NCBI RefSeq assembly: GCF_028681615.1
Contig: NZ_JAQUHV010000002.1
Location: forward strand, 62,001-126,000
DNA: 64,000 nucleotides
Direction of reading: 5' to 3'
Source: Sulfuricurvum sp.
Lineage (GTDB): Bacteria > Campylobacterota > Campylobacteria > Campylobacterales > Sulfurimonadaceae
A program made the position numbers and the translations under genes. Shown here one piece after another: positions 1 through 64,000 of the stretch (positions within the stretch are counted from its first letter, which is position 1; every line of letters starts with the position of its first letter). The notes under the pieces were generated by a model, which was given only the letters and a program-made list of their open reading frames with translations, did no database searches and had not been told where the DNA came from.

Positions 1-489
1 GATGAAAACGATTCCAGTGATTATATTTTTGAACACCTAAGTACGCCTATTAATTTTATTGCAATCTTCGGTTTAATTGCCGTTATTGCATTCGGCGCGG
101 AGATATTTGCAGGGAACGGGGTTGTAATAGCACGTGAACATGGTATATCGGCCGGCTTGGCCGGTCTTGTAATCGCAATTATTAGTGTTTCTCCTGAAAT
201 CTTTACTGCAGTACGTGCTGCACGTAACGACCAGATTCAGCGGGTTGTTAATATTGCGATGGGGGCATCGACGGTATCTATTATCCTTACTGTACCTATT
301 CTGATGCTATTGGCCTATTTTTCAGGGATCAATCTGACGCTTGATTTTAATCCGCTCCAAATCGGTGCACTGCTGCTGACCATTCTATTGGTCTGGAAAA
401 CAACGGATGAGGGTGAGACGAACTATTTCGAGGGGGCGTCACATATGATGTTTTTCCTTAGTTACGCCATTATTGCCGCCTATTACTGA
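1..489 (+). CDS. chaA: ChaA-type calcium (sodium)/proton antiporter, C-terminal part
   Basis: This is the 3' end of a gene that begins before the window; the frame is open from base 1. The 162 visible residues hold about four hydrophobic segments and the CaCA-family alpha-repeat signature around SVSPEIFTAVRAARND, followed by a run resembling the end of E. coli ChaA (AVRAA, then VNIAMGAS). ChaA-family proteins exchange Ca2+ or Na+/K+ for protons across the inner membrane and help with alkaline or salt stress. The stop overlaps the yaaA start by one base, so the two are probably cotranscribed. The family is clear; the exact ion is not readable from sequence. Confidence 0.75.
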   Translation, partial: DENDSSDYIFEHLSTPINFIAIFGLIAVIAFGAEIFAGNGVVIAREHGISAGLAGLVIAIISVSPEIFTAVRAARNDQIQRVVNIAMGASTVSIILTVPILMLLAYFSGINLTLDFNPLQIGALLLTILLVWKTTDEGETNYFEGASHMMFFLSYAIIAAYY

Positions 490-1226
490 TGGTTATTTTA
501 TTTGCACCCAGCGAAGGGAAAAAAGAGGGAGGGACGCATCCTGCATTAAGTCCCGATAAACTTATATTCTCTGAGCTTTATTCAAAACGTCTCGATGTCA
601 TTAAACAGTATGAAGATGTGATCCGTAATGGCAATAATGAAGCTCTTTTTGAGCTTTTTGGAATTAAAGATACCAAAGAATATGAACGTTATCGTGTCCC
701 ATTTTCTTCAGCTCCGACAATGAAAGCGATAGAGCGTTATGACGGTGTTGCCTATGATTATCTGGATTATCAAAGCCTTTCTTCTGAATCTAAAGAGTAT
801 CTTGATGTTAATGTTATCCTTTTCTCCAATCTTTTCGGACCGATTCGATCAGGCGATTTTATCCCCGATTATAAGCTTAAACAAGGTGCAGCGATTGGGG
901 CATTTGCACCTGATAAATATTACAAAGAACATTTTTCCGTCGCATTGAATGATCTGGTCGGTGATCAGGAAATATTAGATTTACGTGCAGGGTTTTACGA
1001 TAAATTTTATATTCCAACAAAACAAACGACAACGTTGAAGTTTTTAAAAGAGGGAAAAGTGGTGAGCCATTGGGCGAAAGCTTACCGTGGTATCATACTG
1101 CGTAAAGTTGCTGAACATCAAATAAGAACAATTGAAGAACTTTTAGCCTTGAATATTGAGGGGTTATTTTTGAATGAAATTGTTGAGACAAAAAAGAAAA
1201 AAGAGGTTATTTATACAATCGTATAA
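489..1226 (+). CDS. yaaA: YaaA family peroxide-stress protein
   Basis: A 245-residue protein of the DUF328/YaaA family. It opens with the family's N-terminal motif (ILFAPSEGKK) and later has RFYSAPT-like (VPFSSAPTMKAIERY) and LRAGFYDKFY segments. In E. coli, YaaA lowers free intracellular iron during H2O2 stress and limits Fenton damage to DNA; it is a cytoplasmic DNA-binding protein. The length is typical and no lesion is seen. The ATG overlaps the stop of the antiporter gene (TGATG), which indicates translational coupling. Downstream, after about 17 bases, lies the promoter of the tRNA cluster. Confidence 0.85.
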   Translation: MVILFAPSEGKKEGGTHPALSPDKLIFSELYSKRLDVIKQYEDVIRNGNNEALFELFGIKDTKEYERYRVPFSSAPTMKAIERYDGVAYDYLDYQSLSSESKEYLDVNVILFSNLFGPIRSGDFIPDYKLKQGAAIGAFAPDKYYKEHFSVALNDLVGDQEILDLRAGFYDKFYIPTKQTTTLKFLKEGKVVSHWAKAYRGIILRKVAEHQIRTIEELLALNIEGLFLNEIVETKKKKEVIYTIV

Positions 1227-1243
1227 TTTTCTTTAAAATACGC

Positions 1244-1272
1244 TTGACATTTTAGTAAAGAGTGTATATAAT
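1244..1272 (+). promoter_or_regulatory. Sigma-70 promoter of the tRNA cluster
   Basis: A consensus TTGACA (1244-1249) and TATAAT (1267-1272) are separated by exactly 17 bases. Transcription would begin near 1279, about 14 bases before tRNA-Thr. It is the only promoter in the window with both hexamers perfect, as expected for a stable-RNA operon. Confidence 0.85.
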
Positions 1273-1292
1273 TTCGGCTCCATTTCACCAAT

Positions 1293-1369
1293 GCCGGCAT
1301 AGCTCAGTTGGCTAGAGCAATTGATTTGTAATCAATAGGCCCGGGGTTCAAATCCTCGTGCCGGCACCA
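1293..1369 (+). tRNA. tRNA-Thr (anticodon TGT)
   Basis: The acceptor arms GCCGGCA/TGCCGGC pair fully, the anticodon stem TTGAT/ATCAA encloses TGT, and the T-arm has GGTTCAAATCC. The discriminator A and the CCA end are encoded in the DNA. First of four tRNAs ahead of tuf. Confidence 0.95.
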
Positions 1370-1424
1370 TTGAATGAAATCGGAACGCATTACATTTATC
1401 AGTGTTAGACCAGATTATGGCCGT

Positions 1425-1510
<86 letters not shown>

Positions 1511-1513
1511 TCT

Positions 1514-1590
<77 letters not shown>

Positions 1591-1690
1591 CTGGGAGCTG
1601 AAGTATACATTTCATAATTACTACTTCATCATTACCTTAAAACGTAAAATAGTTTTTAAGCTTCCAAATACATATTTATCATTGTTTTAT

Positions 1691-1765
<75 letters not shown>

Positions 1766-1810
1766 GTAATAATTTTGTAATTTTTGAAAGCTTGAAAGCT
1801 ATTTCAGCTG

Positions 1811-1824
1811 TTTTTTGGTATAAT
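1811..1824 (+). promoter_or_regulatory. Sigma-70 promoter of tuf
   Basis: A perfect TATAAT (1819-1824) follows a T-run and GG, the form typical of Campylobacterota promoters that lack a conserved -35. The start of transcription would be near 1831, giving a leader of about 29 bases with GGAGG before the tuf ATG. Confidence 0.7.
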
Positions 1825-1859
1825 TCCAATTTCATTTACACATTCAGTCGGAGGACACT

Positions 1860-3059
1860 ATGGCAAAAGAGAAGTTTCAGCGTAATAAACCACATTGTAA
1901 CATCGGAACAATCGGTCACGTTGACCACGGTAAAACTACATTAACAGCAGCTATTACAGCTGTACTTGCAGTAACAAACGGTGCTGCAATGATGGATTAC
2001 GATCAAATCGATAACGCTCCTGAAGAGCGCGAACGCGGTATTACGATCGCTACTTCACACGTTGAATACGAAACAGACAACCGTCACTATGCACACGTTG
2101 ACTGTCCTGGGCATGCCGACTATGTTAAAAACATGATCACCGGTGCTGCACAAATGGATGGTGCTATTCTTGTTGTTTCTGCAGCGGATGGCCCAATGCC
2201 ACAAACACGTGAGCACATTCTTCTTTCTAAACAAGTCGGTGTACCATACATCGTTGTTTTCATGAACAAAGAAGATATGGTTGACGATGAAGAGCTTCTT
2301 GAACTCGTTGAGATGGAAATCCGCGAACTTCTTGATACTTATGATTTCCCGGGTGACGATACACCAATCGTAGCTGGTTCTGCTCTTAAAGCACTTGAAG
2401 AAGCAAAAACTGGTACTCTTGGTGAATGGTCAGCAAAAATTCAAAAATTGATGGCAGAAGTAGATCGCTATATCCCACAACCTATGCGTGAAACGGATAA
2501 AGATTTCTTGATGCCTGTAGAGGACGTTTTCTCTATCTCTGGTCGTGGAACCGTTGTAACAGGTCGTATCGAACGTGGTACAATCAAAATCGGTGAAACA
2601 ATCGAGATCGTTGGTATCCGTGATACACAAACAACTACCGTAACCGGTGTTGAAATGTTCCGTAAAGAAATGGAAATGGGTGAAGCAGGTGACAACTGTG
2701 GTCTTCTTCTCCGTGGTACTAAGAAAGAAGATGTTGAGCGTGGACAAGTTCTTTGTAAACCTAAATCAATCACTCCTCACACTAAATTTGAGGCTGAGAT
2801 TTACGTATTGAGCAAAGAAGAAGGTGGACGTCATACTCCATTCTTTAACGGTTACCGCCCACAATTCTACGTTCGTACAACAGACGTAACAGGTGCGATT
2901 ACTTTGCAAGAAGGTACTGAAATGGTTATGCCTGGTGATAACGTAAAAATTATCGCTGAATTGATCCATCCGATCGCGATGGAAGAGGGTACTCGCTTCG
3001 CTATCCGTGAAGGTGGACGTACTGTCGGTGCTGGGGTTGTTTCTAAAATCCTTGCATAA
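1860..3059 (+). CDS. tuf: Elongation factor Tu
   Basis: A 399-residue GTPase that brings aminoacyl-tRNA to the ribosomal A site. The G1 loop GHVDHGKT lies at residues 19-26, G3 DCPGH near 80-85, and G4 NKED near 136-139. The beta-barrel domains 2 and 3 fill the C-terminal half. The SD GGAGG lies seven bases before the ATG. The gene follows tRNA-Thr and precedes rpmG. In Campylobacterota tuf commonly heads this cluster instead of following fusA, and here too nothing tuf-like follows fusA. Full length, no anomalies. Confidence 0.98.
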
Positions 3060-3065
3060 TTTTCC

Positions 3066-3081
3066 CCAACCTTCGGGTTGG
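3066..3081 (+). terminator. UUCG-capped hairpin between tuf and rpmG
   Basis: CCAACC (3066-3071) and GGTTGG (3076-3081) pair around a stable TTCG tetraloop. No T-run follows, so this is more likely a partial terminator or an mRNA-stabilising 3' stem for tuf than a full stop. Confidence 0.5.
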
Positions 3082-3097
3082 ACTAATAAGGTAAAAC

Positions 3098-3250
3098 ATG
3101 CGTGAAAATATCCATTTAGCGTGTGAAAAGTGTACTCGTCGTAACTATCACACTACTAAAAACAAAAAAACTCACACTGAGAAGTTCTCAGTACGTAAGT
3201 TTTGTAAATTTTGCCGTGAGCACACGGTTCATAAAGAAGCAAAACTTTAA
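3098..3250 (+). CDS. rpmG: 50S ribosomal protein L33
   Basis: A 50-residue basic protein of the large subunit. It keeps both zinc-ribbon pairs, Cys9-x2-Cys12 and Cys36-x2-Cys39, so it is the zinc-binding (C+) form. It lies 38 bases after tuf and is followed by a terminator and tRNA-Trp. The rpmG-trnW-secE order is conserved in many bacteria. The start is preceded by TAAGGT. Confidence 0.95.
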   Translation: MRENIHLACEKCTRRNYHTTKNKKTHTEKFSVRKFCKFCREHTVHKEAKL

Positions 3251-3259
3251 TTATCAGTT

Positions 3260-3278
3260 CCCTCTTCGGAGGGTTTTT
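3260..3278 (+). terminator. Rho-independent terminator after rpmG
   Basis: CCCTC (3260-3264), loop TTCG and GAGGG (3269-3273) are followed by five T. It ends three bases before tRNA-Trp, so it may also act as a processing boundary. Confidence 0.7.
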
Positions 3279-3280
3279 AT

Positions 3281-3356
3281 AGGTCAGTAGTTCCAATGGT
3301 AGAGCGCCGGATTCCAAATCCGATTGTTGGGGGTTCGAATCCCTCCTGACCTGCCA
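3281..3356 (+). tRNA. tRNA-Trp (anticodon CCA)
   Basis: Acceptor arms AGGTCAG/CTGACCT pair, the anticodon stem CGGAT/ATCCG encloses CCA, the discriminator is G and the CCA end is encoded. Its place between rpmG and secE is conserved. Confidence 0.95.
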
Positions 3357-3420
3357 CTCATTTTCTACTAATGATGCTTGAGAGCGTTATTCGTTGGAAA
3401 TGTCCGAAGGATACAAATAG

Positions 3421-3606
3421 ATGAAAAACAACCTAAACCATTACATTCATAATGCGAAAATGGAACTTGCAAAAGTTATTTTCCCTATGAAGCCGCAAGT
3501 TAAACAAGCATTTATTGCCGTGGTCGCTGTTGTTACGTTTATTGTATTGTTCTTAGCACTAGTTGATTTGATTATGTCATCAACTGTTTCAGCAATTTTG
3601 AGTTAA
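3421..3606 (+). CDS. secE: Preprotein translocase subunit SecE
   Basis: A 61-residue single-span form of SecE. Residues 1-25 form an amphipathic, cytoplasmic helix (MELAKVIFPMKPQVKQ) and residues 30-55 the membrane helix. It clamps SecY in the SecYEG channel at the inner membrane. Short SecE proteins like this, lacking the two extra N-terminal helices of E. coli, are usual outside the gammaproteobacteria. nusG starts nine bases downstream, the universal secE-nusG pair. Confidence 0.93.
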   Translation: MKNNLNHYIHNAKMELAKVIFPMKPQVKQAFIAVVAVVTFIVLFLALVDLIMSSTVSAILS

Positions 3607-3615
3607 GGAAAAAAC

Positions 3616-4146
3616 ATGGCACATCGTTGGTACTCGATTCAAACCTATGCCGGTAGTGAGCGCAGTGTTAAAGCCGCTATCGAAAATATTATTGCTGAAA
3701 ATCATCTTGAAGACGTTATTACTGAAGTAATCGTTCCGACAGAAGACGTTATTGAAGTAAAAAACGGAAAAAAGAAAATTACTGAGCGTTCATTGTATTC
3801 AGGTTATGTATTTGCAAATATGGATCTTTCCATCGATTTGCAGCACCGTATCCAATCACTACCGCGTGTAGCCGGTTTTATTGGTGAATCCAATAAGCCG
3901 ACACCGTTGAGCGATAATGACATTGCGGTCATCTTGGATCGTGTTACTAACCGTTCGGCTCCGAAACCGAAAGTATTCTTCGAGAACGGTGAGATGGTTC
4001 GTATCGTAGACGGTCCGTTTGCGAACTTTACCGGAACCGTTGACGAATACGATCTTGAACACGGTACATTGAAACTCAACGTTTCTATCTTCGGACGTAG
4101 TACTCCGGTGGATATTTCGTATACCCAAGTCGAAAAAATAATTTAA
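3616..4146 (+). CDS. nusG: Transcription termination/antitermination factor NusG
   Basis: A 176-residue protein with an N-terminal NGN domain (RWYSIQTYAGSE at the start, residues 1-110) that binds the RNA polymerase clamp, and a C-terminal KOW domain (VRIVDGPFANFTGTV, about 125-176) that binds NusE or Rho. It couples transcription to translation and modulates pausing. SD AAGGA lies before the ATG. It is followed after 21 bases by rplK. Confidence 0.96.
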   Translation: MAHRWYSIQTYAGSERSVKAAIENIIAENHLEDVITEVIVPTEDVIEVKNGKKKITERSLYSGYVFANMDLSIDLQHRIQSLPRVAGFIGESNKPTPLSDNDIAVILDRVTNRSAPKPKVFFENGEMVRIVDGPFANFTGTVDEYDLEHGTLKLNVSIFGRSTPVDISYTQVEKII

Positions 4147-4167
4147 TCTCAAAAAAAGGAAGCACAA

Positions 4168-4593
4168 ATGGCAAAGAAAATTACGGGCTACATCAAGTTG
4201 CAAGTACAAGCCGGCGCTGCTAATCCAGCCCCTCCGGTTGGACCAGCACTCGGTCAACGTGGTGTTAACATCATGGAATTTTGTAAGGCGTTCAACGAGC
4301 GTACAAAAGATAAGGCAGGTTTTAAACTCCCTGTAGTTATTACAGTATATGCGGACAAAACGTTCTCTTTCATCACAAAACAACCCCCTGCATCTGCTCT
4401 CATTATGAAAGCGGCTGGACTTAAAAAAGGGACTGATAATCCGATGAAAAACAAAGTGGGTAAAATCACTAAAGCTCAATTGATGGAAATCGTTAAGCAA
4501 AAAATTCAAGATATGAATACAGATGATATCGATGCAGCTGCGGCAACAATCGCCGGTTCTGCTCGTTCAATGGGTGTTGATATCGTAGATTAA
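4168..4593 (+). CDS. rplK: 50S ribosomal protein L11
   Basis: A 141-residue protein of the GTPase-associated centre. The N-terminal domain has the proline-rich [19 protein letters not shown] segment and the C-terminal half binds 23S rRNA. Length and sequence are normal. It is cotranscribed with rplA. Confidence 0.97.
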
Positions 4594-4612
4594 TTTCTAC
4601 AAAGCTCTTCGA

Positions 4613-4636
4613 CCGCAAAGAGAATAAATCTTGCGG
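4613..4636 (+). promoter_or_regulatory. Hairpin between rplK and rplA
   Basis: CCGCAA (4613-4618) can pair with TTGCGG (4631-4636) in the 68-base gap before rplA. L1 is an autogenous repressor in other bacteria and this could be its target, but the L1 site could not be confirmed by eye. Confidence 0.3.
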
Positions 4637-4661
4637 CAGATTCTAATATTGGAGAATTCAA

Positions 4662-5357
4662 ATGGCTGGAAAACGCTACAAACAACTTAGTGAAAAAATT
4701 GATATGGCAAAAAGCTACTCTGTAGCCGATGCTGCAGCTTTTGTAAAAGAGCTTAAATCTGCAAAATTCGATGAAACTGTCGAAATCGCATTGAACCTAG
4801 GCGTTGACCCACGTCACGCTGACCAAATGATCCGTGGCGCGGTTGTGCTTCCTCACGGTACGGGTAAAGTGGTTCGTGTTGCAGTTTTTGCAAAAGGTGC
4901 AAAAGTTGACGAAGCAAAAAATGCAGGTGCCGATATCGTAGGTGCTGAAGATTTGGTTGAGCAAATCAAAGCAGGTAATATCAACTTCGATATCGTTGTT
5001 GCTGCACCTGATTGTATGGGTCTTGTAGGTCAAGTAGGACGTATCCTCGGGCCAAAAGGGATGATGCCGAATCCTAAGACCGGTACTGTTACTGCGGATA
5101 TCGCAAAAGCGGTTAGCAATGTTAAAGGCGGACAAGTCAATTTCCGTGTTGATAAAAAAGGGAACATCCATGCCGGTATCGGTAAAGTGAGTTTCGACAC
5201 AGATAAAATTGCTGAAAATATCAAAGCTTTTGTCGGTGCTATCAACCGTGCTAAACCGTCGACTGCAAAAGGTCGCTACATCAAAAACGCAGCATTGTCA
5301 CTTACTATGAGCCCTGCAATCAAATTCGAAACACAAGAATTATTAGACATCCGTTAA
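4662..5357 (+). CDS. rplA: 50S ribosomal protein L1
   Basis: A 231-residue protein of the L1 stalk, which helps tRNA leave the E site. Recognisable segments are the early [20 protein letters not shown] and the later [22 protein letters not shown]. Length is typical. The SD TTGGAGAA precedes the ATG. It is followed by the structured L10 leader. Confidence 0.97.
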
Positions 5358-5360
5358 GGT

Positions 5361-5475
5361 GTCTTTTGACAAAGCTTGCTTTGTCTTTATCTTATGGACT
5401 GAAGACAGTAGGGGGCCAAGGCCTTAATCAGAAATCTTCTGCCCCGCTTGAAGTTGTTATGTCTGGAAAGGAGAA
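5361..5475 (+). promoter_or_regulatory. Structured leader of rplJ-rplL (L10 leader candidate)
   Basis: The 121-base gap starts with a palindrome (5368-5385, GACAAAGC/GCTTTGTC, followed by TTTAT), which may act as an attenuator. The rest contains GTAGGGGGC and GCCCCGC arms that can pair around an AATC-containing loop. L10 or the L10-L12 complex represses its own mRNA through such a leader in many bacteria, and the position is right. The fold was judged by eye only. Confidence 0.5.
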
Positions 5476-5478
5476 ACT

Positions 5479-5964
5479 ATGAATAAATCACAGAAATCTG
5501 AGATTGTTAGTAATCTAACTAATGAGTTCAAATCTTCTGCTGCAGTTATTATGTGTGACTATCGCGGTTTAGCAGTGTCTGAACTTGAAGCACTTCGTAA
5601 AATTGCACGTGAAAAAGATTCAAAAGTTCAAGTTGTAAAAAATACACTTGCAACTATCGCTTTGAACAATGCAGAGATGAGCGGTATCGAAATTAAAGAT
5701 ACTAACATTTTCGTTTGGGGACCTGATGCAATCGCTGCTTCAAAAACAGCAGTTGATTTCGCAAAAGCAAATGATAAGTTTGTGATCCGAACGGCTTACA
5801 TTGACGGCGAAGCTGCTGATGAGAACAAAGTTCGTGCATTTGCTACCCTACCGGGCCGCGAAGAGTTGCTTGGAATGTTGGCATCTGTATGGATGGGACC
5901 AGTTCGCAACTTTACAATCGGACTCGATGCGCTTAAACGTAAAAAAGAAGAAGCAGCAGCTTAA
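5479..5964 (+). CDS. rplJ: 50S ribosomal protein L10
   Basis: A 161-residue stalk-base protein. The N-terminal globular part binds 23S rRNA and L11 (SAAVIMCDYRGLAVSE near 20-35), and the C-terminal helix carries L7/L12 dimers. It ends with KRKKEEAAA. SD AAAGGAG sits before the ATG. It is probably the autoregulator acting on the leader just upstream. Confidence 0.96.
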   Translation: MNKSQKSEIVSNLTNEFKSSAAVIMCDYRGLAVSELEALRKIAREKDSKVQVVKNTLATIALNNAEMSGIEIKDTNIFVWGPDAIAASKTAVDFAKANDKFVIRTAYIDGEAADENKVRAFATLPGREELLGMLASVWMGPVRNFTIGLDALKRKKEEAAA

Positions 5965-6033
5965 TTGCTTCTTTGAAAAAACGCTGATAGAGATGTCGGC
6001 ATAACAAAATAAAAATACCAATAGGAGAATACT

Positions 6034-6402
6034 ATGGCTGTAACTAAAGAAGATGTTCTTGAGTTTATCTCAAACCTTTCTGTCCTCGAGCTTTCTGAGC
6101 TTGTAAAAGAATTCGAAGAAAAATTCGGAGTATCTGCTCAACCGGTAGCGGTTGCTGGCGGCGCTGTTGTTGCTGAAGCTGCAGAAGAAAAAACTGAATT
6201 CGATGTTATCTTGAAAGACGGTGGTGAGAAAAAAATCAACGTTATTAAAGTAGTACGTGCTATGACTGGTCTTGGTCTTAAAGAAGCAAAAGACGCTGTT
6301 GAAGGTGCACCTACAACAATTAAAGAAGGTATCTCTAAACAAGATGCTGAAGCAGCTAAAAAAGAACTTGAAGAAGCTGGTGCTTCTGTCGAAATCAAAT
6401 AA
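6034..6402 (+). CDS. rplL: 50S ribosomal protein L7/L12
   Basis: A 122-residue acidic stalk protein that recruits translational GTPases. Residues 1-35 form the dimerisation domain, followed by an Ala/Val-rich hinge ([15 protein letters not shown]) and the C-terminal domain with [24 protein letters not shown] lies before the ATG. Transcript end or processing structures follow before rpoB. Confidence 0.97.
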
Positions 6403-6412
6403 TCATTTTGAT

Positions 6413-6513
6413 TGGAGGCTGACGCCTCCACCTCCCACAGGGCACTTTACGAAGCGGATTTTAGCTTCTTCGTAAAGTGCCCATACGTCGTTATAGGGTC
6501 GAGGACGCTCGAC
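6413..6513 (+). promoter_or_regulatory. Three hairpins between rplL and rpoB (attenuator/RNase III type)
   Basis: Three stems lie in a 165-base gap. TGGAGGC/GCCTCCA spans 6413-6430. A perfect 15-bp stem pairs 6440-6454 with 6468-6482. GTCGAG/CTCGAC spans 6498-6513 around GACG. None is followed by a T-run. In E. coli the same gap has an attenuator and an RNase III site that set the rplL:rpoB ratio, so the same role is likely here. Confidence 0.6.
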
Positions 6514-6564
6514 TTATAGACTTTGCACTTATCCCTATGGGATCAAAAACTTCGATTGAGGTAG

Positions 6565-15214
<8,650 letters not shown>

Positions 15215-15226
15215 TTAATATCTTTT

Positions 15227-15258
15227 CGGTTGCCTGTGAAAGCAGGCACCGATTTTCT
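15227..15258 (+). terminator. Terminator after rpoC
   Basis: CGG-TGCCTG (15227-15236, one bulged T) pairs with CAGGCA-CCG (15243-15251), followed by ATTTTCTT. It separates the rplKAJL-rpoBC transcript from rpsL-rpsG-fusA. Confidence 0.7.
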
Positions 15259-15387
15259 TCTTCACACTTACAACTTCCTTAAAATAAGCTCAAATTAATC
15301 AAAAATTAGATACCATTGCGCGTTTATTAGTCCCCCTTTAAGTAGCGGACTAAAATTCTACTGGAACATTTCAACAAAGGAGATTGT

Positions 15388-15768
15388 GTGCCAACAATCA
15401 ACCAACTTATTCGTAAAGAGCGACAAGCGGTAGTGAAAAAATCAAAATCACCCGCTTTGGTGTCATGCCCACAACGTCGTGGTGTATGTACTCGTGTATA
15501 TACTACAACCCCTAAGAAACCGAACTCGGCGCTTCGTAAAGTTGCTAAAGTTCGTTTGACTTCAGGGTTTGAAGTTATTAGTTATATCGGTGGTGAGGGT
15601 CACAACTTGCAAGAGCACTCTATCGTTCTTGTTCGCGGCGGCCGTGTAAAAGACTTACCGGGGGTTAAATACCATATCGTACGTGGTGCTCTCGATACTG
15701 CGGGTGTTAAAGACCGTAAAGTATCTCGTTCTAAATACGGAACGAAAAAAGCTAAGGCTAAAAAATAA
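15388..15768 (+). CDS. rpsL: 30S ribosomal protein S12
   Basis: A 126-residue decoding-centre protein. The conserved [18 protein letters not shown] and ...[13 protein letters not shown] segments are present; the lysines in PKKPNS and the [10 protein letters not shown] loop are the usual streptomycin-resistance sites and are wild type. The start is GTG at 15388, fixed by AAAGGAG seven bases before it and by the family N-terminus MPTINQL. A 174-base gap after rpoC suggests its own promoter, but none matches well. Confidence 0.96.
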
Positions 15769-15820
15769 TCAACTAGTCTGACAAGATTCGGTTTCTGATG
15801 ACCGTATTTTGAGTAAATGA

Positions 15821-16309
<489 letters not shown>

Positions 16310-16326
16310 GATATTCGTAACCCTTT

Positions 16327-16346
16327 GATAACCCTCTCGGGTTATC
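16327..16346 (+). terminator. Hairpin between rpsG and fusA
   Basis: GATAACCC (16327-16334) pairs with GGGTTATC (16339-16346) around TCTC. There is no T-run, so an attenuator or mRNA-stability stem is more likely than a full terminator. Confidence 0.45.
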
Positions 16347-16385
16347 ATTCTCCAATCCACTATAAACTCTATTAAGGGCTATTAC

Positions 16386-18470
16386 ATGGCAAGATCCCAT
16401 AAACTTGAAGACGTAAGAAATATCGGTATCGCCGCTCACATCGACGCGGGTAAAACGACAACAACTGAGCGTATCTTGTTCTACACCGGTGTATCACACA
16501 AAATCGGTGAGGTTCACGAAGGTGCTGCAACTATGGACTGGATGGAGCAAGAGCAAGAACGTGGTATTACCATCACTTCTGCTGCGACAACCTGTGAATG
16601 GAACGGCAAACAAATCAACATCATCGACACTCCGGGCCACGTTGACTTCACCATTGAAGTTGAGCGTTCTATGCGTGTACTTGATGGTGCTGTTGCTGTA
16701 TTCTGTGCAGTTGGTGGGGTTCAACCACAATCTGAAACAGTATGGCGTCAAGCAAACCGTTACGGGGTTCCTCGTATGGTTTTCGTTAACAAAATGGACC
16801 GTATCGGTGCCGATTTCTATAACGTAGAAGAGCAAATCCGCAATCGTCTTAAAGCGAATCCGGTACCTATCCAACTTCCAATCGGTGCAGAAGACGGTTT
16901 CAAAGGGATTATCGATCTCGTCAAAATGAAAGCGATCCTTTGGGATGAAGATGCGGCTATGGGTTCAAACTACCGCGAAGAAGAAATTCCTGCAGATTTG
17001 TTAGAAAAAGCGGAAGACTATCGTGCAAAAATGATGGAAGCGGCTGCAGAGGGTGACGATTCATTGATGGAGAAATTCTTCGAAGAGGGTGAACTTTCTA
17101 ACGAAGAGATCATGCGCGGGATCAAAGCCGGATGTCTTAAAATGGAAATTATTCCTATGACATGCGGTACTGCGTTCAAAAACAAAGGGGTACAAACTCT
17201 TCTTGACGCGGTTGTTGATTACCTACCTTCACCATTAGAAGTTGCTCAAATTAAAGGGACATTGGAAGAAGATGAAGAGGTAGAAGTTGTTGTTGAATCA
17301 AACGACACTGAACCGTTTGCTGCTCTAGCGTTTAAAATTATGACTGACCCGTTTGTTGGACAATTGACATTCGTACGTATGTATCGCGGTGTTCTTGAGT
17401 CAGGTTCATATGCATTTAATACCACAAAAGGTAAAAAAGAGCGTATCGGTCGTCTTTTGAAAATGCATGCTAACAAACGTGAAGAGATTAAAGCGCTTTA
17501 TGCTGGTGAAATCGGTGCGGTTGTAGGTCTTAAAGACACAACTACCGGTGATACTTTGTGTGATGAAAGAGATCGCGTAATCCTTGAGCGTATGCACTTC
17601 CCTGAACCGGTTATCTCGGTTGCAGTTGAGCCAAAAACAAAAGCGGACCAAGAAAAAATGGGTATCGCTCTTGCAAAATTGGCTGCGGAAGATCCATCTT
17701 TCCGCGTTCACACTGACGAAGAGACAGGACAAACGATCATCAGCGGTATGGGTGAGCTTCACCTTGAAATCCTTGTTGACCGTATGTTCCGTGAGTTTAA
17801 AGTTGAAGCGGAAGTCGGTGCACCGCAAGTTGCATACCGTGAATCAATCCGTGCTGAAGTTAACCAAGAGTACAAATACGCGAAACAATCGGGTGGACGT
17901 GGGCAATTCGGTCACATCTATATCCGTGTTAAGCCGGGTGTACCTGGAACAGGTTATATCTTCCACAACGAAATCAAAGGTGGGGTTATTCCGAAAGAAT
18001 ATATCCCTGCAGTTGAAAAAGGGTGTAAAGAAGCAATGCAAAAAGGTGTTCTCGCGGGTTATCCGATCGAAGATATCGAAGTTGCATTGTATGACGGTTC
18101 ATACCATGAGGTTGACTCCTCTGAGATGGCGTTTAAACTTGCTGCATCTATGGGATTCAAAGAAGCTGCGCGTAAAGCGAATCCGGCTATCCTTGAGCCT
18201 ATGATGAAAGTTGAAGTTGAAGTTCCTGAAAACTTTATGGGTGACGTTATCGGTGACCTTAACCGCCGCCGCGGACAAGTTAACAACATGGGTGACCGTT
18301 CAGGTAACAAAATTGTTGACGCGTTCGTACCGTTGTCTGAAATGTTCGGTTACTCAACTGACCTACGTTCAGCAACACAAGGACGTGCTAGTTACTCTAT
18401 GGAATTCGATCACTACGAAGAAGTTCCACGTAACGTTGCAGACGAAATTATCAAAAAACGCAACAGCTAA
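16386..18470 (+). CDS. fusA: Elongation factor G
   Basis: A 694-residue translocase GTPase. G1 [15 protein letters not shown] is at residues 17-31, G2 [10 protein letters not shown] near 60, G3 DTPGHVDF near 82-89 and G4 NKMD near 136-139. Domains III-V follow, with the domain IV segment [18 protein letters not shown] lies upstream. It closes the str-type operon; no tuf copy follows. Confidence 0.97.
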
Positions 18471-18483
18471 TTTTTTCTCCTTC

Positions 18484-18516
18484 GTGCGCCATTTTGGCGC
18501 ACATCCTCTTTTTCTC
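18484..18516 (+). terminator. Rho-independent terminator after fusA
   Basis: GTGCGCCA (18484-18491) pairs with TGGCGCAC (18495-18502) around TTT, followed by T-rich DNA. It ends the ribosomal block. Confidence 0.85.
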
Positions 18517-18530
18517 CCCTTTTTCTTTGA

Positions 18531-18542
18531 TTTTGATATAAT
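18531..18542 (+). promoter_or_regulatory. Sigma-70 promoter giving an apparently leaderless mRNA
   Basis: TATAAT (18537-18542) preceded by TTTTGA. The predicted first transcribed base, seven after the hexamer, is 18549, the A of the next gene's ATG. No SD is present. Confidence 0.55.
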
Positions 18543-18548
18543 CGTTGT

Positions 18549-21188
18549 ATGAGAAAAACAAATATAGTTAGTATCATATTTTTAATAATGTTATCGGTAT
18601 CGTCCCTTTTCGCAAAAGAGGTGGTGTATATCGGAGTTCTGGCACATAAAAACTTTGCAACAACTCAAAGTGCATGGAACCCAACCGCAGAATATCTAAA
18701 TCAAAAAATTCCAGACTATACATTTAAAATTATTCCATTGAAATTCGAAGATTTCCCAAACTATCTACGTGATCAAAAGATTGACTTTGTAGTGACAAAT
18801 TCTGCCTATTATGTCGAGTTGGAATATAGGTTCGGTATTTCAAGAATTGCGACACTGAAGAATAAAGGTCTGAACGGCAAAGCTCAAACCGAGTTTGGCG
18901 GAGTTATATTTACGCGATCATCCAATAAACAGATCAAGCAACTTGAAGATTTGAGTGATAAGCGCTTTGCTGCTGTAAATCAAGACTCCTTCGGCGGATG
19001 GATTATGGCATTGCGGGAATTACAAGAGCATAAAGTCAAATTGAATCCATTGAAAACGACATTTTACGGAACGCATGAAGCGGTTGTTCATGCAGTTGAG
19101 CGCGGTAAAGCTGATGCCGGAACGGTTCGTACCGATACACTCGAACGAATGGCAAAAGAGGGGAAGATTGATATTAATAATTTTACGGTCATTAGCCCTA
19201 AGAACTATCCCGATTTTTTTTACCAAACCAGTACCCGTCTCTATCCTGAGTGGCCATTTGCGACAACGAAACACACACCGGCTTATTTGGCCGAGAAAGT
19301 AGCAGTAGCGCTCATCTCAATGCCGGAGGAATCGGATGCGGCAATTGCATCCAATAGCCTTGGATGGACGATACCGCTCGATTATCAAAGCATTCACGAA
19401 TGTCTCAAAGAATTGGAACTCGGACCCTATGTGTATCTCAAAAAAGCTGCTCTTTCGTATTTAATAGAAAAATACGGGACATATCTTTTGATCGGTATTT
19501 TAGTGTTGATATTCTCCCTGATTGTCTTGGTGTACATTGCCAAAATGAATGCGCAGCTTCGGGAGACAAAAGAAGCATTAAAAGAGATCAATGCATCATT
19601 GGAAGAGAGGGTGGCAGAGAAGACACAGCATCTGTATGAAAAAAGTTCAATGTTGGAAAATGCCTATCTCAATGAAAAATATCTCAGAAGTATTCTACGA
19701 ACAGTTGCGGATGTCAATCAGATGTTGATTACTTCCCGGAGCAAAGAAGAACTGATTGACAAAGCGACTCTGTGTTTGAGTTCTAATGAAGCGTTTAAAA
19801 GTGCAAAGATTGCAATGGTTATCAAAAATGAATTGAGTGTTATGGCTGCATACGGTGTCGGGGATGTTAAAACTATTACATCAATCGATCAAAAAGCATA
19901 TGATGAGGGCAAATCGGTAATGATTACCCGTTTTGATGAAAACGTCCCTGAAGCATGCCGGGAAAATGCCAAGCTGTATGGAATAAAAGGGATTTATGCA
20001 CTGCCTCTGAAACGGAGTACCTATTCGGAAGAAGTAATCGGTGTTTTGACGATATGCACCGGTCATGAGACGGGGTTTAGTGTCGAAGAACAAAACATGA
20101 TTGAAGAACTCGCAGGGGATATCGGATTTGCATATCATTCATTCTCTCAAAACGAGCACATCGACGTATTGCATGAGGAACAAATCAGAAACTATCAAAA
20201 TTTTATCGAAGCCTTGGTCAATATGATCGAGCAGCGTGATACCTATACGGCTGGGCATACTCAAAGGGTAGCACGATATTGTGAGCTGATAGCCCGAGAG
20301 ATGGAGCTTCCGGAGAAAGAAATTAAGCAGCTGGTTGAAGCAGCTAAGCTTCATGATATCGGGAAAGTAGTGACCCCCGATTCTATTTTACTCAAGCCCG
20401 GACGTTTGAGTCCTCTGGAGTATGAACTCATCAAAGAACATGTCGCTGCAGGGTATGAGGTGCTTTCTACAGTTCATTTTTATAAAGAATTGGCTGAGAT
20501 CATGCTGGATCACCATGAACGTTATGACGGAAGCGGTTATCCAAATGGTAAAAAAGGGGGTGAAATCCCATTGTTAGGGCATATTCTTGCAGTAGCCGAT
20601 TCGTTTGATGCCATGACGACGAATCGTATCTACAAACCGAGAAAAGAGGTCGCTGAGTCGCTGATAGAACTGAATGAACTCAGTGGCGTATGGTATCATC
20701 CGGCAGTGGTCAATGCTGCTTGCAAAGTGCTAGCAGGGCTAAGCATTGACACGACCATTAGCCAAATAGGTTCCAGTGCCCTTGAAGAAGAGAGGGTCAG
20801 CTACTTTTTTAGAGACAGATTGACAAAACTTTATAATGAAGACTATTTTATGATGATGATCAATGGCCGCACGAAACATGTGCAGCCTGAGACACTCGAC
20901 ATTATTTCATTGTCCGATTTTCATCACTACAATAAGAAATACGGTTGGGAAAAGGGCAATGAACTGATTGGAGAATTCGCAGCATATTTATCTGAAAAAT
21001 TTCCGGAATATGTTGTCTTTAGAATTTGGGGAGATCGATTTGCCATCGCCGATTTTAAAGGGGATATGGAGTCTTTATTGAGTGATTCACCGTTAACGGC
21101 AAACGGTGTTCATGCCAAAACAAAAAAAATAGCGGCAACGGTTGAAAATCTGCAGGTATTAATGCGTGAAGAGATAGTAGAAATCTAG
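18549..21188 (+). CDS. PhnD-like sensor with GAF, HD-GYP and degenerate GGDEF domains
   Basis: An 879-residue membrane signalling protein. Residues 1-21 are a signal sequence. Residues 23-300 resemble the periplasmic phosphonate/phosphate-type binding domain (PhnD, NMT1-like). A membrane helix lies at about 310-333 and a coiled coil at 335-370, followed by a GAF-like region (385-545). An HD-GYP domain follows, with HD at 602-603 and HHERYDGSGYP at 655-665, so c-di-GMP hydrolysis is likely. The C-terminal 120 residues keep the GGDEF-fold pattern (RDRLTKLYNEDYF), but the signature reads WGDRF at 827-831, so it should not make c-di-GMP. The ligand is unknown. It overlaps the convergent FAH gene by four bases. 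Confidence 0.85.
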   Translation: MRKTNIVSIIFLIMLSVSSLFAKEVVYIGVLAHKNFATTQSAWNPTAEYLNQKIPDYTFKIIPLKFEDFPNYLRDQKIDFVVTNSAYYVELEYRFGISRIATLKNKGLNGKAQTEFGGVIFTRSSNKQIKQLEDLSDKRFAAVNQDSFGGWIMALRELQEHKVKLNPLKTTFYGTHEAVVHAVERGKADAGTVRTDTLERMAKEGKIDINNFTVISPKNYPDFFYQTSTRLYPEWPFATTKHTPAYLAEKVAVALISMPEESDAAIASNSLGWTIPLDYQSIHECLKELELGPYVYLKKAALSYLIEKYGTYLLIGILVLIFSLIVLVYIAKMNAQLRETKEALKEINASLEERVAEKTQHLYEKSSMLENAYLNEKYLRSILRTVADVNQMLITSRSKEELIDKATLCLSSNEAFKSAKIAMVIKNELSVMAAYGVGDVKTITSIDQKAYDEGKSVMITRFDENVPEACRENAKLYGIKGIYALPLKRSTYSEEVIGVLTICTGHETGFSVEEQNMIEELAGDIGFAYHSFSQNEHIDVLHEEQIRNYQNFIEALVNMIEQRDTYTAGHTQRVARYCELIAREMELPEKEIKQLVEAAKLHDIGKVVTPDSILLKPGRLSPLEYELIKEHVAAGYEVLSTVHFYKELAEIMLDHHERYDGSGYPNGKKGGEIPLLGHILAVADSFDAMTTNRIYKPRKEVAESLIELNELSGVWYHPAVVNAACKVLAGLSIDTTISQIGSSALEEERVSYFFRDRLTKLYNEDYFMMMINGRTKHVQPETLDIISLSDFHHYNKKYGWEKGNELIGEFAAYLSEKFPEYVVFRIWGDRFAIADFKGDMESLLSDSPLTANGVHAKTKKIAATVENLQVLMREEIVEI

Positions 21189-21796
21189 CCTAAAACCCTC
21201 CATCGGCTTTCAACGAGTAATGTTGTATCACTGTAAATCCGACCGACAAATTCATCATCTTTTTTATAGGTGCTGACACCTTTAGGTGTCCCGCTCATAA
21301 TGATGTCACCGTCTTCAAAACTCATAAAACTCTTTATTTCTTCAATCATTTCCAGCGGTTTATAAATCATCAGCTCATAGGTAGCTTCTTGTACCAATAT
21401 ACCGTTAATATGAAGCGTCATACGCAATGATTCCAGGGGTCCATCAAACGGGACAAACTTACCTAAAACTGCCGAACCGTCAAATCCTTTGGCTCTCTCC
21501 CACGGAAGCCCTTTGGCTTTGAGATGGTTTTGAATGTCCGCTTTGGTGAGGTCGAGTCCGAAACCGATTCCGGCTATGTTGCCTTTCATCATCAAAAAGC
21601 AGATTTCTCCTTCGAAACGGGTGTCAGAGGAGATAAAACGGAGGGTATCGGTGATGGCGGAATTAGGTTTGTTAAATACGACCATAGAGGCTGGGATTTC
21701 ATTGTTCAGCTCATGGATATGCTCGACGTAGTTGCGCCCGATGCAGACGACTTTGGACGGAATAAAAGGGGAATCGTTATAGTGGATAGCATGCAT
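21185..21796 (-). CDS. Fumarylacetoacetate hydrolase family protein
   Basis: A 203-residue protein of the FAH/YcgM fold. It has the N-terminal KVVCIGRNYVEH signature and the acidic metal-site region FEGEICFLM, then GFGLDLTK, where the second Glu and the Asp of the ligand set fall. The C-terminal GDIIMSGTPKGV motif is present. Members hydrolyse or decarboxylate acylpyruvates or oxaloacetate with a divalent metal. Its short length matches the acylpyruvase type. No pathway genes sit next to it, so the substrate is open. Confidence 0.85.
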   Translation of the reverse strand: MHAIHYNDSPFIPSKVVCIGRNYVEHIHELNNEIPASMVVFNKPNSAITDTLRFISSDTRFEGEICFLMMKGNIAGIGFGLDLTKADIQNHLKAKGLPWERAKGFDGSAVLGKFVPFDGPLESLRMTLHINGILVQEATYELMIYKPLEMIEEIKSFMSFEDGDIIMSGTPKGVSTYKKDDEFVGRIYSDTTLLVESRWRVLG

Positions 21797-21834
21797 GTTA
21801 ATCTCGTATTAATACTTTACAGTAAGGTTCGTGA

Positions 21835-21840
21835 TATGAT
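21835..21840 (+). promoter_or_regulatory. Putative -10 of the cytochrome b gene
   Basis: TATGAT at 21835-21840 lies 20 bases before the ATG at 21861; AAGGAG follows as the SD. No -35 is evident. Confidence 0.4.
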
Positions 21841-21860
21841 AACGTATATAAGGAGTTCAT

Positions 21861-22412
21861 ATGCATCGTAATTTTTCATCTTCATTTAGAATTTGGCATT
21901 GGTTACAGGCGCTTGCCATGTTTGGGCTTTTCATCACCGTTGTATTGCGGGAGAGTGTTATGCACAAATCTCAGATAGGTTCGATCGTCAAAACGAAACT
22001 CGCTGAAATCGGAACAGTTATTACAGATGAACAGGCAGTTGTTATTGGAAAAGCTGTGAGAAGTCCAATGTGGGATTGGCATATATATTTAGGGATTACG
22101 GTAGCCGTACTGCTGGTGTGGCGAATTGCGTTAGTGATTAAAAACGGATTCGGCTTTGATGATAATCCACATATGCAGAAGGTCTATAAACTTTATAAGG
22201 CGGTATATCTACTTTTGGCGACTATGTCTCTCAGCGGTCTAACTCTCTATTGGAAGCTTGCAGGCTCAGCCAAGGATACGGTAGAGACTGTTCATATGTA
22301 TCTCGGATGGAGTCTATTTGCTTTTATAGCCGTTCATATTATCGGAGTCGTTCTTGCTGAAAAGAGTGATCAAAGTGGTCTTGTTTCACGAATGATCAAC
22401 GGAGCGGAATAA
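21861..22412 (+). CDS. Cytochrome b561-like membrane protein
   Basis: A 183-residue protein with four predicted membrane helices (about 12-30, 73-92, 108-128, 146-166). His13 (RIWHWLQA) and His74 (WDWHIYLG), plus two later histidines in VHMYLGW and AVHIIG, are placed to ligate two b-type hemes. Such proteins pass electrons between the quinone pool and partner reductases. SD AAGGAG precedes the ATG. The end overlaps the convergent bpt gene by 17 bases. The partner protein is not next door. Confidence 0.8.
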   Translation: MHRNFSSSFRIWHWLQALAMFGLFITVVLRESVMHKSQIGSIVKTKLAEIGTVITDEQAVVIGKAVRSPMWDWHIYLGITVAVLLVWRIALVIKNGFGFDDNPHMQKVYKLYKAVYLLLATMSLSGLTLYWKLAGSAKDTVETVHMYLGWSLFAFIAVHIIGVVLAEKSDQSGLVSRMINGAE

Positions 22413-23145
22413 AACTATCCCATAGTGCTTGTTCATCTTCTTCCGGTCGCCCTTTCAGATAGAGGGAAGGGGCATAATCGATTTTATACGTTAAGCTTTG
22501 GCATCCCTCGACATAGTATCCCAGATAGATCCATTTGAGATTTAAACGCTTTGCAAATTCTATTTGTTGTAATAGGGTATACCGTCCTAACGATTGGGAA
22601 TTGTATTCGGGATCGTAGTAGCAATACAGGGCACTTATCCCCTCATCCAAAATATCGATCAGATCCACAGCGATCAGTTTCTCTCCCTCAAAATAGAGGA
22701 CTTCATAGCCAAAATCACCGTGTCCGTGGACGAAGGATGCATAATAGTTTTTCGGGTCGCTTTTAGGGGCATCCCAGGCACGTGTGTGATGTTTATAGCG
22801 GTGGTATCGATCAAAGAGGGACAGATGTTCCCGTGTGAGGGTCGGTTGGCGGATAATTGTGGTTAAATGGGCATTTTTACGGAGGATTCGGCGTTCGGAT
22901 TTACTGAAGGTGTAGTTCTCTACATCAATTTTGAGGCTTTCACAGGCACGGCATTCAGAACAGATCGGACGGAAATACATCGCGCCGAAGCGTCGCCAGC
23001 CCCGTAAAATGAGATTTTCGCATTGCTCTTTCGTGCAATCTTGAATGACCTTATAATGGATGGTTTGTGAGTTGCCTGAAATATAAGAGCACGGCTCATG
23101 AAGCGCGCACTCTTTGAGAATGGTGTTTTGATTATTCGTCGTCAT
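22396..23145 (-). CDS. bpt: Aspartate/glutamate leucyltransferase (Bpt)
   Basis: A 249-residue leucyl-tRNA:protein transferase of the Bpt/ATE type, which adds Leu to N-terminal Asp or Glu and so feeds the N-degron pathway to ClpS/ClpAP. The N-terminal cysteine cluster (CSYISG, then [10 protein letters not shown] near 59-66) and the Dup-GNAT C-terminal domain ([15 protein letters not shown], then YCYYDPEY) are clear. It starts inside the end of prfB (14-base overlap), an arrangement that suggests coupling. clpS is not in the window. Confidence 0.88.
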
Positions 23146-24241
23146 CTTTGCGGCTAAGAGAGATTAAGACACCTTCGATCATTTCATCGATGTCTCCATC
23201 GAGAATGTTGCTGATGTTGGAATATGGGATTCCGGAACGGGTGTCTTTGACTTGTTGGTACGGAGCGAGGACGTAGGAACGGATTTGATGTCCCCAGCCA
23301 TTTTCGCTTTTTTCGATTCCGTCAACGGCAGCTTGCTTTTTTTCCATCTCGAGTTCGTAGAGGCGGGATTTGAGCATTTTGAAAGCGGTTGCCTTGTTTT
23401 TGTGCTGCGAGCGGTCATTTTGGCACTGCACGACGATACCGGTCGGGATATGGGTGATACGGATCGCCGATTCGGTTTTGTTGACGTGCTGACCTCCCGC
23501 ACCGGATGCACGGTAGGTATCGATGCGAATGTCGCGGTCTTCGATTTCGATATCGATGTCATCGTCGAGTTCCGGAGAAACCATGACCGAAGTAAAGCTG
23601 GTATGGCGTTTTGCCGCAGAATCGTACGGACTGATACGGACGAGGCGATGAATACCGTTTTCATTTTTAAGATACCCGTAAACATTGATCCCTTTGATGA
23701 GGAGTGCGGCATCTTTGATACCAGCCTCGTCACCGGCTTGGTAGTCCAGCATTTCGACGGTGAAGTCATGCCGTTCCGCCCAGCGGGTATACATGCGCAG
23801 CAGCATCGACGCCCAGTCTTGAGACTCGGTTCCACCGGCACCCGGATGGATGGTGATGATGGCGTTGTGACTGTCATGCTCACCGCTGAGGAGGACTTCG
23901 ATCTCCATCGACTTGACCTGATTTTCCAGTTCTCCCGCATCGGCGAAAAGGCTTTCAATGGTCTCATCGTCCCCTTCGTCTTTTGCCATATCATAGATGT
24001 CTTTTGCATCACCGAGGGTATTAAAGGTTTTGGAGTATTTGGCAAGGCGGCGTTCAAGCTGGGTTTTCTCTTTTTGTACGACTCCTGCATTGGCTGCATC
24101 GTTCCAAAAACCGTCAGAATTTTCGAGGGTTTCGATCTCGCCCAGACGCTTTGTGATTTCCTGCGGTCGCACGACATCCGTGACGTTTTGCATCTTGATT
24201 GTCAAAGTTTTAAGTAATTCGGTATATTCGTAATGATCCAC
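23132..24241 (-). CDS. prfB: Peptide chain release factor 2
   Basis: A 369-residue RF2, reading UGA and UAA. The GGQ motif that triggers peptidyl-tRNA hydrolysis is at 249-251 ([11 protein letters not shown]). The tripeptide anticodon region is at 204-206 and reads SPY where RF2 usually has SPF. There is no in-frame stop near codon 25, so the programmed +1 frameshift of the E. coli gene is absent. The start is GTG at 24241 with AGGA eight bases upstream. It is divergent from panC with overlapping -10 elements. Confidence 0.95.
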
Positions 24242-24261
24242 GTATTTATTCCTGTGGTTGT

Positions 24262-24269
24262 ATTATAAT
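24262..24269. promoter_or_regulatory. Overlapping divergent -10 elements of prfB and panC
   Basis: TATTATAAT in the 57-base gap contains TATAAT on the plus strand (24264-24269) and TATAAT on the minus strand (24267-24262). Plus-strand transcription would begin near 24276 and minus-strand near 24255, each a short distance before the panC ATG and the prfB GTG. Confidence 0.5.
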
Positions 24270-24298
24270 TGCGATTATATTCTAAAGAGGCTAAAACG

Positions 24299-25120
24299 AT
24301 GATTATCGCACGTTCACGGCAAGAACTTCAAGCTGCGCTTGATACTAAGAGAGGCTCAATCGGGTTTGTCCCGACGATGGGAGCTCTGCATATCGGTCAT
24401 CGAACGTTGATTGAAGCCGCACGGCGTGAGAATGAGACGGTTGTTGTCTCTATTTTTGTCAACCCGACACAGTTTCTGCCGGGCGAGGATTTGAGTAAAT
24501 ATCCCCGACGCGAAGAGGCCGATTTTAAAATTTGCGAGCTGAGCGGAGTGGATGTCCTCTTTTATCCGGATGTGGCAGCCATGTACGGGTCTGATGAGGT
24601 ACGAGTTTGTGCTCCGGATGTGCGAGGATTCATCCTCGAAGGTGCATCCCGTCCCGGACATTTTGACGGTGTCCTTACCGTGGTGATGAAACTGCTGAAT
24701 ATGGTACGTCCGAGTCGTGTCTATTTCGGGAAAAAAGATGCGCAGCAGTTGGCATTGATTACGCAGATGGTTGAGAATCTTTTTATGGATGTCAAGATTG
24801 TCCCGATGGAGACAGTTCGTGAAAAAGACGGATTAGCTCTGAGCAGCCGAAATGTTTATTTGGATGAGAAACAGAGGGTAGAGGCACTGAAGCTTTCCGC
24901 GGCACTGAAAGAGGCGACGAAAATGGTGATGCAGGGTAATTTGGATGCAGAGAAGATCAAAGAGGCTATGATGAATCTGCTTAAGCCGTTAGATGTGGAG
25001 TATGTCGCAGTCGTAAACCGTCAGTTTGAGTCGCTAAAAGAGGTGGTGATCGGCAATACGATCGTATTGGTCGCAGCGCGCGTCGGGACGACCCGTTTGA
25101 TCGATAACGTGTGGATGTAA
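24299..25120 (+). CDS. panC: Pantothenate synthetase
   Basis: A 273-residue enzyme that joins pantoate and beta-alanine with ATP to give pantothenate, the precursor of coenzyme A. The nucleotidyltransferase HIGH motif is PTMGALHIGH at about 26-35, FVNPTQF follows, and the KMSKS-like LSSRN is near 180. The start is the ATG at 24299, with AAAGAGG before it; an earlier TTG at 24269 falls inside the promoter. It shares its stop with the start of the next gene. Confidence 0.95.
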   Translation: MIIARSRQELQAALDTKRGSIGFVPTMGALHIGHRTLIEAARRENETVVVSIFVNPTQFLPGEDLSKYPRREEADFKICELSGVDVLFYPDVAAMYGSDEVRVCAPDVRGFILEGASRPGHFDGVLTVVMKLLNMVRPSRVYFGKKDAQQLALITQMVENLFMDVKIVPMETVREKDGLALSSRNVYLDEKQRVEALKLSAALKEATKMVMQGNLDAEKIKEAMMNLLKPLDVEYVAVVNRQFESLKEVVIGNTIVLVAARVGTTRLIDNVWM

Positions 25121-25659
25121 TGATGAAAAAGCAGTGGATTATCCTCTTTGTAGGGCTGTTGATCGGAGGATGTGCCGCTCCTAAAATCGGGCAGGATATT
25201 CTCATCGAGCCTCAGGGAAATATACGGTTTGAGAATGCGGGTTCCCAAATGATGATGGGAATCTTAACCCTCTTGGGGGTTGGAAATGAAAAGGAACCGC
25301 TTCGACTGGGAAGCGATCTGAAAGTGATCAATAAGTGGCACAGCGACCTGAAACTTATTTCCCTCAACTATACTCTTGATGATGAGAATGAGGGAATTGT
25401 AAGTGGGGAAGCGATCATCGATAAAAATAAATCTATCATAGTCGAATCCGGCAAAGAGAAGATCATCCCGCTGGTATTTGCAATCGATCCTAAGACGTTA
25501 AATTCCAATCGGATGATCGGAATATTTCAATCCAAGCGTAAGCTGATTCTTCGAGGCGATGCCGTTATTGAAGTGTGGGGAATTCAGCACCATTACCCTT
25601 TCGAAAAAGAGGTAACGAAACTGATCGTAAAAGCGCTTAAAGCGGGTGTGAAGGGGTAG
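25120..25659 (+). CDS. LEA14-like lipoprotein
   Basis: A 179-residue protein with a lipoprotein signal: MMKKQWIILFVGLL, then the lipobox LIGGC with Cys at residue 18. The mature part has a WHy/LEA14-like pattern (VINKWHSDLKLISLNYTL, then SGEAIIDKN), a beta-sandwich fold found in desiccation-associated proteins. ATG at 25120 overlaps the panC stop (TAATG); a second ATG follows directly. Its 3' end overlaps ftsI on the other strand by 23 bases. Function is unknown. Confidence 0.65.
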   Translation: MMKKQWIILFVGLLIGGCAAPKIGQDILIEPQGNIRFENAGSQMMMGILTLLGVGNEKEPLRLGSDLKVINKWHSDLKLISLNYTLDDENEGIVSGEAIIDKNKSIIVESGKEKIIPLVFAIDPKTLNSNRMIGIFQSKRKLILRGDAVIEVWGIQHHYPFEKEVTKLIVKALKAGVKG

Positions 25660-27436
25660 GCTCTGCCGCTGCGGCTGCTGCAGCGACTGGATCGACCGTC
25701 AGATATTTTTCTTCGATCATCATGTCTACAATCGCTTTGAATACAGGTACGGAAGTGATAGAAGCAAAGTAGACGGTACGAGGGTTGTTGACCATGATAC
25801 CTATCGTATAATGGTGTTTGGCGTCATTGGCGAATCCGATAAACGAGGTATGATAGTTGTTACTGTATCCTCCGTTTTTGGCGATATGCGCCGTCCCTGT
25901 TTTTCCTCCGATTTCCAATCCCGGTGTTTTTGCGACCGTTCCTGTCCCCTCATTGACGGTTTTAATTAGAATGCGCTTCATTTGTTCGGCAGTTGCGGGT
26001 GTAATGACCTGAACAGGGGCTTGAACCTGCATCGGGATGACGCGTCCGTTGTCATCGACCAAAGAATCTACAACCATCGGATTAATCAATTTTCCTCCGT
26101 TATTGAAGACATTAAAGGCTTTGACCAGCTGCATCGCATTGGCGCGCATACCGTATCCGTACGCTGTAATCGCTTTGTAGAGGTAATTGTTTAACTGGGC
26201 CGAACTGGGGACAGACCCCCGTTTTTCATAAGGGAGATCGATCCCGCTGAAGTGGGTAAATCCGAACCGTTTAAGTCCTTCGGTAAATTCGACGCCGTTT
26301 AATTTTTGAGCCAGTTGAGCTATTCCGATGTTGGATGAATAGACGATAACGTCTTCGGCGCTGAGCATGTTGAATTTATGCTCATCCGTAATGGTTTTTC
26401 TCCCCATCGTGTAGCGTCCGCCATGACCGTTGACCATGTCATACGGGTTGATGAGATGCTGGTCAAGAAGCAGTGAAAAGATGACCGGTTTGATAACGGA
26501 TCCCGGTTCATAGCTGTATTCGATTGCATTGGTATTGAGGGAAGGATAATCATCTTTAGTAATATGGCTGGGATCAAACCGGTTTGAGCTGGCCAATGCC
26601 AGGATTTTGCCGCTCTTGGAATCCATAACAGTGGCGATGATTTCATCGGCTTGGAGCTTTTCTTTAATCCGATCGGTGATTGCTTCGACACGTGCCTGCA
26701 TGGCTATCGGTATGTTGAGTTTTACGTTAAGTCCGTTGATTTGGCGTTTGAAATCGCTTTTTTTATTTAAAATCAAATAACCGTTGACATCGCGCAGGGC
26801 TTTTTGGGTTCGGTTTTGCTGCGGATTGAGTTCTTCATCAAAAAATTTCTCCAATCCTTTGATTCCGTAAACGCGAGTGTAACCGTCTTCTTCAATTTTG
26901 CGCGGATATCCTAAAAGGGGAGTGAGAAGTTTGCCGTACGGATATTCGCGTGCTTCGCCGCTCTCGATGACACTGAGTCCCTGAAGAACACGATCTCCAT
27001 CCGGTGTTTCGTATTCGATAAATACGTGGAGGCGGCGCAATTCAAATGCGAGCGTTTTAAGGTACATTGCCTCTTTCGGACTGATATGATAGCTCAGTGT
27101 TACCGAACCTTTTCGGGTATGGAGGCGTTGTCGGATCTCTTCGGCAGAAATACCGCTGTAGATACTGAACAGCTGTATGAAAAGTTCTTCTTTATCCGGA
27201 TCGATGTTACGGGTATTCACAACGGCTTTATAGAGTTTTTGGGTTGTCGCGATGTGAAATCCGTCCGCGCTGATTATAGAACCGCGCTGTGCTTTACCCG
27301 ATTCTTCAGAGTAAATAGAAGGGATGGCACGGGTATGTACGGCAGTGTAGAGCATAACCGCCAAAAAAATGACGAAGCCGAACATTAATACGAGAAAAAG
27401 TGCTAATATTTTTTTTGATTTATTGGAATGGCGCAT
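25637..27436 (-). CDS. ftsI: Septal class B penicillin-binding protein (FtsI/PBP3)
   Basis: A 599-residue D,D-transpeptidase for septal peptidoglycan. One N-terminal membrane helix (about 9-33), a pedestal domain, then the catalytic domain with SVIK at 313-316, SSN at 367-369 and KTG at 512-514. It ends with an unusual alanine run and EPTPSHPL. FtsI works with FtsW, whose gene lies just beyond flgB on the other strand. It follows flgB-flgC-fliE with 14 bases after fliE, an order also known from Campylobacter, so it may receive flagellar-controlled transcription. Confidence 0.93.
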   Translation of the reverse strand: MRHSNKSKKILALFLVLMFGFVIFLAVMLYTAVHTRAIPSIYSEESGKAQRGSIISADGFHIATTQKLYKAVVNTRNIDPDKEELFIQLFSIYSGISAEEIRQRLHTRKGSVTLSYHISPKEAMYLKTLAFELRRLHVFIEYETPDGDRVLQGLSVIESGEAREYPYGKLLTPLLGYPRKIEEDGYTRVYGIKGLEKFFDEELNPQQNRTQKALRDVNGYLILNKKSDFKRQINGLNVKLNIPIAMQARVEAITDRIKEKLQADEIIATVMDSKSGKILALASSNRFDPSHITKDDYPSLNTNAIEYSYEPGSVIKPVIFSLLLDQHLINPYDMVNGHGGRYTMGRKTITDEHKFNMLSAEDVIVYSSNIGIAQLAQKLNGVEFTEGLKRFGFTHFSGIDLPYEKRGSVPSSAQLNNYLYKAITAYGYGMRANAMQLVKAFNVFNNGGKLINPMVVDSLVDDNGRVIPMQVQAPVQVITPATAEQMKRILIKTVNEGTGTVAKTPGLEIGGKTGTAHIAKNGGYSNNYHTSFIGFANDAKHHYTIGIMVNNPRTVYFASITSVPVFKAIVDMMIEEKYLTVDPVAAAAAAAEPTPSHPL

Positions 27437-27450
27437 ATAGTAAGGCTAAA

Positions 27451-27753
27451 TCACATTTGCGTTCGTGTGATTTCTTTGTAAGCATTGAGCGCCTTATTCC
27501 GTACTTCAAGCATCAGTTTCATACTGATTTCGGCTTTGTCAATGGCGATTGCGGCTTGATGGAGGTCTTTGACCGAGCCTGTCGCGATGTCGCTCATCGC
27601 TTTTTCGCTGTCAACTTGCATTTGGTTGACGTTGCCAAGAGCATTTTTAAGTTCTTGGGCAAAATCAGTTCCTCCGGCTTCGACGGCATTACCGCTTTTA
27701 TTAGCCAGTAGATCGGCGGTAGAGAGAGATTTGATCGATTGAATATTGGCCAT
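27451..27753 (-). CDS. fliE: Flagellar hook-basal body protein FliE
   Basis: A 100-residue rod/MS-ring adaptor. The typical C-terminal half with AAIAIDKAEISMKLMLEVRNK and ending KEITRTQM is present. It is the third gene of flgB-flgC-fliE, 16 bases after flgC, and joins the MS ring to the rod and is exported early by the flagellar type III apparatus. Confidence 0.95.
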   Translation of the reverse strand: MANIQSIKSLSTADLLANKSGNAVEAGGTDFAQELKNALGNVNQMQVDSEKAMSDIATGSVKDLHQAAIAIDKAEISMKLMLEVRNKALNAYKEITRTQM

Positions 27754-27769
27754 AATGGTCTATCCTTCG

Positions 27770-28264
27770 TTAGGATTGTAATATACTGATGGCGCTTCCC
27801 GCCATATTTTTTGCACTTTCAAATGCGGCTACGTTCGCTTGATACGAACGTGTTGCTTCGACTAAATCGGCCATTTCGATAACAGGATTAATATTTGGGT
27901 ATGCAACATACCCTTTGGCATCCGCATCCGGGTGAGACGGATCGTATTTCATTTTGGGTGCCGAATCATCACGTGTAATTTTGTCCACAACGACACTCAT
28001 GATAGCTGGGTTGGCTTTAAGGCCGGACAACCCTTCTTTCAGAGGATCACTATAGCTGAGCGCAGAAGTTTGCTCTTCCAATGCTTTATTGTAAACGCTG
28101 TTGAAATCCACCGATTTAAAGACTACCTCTTGACGGCGATAAGGACCACCCTCATCGGTTCGCGTTGTTTGGGCATTGGCAATGTTGGAACTGATGGTAT
28201 TGACGCGAACACGTTGAGCTGAAAGCCCGTACCCGCTGATATCAAAACTGTCTAAAAATGCCAT
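27770..28264 (-). CDS. flgC: Flagellar basal-body rod protein FlgC
   Basis: A 164-residue proximal rod protein. It has the rod/hook family N-terminal motif SAQRVRVNTISSNIANAQT and the matching C-terminal helix motif MADLVEATRSYQANVAAFES. It is 10 bases after flgB. Exported through the flagellar secretion system; no cleavable signal. Confidence 0.96.
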   Translation of the reverse strand: MAFLDSFDISGYGLSAQRVRVNTISSNIANAQTTRTDEGGPYRRQEVVFKSVDFNSVYNKALEEQTSALSYSDPLKEGLSGLKANPAIMSVVVDKITRDDSAPKMKYDPSHPDADAKGYVAYPNINPVIEMADLVEATRSYQANVAAFESAKNMAGSAISILQS

Positions 28265-28274
28265 AGTTTAATCC

Positions 28275-28706
28275 TTACGATGTTTTTCCAGAAGCGTCGA
28301 TGACACTTTTGAAAATAGCGGAATCTTTTTTAAGTGCGGCAGACAGGGCATTAAACATAGTCGAGTTCTTTGCCATTTCTGTCGTTTCTACATCCAAATC
28401 AACGCTGTTTCCGTCATTACGGGCCATATGGCCGTCACGGAAAAAGGTAGTCGGTTTGCTATCGCTTGCATTCTCAGTTCCATCCAAATGTGCACCATTC
28501 GTTCGCGTCATGGTCAGAGTCTGAGATTTATCCGCAAAGATCGTAGCACTTTTTTGCGCCAGTACCTCTTCGAAACGGAGATCTCTAGGGCGATAATAAG
28601 GGGTGTCTGCGTTGGCAATATTTCCGGCGATCATATCTTGACGCGCCGCACGGTAATCCATCGCACTTTGCATCAAATCGTGTGCCCGTGAAATATTGAT
28701 TCCCAC
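28275..28706 (-). CDS. flgB: Flagellar basal-body rod protein FlgB
   Basis: A 143-residue proximal rod protein with the N-terminal MDYRAARQDMIAGNIANADT motif and YYRPRDLRFEEVL. The start is GTG at 28706, with AAAGGGGA upstream, and gives the expected N-terminus MGINISRAHDL. A sigma-54 promoter lies 37-52 bases before the start. First gene of flgB-flgC-fliE-ftsI. Confidence 0.95.
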   Translation of the reverse strand: MGINISRAHDLMQSAMDYRAARQDMIAGNIANADTPYYRPRDLRFEEVLAQKSATIFADKSQTLTMTRTNGAHLDGTENASDSKPTTFFRDGHMARNDGNSVDLDVETTEMAKNSTMFNALSAALKKDSAIFKSVIDASGKTS

Positions 28707-28742
28707 CTTTTCCCCTTTATCTGTAGATGTTTATGTCATTAA

Positions 28743-28758
28743 AGCAAAAAACATTCCA
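28743..28758 (-). promoter_or_regulatory. Sigma-54 (RpoN) promoter of flgB-flgC-fliE
   Basis: On the minus strand TGGAATG-N4-TTGCT matches the TGGCACG-N4-TTGCW consensus, with GG and GC exactly ten bases apart. The GC is at 28745-28744, placing transcription start near 28732, about 26 bases before the GTG. Rod genes of Campylobacter and Helicobacter are class II genes under RpoN and FlgR, so the assignment fits. Confidence 0.8.
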
Positions 28759-28828
28759 AACATTTTTTATCGAACTCTATTCCAAAGAACGATATACTAT
28801 TGTCAAATTATACATTATAAGCCTAAAA

Positions 28829-30007
28829 ATGCCTGATAAAAAATTATTTCTCTTAACAACGGCTCTTATTACGATAGGAATAATCTGTTCCTATACCCTT
28901 TCGGCGTATACGGTTATTTTATTTGAGTACGATGATTTTCACTTTGTCATACGCGAATTGATTGTCGGAATTATTTCAATTTTATTGATGTGGTCTCTTG
29001 CACAGTTGGACCCTGATGTTTGGCTACACCGTCTGGGTCTTGGGCTGTTCTTTGGGGGAATCGTATTAATGTTGATTATGCCTTTCCTCCCGGCATCGCT
29101 GGTGAGTGAAGTAGGCGGAGCAAAACGTTGGATCAAATTATTCGGTTTTTCACTGGCTCCGGTTGAGTATTTTAAAATCGGGTTTGTCTATTTTTTAGCA
29201 TGGAGTTTTTCGCGTAAGCTTGGGCACCACGGGAATATGGGAGTGGTTGAAGAGTTTAAACGCTTTTTTCCGTATGCGGCGATTTTTATTTTGGTGATGT
29301 TTTTGATCGCTTTTTTACAAAATGACTTGGGACAGGTTATTGTTTTGGCTCTGACGTTAGCCTTTATGCTTTTTTTTGCAGGGAGCAGTTTTCGTTTTTT
29401 CATGACCCTGATCGGAGGATCGGTTTCGTTCTTCCTCTTTTTTATTCTTACCTCCGAACATCGGATCAATCGTATTTTATCGTGGTGGGCAACAGCTCAA
29501 AGTACGGTTCTGGCGTTTTTCCCTGAATCGATTGCCAAACATTTGAGGATTGAAAACGGTGAAGAAGCTTATCAGATCGGGCATTCGCTCAATGCGATTC
29601 ACAACGGAGGAATCTTCGGAACCGGTTTGGGCGGCGGAACGTTTAAGCTCGGGTTTTTAAGTGAGGTACACACTGACTTTGTTTTGGCCGGGATTGCAGA
29701 GGAGTTTGGATTTATAGGTGTTTTTGGTGTAGTACTCCTCTTTATTATGTTACTTCATCGTCTTTTTAAAATCGCCAATCGTTCCTATAATGACACCGCG
29801 TATTTGTTCAGTCTCGGGGTCGGATTGCTTATCACATTCGCTTTCATGGTCAACGCCTACGGTATCAGCGGATTAACACCGATTAAAGGGATCTCGGTAC
29901 CGTTTTTGAGTTACGGAGGATCGACGATGATGGCTTCGGCGATCGGTATCGGGATGGTATTGATGCTGTCTAAAAAAATTACGTACAAATCGGGTGACAA
30001 AAAATGA
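28829..30007 (+). CDS. ftsW: Septal peptidoglycan glycosyltransferase FtsW
   Basis: A 392-residue SEDS protein with about ten membrane helices. It polymerises lipid II at the division site with FtsI. The family loop signature is NGGIFGTGLGGGTFKLGFLSE, followed by HTDFVLAGIAEEFG and the C-terminal SVPFLSYGGSTMM. The start chosen is the ATG at 28829, where MPDKKLFLL begins the first helix; the frame is open further upstream but overlaps the flgB promoter. The last four bases overlap murG. Confidence 0.93.
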   Translation: MPDKKLFLLTTALITIGIICSYTLSAYTVILFEYDDFHFVIRELIVGIISILLMWSLAQLDPDVWLHRLGLGLFFGGIVLMLIMPFLPASLVSEVGGAKRWIKLFGFSLAPVEYFKIGFVYFLAWSFSRKLGHHGNMGVVEEFKRFFPYAAIFILVMFLIAFLQNDLGQVIVLALTLAFMLFFAGSSFRFFMTLIGGSVSFFLFFILTSEHRINRILSWWATAQSTVLAFFPESIAKHLRIENGEEAYQIGHSLNAIHNGGIFGTGLGGGTFKLGFLSEVHTDFVLAGIAEEFGFIGVFGVVLLFIMLLHRLFKIANRSYNDTAYLFSLGVGLLITFAFMVNAYGISGLTPIKGISVPFLSYGGSTMMASAIGIGMVLMLSKKITYKSGDKK

Positions 30008-31020
30008 ATATCATCTTTACGGGGGGCGGAACAGGGGGGCATCTTGTTATCGCCTTATCATTAGCAGAGACTGCACGTGCACGAGGACATCGGGTTATCT
30101 TTATTGGCTCTCAATCAGGGCAGGATCATCAATGGTTCGGTAACAGTCCCCTTTTTGAAAAGGCTTATTTTTTAGATACGACCGGTGTTGTTAATAAAAA
30201 AGGGCTGGGTAAAATCGGGGCGTTGTGGAAAGTATTTAAAGCGTTGATTCGTTCACGTGCTCTCATTCGAGAGTTTGGTGCCGATGCGGTAGTGAGCGTC
30301 GGAGGGTTTTCGGCGGCACCGGCAGCGCTGGCCGCAGTCGTATCCGGTATCCCTTTGTATATTCATGAACAAAATGCGATTACAGGCAAGCTCAATCGTC
30401 TGCTTCGCTCCTATGCAAAAGGGTTTTTCAGCTCCTATGAAGAGGGGGAATTTCATTGCGATTATCCGGTCAATGAACGCTATTTCCAAAATGCCCGGAT
30501 ACGACAAGAGATAAAAAACGTCATATTTTTGGGCGGATCGCAGGGGGCAAAATTTATTAACGATTTGGCACTTGAGGTCGCACCATGGCTGAAAGAGCGA
30601 GGGATACACATTATCCATCAATGTGGGGTTAAAGAAGAAGAGAGAGTAAAGACTGCGTACCATGAACTGGGTATCGATGCCGAAGTCTACGGATTCACCA
30701 CCCAAATAACGGAACTGATCGAACGAAGCGATTTTGCGGTGAGCCGTTCGGGCGCGAGTACTTTATGGGAACTGTGTGCGGCAGGTGTTCCGGCATTTTA
30801 CATTCCGTTTCCCCATGCGGCAGCCGATCATCAGTTCCATAATGCCCAGTATATTCTTCAACATAATTGCGGATGGTGCGAACGCCAAAGTGATGGGATA
30901 GCTTATAAACTCAAAGAAGCGATTATGAGCGATATCGCCCCGAAGAGCGAAGCACTTGCAGATCTTATCGCTCCGAATGGAGCGGAACACATTATCCAAA
31001 AGATTGAAAAAAGCGTTTAA
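30004..31020 (+). CDS. murG: UDP-GlcNAc:lipid I N-acetylglucosaminyltransferase MurG
   Basis: A 338-residue GT-B enzyme that makes lipid II on the inner face of the membrane. The N-terminal GGGTGGH loop is at residues 6-12, and the C-terminal domain has FLGGSQGAKFIN and the donor-site stretch SRSGASTLWELCAAGVP, then FPHAAADHQ. ATGA overlap with ftsW means coupled translation. It ends four bases into the convergent 31-codon ORF. Confidence 0.95.
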   Translation: MNIIFTGGGTGGHLVIALSLAETARARGHRVIFIGSQSGQDHQWFGNSPLFEKAYFLDTTGVVNKKGLGKIGALWKVFKALIRSRALIREFGADAVVSVGGFSAAPAALAAVVSGIPLYIHEQNAITGKLNRLLRSYAKGFFSSYEEGEFHCDYPVNERYFQNARIRQEIKNVIFLGGSQGAKFINDLALEVAPWLKERGIHIIHQCGVKEEERVKTAYHELGIDAEVYGFTTQITELIERSDFAVSRSGASTLWELCAAGVPAFYIPFPHAAADHQFHNAQYILQHNCGWCERQSDGIAYKLKEAIMSDIAPKSEALADLIAPNGAEHIIQKIEKSV

Positions 31021-31112
31021 ATATTCGTGATTTTATGGATAACCCATAACCCGAATGCGAGGATCAGGGTACTCACAATAGCAACAGTAATGGTTCCTGT
31101 TTCGAGTTCCAT
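31017..31112 (-). CDS. 31-residue single-span membrane protein, end of pilus cluster
   Basis: This ORF is not recognised as a known family. It reads MELETGTITVAIVS then a hydrophobic stretch to HKITNI, so it is predicted to be one membrane helix with a short acidic N-terminus. It starts three bases after the mshG-like stop, with AGGA about eight bases before the ATG, so translation could be coupled. It overlaps the murG end by four bases. Position, SD and composition support a real small protein; homology was not testable. Confidence 0.5.
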   Translation of the reverse strand: MELETGTITVAIVSTLILAFGLWVIHKITNI

Positions 31113-31115
31113 GCT

Positions 31116-32354
31116 TTATCCTGCAAGGTCGACCATCGACCACATCGGCAAAAAGATCCCCAAAGCCAGTACCAGAACAAATCCGGCAATGGCGGCGATC
31201 AGGATCGGCTCGATCATGGTAGCGACGTTATCGACAATATAATCATATCGGGTATTATACACGCGATTCACTTTACCCAGCATTGTTCCAAGAGATCCGC
31301 TGCTCTCACCGGCTTTGATCATCTGCATTACCATCCCTTCGAATTGGCCGCTCTCAGCAAACCCCTGCGCCAATGAACGTCCGTCTTCAATGGCCGTAGG
31401 GATTTTTTGGAGCTCTTGTTTGATGTAATTATTCTCAACGACTCCCATAGCAATTTCGAGTGCGTCGATCATCGGAATCCCCGCTTCGGTGAGGACATTA
31501 AACAGATAGATAAAGCGGCCGATCATCGCATAATAGGTCACTTTGCCGACAATGAATATTTTCAGAAAATATTGGTCGGTTTTGAGTCTGAGCATAGGGT
31601 TTCGACGGTATGCAAAACTAAAAGAGACGGAGAGGACAATCGCACCTCCGATGATATAGGGGCCATAAATACGGATGGCATGTTCGGTCCATAAAAGCAA
31701 TTTCGTCGGAAAAGGGAGCTCCATCCCCGATTGTTCAAAAAAAGATTGAAATTGCGGTACGACGAATGTAATAACAACCGTAAAAGCGATACTCATCGCA
31801 ATGAGGATAAAGAGGGGATAACGGGTCGCTTTTTTGAGTTTTTGGCGGTTGTCAAAAATCTGCTGCATGATGGATGAGAGTTTGGCGATTGCCGTGCTCA
31901 GGGTTCCTGTTTGCTCACCGAGTTCAAACATCGATAGAGAGAGTGTCCCGAGCTGACGTTGATAATTGACGACGGCACGGCTGAGACTGAGACCGCTTTC
32001 GATATCGCGGAGTACTTCGGTAAAGATGGAACGTATCATCGGATCATGGGTATCGGTAATACTTTCGGCAAGACAGGTGTTGATCGGCATTCCCGCATCG
32101 AGCATCGTGGAAAGCTGATCCAAAAATGCGATGTAGGGTTCGTCTTTTACCCGTCTGTTTTGGATCGGGTTGGTAAAACGACTTTTGAAACGCTCAAACT
32201 TCATCGAAAAAGGTTCTGAGACCTCTTTGACTTCTACGGGCACGCCGAGGGATTTATCCCGAAATTTTTTGAGTGCTTCGGCTTTGTGGGCAGCTTCAAA
32301 AACAGTGGAACGTTTGTGCTTTCCTTGTTTGTAGCGTACCCGATAAAATTTCAC
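31116..32354 (-). CDS. mshG: MshG/GspF-type inner-membrane platform protein
   Basis: A 412-residue type II secretion/type IV pilus platform protein. After an N-terminal 60 residues (YRVRYKQGK, KFRDKSLGVPVEV), two copies of the GspF helical domain follow (about 75-195 and 275-400), with helices near 175-195, 220-245 and 380-400. GspF motifs such as LSTMLDAGMPINTCL and VLTEAGIPMIDALE are clear. It links the assembly ATPase to the growing pilus. It begins directly after mshE (stop and start adjacent). Confidence 0.9.
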   Translation of the reverse strand: MKFYRVRYKQGKHKRSTVFEAAHKAEALKKFRDKSLGVPVEVKEVSEPFSMKFERFKSRFTNPIQNRRVKDEPYIAFLDQLSTMLDAGMPINTCLAESITDTHDPMIRSIFTEVLRDIESGLSLSRAVVNYQRQLGTLSLSMFELGEQTGTLSTAIAKLSSIMQQIFDNRQKLKKATRYPLFILIAMSIAFTVVITFVVPQFQSFFEQSGMELPFPTKLLLWTEHAIRIYGPYIIGGAIVLSVSFSFAYRRNPMLRLKTDQYFLKIFIVGKVTYYAMIGRFIYLFNVLTEAGIPMIDALEIAMGVVENNYIKQELQKIPTAIEDGRSLAQGFAESGQFEGMVMQMIKAGESSGSLGTMLGKVNRVYNTRYDYIVDNVATMIEPILIAAIAGFVLVLALGIFLPMWSMVDLAG

Positions 32355-34031
32355 TTACATCTCCTTGGTAACGCGGAGAACTTCATCAAGGGTCGTAATT
32401 CCCCCCAATACTTTGCTGAGACCGTCGACGATCATCGGTTCAAATCCCTCTTTTTCCTGTGCGTATCGTGCAATTTCGTATTTGGAAGATTCATCTGAAA
32501 TCATTTTAGCAATGGTCTCGTTGACCATGAGGATTTCTGATATCAAAATCCGTCCGGAATAGCCGGTATTATTGCACTTTGAACACCCTTGACCGGCATA
32601 AAATTTGGCATCTTCAGGAAGCCATCGTTCGATGCGGCGAAGAAGGTTTTTGTGCGGTCGGACTTCATGTTTGCATTCGGTACAGATTTTTCGCACCAAC
32701 CGCTGTGCTACGATCCCGACCAATGAATCGGCTATGAGATAAGATTGCAGCCCCATTTGAACCATCCGTCCGATGGCACTTGGGGCATCGTTGGTATGAA
32801 GCGTCGAGAAAACCAGATGCCCGGTAAGCGATGCCTGTGCGGCAGAATTGAGTGTTTCAAAATCACGGATCTCCCCTACGAGGATGATATCCGGGTCTTG
32901 ACGCAAAAACGATTTCAGAGCTTCGAGAAAACTAAATCCTACCCGCTCGTTGACCTGTACCTGTTGTACCAGAGGGAGCTGATATTCGATCGGATCTTCA
33001 ATCGTAAGGACTTTGTTTTCGATGCTTTTGACTTCGTTCAATGCAGCGTATAGAGTAGTCGTTTTACCGCTTCCGGTTGGACCGGTAATGAGGACGATTC
33101 CAAAGGGCGCATGGATAATTTCATTGAACTTGTCCAGATTTTTCCCATCAAACCCGAGCTCATGAAGTTTGAGAAGAATTTTTTGCTGGTCGAGGATACG
33201 CATAACGATGGATTCGCCGAACAGTGTCGGAGTCGTAGAGAGACGGAAATCGTATTTTCCCCCTGCCACGTCCAGGCTGAACCTGCCGTCTTGGGCTTTA
33301 CGGCGTTCGGAGATGTCAAGGTTGCCTAAGAGCTTGATCCGTGAAGAGAGGGCCGTATAAATATCCAGATCAAATACGAAAGTCTCTTGCAAAATCCCGT
33401 CGACACGTGCCCGAACGGACATTGAACGAAGTTCAGGCTCGATATGGAGGTCACTGGCACGTCGCAAAATGGCATCTTTGATCATCAGGCTAATGAGCTG
33501 CATAACGGAACTGGCATCTCCTTCTGCCCCTTTGGACCCCTCGTTATTGATCTCTTTTTTGACTTCGGCAGCGATACTTTGGGTTTTTTTGATGATTTCA
33601 AGACGCTGAAAGATATGGGCGATATCTTCACTGAGCGAGAGATAGACTTTGATCGGTTTAGTCGCGATATTGCGCTCTAATGCTTCGAGTGCATCAAAGT
33701 TGAGGGGGTCCGATGTGGCGATATAGACGTAGTCTTCATCCTCTTTGAAAGGGATCGCTTTTGCCGCAGTGAGTAATGAAATCGAAAATTTGGCAAGGGA
33801 GAGGAAATCGATTTTTTCTCCGAAGAGGTCGACAAAATCGATTTTGAGCTGTTTAGAGAGGAGCAGTGCCATCTCTTTATGCGATATCATCCCCTCTTCG
33901 ACAAGTACTTCCCCCAGTTTTTTGGTAAATCCGGAATTTTTTTGTTGGGCCAGGGCATATTCAAGCTGCTCTTGGGTGATCAGGGATTCGGAAATGAGCA
34001 AATCCCCTAATCGTACTTGTTGACGGATCAT
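32355..34031 (-). CDS. mshE: MshE/PilB-type pilus assembly ATPase with MshEN domain
   Basis: A 558-residue AAA+ ATPase that powers pilus extension. Residues 1-70 form an MshEN-type domain with two repeats (RLGDLLISESLITQ... and KLGEVLVEEGMISHKE), the fold that binds c-di-GMP in Vibrio MshE. Walker A GPTGSGKTTT has its Lys at 323; the Asp box, VGEIRD and a C4 zinc site (CTEC, CSKCNNTG) follow. In repeat one the glycine usually at position ten is Ser. SD AAGGAGAAGAGG lies just before the ATG. Confidence 0.92.
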   Translation of the reverse strand: MIRQQVRLGDLLISESLITQEQLEYALAQQKNSGFTKKLGEVLVEEGMISHKEMALLLSKQLKIDFVDLFGEKIDFLSLAKFSISLLTAAKAIPFKEDEDYVYIATSDPLNFDALEALERNIATKPIKVYLSLSEDIAHIFQRLEIIKKTQSIAAEVKKEINNEGSKGAEGDASSVMQLISLMIKDAILRRASDLHIEPELRSMSVRARVDGILQETFVFDLDIYTALSSRIKLLGNLDISERRKAQDGRFSLDVAGGKYDFRLSTTPTLFGESIVMRILDQQKILLKLHELGFDGKNLDKFNEIIHAPFGIVLITGPTGSGKTTTLYAALNEVKSIENKVLTIEDPIEYQLPLVQQVQVNERVGFSFLEALKSFLRQDPDIILVGEIRDFETLNSAAQASLTGHLVFSTLHTNDAPSAIGRMVQMGLQSYLIADSLVGIVAQRLVRKICTECKHEVRPHKNLLRRIERWLPEDAKFYAGQGCSKCNNTGYSGRILISEILMVNETIAKMISDESSKYEIARYAQEKEGFEPMIVDGLSKVLGGITTLDEVLRVTKEM

Positions 34032-34041
34032 CCTCTTCTCC

Positions 34042-34782
34042 TTAGTTTGGGTTGTTTAATTTCCATGTCCGCAGCAATTCGGAAGCGGCTTTGGAATCTT
34101 TATAGTTGAGATAGAGCTCTAAAACCCCTATTGCTTCTGTTTTTTTCCCTTGTGCGTAATACGATTTGGCATACAAGAGCCATGCATCTTCTGCTTCACG
34201 GTTTAGCTGATTGGCTTTTTTCGCCCATGTAGCGGCATTCGCATAGTCTTTTTTTGCATAATAATCGCGGGCTACTTCGAGAGCCGTTTCGTATTTTGGA
34301 CTATTTTGATAGGCTTCAAGTGGAGTGTCTGCTTTTTGGGTATTGACTTCAAATAAACGGTCGTTTTTGGCTGTCGGCACTGATGTAGGAACCGACTGAA
34401 CAACAGCCGGAGCGGTCGGTACTATAGATTCTGGCTTAACGGCTGCCACCGGTACTGAAGGAGCGGGTGTAACGGTCTGCTCTTTTTTGGTTTGAGTCGG
34501 AGGAGTGGTTACCACTGCTTTCTGGAGAGTACCGGAAGCGGACGTTTGCTTGAGTTGCTGATCAGCAGCCGGAACGGACGGCGGAGGAATCGTTGTTTCC
34601 GGAATAATAGATGCCATTTTAGCGGGTGTGGATGAGGTTTGAGATGTAAACCACATTTGATATCCGGAAACTCCGGCAATCACAAACAGTATCGTTCCTA
34701 CGATCATAAAGGAGAGTCGAATGATTCGGCGCTGCCGCGCTCTCTCACAACGGGCTACAAGTTGATCAAAATTATCAATCAT
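34042..34782 (-). CDS. MshN-like TPR protein
   Basis: A 246-residue protein with a cytoplasmic N-terminus, a membrane helix at about 22-41, a long Pro/Thr/Val-rich spacer (60-145) and C-terminal TPR-like repeats (YEVARDYYAKKDYANAATWAKKANQL and the next repeat). MshN in Vibrio has the same plan and lies between mshM and mshE, as here. The start chosen is ATG at 34782, with GGAG eight bases upstream, overlapping the previous stop by eight bases. Confidence 0.7.
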   Translation of the reverse strand: MIDNFDQLVARCERARQRRIIRLSFMIVGTILFVIAGVSGYQMWFTSQTSSTPAKMASIIPETTIPPPSVPAADQQLKQTSASGTLQKAVVTTPPTQTKKEQTVTPAPSVPVAAVKPESIVPTAPAVVQSVPTSVPTAKNDRLFEVNTQKADTPLEAYQNSPKYETALEVARDYYAKKDYANAATWAKKANQLNREAEDAWLLYAKSYYAQGKKTEAIGVLELYLNYKDSKAASELLRTWKLNNPN

Positions 34783-35569
34783 GGATAAGCTCCGCATTCA
34801 TTGCCGCCATCGTGATGGTACACATTGAAGGACGCAGATATTTGGATTTATTATGGGTATTGGTGTAGTGAAGCAGGTGGAAAAGATGGTAAAAAATCTT
34901 TTTGAAATTACGAAAATTTCCTGCACTCAGTCGGTGTGCTTTAGCTATAAGTTTCGGATTGATTTCATCGATAATTTCCGAAAATCCCATTTTAATGAGT
35001 TCAGAATGGATATAGTTTTTTCCCTCGATTGTGGTGAGAGGAAAAAGTTCGATCACCCGATGCGGACGGCTTTTGAAATGAGGTGCACGTAATATGGCCT
35101 CACCTTCGCTTCTGTGCATGGCGATGATAAACCAAAATGCTTTTGAATCGCTCAAAATACGGATAAATTCGCGCATTTCGGTACTGAGCAATTGCGCTTC
35201 GTCAATCATAATGAGATGATCAGAATTTTCATAGAGTTGTGTGGCTTCCGTTCGAAGTTGCTCTATATCGCTCCCCTCAACCGTAACCCCTTTGTGGTTT
35301 AAGAGTTTTTTGAGTAGGTCGATCGGAGTGAGAAAGGGAGTTTCAATGAAAATGATATCCCGTTTATCCGCCCATATTGTATGAAGATGGTTGAGTAAAA
35401 AGCTTTTTCCGCTCCCCGGCTCGCCTATGAGAAAAATGAGTTGCCGAAATGAACTATTGAGAAGATTTTGGATTTTCTCAATCGCTCCGAGGGCACTTTG
35501 TACCTCGAAATATTCTTCACTGTTTCGCCGTTCTTCGAATCGGTTTGCCGCTTCAAGCCATTTGGACAT
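34775..35569 (-). CDS. mshM: MshM/ExeA-type AAA ATPase
   Basis: A 264-residue ATPase with Walker A GEPGSGKSF (about 47-55) and Walker B LIMIDEAQLL (about 118-127). ExeA/MshM proteins help place the secretin in the cell wall; the peptidoglycan-binding domain of ExeA is absent here, as in MshM. It starts two bases after the secretin stop. Confidence 0.85.
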   Translation of the reverse strand: MSKWLEAANRFEERRNSEEYFEVQSALGAIEKIQNLLNSSFRQLIFLIGEPGSGKSFLLNHLHTIWADKRDIIFIETPFLTPIDLLKKLLNHKGVTVEGSDIEQLRTEATQLYENSDHLIMIDEAQLLSTEMREFIRILSDSKAFWFIIAMHRSEGEAILRAPHFKSRPHRVIELFPLTTIEGKNYIHSELIKMGFSEIIDEINPKLIAKAHRLSAGNFRNFKKIFYHLFHLLHYTNTHNKSKYLRPSMCTITMAAMNAELIHD

Positions 35570-35571
35570 AA

Positions 35572-37089
35572 TCAGTTAAACCGTTTTAAAATCGCGTCGT
35601 CGATGGAAGGGAAAGCATCCGGTTTCACCAGTGTCGGAGTGATCAGAATAAAGAGTTCACTTTTACGTGTCGAAGCAGTCGAGCCGTGGAAGAGTCGGCC
35701 GAGTAACGGAATATCTCCCAGTACAGGGACTTTATTGTCATAATGATAGGTTTTTTTCTCGATCAGGCCGCCGATAAGAACTTTTTGGGCATCTTTGACT
35801 TTAACGATGGAGGTCATTTGTTTGACGCGTGTATCCGGCGGCATTGTACGATTGCTGCTGCCTATATCGCTTGATCCCATAGCGGTTGAGGCATTCAGAT
35901 CTTCACCGAGCAATTCGCTGGTAACTGGATTGATTCGCATAACGATGTACCCGTCTTCCGTCACTTCCGGAATAATATTGAGGGTAAGGCCGACGAAGAC
36001 GGATCCGAGAGTATTCGTAGTTGTGGCGAGGGTTTGAGTATTTGCCGCAGAGATTGAACCGTTTTGATAGAGATAGCTGAGCTGTTTTCCGACGTTGATA
36101 ACGGCAGGCTGGTTACTCAGTGTCAGGATTTTGGGGTTGGAAAGAACTTCAACATCTCCGTATCGGCTAAGGAAATCGATAAGCCCTAACGGATCAAAAT
36201 TTACCCCGAAAGAGTAAACCGGATGGGCAACACCCATGTTGTTATAACTGTTGGCATAATTGCCTTTGAGCGACAGACTAAAATCACTCCAGTTGACTCC
36301 GGTCGTGTTGTAGTCATTGTAGGTGAGTTCGATCAGATGCGCTTCGATCATCACCTCCGCATGCATGCGTGATTCAAGTTTCGTCAAATATTGTTGGACG
36401 GCTTCTATTTGACGTTTGTTTCCGGTGATGGTGACGACGGCGGCATCGCGGTTTACGAGAGCTTTGTTGATTGCTTCGTTGTACTCTTCGTCGACTTGCA
36501 GAATTTGTTGGATATGTTCACGCATCTGATCCCATAAGGTAAATTTTGAGAGGGCATGGACATTGGTGTAATCGGTATTAGAACCGCTGCCGGAGTTGGT
36601 TGAGCCAGAGGAACCGCCATAAGAAGACGAACTACTGTTTGAACTACTTGAACCGCTATTGGAGGAAACGCCTGTGTTCGCGCCTGGGCCGACGGTGATC
36701 GATTTAGTCGATTCGGTAGTAAGTTGAGACATATTGATGTAATCGATATTGAGATTTACGGTTTTGGTATAAGAGACACGAAGCACCCCTTTGTCTGCAT
36801 CATACGTATAAAAAAGGTTATGATCATCAAAAATAAAACTAAAAAGTTCTGCAACGGTATAGTCTTGGATATTTACCATATCCAGAGGCTGAGAAAGACG
36901 CTCTTTTGCTTTTTGATCTTCAAACACAACGCTGATATGGCATGTCTGTGCAACATCACGGATAAGGTCCATGAGAGTAAGTGCCGATCCGCGATTTTGA
37001 TAAGCACTGAGGCTGAAGCGTTTGTCTTCGCACTCTTTGGCTTGGAGCAGAGATAAAAGCAGTAAAAGCAGTAACACTATTTTTTTCAT
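35572..37089 (-). CDS. mshL: MshL-type outer-membrane secretin
   Basis: A 505-residue secretin that forms the outer-membrane pore. Signal peptide 1-17; an STN-like domain (25-110); a Ser/Gly/Asn-rich linker at 134-172; an N1-type domain with VVTITGNKRQIEAVQQYL; and the C-terminal secretin core with VNVGKQLSY... to VLIGGLIEKKTYHYDNKVP and PLLGRLFHGS. The low-complexity linker is longer than in most secretins. The start overlaps the mshK-like stop by four bases. Confidence 0.9.
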   Translation of the reverse strand: MKKIVLLLLLLLSLLQAKECEDKRFSLSAYQNRGSALTLMDLIRDVAQTCHISVVFEDQKAKERLSQPLDMVNIQDYTVAELFSFIFDDHNLFYTYDADKGVLRVSYTKTVNLNIDYINMSQLTTESTKSITVGPGANTGVSSNSGSSSSNSSSSSYGGSSGSTNSGSGSNTDYTNVHALSKFTLWDQMREHIQQILQVDEEYNEAINKALVNRDAAVVTITGNKRQIEAVQQYLTKLESRMHAEVMIEAHLIELTYNDYNTTGVNWSDFSLSLKGNYANSYNNMGVAHPVYSFGVNFDPLGLIDFLSRYGDVEVLSNPKILTLSNQPAVINVGKQLSYLYQNGSISAANTQTLATTTNTLGSVFVGLTLNIIPEVTEDGYIVMRINPVTSELLGEDLNASTAMGSSDIGSSNRTMPPDTRVKQMTSIVKVKDAQKVLIGGLIEKKTYHYDNKVPVLGDIPLLGRLFHGSTASTRKSELFILITPTLVKPDAFPSIDDAILKRFN

Positions 37090-37442
37090 GGAGTATCCTT
37101 TATACCGAGTACATGACGGGTAGAACTGACGCTGATCATACTCAGGCGGTTGCCCTCTTTCAGACCGACGAAATTATTTTGAATATATGCGACTTCTTGA
37201 TTGTTGACACGATCTCCGACACGATACCATGCGCCGTTGATAAAGGCTTTATTATTCATTATGGCTGTGACAACGGTAGGGGGGACCGCCGGTACGGCTG
37301 TCATCATCGGAGGAGGCGGCAGCAGACCGTTTACGGATGCGGATTTCGGTTTTGCGGTTTTAATAAACGGATCATACATTTGTGCATGCAGCAGATGCAG
37401 CCCGCTTAGGCATAACAAGAGCCAGATCGGAATTCGTCTCAT
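37086..37442 (-). CDS. MshK/PilP-like periplasmic protein
   Basis: A 118-residue protein with a signal peptide (about 1-20, ending LHA), a Pro-rich linker, and a small C-terminal domain (INGAWYRVGDRVNNQEVAYI) of the PilP/GspC homology-region type, which contacts the secretin. Its place between the PilO-like gene and the secretin gene equals mshK. ATGA overlaps on both sides. Confidence 0.7.
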   Translation of the reverse strand: MRRIPIWLLLCLSGLHLLHAQMYDPFIKTAKPKSASVNGLLPPPPMMTAVPAVPPTVVTAIMNNKAFINGAWYRVGDRVNNQEVAYIQNNFVGLKEGNRLSMISVSSTRHVLGIKDTP

Positions 37443-38068
37443 AAACCGACTCCCATATAGAGGATGACCGCTTCAAAACGGGGCTTTTCTTCATCGGAAC
37501 GGATTTGCACGCTTTGAACTTCCACAAGGGTGTTTTGCCCTTCAATAAAGGTTAAAAAGTCGGCAATGGCCGGGAAACTTCCTGTTCCGGTGATTGTGAG
37601 TTTTTTGTACTGTTTTACTTTTCCGAAGAACACTTTATCGGTATCAACCGACTCCATGAGCTCAACTTTAAGGCCAAGTCTGACGGAACGCTCCAATAGC
37701 TGGTCAAGCATTGCGGCGTAACGTCGATTATCGAAAACAAGGCCTTGAGATGCAGCCATTTGGACTAACAGAGCTTGTTTTTCATCTTCGAGCGATGCGG
37801 TATGTGCTTCTTCTTTGATCAGTGCGTTGGTGCTTTGGGTGATCTTTGCCCGATAGGCATCCGGAGAGTTTTCGCTAATCTGTTTTACCAGAAGGGTATT
37901 TTGCTCTTGCAAAGAGGTTAATTCATCCAGTGCGTCCGAGAGGTAAAACATCCATCCCATCACTAAAATACCTATGGCACTGCCGATATAGATGAGCCAT
38001 CTTTGTTGAGCGTTATACCATAGGAGCTGCTCGTCCAGATTATCGAGCTGTACGTCTAAATCGTTCAT
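37439..38068 (-). CDS. MshJ/PilO-like alignment protein
   Basis: A 209-residue bitopic protein: a cytoplasmic N-terminus (1-25), a membrane helix at about 26-45, a coiled coil at 50-115, and a ferredoxin-like C-terminal domain (LKVELMESVDTDKV, then LTITGTGSFPAIADFLTF). PilO/GspM-type proteins link the inner platform to the secretin. ATGA overlaps join it to both neighbours. Confidence 0.75.
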   Translation of the reverse strand: MNDLDVQLDNLDEQLLWYNAQQRWLIYIGSAIGILVMGWMFYLSDALDELTSLQEQNTLLVKQISENSPDAYRAKITQSTNALIKEEAHTASLEDEKQALLVQMAASQGLVFDNRRYAAMLDQLLERSVRLGLKVELMESVDTDKVFFGKVKQYKKLTITGTGSFPAIADFLTFIEGQNTLVEVQSVQIRSDEEKPRFEAVILYMGVGL

Positions 38069-39528
38069 CGCGTTACCTTTACAAGGCTATTGTACGTGGT
38101 TGTGTTATTGTCCAGCTTGATCTCATGGGTTTCGACGTTTTGGTACCCTCTCGCGTAGAGTCCGCTCATGAGCTTGGCAATGTCGTCACGTTTGCGGTAG
38201 TCGGAAACGACGAGGAGACTCATCTCTTTGGAACCGTTTTGTTCCATCAGCAGTGTACCGAGGCGGTAACGTCCAAGTTCGGCAGTCGTATCGAGAAGAA
38301 ACTGCTGACGGGCGGCATGCATGTCGTGGATCAAAGCGGCCGTCTCTTCGGCTCCGTGGTAGAGTGCAATCTCTTCTTGAAGTGTTTTACTTTTATTTTG
38401 TTGTTCTTGGAGGCGTGCATTGTTTTGTTTGAGGGTTGATGAGAGCTCTTTTGTCTGATGTTTGAGCGTTTCCAACTGAGCAGTAAGCTCGGTTTGCCGA
38501 TCTTCTTCATTACCGCTCATCCATCCGACACAGAGTGATGAGATAAGTACAACAAGTAATGCTCCGCCGACAAGTCCTAAAAACTTGCCGCTTTCTCGGT
38601 AATACCACGGGGCTTTGCGTGGGTAAGGGGAGAGATTGAACGTATTTTCTTTTGAGGAGAGAAAATAATCGCTGCACAGAGCATCATGAATATCTGTCGG
38701 AGCACTCCCCTCGCGTGTAAGTGCGCTAATACGGATATCGTTGACACCGTAAGCGTTAAAAATGCTCTCCAACCCCGGGATACCCGCACCTTCAAAATCG
38801 AGATAACAATTGTCGATTCCGCTAAGGCCGAAAAGACCCCGTTTGTGATTGATGGTATGGACGATCCGTTCAATATTTTTGGCGATTCGATCTTGGAGAA
38901 GGATATATTTGTTCAGTTCATCAGGGGCATAATTTTCTTCGATAAGCCCTTTTGTGTGGAGGAAGCTTTTGAGCTTCGGTAAATCGAGCCCTGTCTCAAC
39001 CGCAATGGAAGCGAGCGTTTCAATACTGCGGTGGGCGATGTAATGCCCCTCTTGGTAGATTGCGGCATAGGCCTCTTCGTCTCCCCAATAGATAAACAGA
39101 TCATTTTTGGCACTTAGATGAGGGTAGAGCGAGTGATAGACCATAAATCCAGGAGTAACCTGATCGATTGCTCCGCATTTGGAGAGGGAATCTGAGAAAT
39201 ACTCATGTGCTTTGGTGTGGGAAAGGGCAAAAACTTCGACTAAGATACTTTCATCGGTTGTAATCGTATGACGGATAAAATCGATCGTGTACTCTTCGTC
39301 GCTGTTTAAATTTCCCTCTTCGAACATCCGAATTTCAACTTGAATCCGCAGTTCATTCTCACTGAGACGATCAGAGAGTTTAAGGGTATGGGTACTAAGA
39401 AGCGCGAGAGGAATGATAGCACCGGAACGCAGTTCTTTGAGCTCGCGGGAAGTCCCTTCACTCAGTACACCATTCTGGTAGGTACGGATCCGGTCGTGTT
39501 CTATGAAAAGAATTTTTTGGTTTTCCAT
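38065..39528 (-). CDS. MshI-like protein: PilM-like and PilN-like parts in one chain
   Basis: A 487-residue protein. Residues 1-310 are weakly PilM/GspL-like (actin-fold, cytoplasmic). A membrane helix lies at about 318-341, followed by a coiled coil (345-390, rich in Gln/Leu/Lys) and a small alpha/beta domain to the end (PilN-like). In Vibrio, mshI is often two genes; here the two functions are one polypeptide. It is the first gene after a 58-base gap, so a promoter may lie between it and the pilin genes. Confidence 0.7.
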   Translation of the reverse strand: MENQKILFIEHDRIRTYQNGVLSEGTSRELKELRSGAIIPLALLSTHTLKLSDRLSENELRIQVEIRMFEEGNLNSDEEYTIDFIRHTITTDESILVEVFALSHTKAHEYFSDSLSKCGAIDQVTPGFMVYHSLYPHLSAKNDLFIYWGDEEAYAAIYQEGHYIAHRSIETLASIAVETGLDLPKLKSFLHTKGLIEENYAPDELNKYILLQDRIAKNIERIVHTINHKRGLFGLSGIDNCYLDFEGAGIPGLESIFNAYGVNDIRISALTREGSAPTDIHDALCSDYFLSSKENTFNLSPYPRKAPWYYRESGKFLGLVGGALLVVLISSLCVGWMSGNEEDRQTELTAQLETLKHQTKELSSTLKQNNARLQEQQNKSKTLQEEIALYHGAEETAALIHDMHAARQQFLLDTTAELGRYRLGTLLMEQNGSKEMSLLVVSDYRKRDDIAKLMSGLYARGYQNVETHEIKLDNNTTTYNSLVKVTR

Positions 39529-39586
39529 TGCCCTGCTTGCCGCGTTTTTGTTGGTACGTTAAAACGATAAAATTAATAATTAAATT

Positions 39587-40024
39587 TTAGTTATTGCAGG
39601 GGATTATAGCATAACCCGTTCCACTAAAGAGGCGAATAGTGCTGTTTTTATCACCATTGTTAAAAAAAATATTTAATGGGGAGTGTATTAATGTATCCAA
39701 TGTTACCGAATTGCCATCATGTGGACGGCCTTTAGCGTCAAAACAAACGGTTGTTACATTGGGTGTCATGGTTATGGCGGATTTGATCTCATGTTTCGGT
39801 GCATCGTCGCTGGAGAGGGCTGATGGGGTGAGGGTGACACACCCTGATGGATCGAGTGTGTCATTCCCCATCGCGCGGTAGCGAGCCTCTTTGAGTTTGA
39901 GAAGCGTATACTGAGCATCCTGACGGGTGTAATCGGGGCGGCTCATGTAAAATCCGATACCGGTGAGGACTCCGATGAGGACAATGACAAAGATCAGTTC
40001 AATAAGGGTAAAAGCACTTCTCAT
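39587..40024 (-). CDS. Type IV prepilin-like protein (GspH/FimT type)
   Basis: A 145-residue pilin with a very short leader, MRSA, before FTLIELIFVIVLIGVLTG. Glu5 of the mature chain is present and residue -1 is Ala instead of the common Gly, a form often seen in Campylobacterota. The C-terminal part has a Cys pair (CVTL... and PCNN). Best fit is a minor or major pilin comparable to MshC/A. It overlaps the upstream gene by four bases. Confidence 0.8.
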   Translation of the reverse strand: MRSAFTLIELIFVIVLIGVLTGIGFYMSRPDYTRQDAQYTLLKLKEARYRAMGNDTLDPSGCVTLTPSALSSDDAPKHEIKSAITMTPNVTTVCFDAKGRPHDGNSVTLDTLIHSPLNIFFNNGDKNSTIRLFSGTGYAIIPCNN

Positions 40025-40458
40025 GGTCGTTGCAGGCTCCTTCGTTCGAGTCGGATCGGATGGAGAATCTTGGTGTTGGTGCTATCGGACGTCACAATGA
40101 CACGCATGCTGATCATTCCGTTGGATTCTTCGGATTGGATCGGGGTGTATGCAACATTCGAACAGGTGCTGCCATCGGCTAAATAGTAGCGTTCTATCGT
40201 TACGTTGGCATCAAATTTCCCATCCGATGAGCGGACGGTAAGGCTGCCGAGACAGCTTCCGCCGCTGCGGTCATAAGCACTGATCCGCAGTAATGCCGCT
40301 TCGGTTGCACTTTGTAGAAACAGCTCGGCCTGTTCGCGCGTGTAGCTGTCGGCGTAGTGTTTGGCTCCCAGTGAAGCGTAGCGCATTGTGATTGTAACGA
40401 TTCCACCGATAAAGAGGATGATGAGAAGTACCTGAGGCAGACCGAATGCGCGGCGCAT
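40021..40458 (-). CDS. PilX/MshP-like minor pilin lacking Glu5
   Basis: A 145-residue protein with a short basic leader, MRRA, then FGLPQVLLIILFIGG. The helix is pilin-like but position 5 is Gln instead of Glu, and Pro occupies position 4. Absence of Glu5 is typical of tip pilins such as GspK. A Cys pair (CLGS, CSNV) is present. The place between the MshO-like and GspH-like genes suggests MshP. Overlaps by one base and four bases with neighbours. Confidence 0.65.
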   Translation of the reverse strand: MRRAFGLPQVLLIILFIGGIVTITMRYASLGAKHYADSYTREQAELFLQSATEAALLRISAYDRSGGSCLGSLTVRSSDGKFDANVTIERYYLADGSTCSNVAYTPIQSEESNGMISMRVIVTSDSTNTKILHPIRLERRSLQRP

Positions 40459-41345
40459 TAGAAGACCACCTTTTGTTTGGATAATCGTACCAGATTGCCT
40501 CCGCGAACACTGCGGTTTGTATCGATGGCGAGGCGGATCGTACCGTTGATCATTTGGGCGCGGAAGGCATTGACGTTGGTGGAGAGTATACTCACTTTAC
40601 CGGCTTGGTTGGCAGTATCGGCACAAAAGCTTTCCCCCTTCCATGGACGGTAATCGTCAAAGAGGAATAACGTATTATCCAATGCGGCGTTGCTGATTCC
40701 CAGAGCCGTGATGCATGTAGCGTTTTTTACAGGGAGATGTTCTCCGCGTACAACGGCATATCCTGTATCGACTAGGTTGTATTTTTCATAAATGGTCGTT
40801 GGAGGAGTCACATTAAATACAATCGTATTATCGGACGTCATCGAAATCGGATAAACGTTTGCGTTACCCTCGTCAAAACTTCCTGAAAAGACAAGAGCAA
40901 TATCATTATTAGCCCAGTTAAAACTTCCCCATTTAGCGGTTTGGGTATTCTCGATAGCGGTTTTGGAGGTGTCGGGAGTATAGAGGGTGGCAGTTGCATA
41001 ATTGGAGCGGTTCATATCGACAAAACTGCTGTAATCCCCCGCAAGGTAGCTCTCACTTGCGAGACCGTTCCACTTGAGTAAAGTTTTGGTGTAGAGTGTC
41101 CCATCAAGAGGTTCGCAATGTCCGTTTGTATCACACCCTTGTACTGACATCGGAGCCCGATCGTATAAGAGGATACTGATCTGATCAAGCGCCGTTTGCG
41201 AATCGATGGAGAGAGTCGTGAGTATTTTCGCTTTTTCGCTTCGTAATGTAATTGCTTCGAACGCTTTGAACATACCAACGGAGAGGATCCCCGTAATGGC
41301 AATCGTGATGATGATCTCGATAAGGGTAAAAGCGCGACGTATCAT
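40458..41345 (-). CDS. MshO/GspJ-like prepilin
   Basis: A 295-residue prepilin, leader MIRRA then FTLIEIIITIAITGILSV with Glu5 present, and a large C-terminal domain containing CDTNGHCEP and later cysteines. The size fits MshO or PilW. The start is ATG at 41345, overlapping the previous stop by one base; the frame extends nine bases upstream only to a TTG. Confidence 0.75.
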   Translation of the reverse strand: MIRRAFTLIEIIITIAITGILSVGMFKAFEAITLRSEKAKILTTLSIDSQTALDQISILLYDRAPMSVQGCDTNGHCEPLDGTLYTKTLLKWNGLASESYLAGDYSSFVDMNRSNYATATLYTPDTSKTAIENTQTAKWGSFNWANNDIALVFSGSFDEGNANVYPISMTSDNTIVFNVTPPTTIYEKYNLVDTGYAVVRGEHLPVKNATCITALGISNAALDNTLFLFDDYRPWKGESFCADTANQAGKVSILSTNVNAFRAQMINGTIRLAIDTNRSVRGGNLVRLSKQKVVF

Positions 41346-41992
41346 CAGTTCCAATTCCGTGAGTTGATTTGGATATTCCCGATATTAAATGAGTGGTATT
41401 GCAGTGCGGTGATACACCCTTTGTGCTGGCTGTCGCTTCCATACCCGACCCGAACGAGAACGTATTTGGTATTGGAGGTTTGGTTTGCTGCTTTGGGGTT
41501 GGTGCTTAGAACAGCAGTTCCGATTGTGGCGGGATCATCAACATAGAGTACGGTTGTCCCGATTGCAAAGAGCCCTTTTTTGAGTGTTGCGGAGCAATTT
41601 TTGTCAGCCGTGAGATTGGTGTCGTGATAGTCGTCGATATCGTTGCTTTCTGCATCTTCTTTTCCTATAGGTCCGGCATTGTAGGCAGTGGTTTCGATGC
41701 AGTTGCGCCCCCCTATGAATCCGCCGATACGATAACCGGACGTGAGATTGCAGTCGTAAGCCGGATTTCCTGCAGTAACGTTTAGGATTTGGGAATTTTG
41801 GGTGTTGTTGTTATCCCACGGCAGATTGATAATCATCCCAATCTGAGCCATAGCATCGTACATCGCCTCTTCTTTGATCGTCGTTTGGGTGCTTTGGTTC
41901 ATCGACATTACCAGTCGAGGGATGACGGTAAAGACGATCCCGATGATCACCATCGACAATATCAGTTCAATTAATGTGAGACCTTTTCTCAT
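41345..41992 (-). CDS. MshD/PilV-like prepilin
   Basis: A 215-residue prepilin with leader MRKG and mature start LTLIELILSMVIIGIVF (Gly -1, Glu5). The C-terminal domain has four cysteines (YDCN, GRNCIE, KNCSAT, KGCITA), which probably form two disulfides. It overlaps the end of the large adhesin gene by four bases. Confidence 0.75.
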   Translation of the reverse strand: MRKGLTLIELILSMVIIGIVFTVIPRLVMSMNQSTQTTIKEEAMYDAMAQIGMIINLPWDNNNTQNSQILNVTAGNPAYDCNLTSGYRIGGFIGGRNCIETTAYNAGPIGKEDAESNDIDDYHDTNLTADKNCSATLKKGLFAIGTTVLYVDDPATIGTAVLSTNPKAANQTSNTKYVLVRVGYGSDSQHKGCITALQYHSFNIGNIQINSRNWN

Positions 41993-44900
41993 CGAAAGAG
42001 TTTTACCCCTTTGTTGGTGATGTTTTTGGCAGGGGTCATATTAAAATCACTTCCTTCAAATGTACCGCTATTGACACCTTTGAGTCCACCGCTTATATCG
42101 GTATAGTCATAATTGAAACACGGGTGTTGGCTGCATTCACTACCGAGGGCATAACTGTAATTGTATTTGGAAGAGTACCACAGCCATTGAGGGATATCCA
42201 AATGGACGGTCTGATCATGAGCTGAAGTCACGGTGACTTTTTGCAGCCCGTCGATAGGCAATGAAGAGACATCGATATCATTTCCTCCGGCGATGAATCC
42301 TCCTTGTATGATATTCCCCACTTCAGCGGAGTCGTGATTGAGGTTTCGGTACCAGTGGAGGATATTTTGGGGCATTCCGCTCACATATCCAGTTGTGACA
42401 GTGCTATAGACTTCAAACTCGATAGGATTCGGTGCGGAAGCTTCATTGGTCGTAATATCATAGGCACGTACTCGGCCGTAAATGAAAGTGGCATTTTTAT
42501 CCAGTCCCGAAGCGTTAAGATCGATTACTCCACCATTGTAACTTGTCTTGATATCCTTCAGCGTCAAGATAAAAGGGTTATACGGGAGGCTTGGTGAGCG
42601 AAGAAAATTAAATTTGAGGGAAAGGTTGGCATCTCCATTTTTAAACGAACTGTTTGTGATCGAAAAATACTGAGTATTGAACAGCGTTACGTAGCTTCTG
42701 TTTGTATCGGCAATCGCAGAGGTAGATCCGGTCGAGGCGCGGAGTGAAACGTTTACATCTGATGGATAGGTCCCGGCAGCAGTGAAATAGTACCCCTGCG
42801 GCACCGTTCCACCTGCACAATTGTCACTGAAGTTTTTAGTCACCGTGACACTGTCTTTGCTTAGTGCTTCGATTGTGGTATTTATTTCGATGTTCTGGGT
42901 ACGGCTAGAGTCGAGATAGAGCCAGTTGAAGGGAGTAGAAAGAGGCGTTTTGAAACTGTTCAGGGTTGTTTTGAGTTCATAAGGGTTGATTGTGAGGGAA
43001 AGAGTTGCGTTGACGTCACACCCCAACCGTCCAAGACCGTAACTATCGAGTGCCGTTGTATTGCTGTTGGCGATACAGTCCCATGTTGTACCGGTTTGAT
43101 CCGTCTGTGTCCATGTGTTGTCCTTGGCAAACACATTGATAGATCCAATGTCACGGGCCGTGAGGGTAGAGCTGTTTACGTCAGTGGCAAACACAAGACT
43201 GTATGGCTCGATCGCGGATAAAAATGTATTTTGGGTTGTACAGTTGGAATTGGGACTTTGGAGTGCCGTTGTAATACTGGTTATGCCGTTATAGTTTCCG
43301 CCTCCGTTTTGAGCTGACATGGTGACGCTTTCACCGGCTTTGATGGTCGAAGCAGAGAACGAATAGCCTGAAGGGCGGATAGACATTGTATCGCTGGAAC
43401 AGTTGAGTTCACTGGCATTGGTTTCAACCATAAGTTTGATATTGGAATAGGCTTTTGTTGAATTGAGGGAAGGGATTGTAATCATCGGATTTGTTTGGTT
43501 GATATCAATAGAACCGCTCCATAAAATCGGAAGTCCTGTTGATGTAGCTGGACATGTTGCCCCGTTAACTGCATAGATCTTGGTGATCTTACGAGAGGGA
43601 ATGTCTCCGGCATTGGTACATGCGACGGTAGCATTGACGTCGAATGCGATGTTGGCAATACGGGTATGGAGGCGATTACTTGGGGACATTGCCGGATCGA
43701 TGCGATGATAGAGGTCGTATTGGAACGTGGTGCATTCGGATGTTCCACAAAAGGTACACGTACGAAGAGTGGAACTATTGTAGTTATATCCTGATGCTTC
43801 ATTCGTGTAAATGGTGCTGATGTCCGAAGGAGATAGGATGTAATTGAAGATTTTGACTTCGTCAAGGCTGCCCATTAAATATTTGGGTGAACCGCCGGTG
43901 TCTTCGATTCGGCCGAGAGTGCTAAAAGCATTTCCTATCGTTCCGGTTCCTCCGGTTCCTGTCGCGTTCAGATTGCCATTGATGTAGATTTGCAGTTCAC
44001 CGCTGGAAGCATCCCGTGTCAGGACAAAATGTCGCCATGTCCCGTCATTAATGGCAATCGTTGATTTAGCTTGAGTTCCGTCACCTTTTGCATTGAACCC
44101 GATTTTTCCACTGTTGTCAATCCAACCCCAAAAAATGTCGTTTTGACCTCCCGATTGTTCAATACCGATGATGCCAGGAGCAAGCCAGTTGGTATTGTTT
44201 CCGACTTGAGTCGTATTAAGCCAGAAACTCAGTGATGAGGTATCTCTGAGGATGTTTGCTGCGGCAGCTGGGATTGTGACATATTGGCTGGTCCCGTTGA
44301 GTGTCGTTCCCCGGCAAATTTTTCCCCCCGATACGGTGGTAAGATTGTTGAATGCGGTGCCGTTGTATCCGTTTCCACTCGAGTCCAGCACATCAGCAGA
44401 CGTACCGCTCCACGAGCATTCATCGAAACGGTAGTCTGAAATCGGAGAACATACAGAACAGCTTCTGGGCGATCCATCCCAATTGTATCTGTTGGCCTGA
44501 TTGGTATAGAGTGATTGTATTTGGGATGCTGTGAATGCACTGTTAAAGACGGTCATCTCATCCATGATACCCTGATAATCGTAAGTTTTATCAAAATATA
44601 AATGTGAAAATAGAATTAACAAAGAAGAATAGGAATATCTTTGTCCCAGAACTAATTGATTTGAGTCGATGTTTAATGACCCTGTCGGATAAGTTTTACA
44701 ACTTTTTTGTGAACCGTTGATGTAAAGACATACATTGCTTCCGCTACGTGTTAATGCAATATGATCCCAGGTGCTATTGGTGAGCTCATTCGTGTTCAGA
44801 GAAAATGTTTGGGATGTGTCTTTGACAGAAACTCCGAGCTGATTGTTGCTGTTCAAATACACTCCAAATTCGTCTACAAAAGGGTTTAATAGATTCAGAG

Positions 44901-45558
44901 GTGTTGCCCGGACACCATCGATGATTTGCTGTCGTCCTCCTGTGCTGGAAGCTTTTATCCAAAAGCTGAGTGTCAGATCGCTGACACCGGATAGAAGACT
45001 GGACGGAAGATTGACGTAATCAGTGTTTCCATCAGTTGAGAAATCGCCTCCCTGGCAGACTTTTCCGCTGTTGACGAGGAGAGAATTGGCGGTTCCGGTA
45101 TACGTTCCTCCCTGATCGGTGAATGTATCGGTACTGTTCCAATGGCATCGGTCCATCCGGTATTCGGCTCTTGGAATGATTGGTGTAAATGTGGCTGAAA
45201 TGGTATATGTCTGTTTACCGTTTCTCGTGTTATACACCATGAGATTCACATCTCCTGGAAACATGAAAGAGTACGTTGCATTTGTGACCCCTCCGCTGCT
45301 GGTTGGACAGGTAGCGGAGTTTTGAGATCCGCTAAAGGCTACATTACCGGTAATGCTTATATCCAAGCGTCCCGCTGTTGTGGTATTAAAATAGAATTTG
45401 TCTGTGTTTCCGTTCCCTGAAATACTATCCGACTGCGAATAATTGTAAGTTGTGGAAGTAGCTGAAAACGTATACCTAAAGTTAGGAGAACAAACATCAT
45501 CTCCAACTCCGGTTGAATAGGCGATAGCGATGAGCAACAGCAGCCGAAATATACTCAT
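41989..45558 (-). CDS. MshQ-like giant surface protein with two LamG domains
   Basis: A 1189-residue secreted protein. Signal peptide about 1-19. Two tandem LamG/concanavalin-like repeats cover about 131-357 and 375-596; they share YRxDxCxW, a DYVNLP/QYVTIP strand, LSFWI/L and an YTNxAxxYNW/YNY ending, so they arose by duplication. The C-terminal 500 residues are beta-rich with paired cysteines and resemble the MshQ (DUF6701) region, ending HWYRNLNHDSAEVG and DITNKGV-type sequence. It would be a pilus-associated adhesin. First gene of the minus-strand cluster. Confidence 0.6.
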   Translation of the reverse strand: MSIFRLLLLIAIAYSTGVGDDVCSPNFRYTFSATSTTYNYSQSDSISGNGNTDKFYFNTTTAGRLDISITGNVAFSGSQNSATCPTSSGGVTNATYSFMFPGDVNLMVYNTRNGKQTYTISATFTPIIPRAEYRMDRCHWNSTDTFTDQGGTYTGTANSLLVNSGKVCQGGDFSTDGNTDYVNLPSSLLSGVSDLTLSFWIKASSTGGRQQIIDGVRATPLNLLNPFVDEFGVYLNSNNQLGVSVKDTSQTFSLNTNELTNSTWDHIALTRSGSNVCLYINGSQKSCKTYPTGSLNIDSNQLVLGQRYSYSSLLILFSHLYFDKTYDYQGIMDEMTVFNSAFTASQIQSLYTNQANRYNWDGSPRSCSVCSPISDYRFDECSWSGTSADVLDSSGNGYNGTAFNNLTTVSGGKICRGTTLNGTSQYVTIPAAAANILRDTSSLSFWLNTTQVGNNTNWLAPGIIGIEQSGGQNDIFWGWIDNSGKIGFNAKGDGTQAKSTIAINDGTWRHFVLTRDASSGELQIYINGNLNATGTGGTGTIGNAFSTLGRIEDTGGSPKYLMGSLDEVKIFNYILSPSDISTIYTNEASGYNYNSSTLRTCTFCGTSECTTFQYDLYHRIDPAMSPSNRLHTRIANIAFDVNATVACTNAGDIPSRKITKIYAVNGATCPATSTGLPILWSGSIDINQTNPMITIPSLNSTKAYSNIKLMVETNASELNCSSDTMSIRPSGYSFSASTIKAGESVTMSAQNGGGNYNGITSITTALQSPNSNCTTQNTFLSAIEPYSLVFATDVNSSTLTARDIGSINVFAKDNTWTQTDQTGTTWDCIANSNTTALDSYGLGRLGCDVNATLSLTINPYELKTTLNSFKTPLSTPFNWLYLDSSRTQNIEINTTIEALSKDSVTVTKNFSDNCAGGTVPQGYYFTAAGTYPSDVNVSLRASTGSTSAIADTNRSYVTLFNTQYFSITNSSFKNGDANLSLKFNFLRSPSLPYNPFILTLKDIKTSYNGGVIDLNASGLDKNATFIYGRVRAYDITTNEASAPNPIEFEVYSTVTTGYVSGMPQNILHWYRNLNHDSAEVGNIIQGGFIAGGNDIDVSSLPIDGLQKVTVTSAHDQTVHLDIPQWLWYSSKYNYSYALGSECSQHPCFNYDYTDISGGLKGVNSGTFEGSDFNMTPAKNITNKGVKLFR

Positions 45559-45630
45559 TGTTCTCTTTCCTTATTTGGACGATTGGTGTTCTTATTATAA
45601 TACATTTCGTCCCTAATATCGGTAAAAGCC

Positions 45631-45644
45631 CTTTTCGCTATAAT
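45631..45644 (+). promoter_or_regulatory. Sigma-70 promoter of leuA
   Basis: TATAAT at 45639-45644 preceded by CTTTTCGC; the alaS promoter has the same CTTCGC context. Transcription would begin near 45651. The 53-base leader opens with a hairpin (CTCATT-GC with GCAATGAG, 45652-45679) but has no Leu-rich leader peptide. Confidence 0.65.
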
Positions 45645-45703
45645 CACGCCACTCATTTGCATTCAGCAAGGGCAATGAGAAGAGATTACTATAGGAGTTT
45701 CGT

Positions 45704-47371
45704 ATGAAACACGCATCCGCGGGCAAATACCGCCCTTATCCACAAGTTGATTTGCCAAACCGAGTTTGGCCATCTCGTACCATCACGCACGCCCCAATCT
45801 GGTGCAGTGTCGATCTTCGCGACGGAAACCAGGCGTTGATCACACCGATGAATTTGGATCAAAAACTTTCTCTTTTCAAACTCTTGCTGAAACTCGGATT
45901 TAAAAATATTGAAGTGGGATTCCCGTCCGCATCGAAGGTCGAATTTGACTTTTTGCGTACCTTGGTAGAGCAAAAATTGATTCCCGATGACGTGACGGTT
46001 CAGGTTCTCGTTCAGGCTCGGGAACACTTGATCGACAAGACGTTCGAAGCATTGGCGGGAGTCAAAAAAGCGATCGTCCATTTGTATAATTCGACGTCGG
46101 TCGCCCAGCGCAAGATCGTGTTCGGAAAAGAACAGGACGAGATTGTCGCATTGGCACTCGAAGGTGTCGATATGGTCAAAGCCCGTGCGGAAAAACACGA
46201 CGGCGAGATCATGCTTGAATACTCTCCGGAGAGTTTTACGGGGACGGAGTTGGAATTTGCTGCCCGTATTTGTAATGCCGTGACGGATCGTTGGGAAATC
46301 AGTGCAAGCCGAAAAGTGGTGATCAACTTGCCTGCGACAGTCGAGATGGCGACACCGAACGTGTATGCCGATCAAATCGAGTGGATGAGCCGTCATTTGA
46401 CGAATCGTGAGCACGTATTGATCTCGACGCACACCCACAATGACCGCGGAACCTCGGTTGCGGCGACGGAACTTGCATTGTTAGCAGGGGCAGACCGTGT
46501 CGAGGGGACATTGCTCAGCAACGGCGAGCGTACCGGAAACGTCGATATCATCACCTTGGCATTGAACATGTACACCCAAGGGGTTGATCCGGAGTTGGAT
46601 TTCAGCGATTTGGAAACCGTCGTTCGCATCGTCGAAGAGTGCACCGATATGAAGACCCATGAGCGTCATCCGTATGTCGGAGAGTTGGTCTATACGGCGT
46701 TTTCAGGATCGCACCAAGATGCGATTAACAAAGGGTTGGCGTATCAGCGTGCCAAAGAGGATGCGTTCTGGGAAGTGCCGTACTTGCCGATCGACCCTCA
46801 GGATGTCGGCCGCAATTACGAGGGGATTATCCGTATCAATTCCCAATCGGGCAAAGGGGGCGTAGCCTATGTCCTCGAAGACAAATTCGAGTACTCGCTT
46901 CCGAAAAAAATGCATCCGGAAATCGGACGTATCGTTCAGCAGGTGACCGATGAAGCTGGGCGCGAGCTTACCGCAGATGAAATTTTAGAAATTTTCGAGA
47001 AGACCTATTTCGGCGAACCGCACGACATCGAGTTTGTTGATTATTCGGTCATTTCGGAGAGTGCGAAAGACAAATTGGTCAAATGTGTCCTCGAATATAC
47101 CCATAACGGTAAGACGATCCGAAGCGAAGGACAGGGGAACGGTCCGATCGATGCGTGTAAAAATGCCCTGATGCAGGAGTATTCGCACAATTTTAAAGTC
47201 CTCTCCTACAGCGAGCATTCGCGAGGGGAGCTTTCCAGCGCCGAAGCGGTCGCTTATATCGAGATCCAAACGGAAAGTCTGGAGAAATTTTTCGGAGTCG
47301 GATGCGATAACGATATCACCGTTGCTTCGATCAAAGCGATGTTCAGCGCTCTCAATCGGGCATTTTCGTAA
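45704..47371 (+). CDS. leuA: 2-isopropylmalate synthase (long form)
   Basis: A 555-residue type 2 LeuA. It condenses acetyl-CoA with 2-oxoisovalerate in the first committed step of leucine synthesis. The HMGL-like TIM barrel has SVDLRDGNQALI (about 36-47) and the metal-site HTHNDRGTSVA near 245. The C-terminal regulatory LeuA dimer domain (440-555), which gives leucine feedback, is present. TAGGAG lies before the ATG. It stands alone, not with leuBCD. Confidence 0.95.
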   Translation: MKHASAGKYRPYPQVDLPNRVWPSRTITHAPIWCSVDLRDGNQALITPMNLDQKLSLFKLLLKLGFKNIEVGFPSASKVEFDFLRTLVEQKLIPDDVTVQVLVQAREHLIDKTFEALAGVKKAIVHLYNSTSVAQRKIVFGKEQDEIVALALEGVDMVKARAEKHDGEIMLEYSPESFTGTELEFAARICNAVTDRWEISASRKVVINLPATVEMATPNVYADQIEWMSRHLTNREHVLISTHTHNDRGTSVAATELALLAGADRVEGTLLSNGERTGNVDIITLALNMYTQGVDPELDFSDLETVVRIVEECTDMKTHERHPYVGELVYTAFSGSHQDAINKGLAYQRAKEDAFWEVPYLPIDPQDVGRNYEGIIRINSQSGKGGVAYVLEDKFEYSLPKKMHPEIGRIVQQVTDEAGRELTADEILEIFEKTYFGEPHDIEFVDYSVISESAKDKLVKCVLEYTHNGKTIRSEGQGNGPIDACKNALMQEYSHNFKVLSYSEHSRGELSSAEAVAYIEIQTESLEKFFGVGCDNDITVASIKAMFSALNRAFS

Positions 47372-47379
47372 CTATTCAG

Positions 47380-47412
47380 TCATTCCCAATTATATTGGGA
47401 ATGATAAACTCT
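47380..47412 (+). terminator. Terminator after leuA
   Basis: TCATTCCCAAT (47380-47390) pairs with ATTGGGAATGA (47394-47404) around a three-base loop. The following sequence is A/T rich. On the minus strand it could also end the pseudogene transcript. Confidence 0.65.
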
Positions 47413-47419
47413 TTAATTG

Positions 47420-48136
47420 TCAATTTTCTATCGAAGTTTTAGTCATTCCATATTGATAATCAGCACATGCTTCAATTCCTTTTCCATCTTTTTTAAAATC
47501 TTTATCATAGCCATCTTTTAAATAGGTCAAAATATTTGTAAGATTCTTGATAGGCTCATTTAGTTTAAAATTAGTTGTAATCATAGGATTTGGATAAATT
47601 GGAGTATTGTTTTTAGAAGGTTCAGGTTTAATAATATTTTTCCGAGCTGCTCTAAGATGTGTATATAGAGTATTAATATGTAAATATACAAAATGAACAT
47701 CCTGCAGTACATCATTATGAGAAATTGATACAATTTCCTGACTTTTTAACTCGTTCAACAGTTTCTAAATATCTTCTACACTATCAAAAATTCTATCAAG
47801 ATCAAGATAAGTAATTTTCTCTTTGGATTTTTCATTTTCTAGTGAAATCAATCTCATTTTAATTAAGCATAATTGAAAAATGTATTTCTAACCTGATTTG
47901 AAATTTCTCGCTTTTTTATATTGATAGTAGTGTCAATATTTAAAATAACGGAATATGAAGCAAGAAGTGCAGAAGTGAGTATGCCAAACGCACCAATCAA
48001 AGATAAGTTTTCTTGCCAATTTTGGTATATTAAATACGATAATGATAACAATTAATATTAAAGCAAGACTTCTCAGTAGCATAATAATTGTGCTTGTTGG
48101 TATTCTTAGAAATAATATTTTTTGAATTTTTTTCAT
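47420..48136 (-). pseudogene. Broken membrane-protein gene (two frameshifts, one nonsense)
   Basis: Three reading pieces on the minus strand join into one plausible protein. Piece 1 starts at 48136 (MKKIQKILFLRIPT, a membrane helix). Between about 48051 and 48005 the frame shifts to piece 2 (YQNWQENLSLIGAFGILTS, a second helix, then IKKREISNQVRNTFF). Near 47880 it shifts back: adding one T to the T5 run restores FFQLCLIKMRLISLENEK. An amber TAG at 47765-47767 then interrupts before KLLNELKSQEIVS, and the frame runs on to 47420. The family is not known to me. The region is more AT-rich than its neighbours. Confidence 0.7.
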
Positions 48137-48146
48137 TTATTGCAAT

Positions 48147-48377
48147 TTACGACGCAATCAGTGGAAACCGTTCAGGATGTTCGATAATATCAACGGTGAG
48201 GTCGATATCTAAATCTGGCCAGTATAAATGACCGTTTGAATAGCTCTCGACATTAGCAATCTTGGCTATAGAAGCGTCTTTAAACCACGGGAATGTTTCA
48301 AAAGACATAAATAGCTCTTTACCATCAGTTAGAATCCATACGCCGTTAGGGGAAATGTTGGTGATTTCAGTTTCCAA
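48147..48377 (-). CDS. DUF2442 domain protein
   Basis: A 76-residue protein of the DUF2442 family, with the signature FMSFETFPWFKDASI and LYWPDLDIDLTVD. Such genes often follow a DUF4160 gene, as here, and the pair has been suggested to be toxin-antitoxin-like; its activity is not established. The start is TTG at 48377, chosen because GGGAGG lies six bases before it and the family begins with a similar METEI. It overlaps the upstream gene by 11 bases. Confidence 0.8.
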   Translation of the reverse strand: METEITNISPNGVWILTDGKELFMSFETFPWFKDASIAKIANVESYSNGHLYWPDLDIDLTVDIIEHPERFPLIAS

Positions 48378-48603
48378 AATGTGCCTCCCAAGCTTTTTTA
48401 AATAAATCAAAATTTTCGATTGTCATTGTTTCAATCTCTTTCAAACGAACATTTGAAAGTTTATAACTCGTTGCAATTTCGACAGTCGGTTCAAGCCAAA
48501 GCTTTGCTTCGCCGTCAGGACAAATGACGTGGATATGCATACGTACCTCTTCACGAGAAAAAAAGAAAAAACGGTAATCTTTAATTTTCAGAACGGTTGG
48601 CAC
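48367..48603 (-). CDS. DUF4160 domain protein
   Basis: A 78-residue protein of the DUF4160 family, with the signature FFFFSREEVRMHIHVICPDGEAKLWLEP and the usual length. The start is GTG. It is the first gene of a two-gene unit with the DUF2442 protein. A toxin-antitoxin function is only proposed from the genome context in other bacteria. Confidence 0.8.
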   Translation of the reverse strand: MPTVLKIKDYRFFFFSREEVRMHIHVICPDGEAKLWLEPTVEIATSYKLSNVRLKEIETMTIENFDLFKKAWEAHFGN

Positions 48604-48718
48604 GCTTTATAACCTCATTTAATTTTTTATGAAATATAGTTTAGCAAAAAAGTGACAAAACAAGGCTGAATAGATATTAATCAGCTACAAGTAAAAAGCT
48701 TATTCTTTATTTAACCCC

Positions 48719-48732
48719 TTCTTCGCTATAAT
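48719..48732 (+). promoter_or_regulatory. Sigma-70 promoter of alaS
   Basis: TATAAT at 48727-48732 in the context CTTCGC-TATAAT, as for leuA. Transcription would begin near 48739, 26 bases before the ATG. Confidence 0.65.
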
Positions 48733-48764
48733 CGCGCAATTTTTACCAGTATTGTGAGTAAACC

Positions 48765-51317
48765 ATGATGGATGTCCGCGAAGCCTTTTTGGCCTTTTTT
48801 GAATCAAAACAACACGAACGTGCTGCGAGTTCTCCACTCGTTCCCGATGATGCAACCTTGCTTTTCACCAATGCGGGAATGGTACCGTTCAAGTCGATCT
48901 TTACAGGTGATATCCCAATCCCTGCCAATCCGCGTGCGACCAGTGCGCAAACGTGTATCCGTGCCGGCGGTAAACATAATGACCTTGAAAACGTCGGTCA
49001 TACGGCACGTCACCATACCTTTTTCGAGATGCTCGGAAATTTCAGTTTCGGCGATTATTTCAAAGAAGAAGCGATTGCCTATGCATGGGAATTCGTCACC
49101 TGCGTTATGAAACTTCCGGTCGAAAAACTCTGGGTTACCGTTCACGAATCCGATGACGAAGCCGAAGAAATTTGGAAAAAACATATCGCAGCGGATCGCA
49201 TCATGCGTCTTGGGGATAAAGACAACTTCTGGCAGATGGGAGATACCGGACCGTGCGGACCGTGTTCGGAAATCTTCATCGATCAGGGTGCGGAACATTT
49301 CAACGGGCCGGAAGATTACATGGGGGGAGACGGCGACCGTTTCCTCGAAATCTGGAATCTTGTATTTATGCAGTATGAGCGTAATACCAAAGGCGAATTG
49401 AAACCGTTGCCGAAACCTTCCATCGATACGGGAATGGGATTGGAACGGGCTACGGCTGTTCTCGAAGGGGCGTTAAGCAACTACGATTCTTCCCTCTTTA
49501 TGCCGATTATCAAAAAAGTAGAAGCTCTCATCGGAAAACCGTATGTGTACGCGACCGGTGCATCGTACCGTGTAATCGCCGATCATATTCGTACGGTTAC
49601 GTTCTTGCTTGCGCAGGGGACGAACTTCTCTAACGAAGGGCGCGGATATGTTCTTCGCCGTATCTTACGACGTGCGGTTCGTCACGGGTATTTGCTCGGA
49701 TTTACCAAACCGTTTATGTTTGAAGTAGCCGACAGTGTTGCGGAACTCATGGGGAAACAATATCCGTATATCGTAGAGAAACTTTCCGTCCTAAAAGAGC
49801 AAATCATGCTCGAAGAAGAACGCTTCTTTAAAACGATCGCATCCGGAATCGAACTCTTCAACGAAGAGCTCAAAAATACCAAAGAGACGTTCAGCGGTGA
49901 GGTGGCCTTTAAACTCTACGATACATTCGGATTCCCTCTCGATTTGACCGAAGATATGTTAAAAGAGAAAAATCTCTCTCTCGATGTGGAGACGTTTGAA
50001 ACACTGATGTCCGAACAGCGCAAGCGTGCGAAAGCGGCGTGGAAAGGTTCGGGGGACGCTCATGTAGAAGGGGATTTCAAAACCCTTCTCGAAACGTTCG
50101 GTGTGAATACGTTTATCGGATATGCTTACACCAAAGCGCCGGTTAAAGTTCAAGCCCTTTTAGGGGAGAATTTTGAACGGGTCGATCAATTGCATGCACG
50201 TCAAAGCGGATGGGTGCTTCTCGAAGAGACTCCGTTTTATGCCGAAAGCGGCGGACAATGCGGTGATAGCGGTACACTCGGCGATAAAGCGGTTGTGACC
50301 GATACGAAAAAATTCCACGGGTTGAATCTTTCCCATATCGAGACCAAAGAAACGATCAGCGTCGGTGATACGGTCGAAGCGATCGTCGATCCTTCGCGTA
50401 ACGAGATTGCCAAACATCACTCGGCAACGCACCTCTTGCATTCCGCATTGTATGAGATTTTGGGCGAGCATATTTCACAAGCGGGTTCATTGGTCGAGCA
50501 TAACCGTCTTCGTTTCGACTTTTCTCATCCAAAAGCGATGTCGCATGAAGAGATCGCATTGGTCGAAGAACGGGTCAATTATCATGTCTTCCACGCGTTG
50601 GAAGGGATGACGAGAGAAATGAGCATCGACGAAGCGAAAAAAAGTGGTGCGAAAGCGCAGTTTGGTGAAAAATACGGCGATACGGTACGTGTCGTCAATT
50701 TCGGTACCGCTTCGGTCGAGTTCTGCGGCGGTATCCACGTTGATAATACGGCAACAATCGGAACGTTTGCCATTGTAAAAGAGAGCGGTGTAAGTGCCGG
50801 TGTCCGCCGTATCGAAGCGGTGTGCGGCAATGCGGCGTACAACCTCTTCAAATCACAGCGTCATCTTCTCGAAGAGGTCGAAGCATCGGTTAAAAACCGC
50901 GATGTATTGGCCGGAATCGAGCGGCTGAAAGAGCAAGTCAAAACGCTCAAGCATGAAATGGCGACATTGGCATCGAGTGCGAAAGAAGAACTGAGTGTGA
51001 CTATGATGGGTAATACCGCTGTCGTTGTTGCCGAACTCGGAACGGGTGATATCAAAGAACGTATCGATGAGCTTAAAAATCAGCATGATTCGGTTGCGGT
51101 GATTTTATTCCAAGTGAAAGACGATAAAGTTCTTTTGGCTGCCGGAGCGAAGAACACGACGCTCAAAGCGGGAGATTGGATCAAAGCAATCGCACCTATC
51201 CTCGGCGGAGGCGGAGGCGGTCGTCCTGATTTCGCGCAAGCGGGCGGAAAAGATGTCACAAAAATCGGCGATGCCAAAGAAGCGGCATTGGCGTACGTGA
51301 CCAAGGAACTTAATTAA
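48765..51317 (+). CDS. alaS: Alanyl-tRNA synthetase
   Basis: An 850-residue class II synthetase. The N-terminal catalytic core has TNAGMVPFK and the motif 2 region [17 protein letters not shown], with [13 protein letters not shown] as motif 3. The editing domain carries HHSATHLLH and the C-x3-H half CGGIH, which hydrolyse mischarged Ser- and Gly-tRNA(Ala). The C-terminal Gly-rich C-Ala domain ends with [15 protein letters not shown]. Two adjacent ATG codons open the frame. Complete. Confidence 0.97.
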
Positions 51318-51321
51318 ATTC

Positions 51322-51337
51322 TGCCTCGAACGAGGCA
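51322..51337 (+). terminator. Hairpin after alaS
   Basis: TGCCTCG (51322-51328) pairs with CGAGGCA (51331-51337). No clear T-run follows. The next 60 bases contain a GCGTAGCGTAGC direct repeat and a CGGGG/CTCCG stem (51371-51385). Confidence 0.5.
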
Positions 51338-51410
51338 AGCTTCAGTGCCAAAGCGGCTAGCGTAGCGTAGCGGGGCTTTGCTCCGTTATGCGTTTAAAAG
51401 GAAACTATTT

Positions 51411-51947
51411 ATGAAAGAATTTTTAATCGAAACGTTTGCACACCATCGCAATCTAATCATTTTTCTCCACATCATCAGTGCGGTTATCTGGGTCGGCGGA
51501 ATGATCGCCGTCCGTTTTGCAGTGCATCAGTCGTTGGCACTTATCCCTGATCCGAAACTCCGATTGGAACGATCCGCTCATGTTTTGAAACGTCTCTTTA
51601 CGATTGTATGGCCGTTTGTGATCGTTTTGATCATTACGGCTGTCGTGATGGCGGTAGGATTTCAATTTCGTGCAGCGGCGATGGATGCTTCCGGAAATGT
51701 GATTAACGAATACATGATGAGCGTCTACAATACCGTCCATATCAAAGAAGCGATCTGGCTCATCATGTCGATTAATCTCGGTGCGATGATGTTTCGTCGT
51801 CGTAAGGCTGAAATTGCATTGCGTGAAGGCAATCTGGACGAGGCTAAAAATATGCTCGGTTTGATTGCCAAATACATGGTACCGGTCAATATTGCTCTGG
51901 GCGTAATCGCTATATTTATTGGTGTCGTCCTAAGAAACGTCCATTAA
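51411..51947 (+). CDS. CopD-like four-helix membrane protein
   Basis: A 178-residue protein with four predicted helices (about 13-35, 60-85, 108-128, 147-170). FLHIISAVIWVGGM at the first helix and VHIKEAIW in the third carry histidines like those of the CopD/YcnJ-type and HdeD-like small membrane families. The function is uncertain: copper or heme handling is possible but not shown. The start is ATG at 51411 with AAAAGGA upstream. maf begins four bases after the stop. Confidence 0.55.
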   Translation: MKEFLIETFAHHRNLIIFLHIISAVIWVGGMIAVRFAVHQSLALIPDPKLRLERSAHVLKRLFTIVWPFVIVLIITAVVMAVGFQFRAAAMDASGNVINEYMMSVYNTVHIKEAIWLIMSINLGAMMFRRRKAEIALREGNLDEAKNMLGLIAKYMVPVNIALGVIAIFIGVVLRNVH

Positions 51948-51951
51948 ATAC

Positions 51952-52497
51952 ATGCTGCGTCTCGCTTCTGCTTCCATCACCCGCGCGGAACTCTTAAACG
52001 CTGCGGGTATCTCCTATCTGCAAGAGTCGGTCGATTTCGATGAAGACTCTATCGTAGCGCCTACACCAAAGAATTTTGTCTATCAGGCAACACTCGGAAA
52101 ATACAAAGTCAATCTGGAAAAGTTCGGGTGCAGTGATTATCCGTTGCTTGTTGCCGATACGGTGGTTACGGCTCACGGAAAGATCTTGCGCAAGGCCAAA
52201 GATGAAGACGATGCCCGTCAAATCCTGCAGATGCAAAGCGGTTCGGATGTCGCCATTATCACCTGCATGATCTATAAAACTCCCCGTCTCGAATTGATCG
52301 ATATCTCTTCTACCCATTATTTTTTTAATGTGTTTGACCCTGAGTCGATAGAGCAGTATATACAAAGCGGAGATTGGCGGGGCAAAGCGGGAGCCTGTAT
52401 GGTGGAGGGATTCTGTAAGCCGTATATCCGTGAAGTGCGTGGGTTCGAGAGTACAGCCATGGGGCTTTGTGTCGAAGTATTAAAGCCGTTTTTATGA
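51952..52497 (+). CDS. maf: Maf family nucleoside triphosphate pyrophosphatase
   Basis: A 181-residue Maf protein, which removes pyrophosphate from (modified) dNTP or NTP. Visible motifs are the N-terminal LASASITRAELL, ADTVV with the catalytic acid, and KAGACMVEGF near the C-terminus. The length is slightly short but complete. The stop overlaps the next gene's ATGA by four bases. Confidence 0.88.
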   Translation: MLRLASASITRAELLNAAGISYLQESVDFDEDSIVAPTPKNFVYQATLGKYKVNLEKFGCSDYPLLVADTVVTAHGKILRKAKDEDDARQILQMQSGSDVAIITCMIYKTPRLELIDISSTHYFFNVFDPESIEQYIQSGDWRGKAGACMVEGFCKPYIREVRGFESTAMGLCVEVLKPFL

Positions 52498-53603
52498 TGA
52501 AAAACCCTTATGAAAACGAACTGAAAGCACTCAAACGTGCCGGCCGTTTCCGCGGACGGAGTGTAAGGGATGAAACATTGATCGATGCGGCGTCCAACGA
52601 CTATCTGGGATTGGCCCATCATAAAGAACTCCATCTAAAAGCCTGCGCAACCCTTTCTCAGTACAACGATCATGCTCCGAAAGCCTCCATGCTGGTCAAC
52701 GGCTATCATCCGATTCATCGTCTTTTTGAAGAGGCTTTATGTGCGGCCAACGGGTTTGAAGCGGGGATCGTGATGGGGAGCGGCTTTAATGCCAATATCG
52801 GCCTTATCGAAGCCCTCGTTCGCAAAGGCGATGTTTTGCTGATGGACGAAGAATATCATGCCAGCGGTGTGGCAGGGGCACGTATGTGTGAGGGGGAAGT
52901 GATCTTTTTTACCCACAATGATTCCGGATCGTTTAAAGAGGCATTGAAACGTGCCCACGGCAAGCGGACGATCGTTGCCGTTGAGGGGATCTACTCTATG
53001 GGGGGCGATCTTGTACCGCGTGAGATTATCGAACTTGCCATAGAGCATGAAACGATTTTGATTTTGGATGAAGCGCACAGCAGCGGGGTAATCGGGGAAC
53101 ATTTGATGGGGATACTCGATCATTACGGTATCGCCCCGACCCCGTTAATGATCAAAATGGGGACATTAGGCAAAGCGTACGGAAGTTTCGGTGCGTATGT
53201 TCTCTCATCCAAGCATATTAGTGAGTATCTGATCAACCGTGCCAAAAATGTCATCTATGCAACTGCACCCTCGCTTTATGATACGGCGTTGGCACATCAC
53301 TCGCTGGACTATATCCAAAGCCATACTCAAATATTGCAGGAGCAAATCGTGCTTCGTCAAAACATTATTTTAGAAACGCTCGGTATCGAATGTGCCGGTC
53401 TGATCGTCCCGATTGAAATCGGGGATAATCACGAGGTGATGCGGTTGCAGGAGCAGATAAAAAATGAGCTGGGGATGCACGTCGGTGCAATCCGTCAGCC
53501 GACGGTCAAAAAAGCGATACTTCGCCTCATTGCGAGACTCGATATCGATGCGGCTCTTTTACGCCGGGCGTGTGAGAGATTAACGCAGATTTGGGTAAAA
53601 TAG
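52494..53603 (+). CDS. bioF: BioF-like PLP-dependent acyl-transferring enzyme
   Basis: A 369-residue alpha-oxoamine synthase. The PLP lysine is in MGTLGKAYGSFGAYV, the pyridine-N Asp is in LILDEAHSSGVIG, and the N-terminal DAASNDYLGLAHH is the family entry motif. BioF makes 7-keto-8-aminopelargonate in biotin synthesis from pimeloyl thioester and alanine; glycine acetyltransferase (Kbl) is the main alternative. Length and the short N-terminus favour BioF. ATG at 52494 or 52497 overlaps the maf stop. No other bio gene is adjacent. Confidence 0.75.
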   Translation: MMKNPYENELKALKRAGRFRGRSVRDETLIDAASNDYLGLAHHKELHLKACATLSQYNDHAPKASMLVNGYHPIHRLFEEALCAANGFEAGIVMGSGFNANIGLIEALVRKGDVLLMDEEYHASGVAGARMCEGEVIFFTHNDSGSFKEALKRAHGKRTIVAVEGIYSMGGDLVPREIIELAIEHETILILDEAHSSGVIGEHLMGILDHYGIAPTPLMIKMGTLGKAYGSFGAYVLSSKHISEYLINRAKNVIYATAPSLYDTALAHHSLDYIQSHTQILQEQIVLRQNIILETLGIECAGLIVPIEIGDNHEVMRLQEQIKNELGMHVGAIRQPTVKKAILRLIARLDIDAALLRRACERLTQIWVK

Positions 53604-53607
53604 CGCG

Positions 53608-54306
53608 ATGAATATCATTGCGATTGATCGGCTCAAAATCACCCATAATGATACCGTTTTGGTGGATCTGTCGTTTGAAATTCGGCGTTCATTGGCATTA
53701 GTCGGGCAAAGCGGGAGCGGTAAATCGCTTACGTTAAAGGCTCTTTTGGGGATGTCGGATACGAGCTTGAACATTCTTCTGGAAAAACGATGTGATTTTG
53801 AGTGGAGATTGGGCAAATCAGTGGCTCTTGTTCCTCAAAATCCGTTCACGGCATTATCGCCGTTGACTCGAATCAAAGATCAAATGTTCCTCCCAAAAGA
53901 GCGCAGTTTAGAACTCTTTTCCCTTTTGGGTCTGGATGTGGTATTGCTGGATCGATTTCCGCCTGAACTCTCAGGGGGGCAGTTGCAGCGAGTCGTTGTC
54001 GCGATAGCTTTGGGCTCCTACCCGAAACTGCTGCTGCTGGATGAGCCGACAACCGCACTCGATCCCGCCTCAAAAGAGGTTATGATTACGTTGTTAAAAA
54101 CATTACAAGATAAAATGGGATTCAAGATGCTGTTTGTCACTCACGACATGGGTGTGGCGTCGGCATTATGCGAAGATATTTGTGTGATTCGCGAAGGGCG
54201 CATGATCGAGCAGGGGGTGATCGAAGAGGTGACCCGTTCTCCAAAAGAGCGTTATACCCAAGCGTTAATCGACGCCGAGTTTAAAACCAGAGGATTCAGA
54301 CATTGA
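53608..54306 (+). CDS. Oligopeptide/nickel-type ABC transporter ATP-binding protein
   Basis: A 232-residue ATPase. Walker A GQSGSGKS is at about 33-40, the signature LSGGQLQ at about 118-124, Walker B LLLLDEPTTALD near 140-150, and the H-loop THDMGVA follows. It is closest to the DppD/OppD/NikD type. No permease or binding-protein gene is near. It begins four bases after bioF and ends overlapping an open frame before the PBP gene. Confidence 0.8.
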   Translation: MNIIAIDRLKITHNDTVLVDLSFEIRRSLALVGQSGSGKSLTLKALLGMSDTSLNILLEKRCDFEWRLGKSVALVPQNPFTALSPLTRIKDQMFLPKERSLELFSLLGLDVVLLDRFPPELSGGQLQRVVVAIALGSYPKLLLLDEPTTALDPASKEVMITLLKTLQDKMGFKMLFVTHDMGVASALCEDICVIREGRMIEQGVIEEVTRSPKERYTQALIDAEFKTRGFRH

Positions 54307-54332
54307 TAGAAGAACTGCCGCTAAGGAAGAGA

Positions 54333-56294
54333 ATGAAAAAATATATATTGATCGGGCTTGGAATTATTGTACTGGTTCCAGTCGTTTTTTTAGGGTACAT
54401 CATCTACTCTTTTGAATACGAAACGAAACGCCTCATCAACTATCAACCCCGCTTAACGACCGAAGTATACGATCGAAACGGGAATAAGATCGCAAACCTC
54501 TTTAGCGATGAACATCGTTATTATGTTTCATACCAAAATATCCCTCCTATGCTGACGGAAGCTTTGTTGGCTATTGAAGACACCACTTTCTTTGAACATA
54601 ACGGTGTCAATCCCGATGCCATTATGCGGGCGATCATCAAAGACGTAACCTCAGGGCATTTGGTTGAGGGGGCCAGTACCATCACTCAGCAGCTCGTTAA
54701 AAATACGTTATTAACCCGTGAGAAAAAATTCTCCCGTAAGTTTAAAGAGGTTTTGTATTCGATCCGTATTGAGCAGGAATTGACGAAAGAACAGATTCTG
54801 GAGCGTTATTTTAATGAAATTTATTTGGGGCACGGATACTACGGTATCAAAACAGCTGCAGACGGGTATTTCCGAAAACCGCTGAAAGAACTGAGCCTCA
54901 AAGAGATGGCGATGCTTGTAGGTTTGCCGAAAGCACCGAATTTTTATTCTCCGACCAAAAACTATGAACTTTGTCTGGGGCGGGCAAACCGTGTTGTCGG
55001 GCGAATGTACGAGTTAGGCTGGATCGATCAGCCGACGTATGAAAAAGCGACTCAAGAGCGTCCGAAAGTCTATAACGATACGTTGAGCAAAAATTCCGGC
55101 CCTTACATCATCGATGAGGTTATGCGTCAGCTCGGTGATGCATTTCCGGATATCCGCAGCGGCGGATATAAAATTTATACCACCATCGACATGCGGCTTC
55201 AGGAAGCGGGTTACAAGGCTCTCCAATCCGGACGCAATGAGATCATAAAACGGGCACAGGATGCGGGCGATTTGGATGAGAATATGCAGCGTCAACTGAA
55301 TGGGGCTCTTATCAGTCTCGATCCGCGCAGCGGGGAAATTTTAGCGATGGTCGGAGGGTATGATTACTCTTTAAGTCCTTATAACCGTGTAACTCAGGCA
55401 AAGCGCCAACCGGGTTCGGCATTCAAACCATTCCTTTATCAGGTTGCATTGGACAGCGGTATGTCTCCGGCATCAATGGTTCCGGATATTGCCCGCACCT
55501 ATACGTATGCAGGCGACGACGGTGAAGAAAAAACATGGCAGCCAAAAAACTATAAGAATGAATACAAAGGGATGGTTACGATTCGTGATGCATTAACCCA
55601 TTCCCGTAACTTGGCGACGATCAATATGGTCAGTGATATGGGATTCTCAAAAGTTATTGAAGGTTTGAGACGTTTAGGCATTAGCGAAAATTTACCGCCT
55701 GACCTTTCTATTGCATTGGGGACAATTTCCATCTCTCCGATCGATCTGGCAAAATACTACACGATGTTTGCCAGCGGAGGGACTTTGACGAACCCGATAT
55801 TGATACGTGAGGTTATTACTCCGACCGGACAAACCCTTCGGTATGAAAATAAGAGCCGTCAGGTTGATACTCCTCAGCAGATTTATCTGATGACTTCGAT
55901 TCTAAAAGACGTCGTTACTCGCGGTACGGGGACGGGAGCACGTGTCGGAGGGATAGAGATAGCGGGTAAAACCGGAACTACCAACAAAAACGTTGATGCA
56001 TGGTTTGCGGGGTATTCCCCTACTGTTGAGACGGTAGTATGGTTTGGACATGATGATAATACGCCGATGCGCCGCAGTGAAACCGGCGGACGTGCAGCAG
56101 CCCCTGTTTTCCGTTATTACTACGAAGATTTATTGCGAATCTATCCTGATACCAAACGTTCTTTTGATCTCCCTGCGGGAGTGTATCAAGCTCCAACGGA
56201 TCAAAACGGCAGTGAAAATTTCACTGATACCTCTGCCGCTCCGGATGCAACTCAGGAAGAGACTCCGAAAACGGATGAAAAATTAGTATTCTAA
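54333..56294 (+). CDS. mrcA: Class A penicillin-binding protein 1A
   Basis: A 653-residue bifunctional peptidoglycan synthase. One N-terminal membrane helix (4-26). The GT51 domain has EDTTFFEHNG (Glu82) and EGASTITQQLVKN (112-124); the transpeptidase has SAFK at 362-365, SRN at 424-426 and KTG at 546-548. The C-terminal tail is acidic and low-complexity. The start is ATG at 54333, with AAGGAAG six bases upstream, in preference to a TTG at 54303 inside the ABC gene. Confidence 0.93.
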   Translation: MKKYILIGLGIIVLVPVVFLGYIIYSFEYETKRLINYQPRLTTEVYDRNGNKIANLFSDEHRYYVSYQNIPPMLTEALLAIEDTTFFEHNGVNPDAIMRAIIKDVTSGHLVEGASTITQQLVKNTLLTREKKFSRKFKEVLYSIRIEQELTKEQILERYFNEIYLGHGYYGIKTAADGYFRKPLKELSLKEMAMLVGLPKAPNFYSPTKNYELCLGRANRVVGRMYELGWIDQPTYEKATQERPKVYNDTLSKNSGPYIIDEVMRQLGDAFPDIRSGGYKIYTTIDMRLQEAGYKALQSGRNEIIKRAQDAGDLDENMQRQLNGALISLDPRSGEILAMVGGYDYSLSPYNRVTQAKRQPGSAFKPFLYQVALDSGMSPASMVPDIARTYTYAGDDGEEKTWQPKNYKNEYKGMVTIRDALTHSRNLATINMVSDMGFSKVIEGLRRLGISENLPPDLSIALGTISISPIDLAKYYTMFASGGTLTNPILIREVITPTGQTLRYENKSRQVDTPQQIYLMTSILKDVVTRGTGTGARVGGIEIAGKTGTTNKNVDAWFAGYSPTVETVVWFGHDDNTPMRRSETGGRAAAPVFRYYYEDLLRIYPDTKRSFDLPAGVYQAPTDQNGSENFTDTSAAPDATQEETPKTDEKLVF

Positions 56295-56308
56295 CGAATA
56301 GTACAGAC

Positions 56309-56339
56309 TAAAATGGGCACGCTCATTTTAATCTTTTTT
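56309..56339 (+). terminator. Rho-independent terminator after PBP1A
   Basis: TAAAATGGG (56309-56317) pairs with CTCATTTTA (56322-56330, one G-T), followed by ATCTTTTTT. A second stem, GGGATTTT/AAAATCCC (56343-56362, loop TTTT), lies just before tRNA-Gln. Confidence 0.8.
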
Positions 56340-56372
56340 AAGGGGATTTTTTTTAAAATCCCACTCTCACAT

Positions 56373-56447
56373 TGGGGTATCGCCAAGCGGTAAGGCAACT
56401 GGTTTTGGTCCAGTCATTCGGGGGTTCGAATCCCTCTTCCCCATCCA
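56373..56447 (+). tRNA. tRNA-Gln (anticodon TTG)
   Basis: Acceptor TGGGGTA/TTCCCCA pairs except one T-T, the anticodon stem ACTGG/CCAGT encloses TTG, the discriminator is T, and CCA is encoded. A T-run follows directly and should end transcription. Confidence 0.93.
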
Positions 56448-56460
56448 CCTTTTTTTCCCT

Positions 56461-57018
56461 TTATTTTTTAGTAGCTGCAGAGAGATAGAACCATACGCTT
56501 CCGCCAATAACAATGAGCATTACCGGTGCCAAATACGGTTTATCCGCAATCACATTGTATCCCTCGATTAACGCTCCCCCGAAAAGATAGCTTCCTCCTC
56601 CGACGACAACAGCCCAGATTGCCGCACCGAGAGCATTATAGGCGCTGAATTTCCAAAAATCGTATTTCGTCAAACCGATAGCGAGAGGAACAAGTGTTTT
56701 AAGCCCGTAGATAAATTTCTTGATGACAATAATCCATGAACCGCGCCGTTTGAGAAGCAAGTGCGAAAAGGCCAGTTTTCGGCGGTGTTTTCGGAAATGT
56801 TCCATCATCTCTTTTTTGTGATAGCGGGACATGTAAAACATGAGGGAGTCTCCGATAAAGTTAGCGGCAAAAGCGATTGCTATCGAAAGGGATAAATCCA
56901 TTTTTCCCATAAAACTGAGTACACCCGCACCGATCAAGGCAACCATTCCTCCGCCTAGAGAATATAGGAATACAACGAGATATCCATACGTTGCGAGGTT
57001 TTTTAACATATCATCCAT
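56461..57018 (-). CDS. DedA family membrane protein
   Basis: A 185-residue protein of the DedA/VTT family with four to five predicted helices. It shows FIGDSLMFYMSRY and the later YGLKTLVPLAIGLTKYDFWKFSAYN segment, where the family's conserved acidic and basic residues lie. DedA proteins move phospholipids or undecaprenyl phosphate across the inner membrane. The frame is open to 57060, but the ATG at 57018 starts the first hydrophobic segment. A weak SD (AGGA) lies eleven bases upstream. Confidence 0.78.
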   Translation of the reverse strand: MDDMLKNLATYGYLVVFLYSLGGGMVALIGAGVLSFMGKMDLSLSIAIAFAANFIGDSLMFYMSRYHKKEMMEHFRKHRRKLAFSHLLLKRRGSWIIVIKKFIYGLKTLVPLAIGLTKYDFWKFSAYNALGAAIWAVVVGGGSYLFGGALIEGYNVIADKPYLAPVMLIVIGGSVWFYLSAATKK

Positions 57019-57049
57019 AATAAAATCATTCCTTTTTTTTAATTGATTC

Positions 57050-57119
57050 CCATAATCCAATACATAGAGTAGCTCCGAAGGCAGCAGTGCCGAGAGGAGC
57101 GTGCGTTTTTGGATTATGG
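57050..57119. repeat. Nested inverted-repeat element
   Basis: CCATAATCCAA (57050-57060) and TTGGATTATGG (57109-57119) are perfect 11-bp arms. Within them GCTCC (57072-57076) faces GGAGC (57096-57100), and GGCA faces TGCC around GCAG. The whole can fold as one long interrupted stem. It begins in the open frame upstream of the DedA gene. Confidence 0.6.
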
Positions 57120-57131
57120 TATGCTCTTTTG

Positions 57132-57159
57132 GTACTTTTCTGGCTAAACAGAAAAGTAC
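57132..57159 (-). terminator. Perfect hairpin after uvrB
   Basis: GTACTTTTCTG (57132-57142) and CAGAAAAGTAC (57149-57159) form an 11-bp stem with a six-base loop, seven bases after the uvrB stop. Low GC and absence of a T-run make it an atypical terminator. Confidence 0.45.
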
Positions 57160-57165
57160 AGAGAG

Positions 57166-59139
57166 TTATAACTTACGAATTTTTGCTATTTCATCTCGCA
57201 GCCGTGCCGCCTCTTCAAACTCCAATTTCTTAGCCGCTTCTCTCATTTTGAGATTCAACTCTTCGATCAGTTTTTTCCGTTCCGCAGCAGGAAGTGTTTT
57301 CGCCTTTTTAGAGCGGTTGTAGAGATCGCCTACATCTTCGAGTTTGAGATTTTCATCGAGAGAGCGTTTGGTTGTTGTCGGCGTGATCCCGTGTTCCGTA
57401 TTATAGGCTTCTTGTATAGCACGCCGTTTGGTCGTGGTACCGATTGCACGTTCCATCGATCCCGTAATCTTTTGGGCGTATAAAATGACGTGTCCGTGTT
57501 CATTCCGAGCCGCACGGCCGATGGTTTGGATCAGAGCGGTTTCAGAGCGTAAGAATCCCTCTTTATCGGCATCCAAAATCGCGACAAGGCTTACTTCGGG
57601 AAGATCAAGCCCTTCTCGTAAAAGGTTGATTCCGATAAGGACGTCAAAGTCTCCGACACGAAGCCCCCGAATGATCTGGTTGCGTTCTATCGCATCGATC
57701 TCGGAATGCATATACTGCACTTTGATCCCCAGATCGGCGAGGTATTTGGTGAGGGCTTCGGCCATTTTTTTGGTGAGTACCGTGACAAGGACACGATCGC
57801 CGAGAGCAACCGTTTTTTTGATCTCGTCATGCAGATCTTCCACCTGATTTTCAGAGGGCTTGATGGTGATGATCGGATCGAGCAGTCCGGTCGGTCGGAT
57901 GATCTGATGGGCGAGGGTGGTGCTGACATCGAGTTCCTGTGCGGAAGGGGTCGCCGAGACGAACATATAGTGGGGTGCTTTGTTCATAAACTCATCGATC
58001 ATCAACGGACGGTTGTCCAATGCGCTCGGAAGTCGGAACCCGTATTCGACGAGTACCTCTTTCCGGCTTCGGTCTCCGGCAAACATTCCCCGAAACTGAG
58101 GGAGACTGACATGGCTCTCATCGACGATAATGAGATATTTGTCGTGATGGAGGGCAAAATAATCGAGGAGCGTATAGGGGGCTTCACCCGGTTTTTTGTC
58201 GGTCAGATGGCGGGAGTAGTTTTCGATCCCCTTACACATCCCCGTCGCTTGCAGCATTTCAAGATCAAACTCGCATCGCTGTTTGAGACGCTGAGCTTCG
58301 ACGATTTTCCCCTGCTTGTCGAGTTCAGCCAACCGTTCTCCCAGCTCGTCTTCGATCCGTTTGATGGCGCGGGAGAGTTTCTCTTGCCCGACGGCAAACT
58401 GGCTTGTAGCGTAGATAGTGATAGTTTGAATGCTCTCAACCACAGAATTCTTCAGCGGTTCGAACAGAGCAAGACGTTCCACTTCATCCCCGAAAAATTC
58501 GATTCGCAGTGCCTGATCCTGCCAGTAGGGGGGATAGATATCGACCACTTCGCCGTTGACCCGAAAGTGACCTCCGTCAAAATAGCTATCATTGCGGGCA
58601 TATCCCATCTCGACGAGGCGTAATAGGAGTTTCTTCTGGCTGATCTCATCGCCGATACTTACGACCTGCACCATCTTCTCGTACTCTTCAGGATCCCCAA
58701 GCCCATAGTTGGCGGAGACGGAAGCGACGACAATGACGTCGTCATAGCTAAGAAGATTGGCGGTAGCCGAGAGGCGCAGCCGTTCCAGTTCATCGTTGAT
58801 GGAACTGTCTTTTTCGATAAATAAATCCTGGCGGGGGATATAGGCTTCGGGCTGATAATAGTCGTAGTAGCTGATGAAATACTCGACATGATTTTCGGGG
58901 AAAAACGAGCGGAATTCGCTGTAGAGCTGTGCCGCCAATGTCTTATTATGGGTCATGATGATGGTCGGCAGCTGAACGCTTTCGATCACCTTCGCCATCG
59001 TGTAGGTTTTACCGCTGCCCGTAACCCCTTCGAGGGCGACATAGCGTTCACCGTTTTTGATACCGCTGCTAAGCGCGTCGATGGCAATGGGCTGATCACC
59101 GGCAGGTTGGTAGGGAGTATGGACTTTAAAAACCGGCAA
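57166..59139 (-). CDS. uvrB: UvrABC system protein B
   Basis: A 657-residue excision-repair helicase that verifies DNA damage with UvrA and recruits UvrC. Walker A GVTGSGKT is at about 38-45, the beta-hairpin [12 protein letters not shown] near 90-102, DESH near 340, and helicase motifs V/VI ([19 protein letters not shown]) near 510-545. The C-terminal UVR domain ([19 protein letters not shown]) for UvrC contact is present. Full length. Confidence 0.97.
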
Positions 59140-59200
59140 TGAATGACCCTGAAATAGTTTAGTTTATAGTAGCCGAATTATAGCGGAAAACCTGTTGTCA

Positions 59201-59668
59201 TTATGGTTTACAATTGATAGACTCTTTGAGGGCTATGGTTTCCGGAAGCTCAATCCAAAGTGCCTTCAGGGAGAGATCAAGGTCGTATATGAACAAAAAG
59301 AGCGAGAGGATCAAGCTGATGATACTCGCGATGAACAAGGTTATGAGGAGATACGTCATATTAAAATGATACAGTGCCGATCCAAACAGAGCGATGATGA
59401 TAAATGAAACGAGTAAAACACTCAGGACGGCCAGAAAGTTGCTATTTCTAATGATTTTTGCTCTCAAAGAGAGGATTTTCAGTTCCGATAATATGCGCTC
59501 AAGATCTGTACCTGAAGAGCTGCGGTACTCAACGGAGAGTTGACGCGTCCTGTCGACGATGCGTCCGAAGCGGTTAGTGAGGCTCAAAATGATTAAGCCG
59601 ATTCCGGAAATAAGAATGACCGGACCGATGGCCAATTGTAACGTTCCGATGAGATCCGCCAGTAACAT
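59201..59668 (-). CDS. DUF2721 membrane protein
   Basis: A 155-residue protein of the DUF2721 family. Three membrane helices lie at about 10-30, 77-97 and 103-130. The hallmark LTNRFGRIVDRTRQL follows the first helix and is predicted to be cytoplasmic. The role is unknown; it stands alone between uvrB and the coiled-coil pair. Confidence 0.8.
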   Translation of the reverse strand: MLLADLIGTLQLAIGPVILISGIGLIILSLTNRFGRIVDRTRQLSVEYRSSSGTDLERILSELKILSLRAKIIRNSNFLAVLSVLLVSFIIIALFGSALYHFNMTYLLITLFIASIISLILSLFLFIYDLDLSLKALWIELPETIALKESINCKP

Positions 59669-59780
59669 AAGAACTCCTTTTACGCGTAAACATGGATGCT
59701 TCTTTTCAGATATTCACGGGCAGATTATAGCCCACATTTTATGGGCTATGCCTGCATCCTGAGCTAAACTGTGTTAGAAT

Positions 59781-59786
59781 TATAAC
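59781..59786 (+). promoter_or_regulatory. Putative -10 of the coiled-coil gene pair
   Basis: TATAAC (59781-59786) in GAATTATAACAAG, 26 bases before the ATG at 59812; AAGG serves as the SD. Confidence 0.45.
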
Positions 59787-59811
59787 AAGACTCTATACCC
59801 CAAGGTTAATC

Positions 59812-60084
59812 ATGTTATTTAATCCTACACCATTGGAAAAATTGGCCACACTTGTTACGGATTTGATTGAAAAACAAACTGCGCTTCAGGCCGAGCTCGA
59901 AACACTTCGAAGCGAAAGTACGTTGAGCCGCAGTAATGAACAAAGTAAAGATGCTGAGATTCAACGTCTGCACGGTGCCCTTGCTTCTAAAGATGAAGAG
60001 ATCAAAATGTACGGTGATGAACTCGCCGCCAAAGATGCGGAAATCGAAGCAATCGTTTCAAAAATCGAAAGCTTGCTTGGATGA
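59812..60084 (+). CDS. Small coiled-coil protein (ZapB-like size)
   Basis: A 90-residue, almost fully helical and acidic protein; heptad-like spacing runs from EKLATLVTDLIEKQTAL to IEAIVSKIESLLG. No membrane segment or signal. Size, coil content and the ending recall the division protein ZapB, but coiled coils converge easily and this is not proof. The stop overlaps the next ATG (ATGA). Confidence 0.6.
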   Translation: MLFNPTPLEKLATLVTDLIEKQTALQAELETLRSESTLSRSNEQSKDAEIQRLHGALASKDEEIKMYGDELAAKDAEIEAIVSKIESLLG

Positions 60085-60302
60085 AGACCAAAATAACCCT
60101 CACTCTTAATGCCAAACGTTATGACATTGATGTAGAGGAAGATTTTGCCCGTTTTTTGAGCGAGCAGATGAAACAGGATTTTGAATTTTACGGAAACAAT
60201 GATATCAAACTCCTTCTTCAGGCTTATGTCCGTAAAAGCTTCGCTCTGTATGAACAAGAGAAAGAAATTTCCGGATTGATCGATCGTCTCCAAAATTTTT
60301 AA
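60081..60302 (+). CDS. Small hypothetical protein coupled to the coiled-coil gene
   Basis: A 73-residue cytoplasmic protein: a beta-hairpin start (KITLTLNAKRYDIDVEED) then three helices (LLLQAYVRKSFALYEQEKEI). The pattern is faintly ZapA-like, but the chain is short. Similar small proteins are, from memory, common in Campylobacterota. ATGA overlap with the preceding gene suggests they act together. Confidence 0.6.
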   Translation: MKTKITLTLNAKRYDIDVEEDFARFLSEQMKQDFEFYGNNDIKLLLQAYVRKSFALYEQEKEISGLIDRLQNF

Positions 60303-60333
60303 TACACTCCACAATCCCTTCACAATAACTTTT

Positions 60334-60374
60334 TATACTGCTCTCATCAAAAGGGAATCTCGAAAGAGAATCCC
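60334..60374 (+). promoter_or_regulatory. Promoter and GAAA-capped leader hairpin of the 60392 gene
   Basis: TATACT (60334-60339) is a likely -10. GGGAATCTC (60353-60361) pairs with GAGAATCCC (60366-60374), with one A-A mismatch, around a GAAA tetraloop. The SD AAGGAG follows the hairpin, so the stem may protect the mRNA 5' end. Confidence 0.45.
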
Positions 60375-60391
60375 TAAACAAGGAGTTGATT

Positions 60392-60721
60392 ATGAAAAAG
60401 TTTCTTTTGTTGCTTGCTGCTGCGGCACTCACTGCCACTATGGCACAAGCGGACGCTGCATCTGGCCAAAAAGTCTATCTTAAAGTGTTCAAAGCGAAAT
60501 TCGGGATGAACGGGGTCAAATTTGCCGCGGAACATACGGTTTCGGAGTGGGAAGATTTGTTTGCGGATAATGCAAAAGGATTTATTAAAGAGTACGGTGA
60601 CAAATTCCCTGCGGCGGCACCGATTTTAACCAATCCGGATATGAAAGACAAAATTCAAGATGTCGGCGATTTTGCCAAACAATACGGTTCTGATAGCGGA
60701 AATGTCCCTTCTTGCGGATAA
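60392..60721 (+). CDS. Small periplasmic protein, cytochrome-c-like without heme motif
   Basis: A 109-residue protein with a signal peptide (1-20, ending AQA). The mature part (SGQKVYLKVFKAKFGMNGVKFA, then EWEDLFADN and YGSDSGNVPSCG) resembles a group of Campylobacterota secreted proteins sometimes labelled cytochrome c. No CxxCH is present and there is only one cysteine, so it should not bind heme c. AAGGAG lies before the ATG at 60392. It precedes a true cytochrome c. Function unknown. Confidence 0.65.
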   Translation: MKKFLLLLAAAALTATMAQADAASGQKVYLKVFKAKFGMNGVKFAAEHTVSEWEDLFADNAKGFIKEYGDKFPAAAPILTNPDMKDKIQDVGDFAKQYGSDSGNVPSCG

Positions 60722-60734
60722 TTAAATATCGTCT

Positions 60735-60804
60735 CGTTCGTGGTGAGCATGTCGAACCATGAACTTACAAAATTTTACCCTTCGACTGGCTCAGGGCGAA
60801 CGGG
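60735..60804. repeat. Paired palindromic repeat unit
   Basis: Two imperfect palindromes separated by 13 bases. Unit 1 is 60735-60764 (GTTCGTGGT...ACCATGAAC); unit 2 is 60778-60804 (CCCTTCG...CGAACGGG). The pair resembles an intergenic repeat I recognise from many unrelated bacterial genomes, of the REP kind. It fills most of the gap between the two small secreted-protein genes. Confidence 0.7.
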
Positions 60805-60822
60805 TTACTAAAAGGATAAAAA

Positions 60823-61116
60823 ATGAAAACGTTAATTGCGATTCTTGGACTTACAGCTATGTTGAGCGCCGCTGAGGGCGGTGCTTTGTTTCAAAAATGT
60901 GCGGCGTGTCACGGTGCTAAAGCGGAAAAAGCGGCTTTGGGTAAATCAGAAGTGATTGCCGGATGGAAATCGGATAAAGTGCTTGATGCCCTCAAAGGCT
61001 ACAAAGCCGGAACCCGCAATACCAAAGGGATGGGTGCTATCATGAAAGGGCAAACGGCTACGTTGTCGGAGAGTGATATGAAATCTCTTGCGGATTATGT
61101 TGCAGGATTGAAATAA
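60823..61116 (+). CDS. Small c-type cytochrome (class I)
   Basis: A 97-residue periplasmic monoheme cytochrome. Signal peptide about 1-17 (ending LSA). CAACH at about 27-31 binds the heme, and the distal Met ligand is probably in GMGAIMKG. The C-terminal helix ALADYVAGL-type ending (SLADYVAGLK) fits the c553 family, electron carriers to terminal oxidases. AAAAGGAT lies before the ATG. Confidence 0.88.
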   Translation: MKTLIAILGLTAMLSAAEGGALFQKCAACHGAKAEKAALGKSEVIAGWKSDKVLDALKGYKAGTRNTKGMGAIMKGQTATLSESDMKSLADYVAGLK

Positions 61117-61170
61117 GCCTTTTTAGCTGCTGCGAGCTGTCGTAGCCAACGCTAATGTTTTTGTCTCTCT

Positions 61171-61186
61171 CCCCGCTTAGGCGGGG
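61171..61186 (+). terminator. Hairpin after the cytochrome c gene
   Basis: CCCCGC (61171-61176) pairs with GCGGGG (61181-61186) around TTAG. A GC-rich stem followed by GTTATCTT; probably a weak terminator. The rest of this 197-base gap has no recognised feature. Confidence 0.5.
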
Positions 61187-61312
61187 GTTATCTTCTTTCC
61201 AATACGTTTCAGTTGTTCACACCCTCTCTATCTGACATAAGATTTCCTCCATTATTGTTCGGGTTTATTTACCGTTTTTAGCCATAATTGCCCATCATAA
61301 CAAAGGGACGGA

Positions 61313-62137
61313 ATGTTCAAATCATTATTTTTCTTTTTTCTTCTCTCTGTCACCGCTTTATATGCCGATATCGATGCTGAAAAACTGGATAAATTAAATG
61401 TCGAAGCACTGCTGGTCAAAAATCTTACGAGCAATGAGATACTCTATTCCAAAGAGGCGCTGCGTGAAGTTCAGCCGGCAAGTCTGACCAAAATCATGAC
61501 GGCCATATTGGCGATAGAACAGGGAGATTTAAACCGCTCTGTCGTTATTACGAAAGAGATGCTACAAGTTGAGCCTACCAAAGCAGGGTACAAAGAGGGA
61601 GAAGTCTTCGCATTGGACGATTTGATCAAAGCGGCACTGATTAAATCAGATAACGATGCGGCAATGGCCATTGCAATAGCGGTCGGAGGCTCGGTCGAAT
61701 ATTTCAAAGAGATGATGAATGCCAAAGCCGCAAGTATCGGCATGGTGAATACCGTTTTTACAAACCCGTGCGGATTTGACATCGGGAATCATCACTCTAC
61801 ACCTCAAGATCTTCTTACTTTGGCGGAATACGCTATCAAAAATCCTGTATTTAATGACATTACCCGCCTAAATCAGCATACATATTACTCGCTCAACAGC
61901 GGTCGGAAATTTGTCGCCCATACCCACAATCAGCTTCTTAACCAGTATGAATATGCTGTGGGAGTGAAAACGGGGTATACCTCAAAAGCGGGGCCGTGCT
62001 TGATCGCCCGAGCCAAGAAAGAGGACAGGGATTGTTTGATCATTATGCTCAATTCCAAAGAGAACCGCTGGAAAACGGCAAAAGAGATATTTGAGCAGGT
62101 ATTTGTCCCTAAGCAGGATGTTTTGGCATCGCTGTAA
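61313..62137 (+). CDS. dacA: D-alanyl-D-alanine carboxypeptidase (PBP5/6 family)
   Basis: A 274-residue secreted penicillin-binding protein that trims the stem pentapeptide. Signal peptide 1-18. SLTK is at 57-60, SDN at 112-114 and KTG at 219-221. It lacks the C-terminal beta domain and the amphipathic membrane anchor of E. coli PBP5, so it is the short form and may be soluble in the periplasm. SD GGGACGGA lies directly before the ATG. Confidence 0.9.
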   Translation: MFKSLFFFFLLSVTALYADIDAEKLDKLNVEALLVKNLTSNEILYSKEALREVQPASLTKIMTAILAIEQGDLNRSVVITKEMLQVEPTKAGYKEGEVFALDDLIKAALIKSDNDAAMAIAIAVGGSVEYFKEMMNAKAASIGMVNTVFTNPCGFDIGNHHSTPQDLLTLAEYAIKNPVFNDITRLNQHTYYSLNSGRKFVAHTHNQLLNQYEYAVGVKTGYTSKAGPCLIARAKKEDRDCLIIMLNSKENRWKTAKEIFEQVFVPKQDVLASL

Positions 62138-62139
62138 CA

Positions 62140-63165
62140 CTAATCTTTAAACTGCGTCATGATGGCTTTGATATCATCCATATGTTGCAAGAATATATCT
62201 ACTAGCTCACTGTCAAAATGTTTCCCTTTTTGATCCTGCAGGTATTCAACCGCCCGCTCAATACTCCAAGCTTCTTTATACGGCCGTCGCGACGTGAGCG
62301 CATCGAACACATCGGCTATGGCGACGATCCGGCCTGCGAGCGGAATATCATATCCTTTGATTCCGTTTGGATATCCGGTTCCGTCAAATCGTTCATGATG
62401 GGTCAGCGAAACAATCCGGGCCGTTTGAAGCAGCAAGGAATGGTGATTCCCGATAATATCGGCTCCTTGATTCGGATGTTTGCGTATCACTTCCCACTCT
62501 TCGGGCGTTAGAGATCCCGGCTTTTGCAAAACGGCATCCGGAGTTCCGATTTTGCCGATATCATGCATCGGCGCTGAGAGATAGATGAGTTCGGTGCGGG
62601 CGTTGTCGAGTCCAATTTTTTGAGCGATCAGTTTTGCATAGGCACTCATTCGCAAGATATGGGTTCCGGTTTCGTTGTCTTTGAACTCTGCCGCACGTCC
62701 GAGCTGGCGAATGACTTCCATGCGTGTAAGGACGATCTCTTCGGTCCGCTCTTGAAGTTTTTGTTCGAGGTTATGCTGATTTCTCAAAAGCGTAATGTGG
62801 GTATTGACACGGGCTAGTACGATGGAAGAGTTGACCGGTTTGGTGATGTAGTCTACCGCTCCGAGATGTAGCCCTTCTTCCTCATTTGTATAATCACTCA
62901 GTGTTGTGACGAAGATGATCGGGATGTTGCGCGTCATGGGGTCATTTTTGAGTTTTTTGCAGACATCGTATCCGCTGATATCCGGCATCATGATGTCCAA
63001 AAGAATCAGATCCGGGATATCTCCGGACGCGATGAGATTGAGCGCTTTTGTCCCTCCTGTCGCTACTTTGACTTTGTAAAAAGGTTTGAGAATTTCGCTT
63101 AAAACCATTAAATTTTCGGGAGAATCATCAACGATGAGGATCGTTTCGGGAGTATAGGGGATCAT
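62140..63165 (-). CDS. Response regulator with HD-GYP domain
   Basis: A 341-residue RpfG-type regulator. The receiver (1-122) keeps the phospho-acceptor Asp57 and the switch Lys109. A coiled linker (128-150) precedes the HD-GYP domain with HD at 201-202 and HHERFDGTGYP at 256-266, so it should degrade c-di-GMP. Its ATGA start overlaps the hybrid-kinase stop, which points to that kinase as the likely phosphodonor. Confidence 0.92.
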   Translation of the reverse strand: MIPYTPETILIVDDSPENLMVLSEILKPFYKVKVATGGTKALNLIASGDIPDLILLDIMMPDISGYDVCKKLKNDPMTRNIPIIFVTTLSDYTNEEEGLHLGAVDYITKPVNSSIVLARVNTHITLLRNQHNLEQKLQERTEEIVLTRMEVIRQLGRAAEFKDNETGTHILRMSAYAKLIAQKIGLDNARTELIYLSAPMHDIGKIGTPDAVLQKPGSLTPEEWEVIRKHPNQGADIIGNHHSLLLQTARIVSLTHHERFDGTGYPNGIKGYDIPLAGRIVAIADVFDALTSRRPYKEAWSIERAVEYLQDQKGKHFDSELVDIFLQHMDDIKAIMTQFKD

Positions 63166-64000
63166 GTGGTTTCCTTGTGGAGTATGTGTTCGATTAGACG
63201 GGCCGCCTTGTCAAATTCGAAGCGTTGAATAAACTCATATGCGTCTCTTAATTCCGCATCCGATGCATTGTGCAAAATAGCGGCATCATCATAGGCCGTT
63301 GCGTCAGCATTTCGCAGTTTTTGAAGCAGTGTGTCCAATATGGAGTCGGAAATCACAATGGATTCGGCTACGGATTGTTCCTCGGGTATGGTATGGATAA
63401 GCGAACCGAGACGTTGTATCTCATTGTCGATATTTTCAAGCACATCATTGTCTCGGTTAATGGGATGATCCGATAGTTCCGCTTCACGGGAAAGTTGGGT
63501 CAAATAGGTCATACCGAGCATAGCGGCAACACTTTTAAGGGTATGACAAAGCCGTTTTTGCGTATCGGGCGAATTACGTTCCGAAGAGAAGTAGCGTTCA
63601 CGGAAATCTTTGTTTTCAGCATAGAATTTTTTTAATAGCCGATGGTAGAGTTGTGTATTGCCGCCGATGCGTTTAATGGCGATTTCACTCTCTATTCCAT
63701 CGATAGGATAGACGTTTAGCGCAGATTCAGCAGTCTGTGATTTCTCTATAAGGGCGATGTGGCAATGGTGTGCAATTTCCTGAAACAATTTTGTTGAATC
63801 AATGGGCTTGGTGATGTAACCGTCCATACCGGCTTGACGGCAGCTCTCTTCATCTCCATCCAAAACATTGGCTGTCATCGCGATAATCGGTATATGAGGG
63901 AGTGAGGAATTGCTGCGAATGCGCCGAGTCGCTTCGTATCCGTCCATTACCGGCATTTGGCAGTCCATCAAGACAACATCCGGAGTCGGATGGTGAGCAA
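63162..64000 (-). CDS. Hybrid sensor histidine kinase, receiver and HPt part
   Basis: The gene continues past the window's right edge; only the C-terminal 279 residues are visible. A receiver domain ends here (DVVLMDCQMPVMDG with its Asp, then MTAN and KPID switch sequences). It is followed by an HPt domain whose phospho-accepting His is in CHTLKSVAAML, and by a short C-terminal tail. In such phosphorelays the HPt passes phosphate to a separate regulator, here probably the downstream HD-GYP protein (four-base overlap). An internal TTG at 63971 is not the true start. Confidence 0.88.
   Translation of the reverse strand, partial: AHHPTPDVVLMDCQMPVMDGYEATRRIRSNSSLPHIPIIAMTANVLDGDEESCRQAGMDGYITKPIDSTKLFQEIAHHCHIALIEKSQTAESALNVYPIDGIESEIAIKRIGGNTQLYHRLLKKFYAENKDFRERYFSSERNSPDTQKRLCHTLKSVAAMLGMTYLTQLSREAELSDHPINRDNDVLENIDNEIQRLGSLIHTIPEEQSVAESIVISDSILDTLLQKLRNADATAYDDAAILHNASDAELRDAYEFIQRFEFDKAARLIEHILHKETT

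Follow-up and report, generated by a model that had tools for sequence, protein, structure and literature searches.

An MSH-type pilus cluster in Sulfuricurvum, probably an old sister of the cts-type machine of Campylobacterota

Introduction

The MSHA pilus of Vibrio cholerae is extended by the ATPase MshE, a process promoted by c-di-GMP, and is retracted by PilT; both PilT and the prepilin peptidase PilD are shared with other systems (PMC7096442). A consensus for the pair of c-di-GMP-binding motifs has been published (PMC11731258), its string exceeding the given length of 24 residues by one position. In the MSH model of Denise et al. 2019, mshE, mshG, mshL and mshM are the mandatory machine genes, MSH loci are without a peptidase gene, and mshA is sometimes found apart from the locus (PMC6668835). 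The same study already reported MSH in Epsilonproteobacteria, so the presence of MSH in Campylobacterota alone is not new. Campylobacter is not named in its main text, nor did we find there two separate MSH-type loci, a link to cts, or a split in the c-di-GMP motif.

A preliminary description of 64,000 nucleotides of a Sulfuricurvum genome (2.66 Mb; contig C2, positions 62001–126000; hereafter the window) had proposed that it carries an MSHA-like pilus cluster. Protein models, trees and profile matches support this proposal. The cluster probably encodes an MSH-type pilus for c-di-GMP-gated attachment, an old sister of the cts-type machine and not the product of a recent Vibrio-like transfer.

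Gene content and order of the cluster

Between murG and leuA lie thirteen ORFs on the minus strand, spanning 45558 to 31116 in the order Q-D-O-P-C-I-J-K-L-M-N-E-G; neighbouring ORFs overlap or stand apart by no more than about 60 bp. The layout bears out the thirteen tightly packed genes of the preliminary description, with the pilin-like and MshQ-like genes placed in front of the machine genes, but not its start at 31017, which falls at the end of murG (30004–31020, plus strand), the gene flanking the mshG end; the true span is 31116–45558. Taken together, the Pfam and NCBIfam models matched T2SSF, T2SSE with MshEN, secretin, AAA and TPR domains, four prepilin-like proteins and a LamG protein. 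Flagellar genes resembling fliE, flgC and flgB are found at window positions 27451–28706, beside ftsW- and murG-like genes and near the pilus site.

The first gene (41989–45558) encodes an MshQ-like putative adhesin of 1189 aa, with a signal segment, two LamG/ConA-like domains (Pfam Laminin_G_3, 8e-44) and a beta-rich C-terminal part that is conserved in 14 relatives. DUF6701, which we take to be the marker domain of MshQ, is present above the Pfam cut-off (2.8e-13) in a relative that is 47% identical (L043); it was not detected in the window protein, and a search of the protein's own genome was also blank, but so were the control genomes. The structure model of MshQ has a mean pLDDT of 61.

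Four minor prepilins follow. The MshD-like protein (41345–41992; 215 aa) carries the cleavage motif G/LTLIE and an N_methyl match above cut-off, and its best profile match is Aeromonas MshD (1.3e-10). The MshO-like protein (40458–41345; A/FTLIE, N_methyl above cut-off) has the D and P genes as its neighbours in every relative; its ORF was listed as 298 aa from a TTG at 41354, the likelier start being the ATG at 41345. The MshP-like protein (40021–40458) is without Glu5 (A/FGLPQ) and was assigned by order and sequence; it is kept in relatives and matches Aeromonas O/P weakly. The MshC-like protein, of the GspH/FimT type (39587–40024), exceeds the cut-off of TIGR02532 and is best matched by Aeromonas MshC (9.6e-12).

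The machine genes begin with mshI (38065–39528), encoding a fused PilM/PilN-like inner-membrane protein of 487 aa, assigned by order and a weak match to Aeromonas MshI2. MshJ (37439–38068; PilO/GspM-like) and the secretin-associated MshK (37086–37442; PilP/GspC-like) have profile matches to their Aeromonas counterparts at 4e-8 and 9e-10. The secretin MshL (35572–37089; Pfam Secretin, 5e-42) has the MshL model TIGR02519 as its best NCBIfam match, at 225.4 bits; this is under the cut-off of 250.2, which is a database threshold and not a biological feature, and GspD is next at 147 (78 bits lower). The AAA ATPase MshM (34775–35569) matches Pfam AAA_22 and the Aeromonas MshM profile (1.3e-13), and the TPR protein MshN (34042–34797) was placed by TPR matches and order. 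The extension ATPase MshE (32355–34031; T2SSE, 1.5e-124) has an MshEN domain, within which two 24-residue predicted c-di-GMP-binding motifs (33849–34013; residues 7–30 and 38–61) are separated by a 7-residue spacer. MshG (31116–32354; T2SSF, 2.5e-50) is the inner-membrane platform protein, and the identities of MshE and MshG are also given by their trees. The mandatory set of Denise et al. 2019 (mshE, mshG, mshL and mshM) is thus present in one locus. The divergent gap between mshQ and leuA (45559–45703) likely holds the msh promoter and marks one end of the proposed exchange site described below; promoter matches in it were no commoner than in shuffled sequence.

Comparison with gammaproteobacterial msh genes

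The gammaproteobacterial reference was the Aeromonas caviae msh locus (L057), located on a chromosome-sized "plasmid" record and arranged I1-I2-J-K-L-M-N-E-G-F-B-A-C-D-O-P-Q. The exact msh order I-J-K-L-M-N-E-G claimed earlier holds against this locus, except that MshI is a single fused protein and not I1-I2. Window-type families were compared profile to profile with the Aeromonas proteins, with the T2SS proteins of the same Sulfuricurvum genome as controls. The gene of the same name was the best match for eight families (C, D, J, K, L, M, E and G), while I, N and P gave weak matches to their counterparts, that of MshN to Aeromonas MshN not being significant, and the comparison of O did not single out MshO. 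Protein identity to gammaproteobacterial MSH is about 25–38%.

Other plasmid-borne loci were seen. Plasmid pVtak1 of Vibrio taketomensis (L134) has a fragmented msh locus, with the MshE match in five pieces, and is apparently a decayed plasmid copy. A Legionella adelaidensis plasmid (L058) carries an MSH-like locus without an adjoining MshG gene, and on the Deferribacter desulfuricans megaplasmid pDF308 (L135:10808–19062) there is a locus resembling those for type IV pili, its ATPase highly divergent.

Pilins, peptidase and motor ATPases outside the locus

None of the ORFs of the locus encodes a major pilin, PilT or a prepilin peptidase, as had been noted before, and the genome search for pilA, pilT and pilD proposed at that time located a pilin pair, PilT, a PilU-like ATPase and PilD. 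The prepilin pair is at C2:146351–147327, 39 kb upstream of the cluster and outside the window, between genes resembling those for glutamine synthetase and PEP carboxykinase (named by eye). Both pilins are orthologous to cluster-flanking pilins in relatives (best identities 80% and 61%). In some Sulfuricurvum the flanking pilins directly precede Q (80% identical in L042), and in other relatives they follow G in convergent orientation; a convergent prepilin was found within 2.5 kb of G in 40 of the 62 loci having G. The best profile match of both families is Aeromonas MshA, over the N-terminal helix only. Among PDB sequences, one of the displaced pilins is best matched by Shewanella MshA (2.2e-7, again over the N-terminal helix only), which is also the best Foldseek match, though not a significant one (E 0.95). 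Given this orthology and the match to MshA, the major pilin missing from the locus has most likely been displaced by 39 kb.

One prepilin peptidase (PilD) is encoded in the genome, on contig C3 (L139:3686–4438), and PilT and the PilU-like ATPase are on contigs C12 and C4 (445 and 427 bits, cut-off 319). The cluster would use these pilins, motors and peptidase. The absence of PilT and peptidase genes from the locus is normal for MSH: MSH loci are without a peptidase gene (PMC6668835), and V. cholerae MSHA shares PilT and PilD with other systems (PMC7096442). Contrary to the preliminary description, the missing parts are no special feature, and "complete", its term for the cluster, applies to the locus together with the rest of the genome but not to the locus alone.

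A second MSH-type locus and its relation to Campylobacter Cts

Contig C4 carries a locus of the order I-J-K-L-M-N-X-E-G (L031:7897–17267), without pilins and adjoining an era-like gene; near relatives of this cts-type locus occur across the order. In Campylobacter-like genomes, a K-L-M-N-E-G block follows a 1186-aa por-like gene, presumably por, and neither I/J nor pilins were found beside the block. It reads as ctsR-D-P-X-E-F, judged by order and gene lengths, and we assume that its first and last genes are ctsR and ctsF. This reading follows from the gene lengths of the block (470, 167–201, 172–184 and 519), which fit C. jejuni ctsD (472), ctsP (202), ctsX (195) and ctsE (519) (PMC8308473). 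The genome paper of C. ureolyticus, in which single MshL and MshM genes are annotated under type II secretion (PMC3758288), fits an MSH-type reading.

Three PilA-like prepilins are encoded directly upstream of a priA-like gene on contig C2 (L136:9668–11175), just as the prepilin-like competence protein Cj0683 of C. jejuni is encoded in an operon ahead of priA (PMC10046745); from this analogy and the correspondence to the cts genes, the cts-type locus is most likely the DNA-uptake machine of the genome. A second Q'-D'-O'-P' module is present on contig C1 (L137:7243–12738), with a C' prepilin at the C1 end (L138:169–804); Q' carries Calx-beta and Ig-like domains instead of LamG. These genes likely serve the cts-type machine. 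A third system, on contig C6, is a true T2SS (GspD-E-F-G-H-I-J).

Phylogenetic placement

In the MshG tree, rooted on GspF/PilC, gammaproteobacterial MSH, cts-type and window-type proteins group together (100/99), as do cts-type and window-type proteins within that group (100/99), and the window type forms its own clade (100/100). In the MshE tree, unrooted and without PilT, window and cts types are joined (100/99) against gammaproteobacterial MSH, GspE and PilB; all MSH proteins come together at only 93/91, and the cts type as a single clade has a support of just 58/11. Gammaproteobacterial MSH was represented by two loci only, from Aeromonas and Legionella. The Deferribacter ATPase (L135) was omitted for its very long branch, and GspE matches on E. 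coli plasmids were left out as outgroups because virulence plasmids may be among them. Rooting MshE on PilT placed the root inside cts with weak support, probably owing to rapid evolution of the Campylobacter ATPases and to the length of the PilT branch, and that root was not used; the window type is its own clade in this tree too (100/99). Window-type proteins are thus set apart from the cts type in both MshE and MshG. An MshL tree, in which the window type was not one clade and the GspD branch was very long, was not relied on.

Transfer was raised in the preliminary description, and a recent one from Gammaproteobacteria would agree with the I-to-G order held in common. Window MshE, however, is 38% identical to that of Aeromonas and 47% to its own genome's cts-type ATPase, a grouping of window and gammaproteobacterial MshE without cts is rejected with this sampling (p-AU 2e-5), and the cluster is carried by seven families of the phylum; we regard such a transfer as highly improbable. 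The window type would instead be an ancient sister of the cts-type machine, and a single duplication likely lies behind the pair.

The trees also bear on whether the locus might be a pseudopilus or a variant of type II secretion that exports proteins. In favour of this, the secretin is a homologue of GspD, the ATPase of GspE and the platform of GspF, and the locus contains no major pilin, but MshG falls with gammaproteobacterial MshG and outside GspF/PilC (100/99), and MshE is not inside GspE. This reading is very unlikely, since a separate true T2SS is present in the genome and the conserved pilin pair has MshA as its best match. A position inside type II secretion families, named in the preliminary description as what would refute it, was thus not found for MshG or MshE.

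The c-di-GMP motif of MshE

Window MshE exceeds the cut-off of NF053729 (57.7 bits, cut-off 38), as do three other window-type MshE proteins (57–70 bits for the set), and the model was listed for none of the four cts-type ATPases checked. The motif pair of window MshE retains 19 of 22 key positions. By our own scoring, chosen after the domain result was seen and using a 24-residue spacing as the best fit to Aeromonas MshE, the pair is present in 17/17 window-type MshE of the tree set (14–21 of the 22 positions), whereas 11 of 13 cts-type ATPases have 8–11 positions and two keep the pair. These two belong to family f15 (L163, L164). Given that PilB and GspE proteins retain the motif too, it was probably ancestral, and most cts-type ATPases would have lost it. 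Window MshE is accordingly predicted to bind c-di-GMP.

Distribution and a probable exchange site at murG-leuA

Scanning genome contigs by MshL alignment gave 75 loci, all from Campylobacterota (Sulfuricurvum, Hydrogenimonas, Nitratiruptor, Sulfurimonas, Sulfurospirillum and many MAGs), and the window MshL is 95% identical to that of MAG STB_144, one of the named close relatives on which the genus assignment is based. A search of viral contigs with gammaproteobacterial MshL gave no match. The synteny search suggested earlier found an order common to the Campylobacterota loci, with I-to-G shared with Aeromonas: Q-D-O-P-C-I-J-K-L-M-N-E-G is unbroken in about 76 other Campylobacterota loci (80 window-type loci counted, about four of them fetched twice), and the gene layout is non-random. 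Split ORFs were seen in some relatives, in MshE (L037:7476–9153), MshG (L102) and MshI (L125/L157), which may reflect a frameshift, an error of assembly or gene decay.

Window-type MshE (640 bits or more) was present in 19 of 249 phylum genomes that were at least 90% complete, and a more distant MSH-type ATPase (465–560 bits) is common in the remainder. In a sample of 37 genomes of the genus, about 14 carry the window-type cluster. The murG and leuA genes are about 70–150 bp apart in about 14 genomes of this sample, and about 15 kb apart, holding the msh cluster, in nine. In four genomes they are about 10 kb apart and enclose another kind of type IV pilus cassette, with about nine genes, which by order and matches encode PilM/N/O-like proteins, a secretin, an unassigned protein, a prepilin, PilB-like and PilC-like proteins, and a prepilin; one further genome has two small genes there. 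The junction corresponds to window positions 31018–45703 (L168–L171, L172 and L174 in relatives). A single chromosomal site can thus be occupied by different pilus systems or by none, a pattern suggestive of exchange by way of the flanking regions.

These distributions help to judge whether the cluster is a second machine for DNA uptake (competence), duplicating the cts-type system. The latter is its nearest kin in both the MshE and MshG trees and appears to own related Q'-D'-O'-P' and C' genes, but a full cts-type system is already present in the same genome, and the window type is patchy in both phylum and genus. An MshQ with LamG domains and a c-di-GMP motif that is mostly lost in cts-type ATPases also speak against DNA uptake, which is an unlikely role. 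Attachment remains the preferred one.

Discussion

As an attachment pilus, the system would work as follows. Prepilins would be processed by the PilD encoded elsewhere, and MshE bound to c-di-GMP would drive polymerisation via MshG, the platform protein, together with I, J, N and M, the pilus leaving through the MshL secretin with K. The displaced MshA-like pair would form the shaft and C-D-O-P an initiating or tip complex, exposing MshQ, with its two lectin-like LamG domains, as an adhesin. Retraction would depend on PilT and the PilU-like ATPase. The role proposed is c-di-GMP-gated attachment to a surface or to cells.

On balance, we lean towards a history in which an old split in the phylum gave two MSH-type machines: the Cts DNA-uptake system, in which c-di-GMP control was mostly lost, and a c-di-GMP-gated attachment pilus. 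Campylobacter Cts would then be a remodelled and shortened MSH, and the Sulfuricurvum pilus would be exchanged for a different type IV pilus at one constant site. Judging by the literature searched, which included few subscription papers, the pairing with cts is new, as are the split in the c-di-GMP motif, the displacement of the pilin pair and the proposed exchange site.

Environmental Campylobacterota gain a testable attachment pilus by this reading, and the DNA-uptake machine of Campylobacter becomes a member of the MSH branch among type IV filaments. It suggests that c-di-GMP control was retained on the attachment pilus and lost on the DNA-uptake pilus, and it points to a constant position in the chromosome at which one pilus system is exchanged for another.

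Comparison with known systems

The locus resembles the putative MSH of Epsilonproteobacteria of Denise et al. 2019 (PMC6668835) in having E, G, L and M. With type II secretion it shares a homologous secretin, ATPase, platform and pseudopilins, but its proteins fall outside GspF and GspE and a distinct T2SS exists in the same genome. Like the MSHA of Vibrio, Shewanella and Aeromonas, it has the I-J-K-L-M-N-E-G order without peptidase or PilT, a large MshQ-like protein beside the minor pilins, and the c-di-GMP motif pair in MshE. It differs from MSHA in carrying Q-D-O-P-C in front instead of B-A-C-D-O-P-Q behind, in having no MshF or MshH and a fused MshI, in its displaced major pilins (probably two), in a spacer of 7 instead of 5 residues between the c-di-GMP motifs, and in an MshL that scores under the TIGR02519 cut-off. 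Campylobacter Cts has a homologous K-L-M-N-E-G block in identical order and is its sister in the MshE and MshG trees; unlike the Sulfuricurvum cluster, the Cts ATPase is without the c-di-GMP motif and the system serves transformation.
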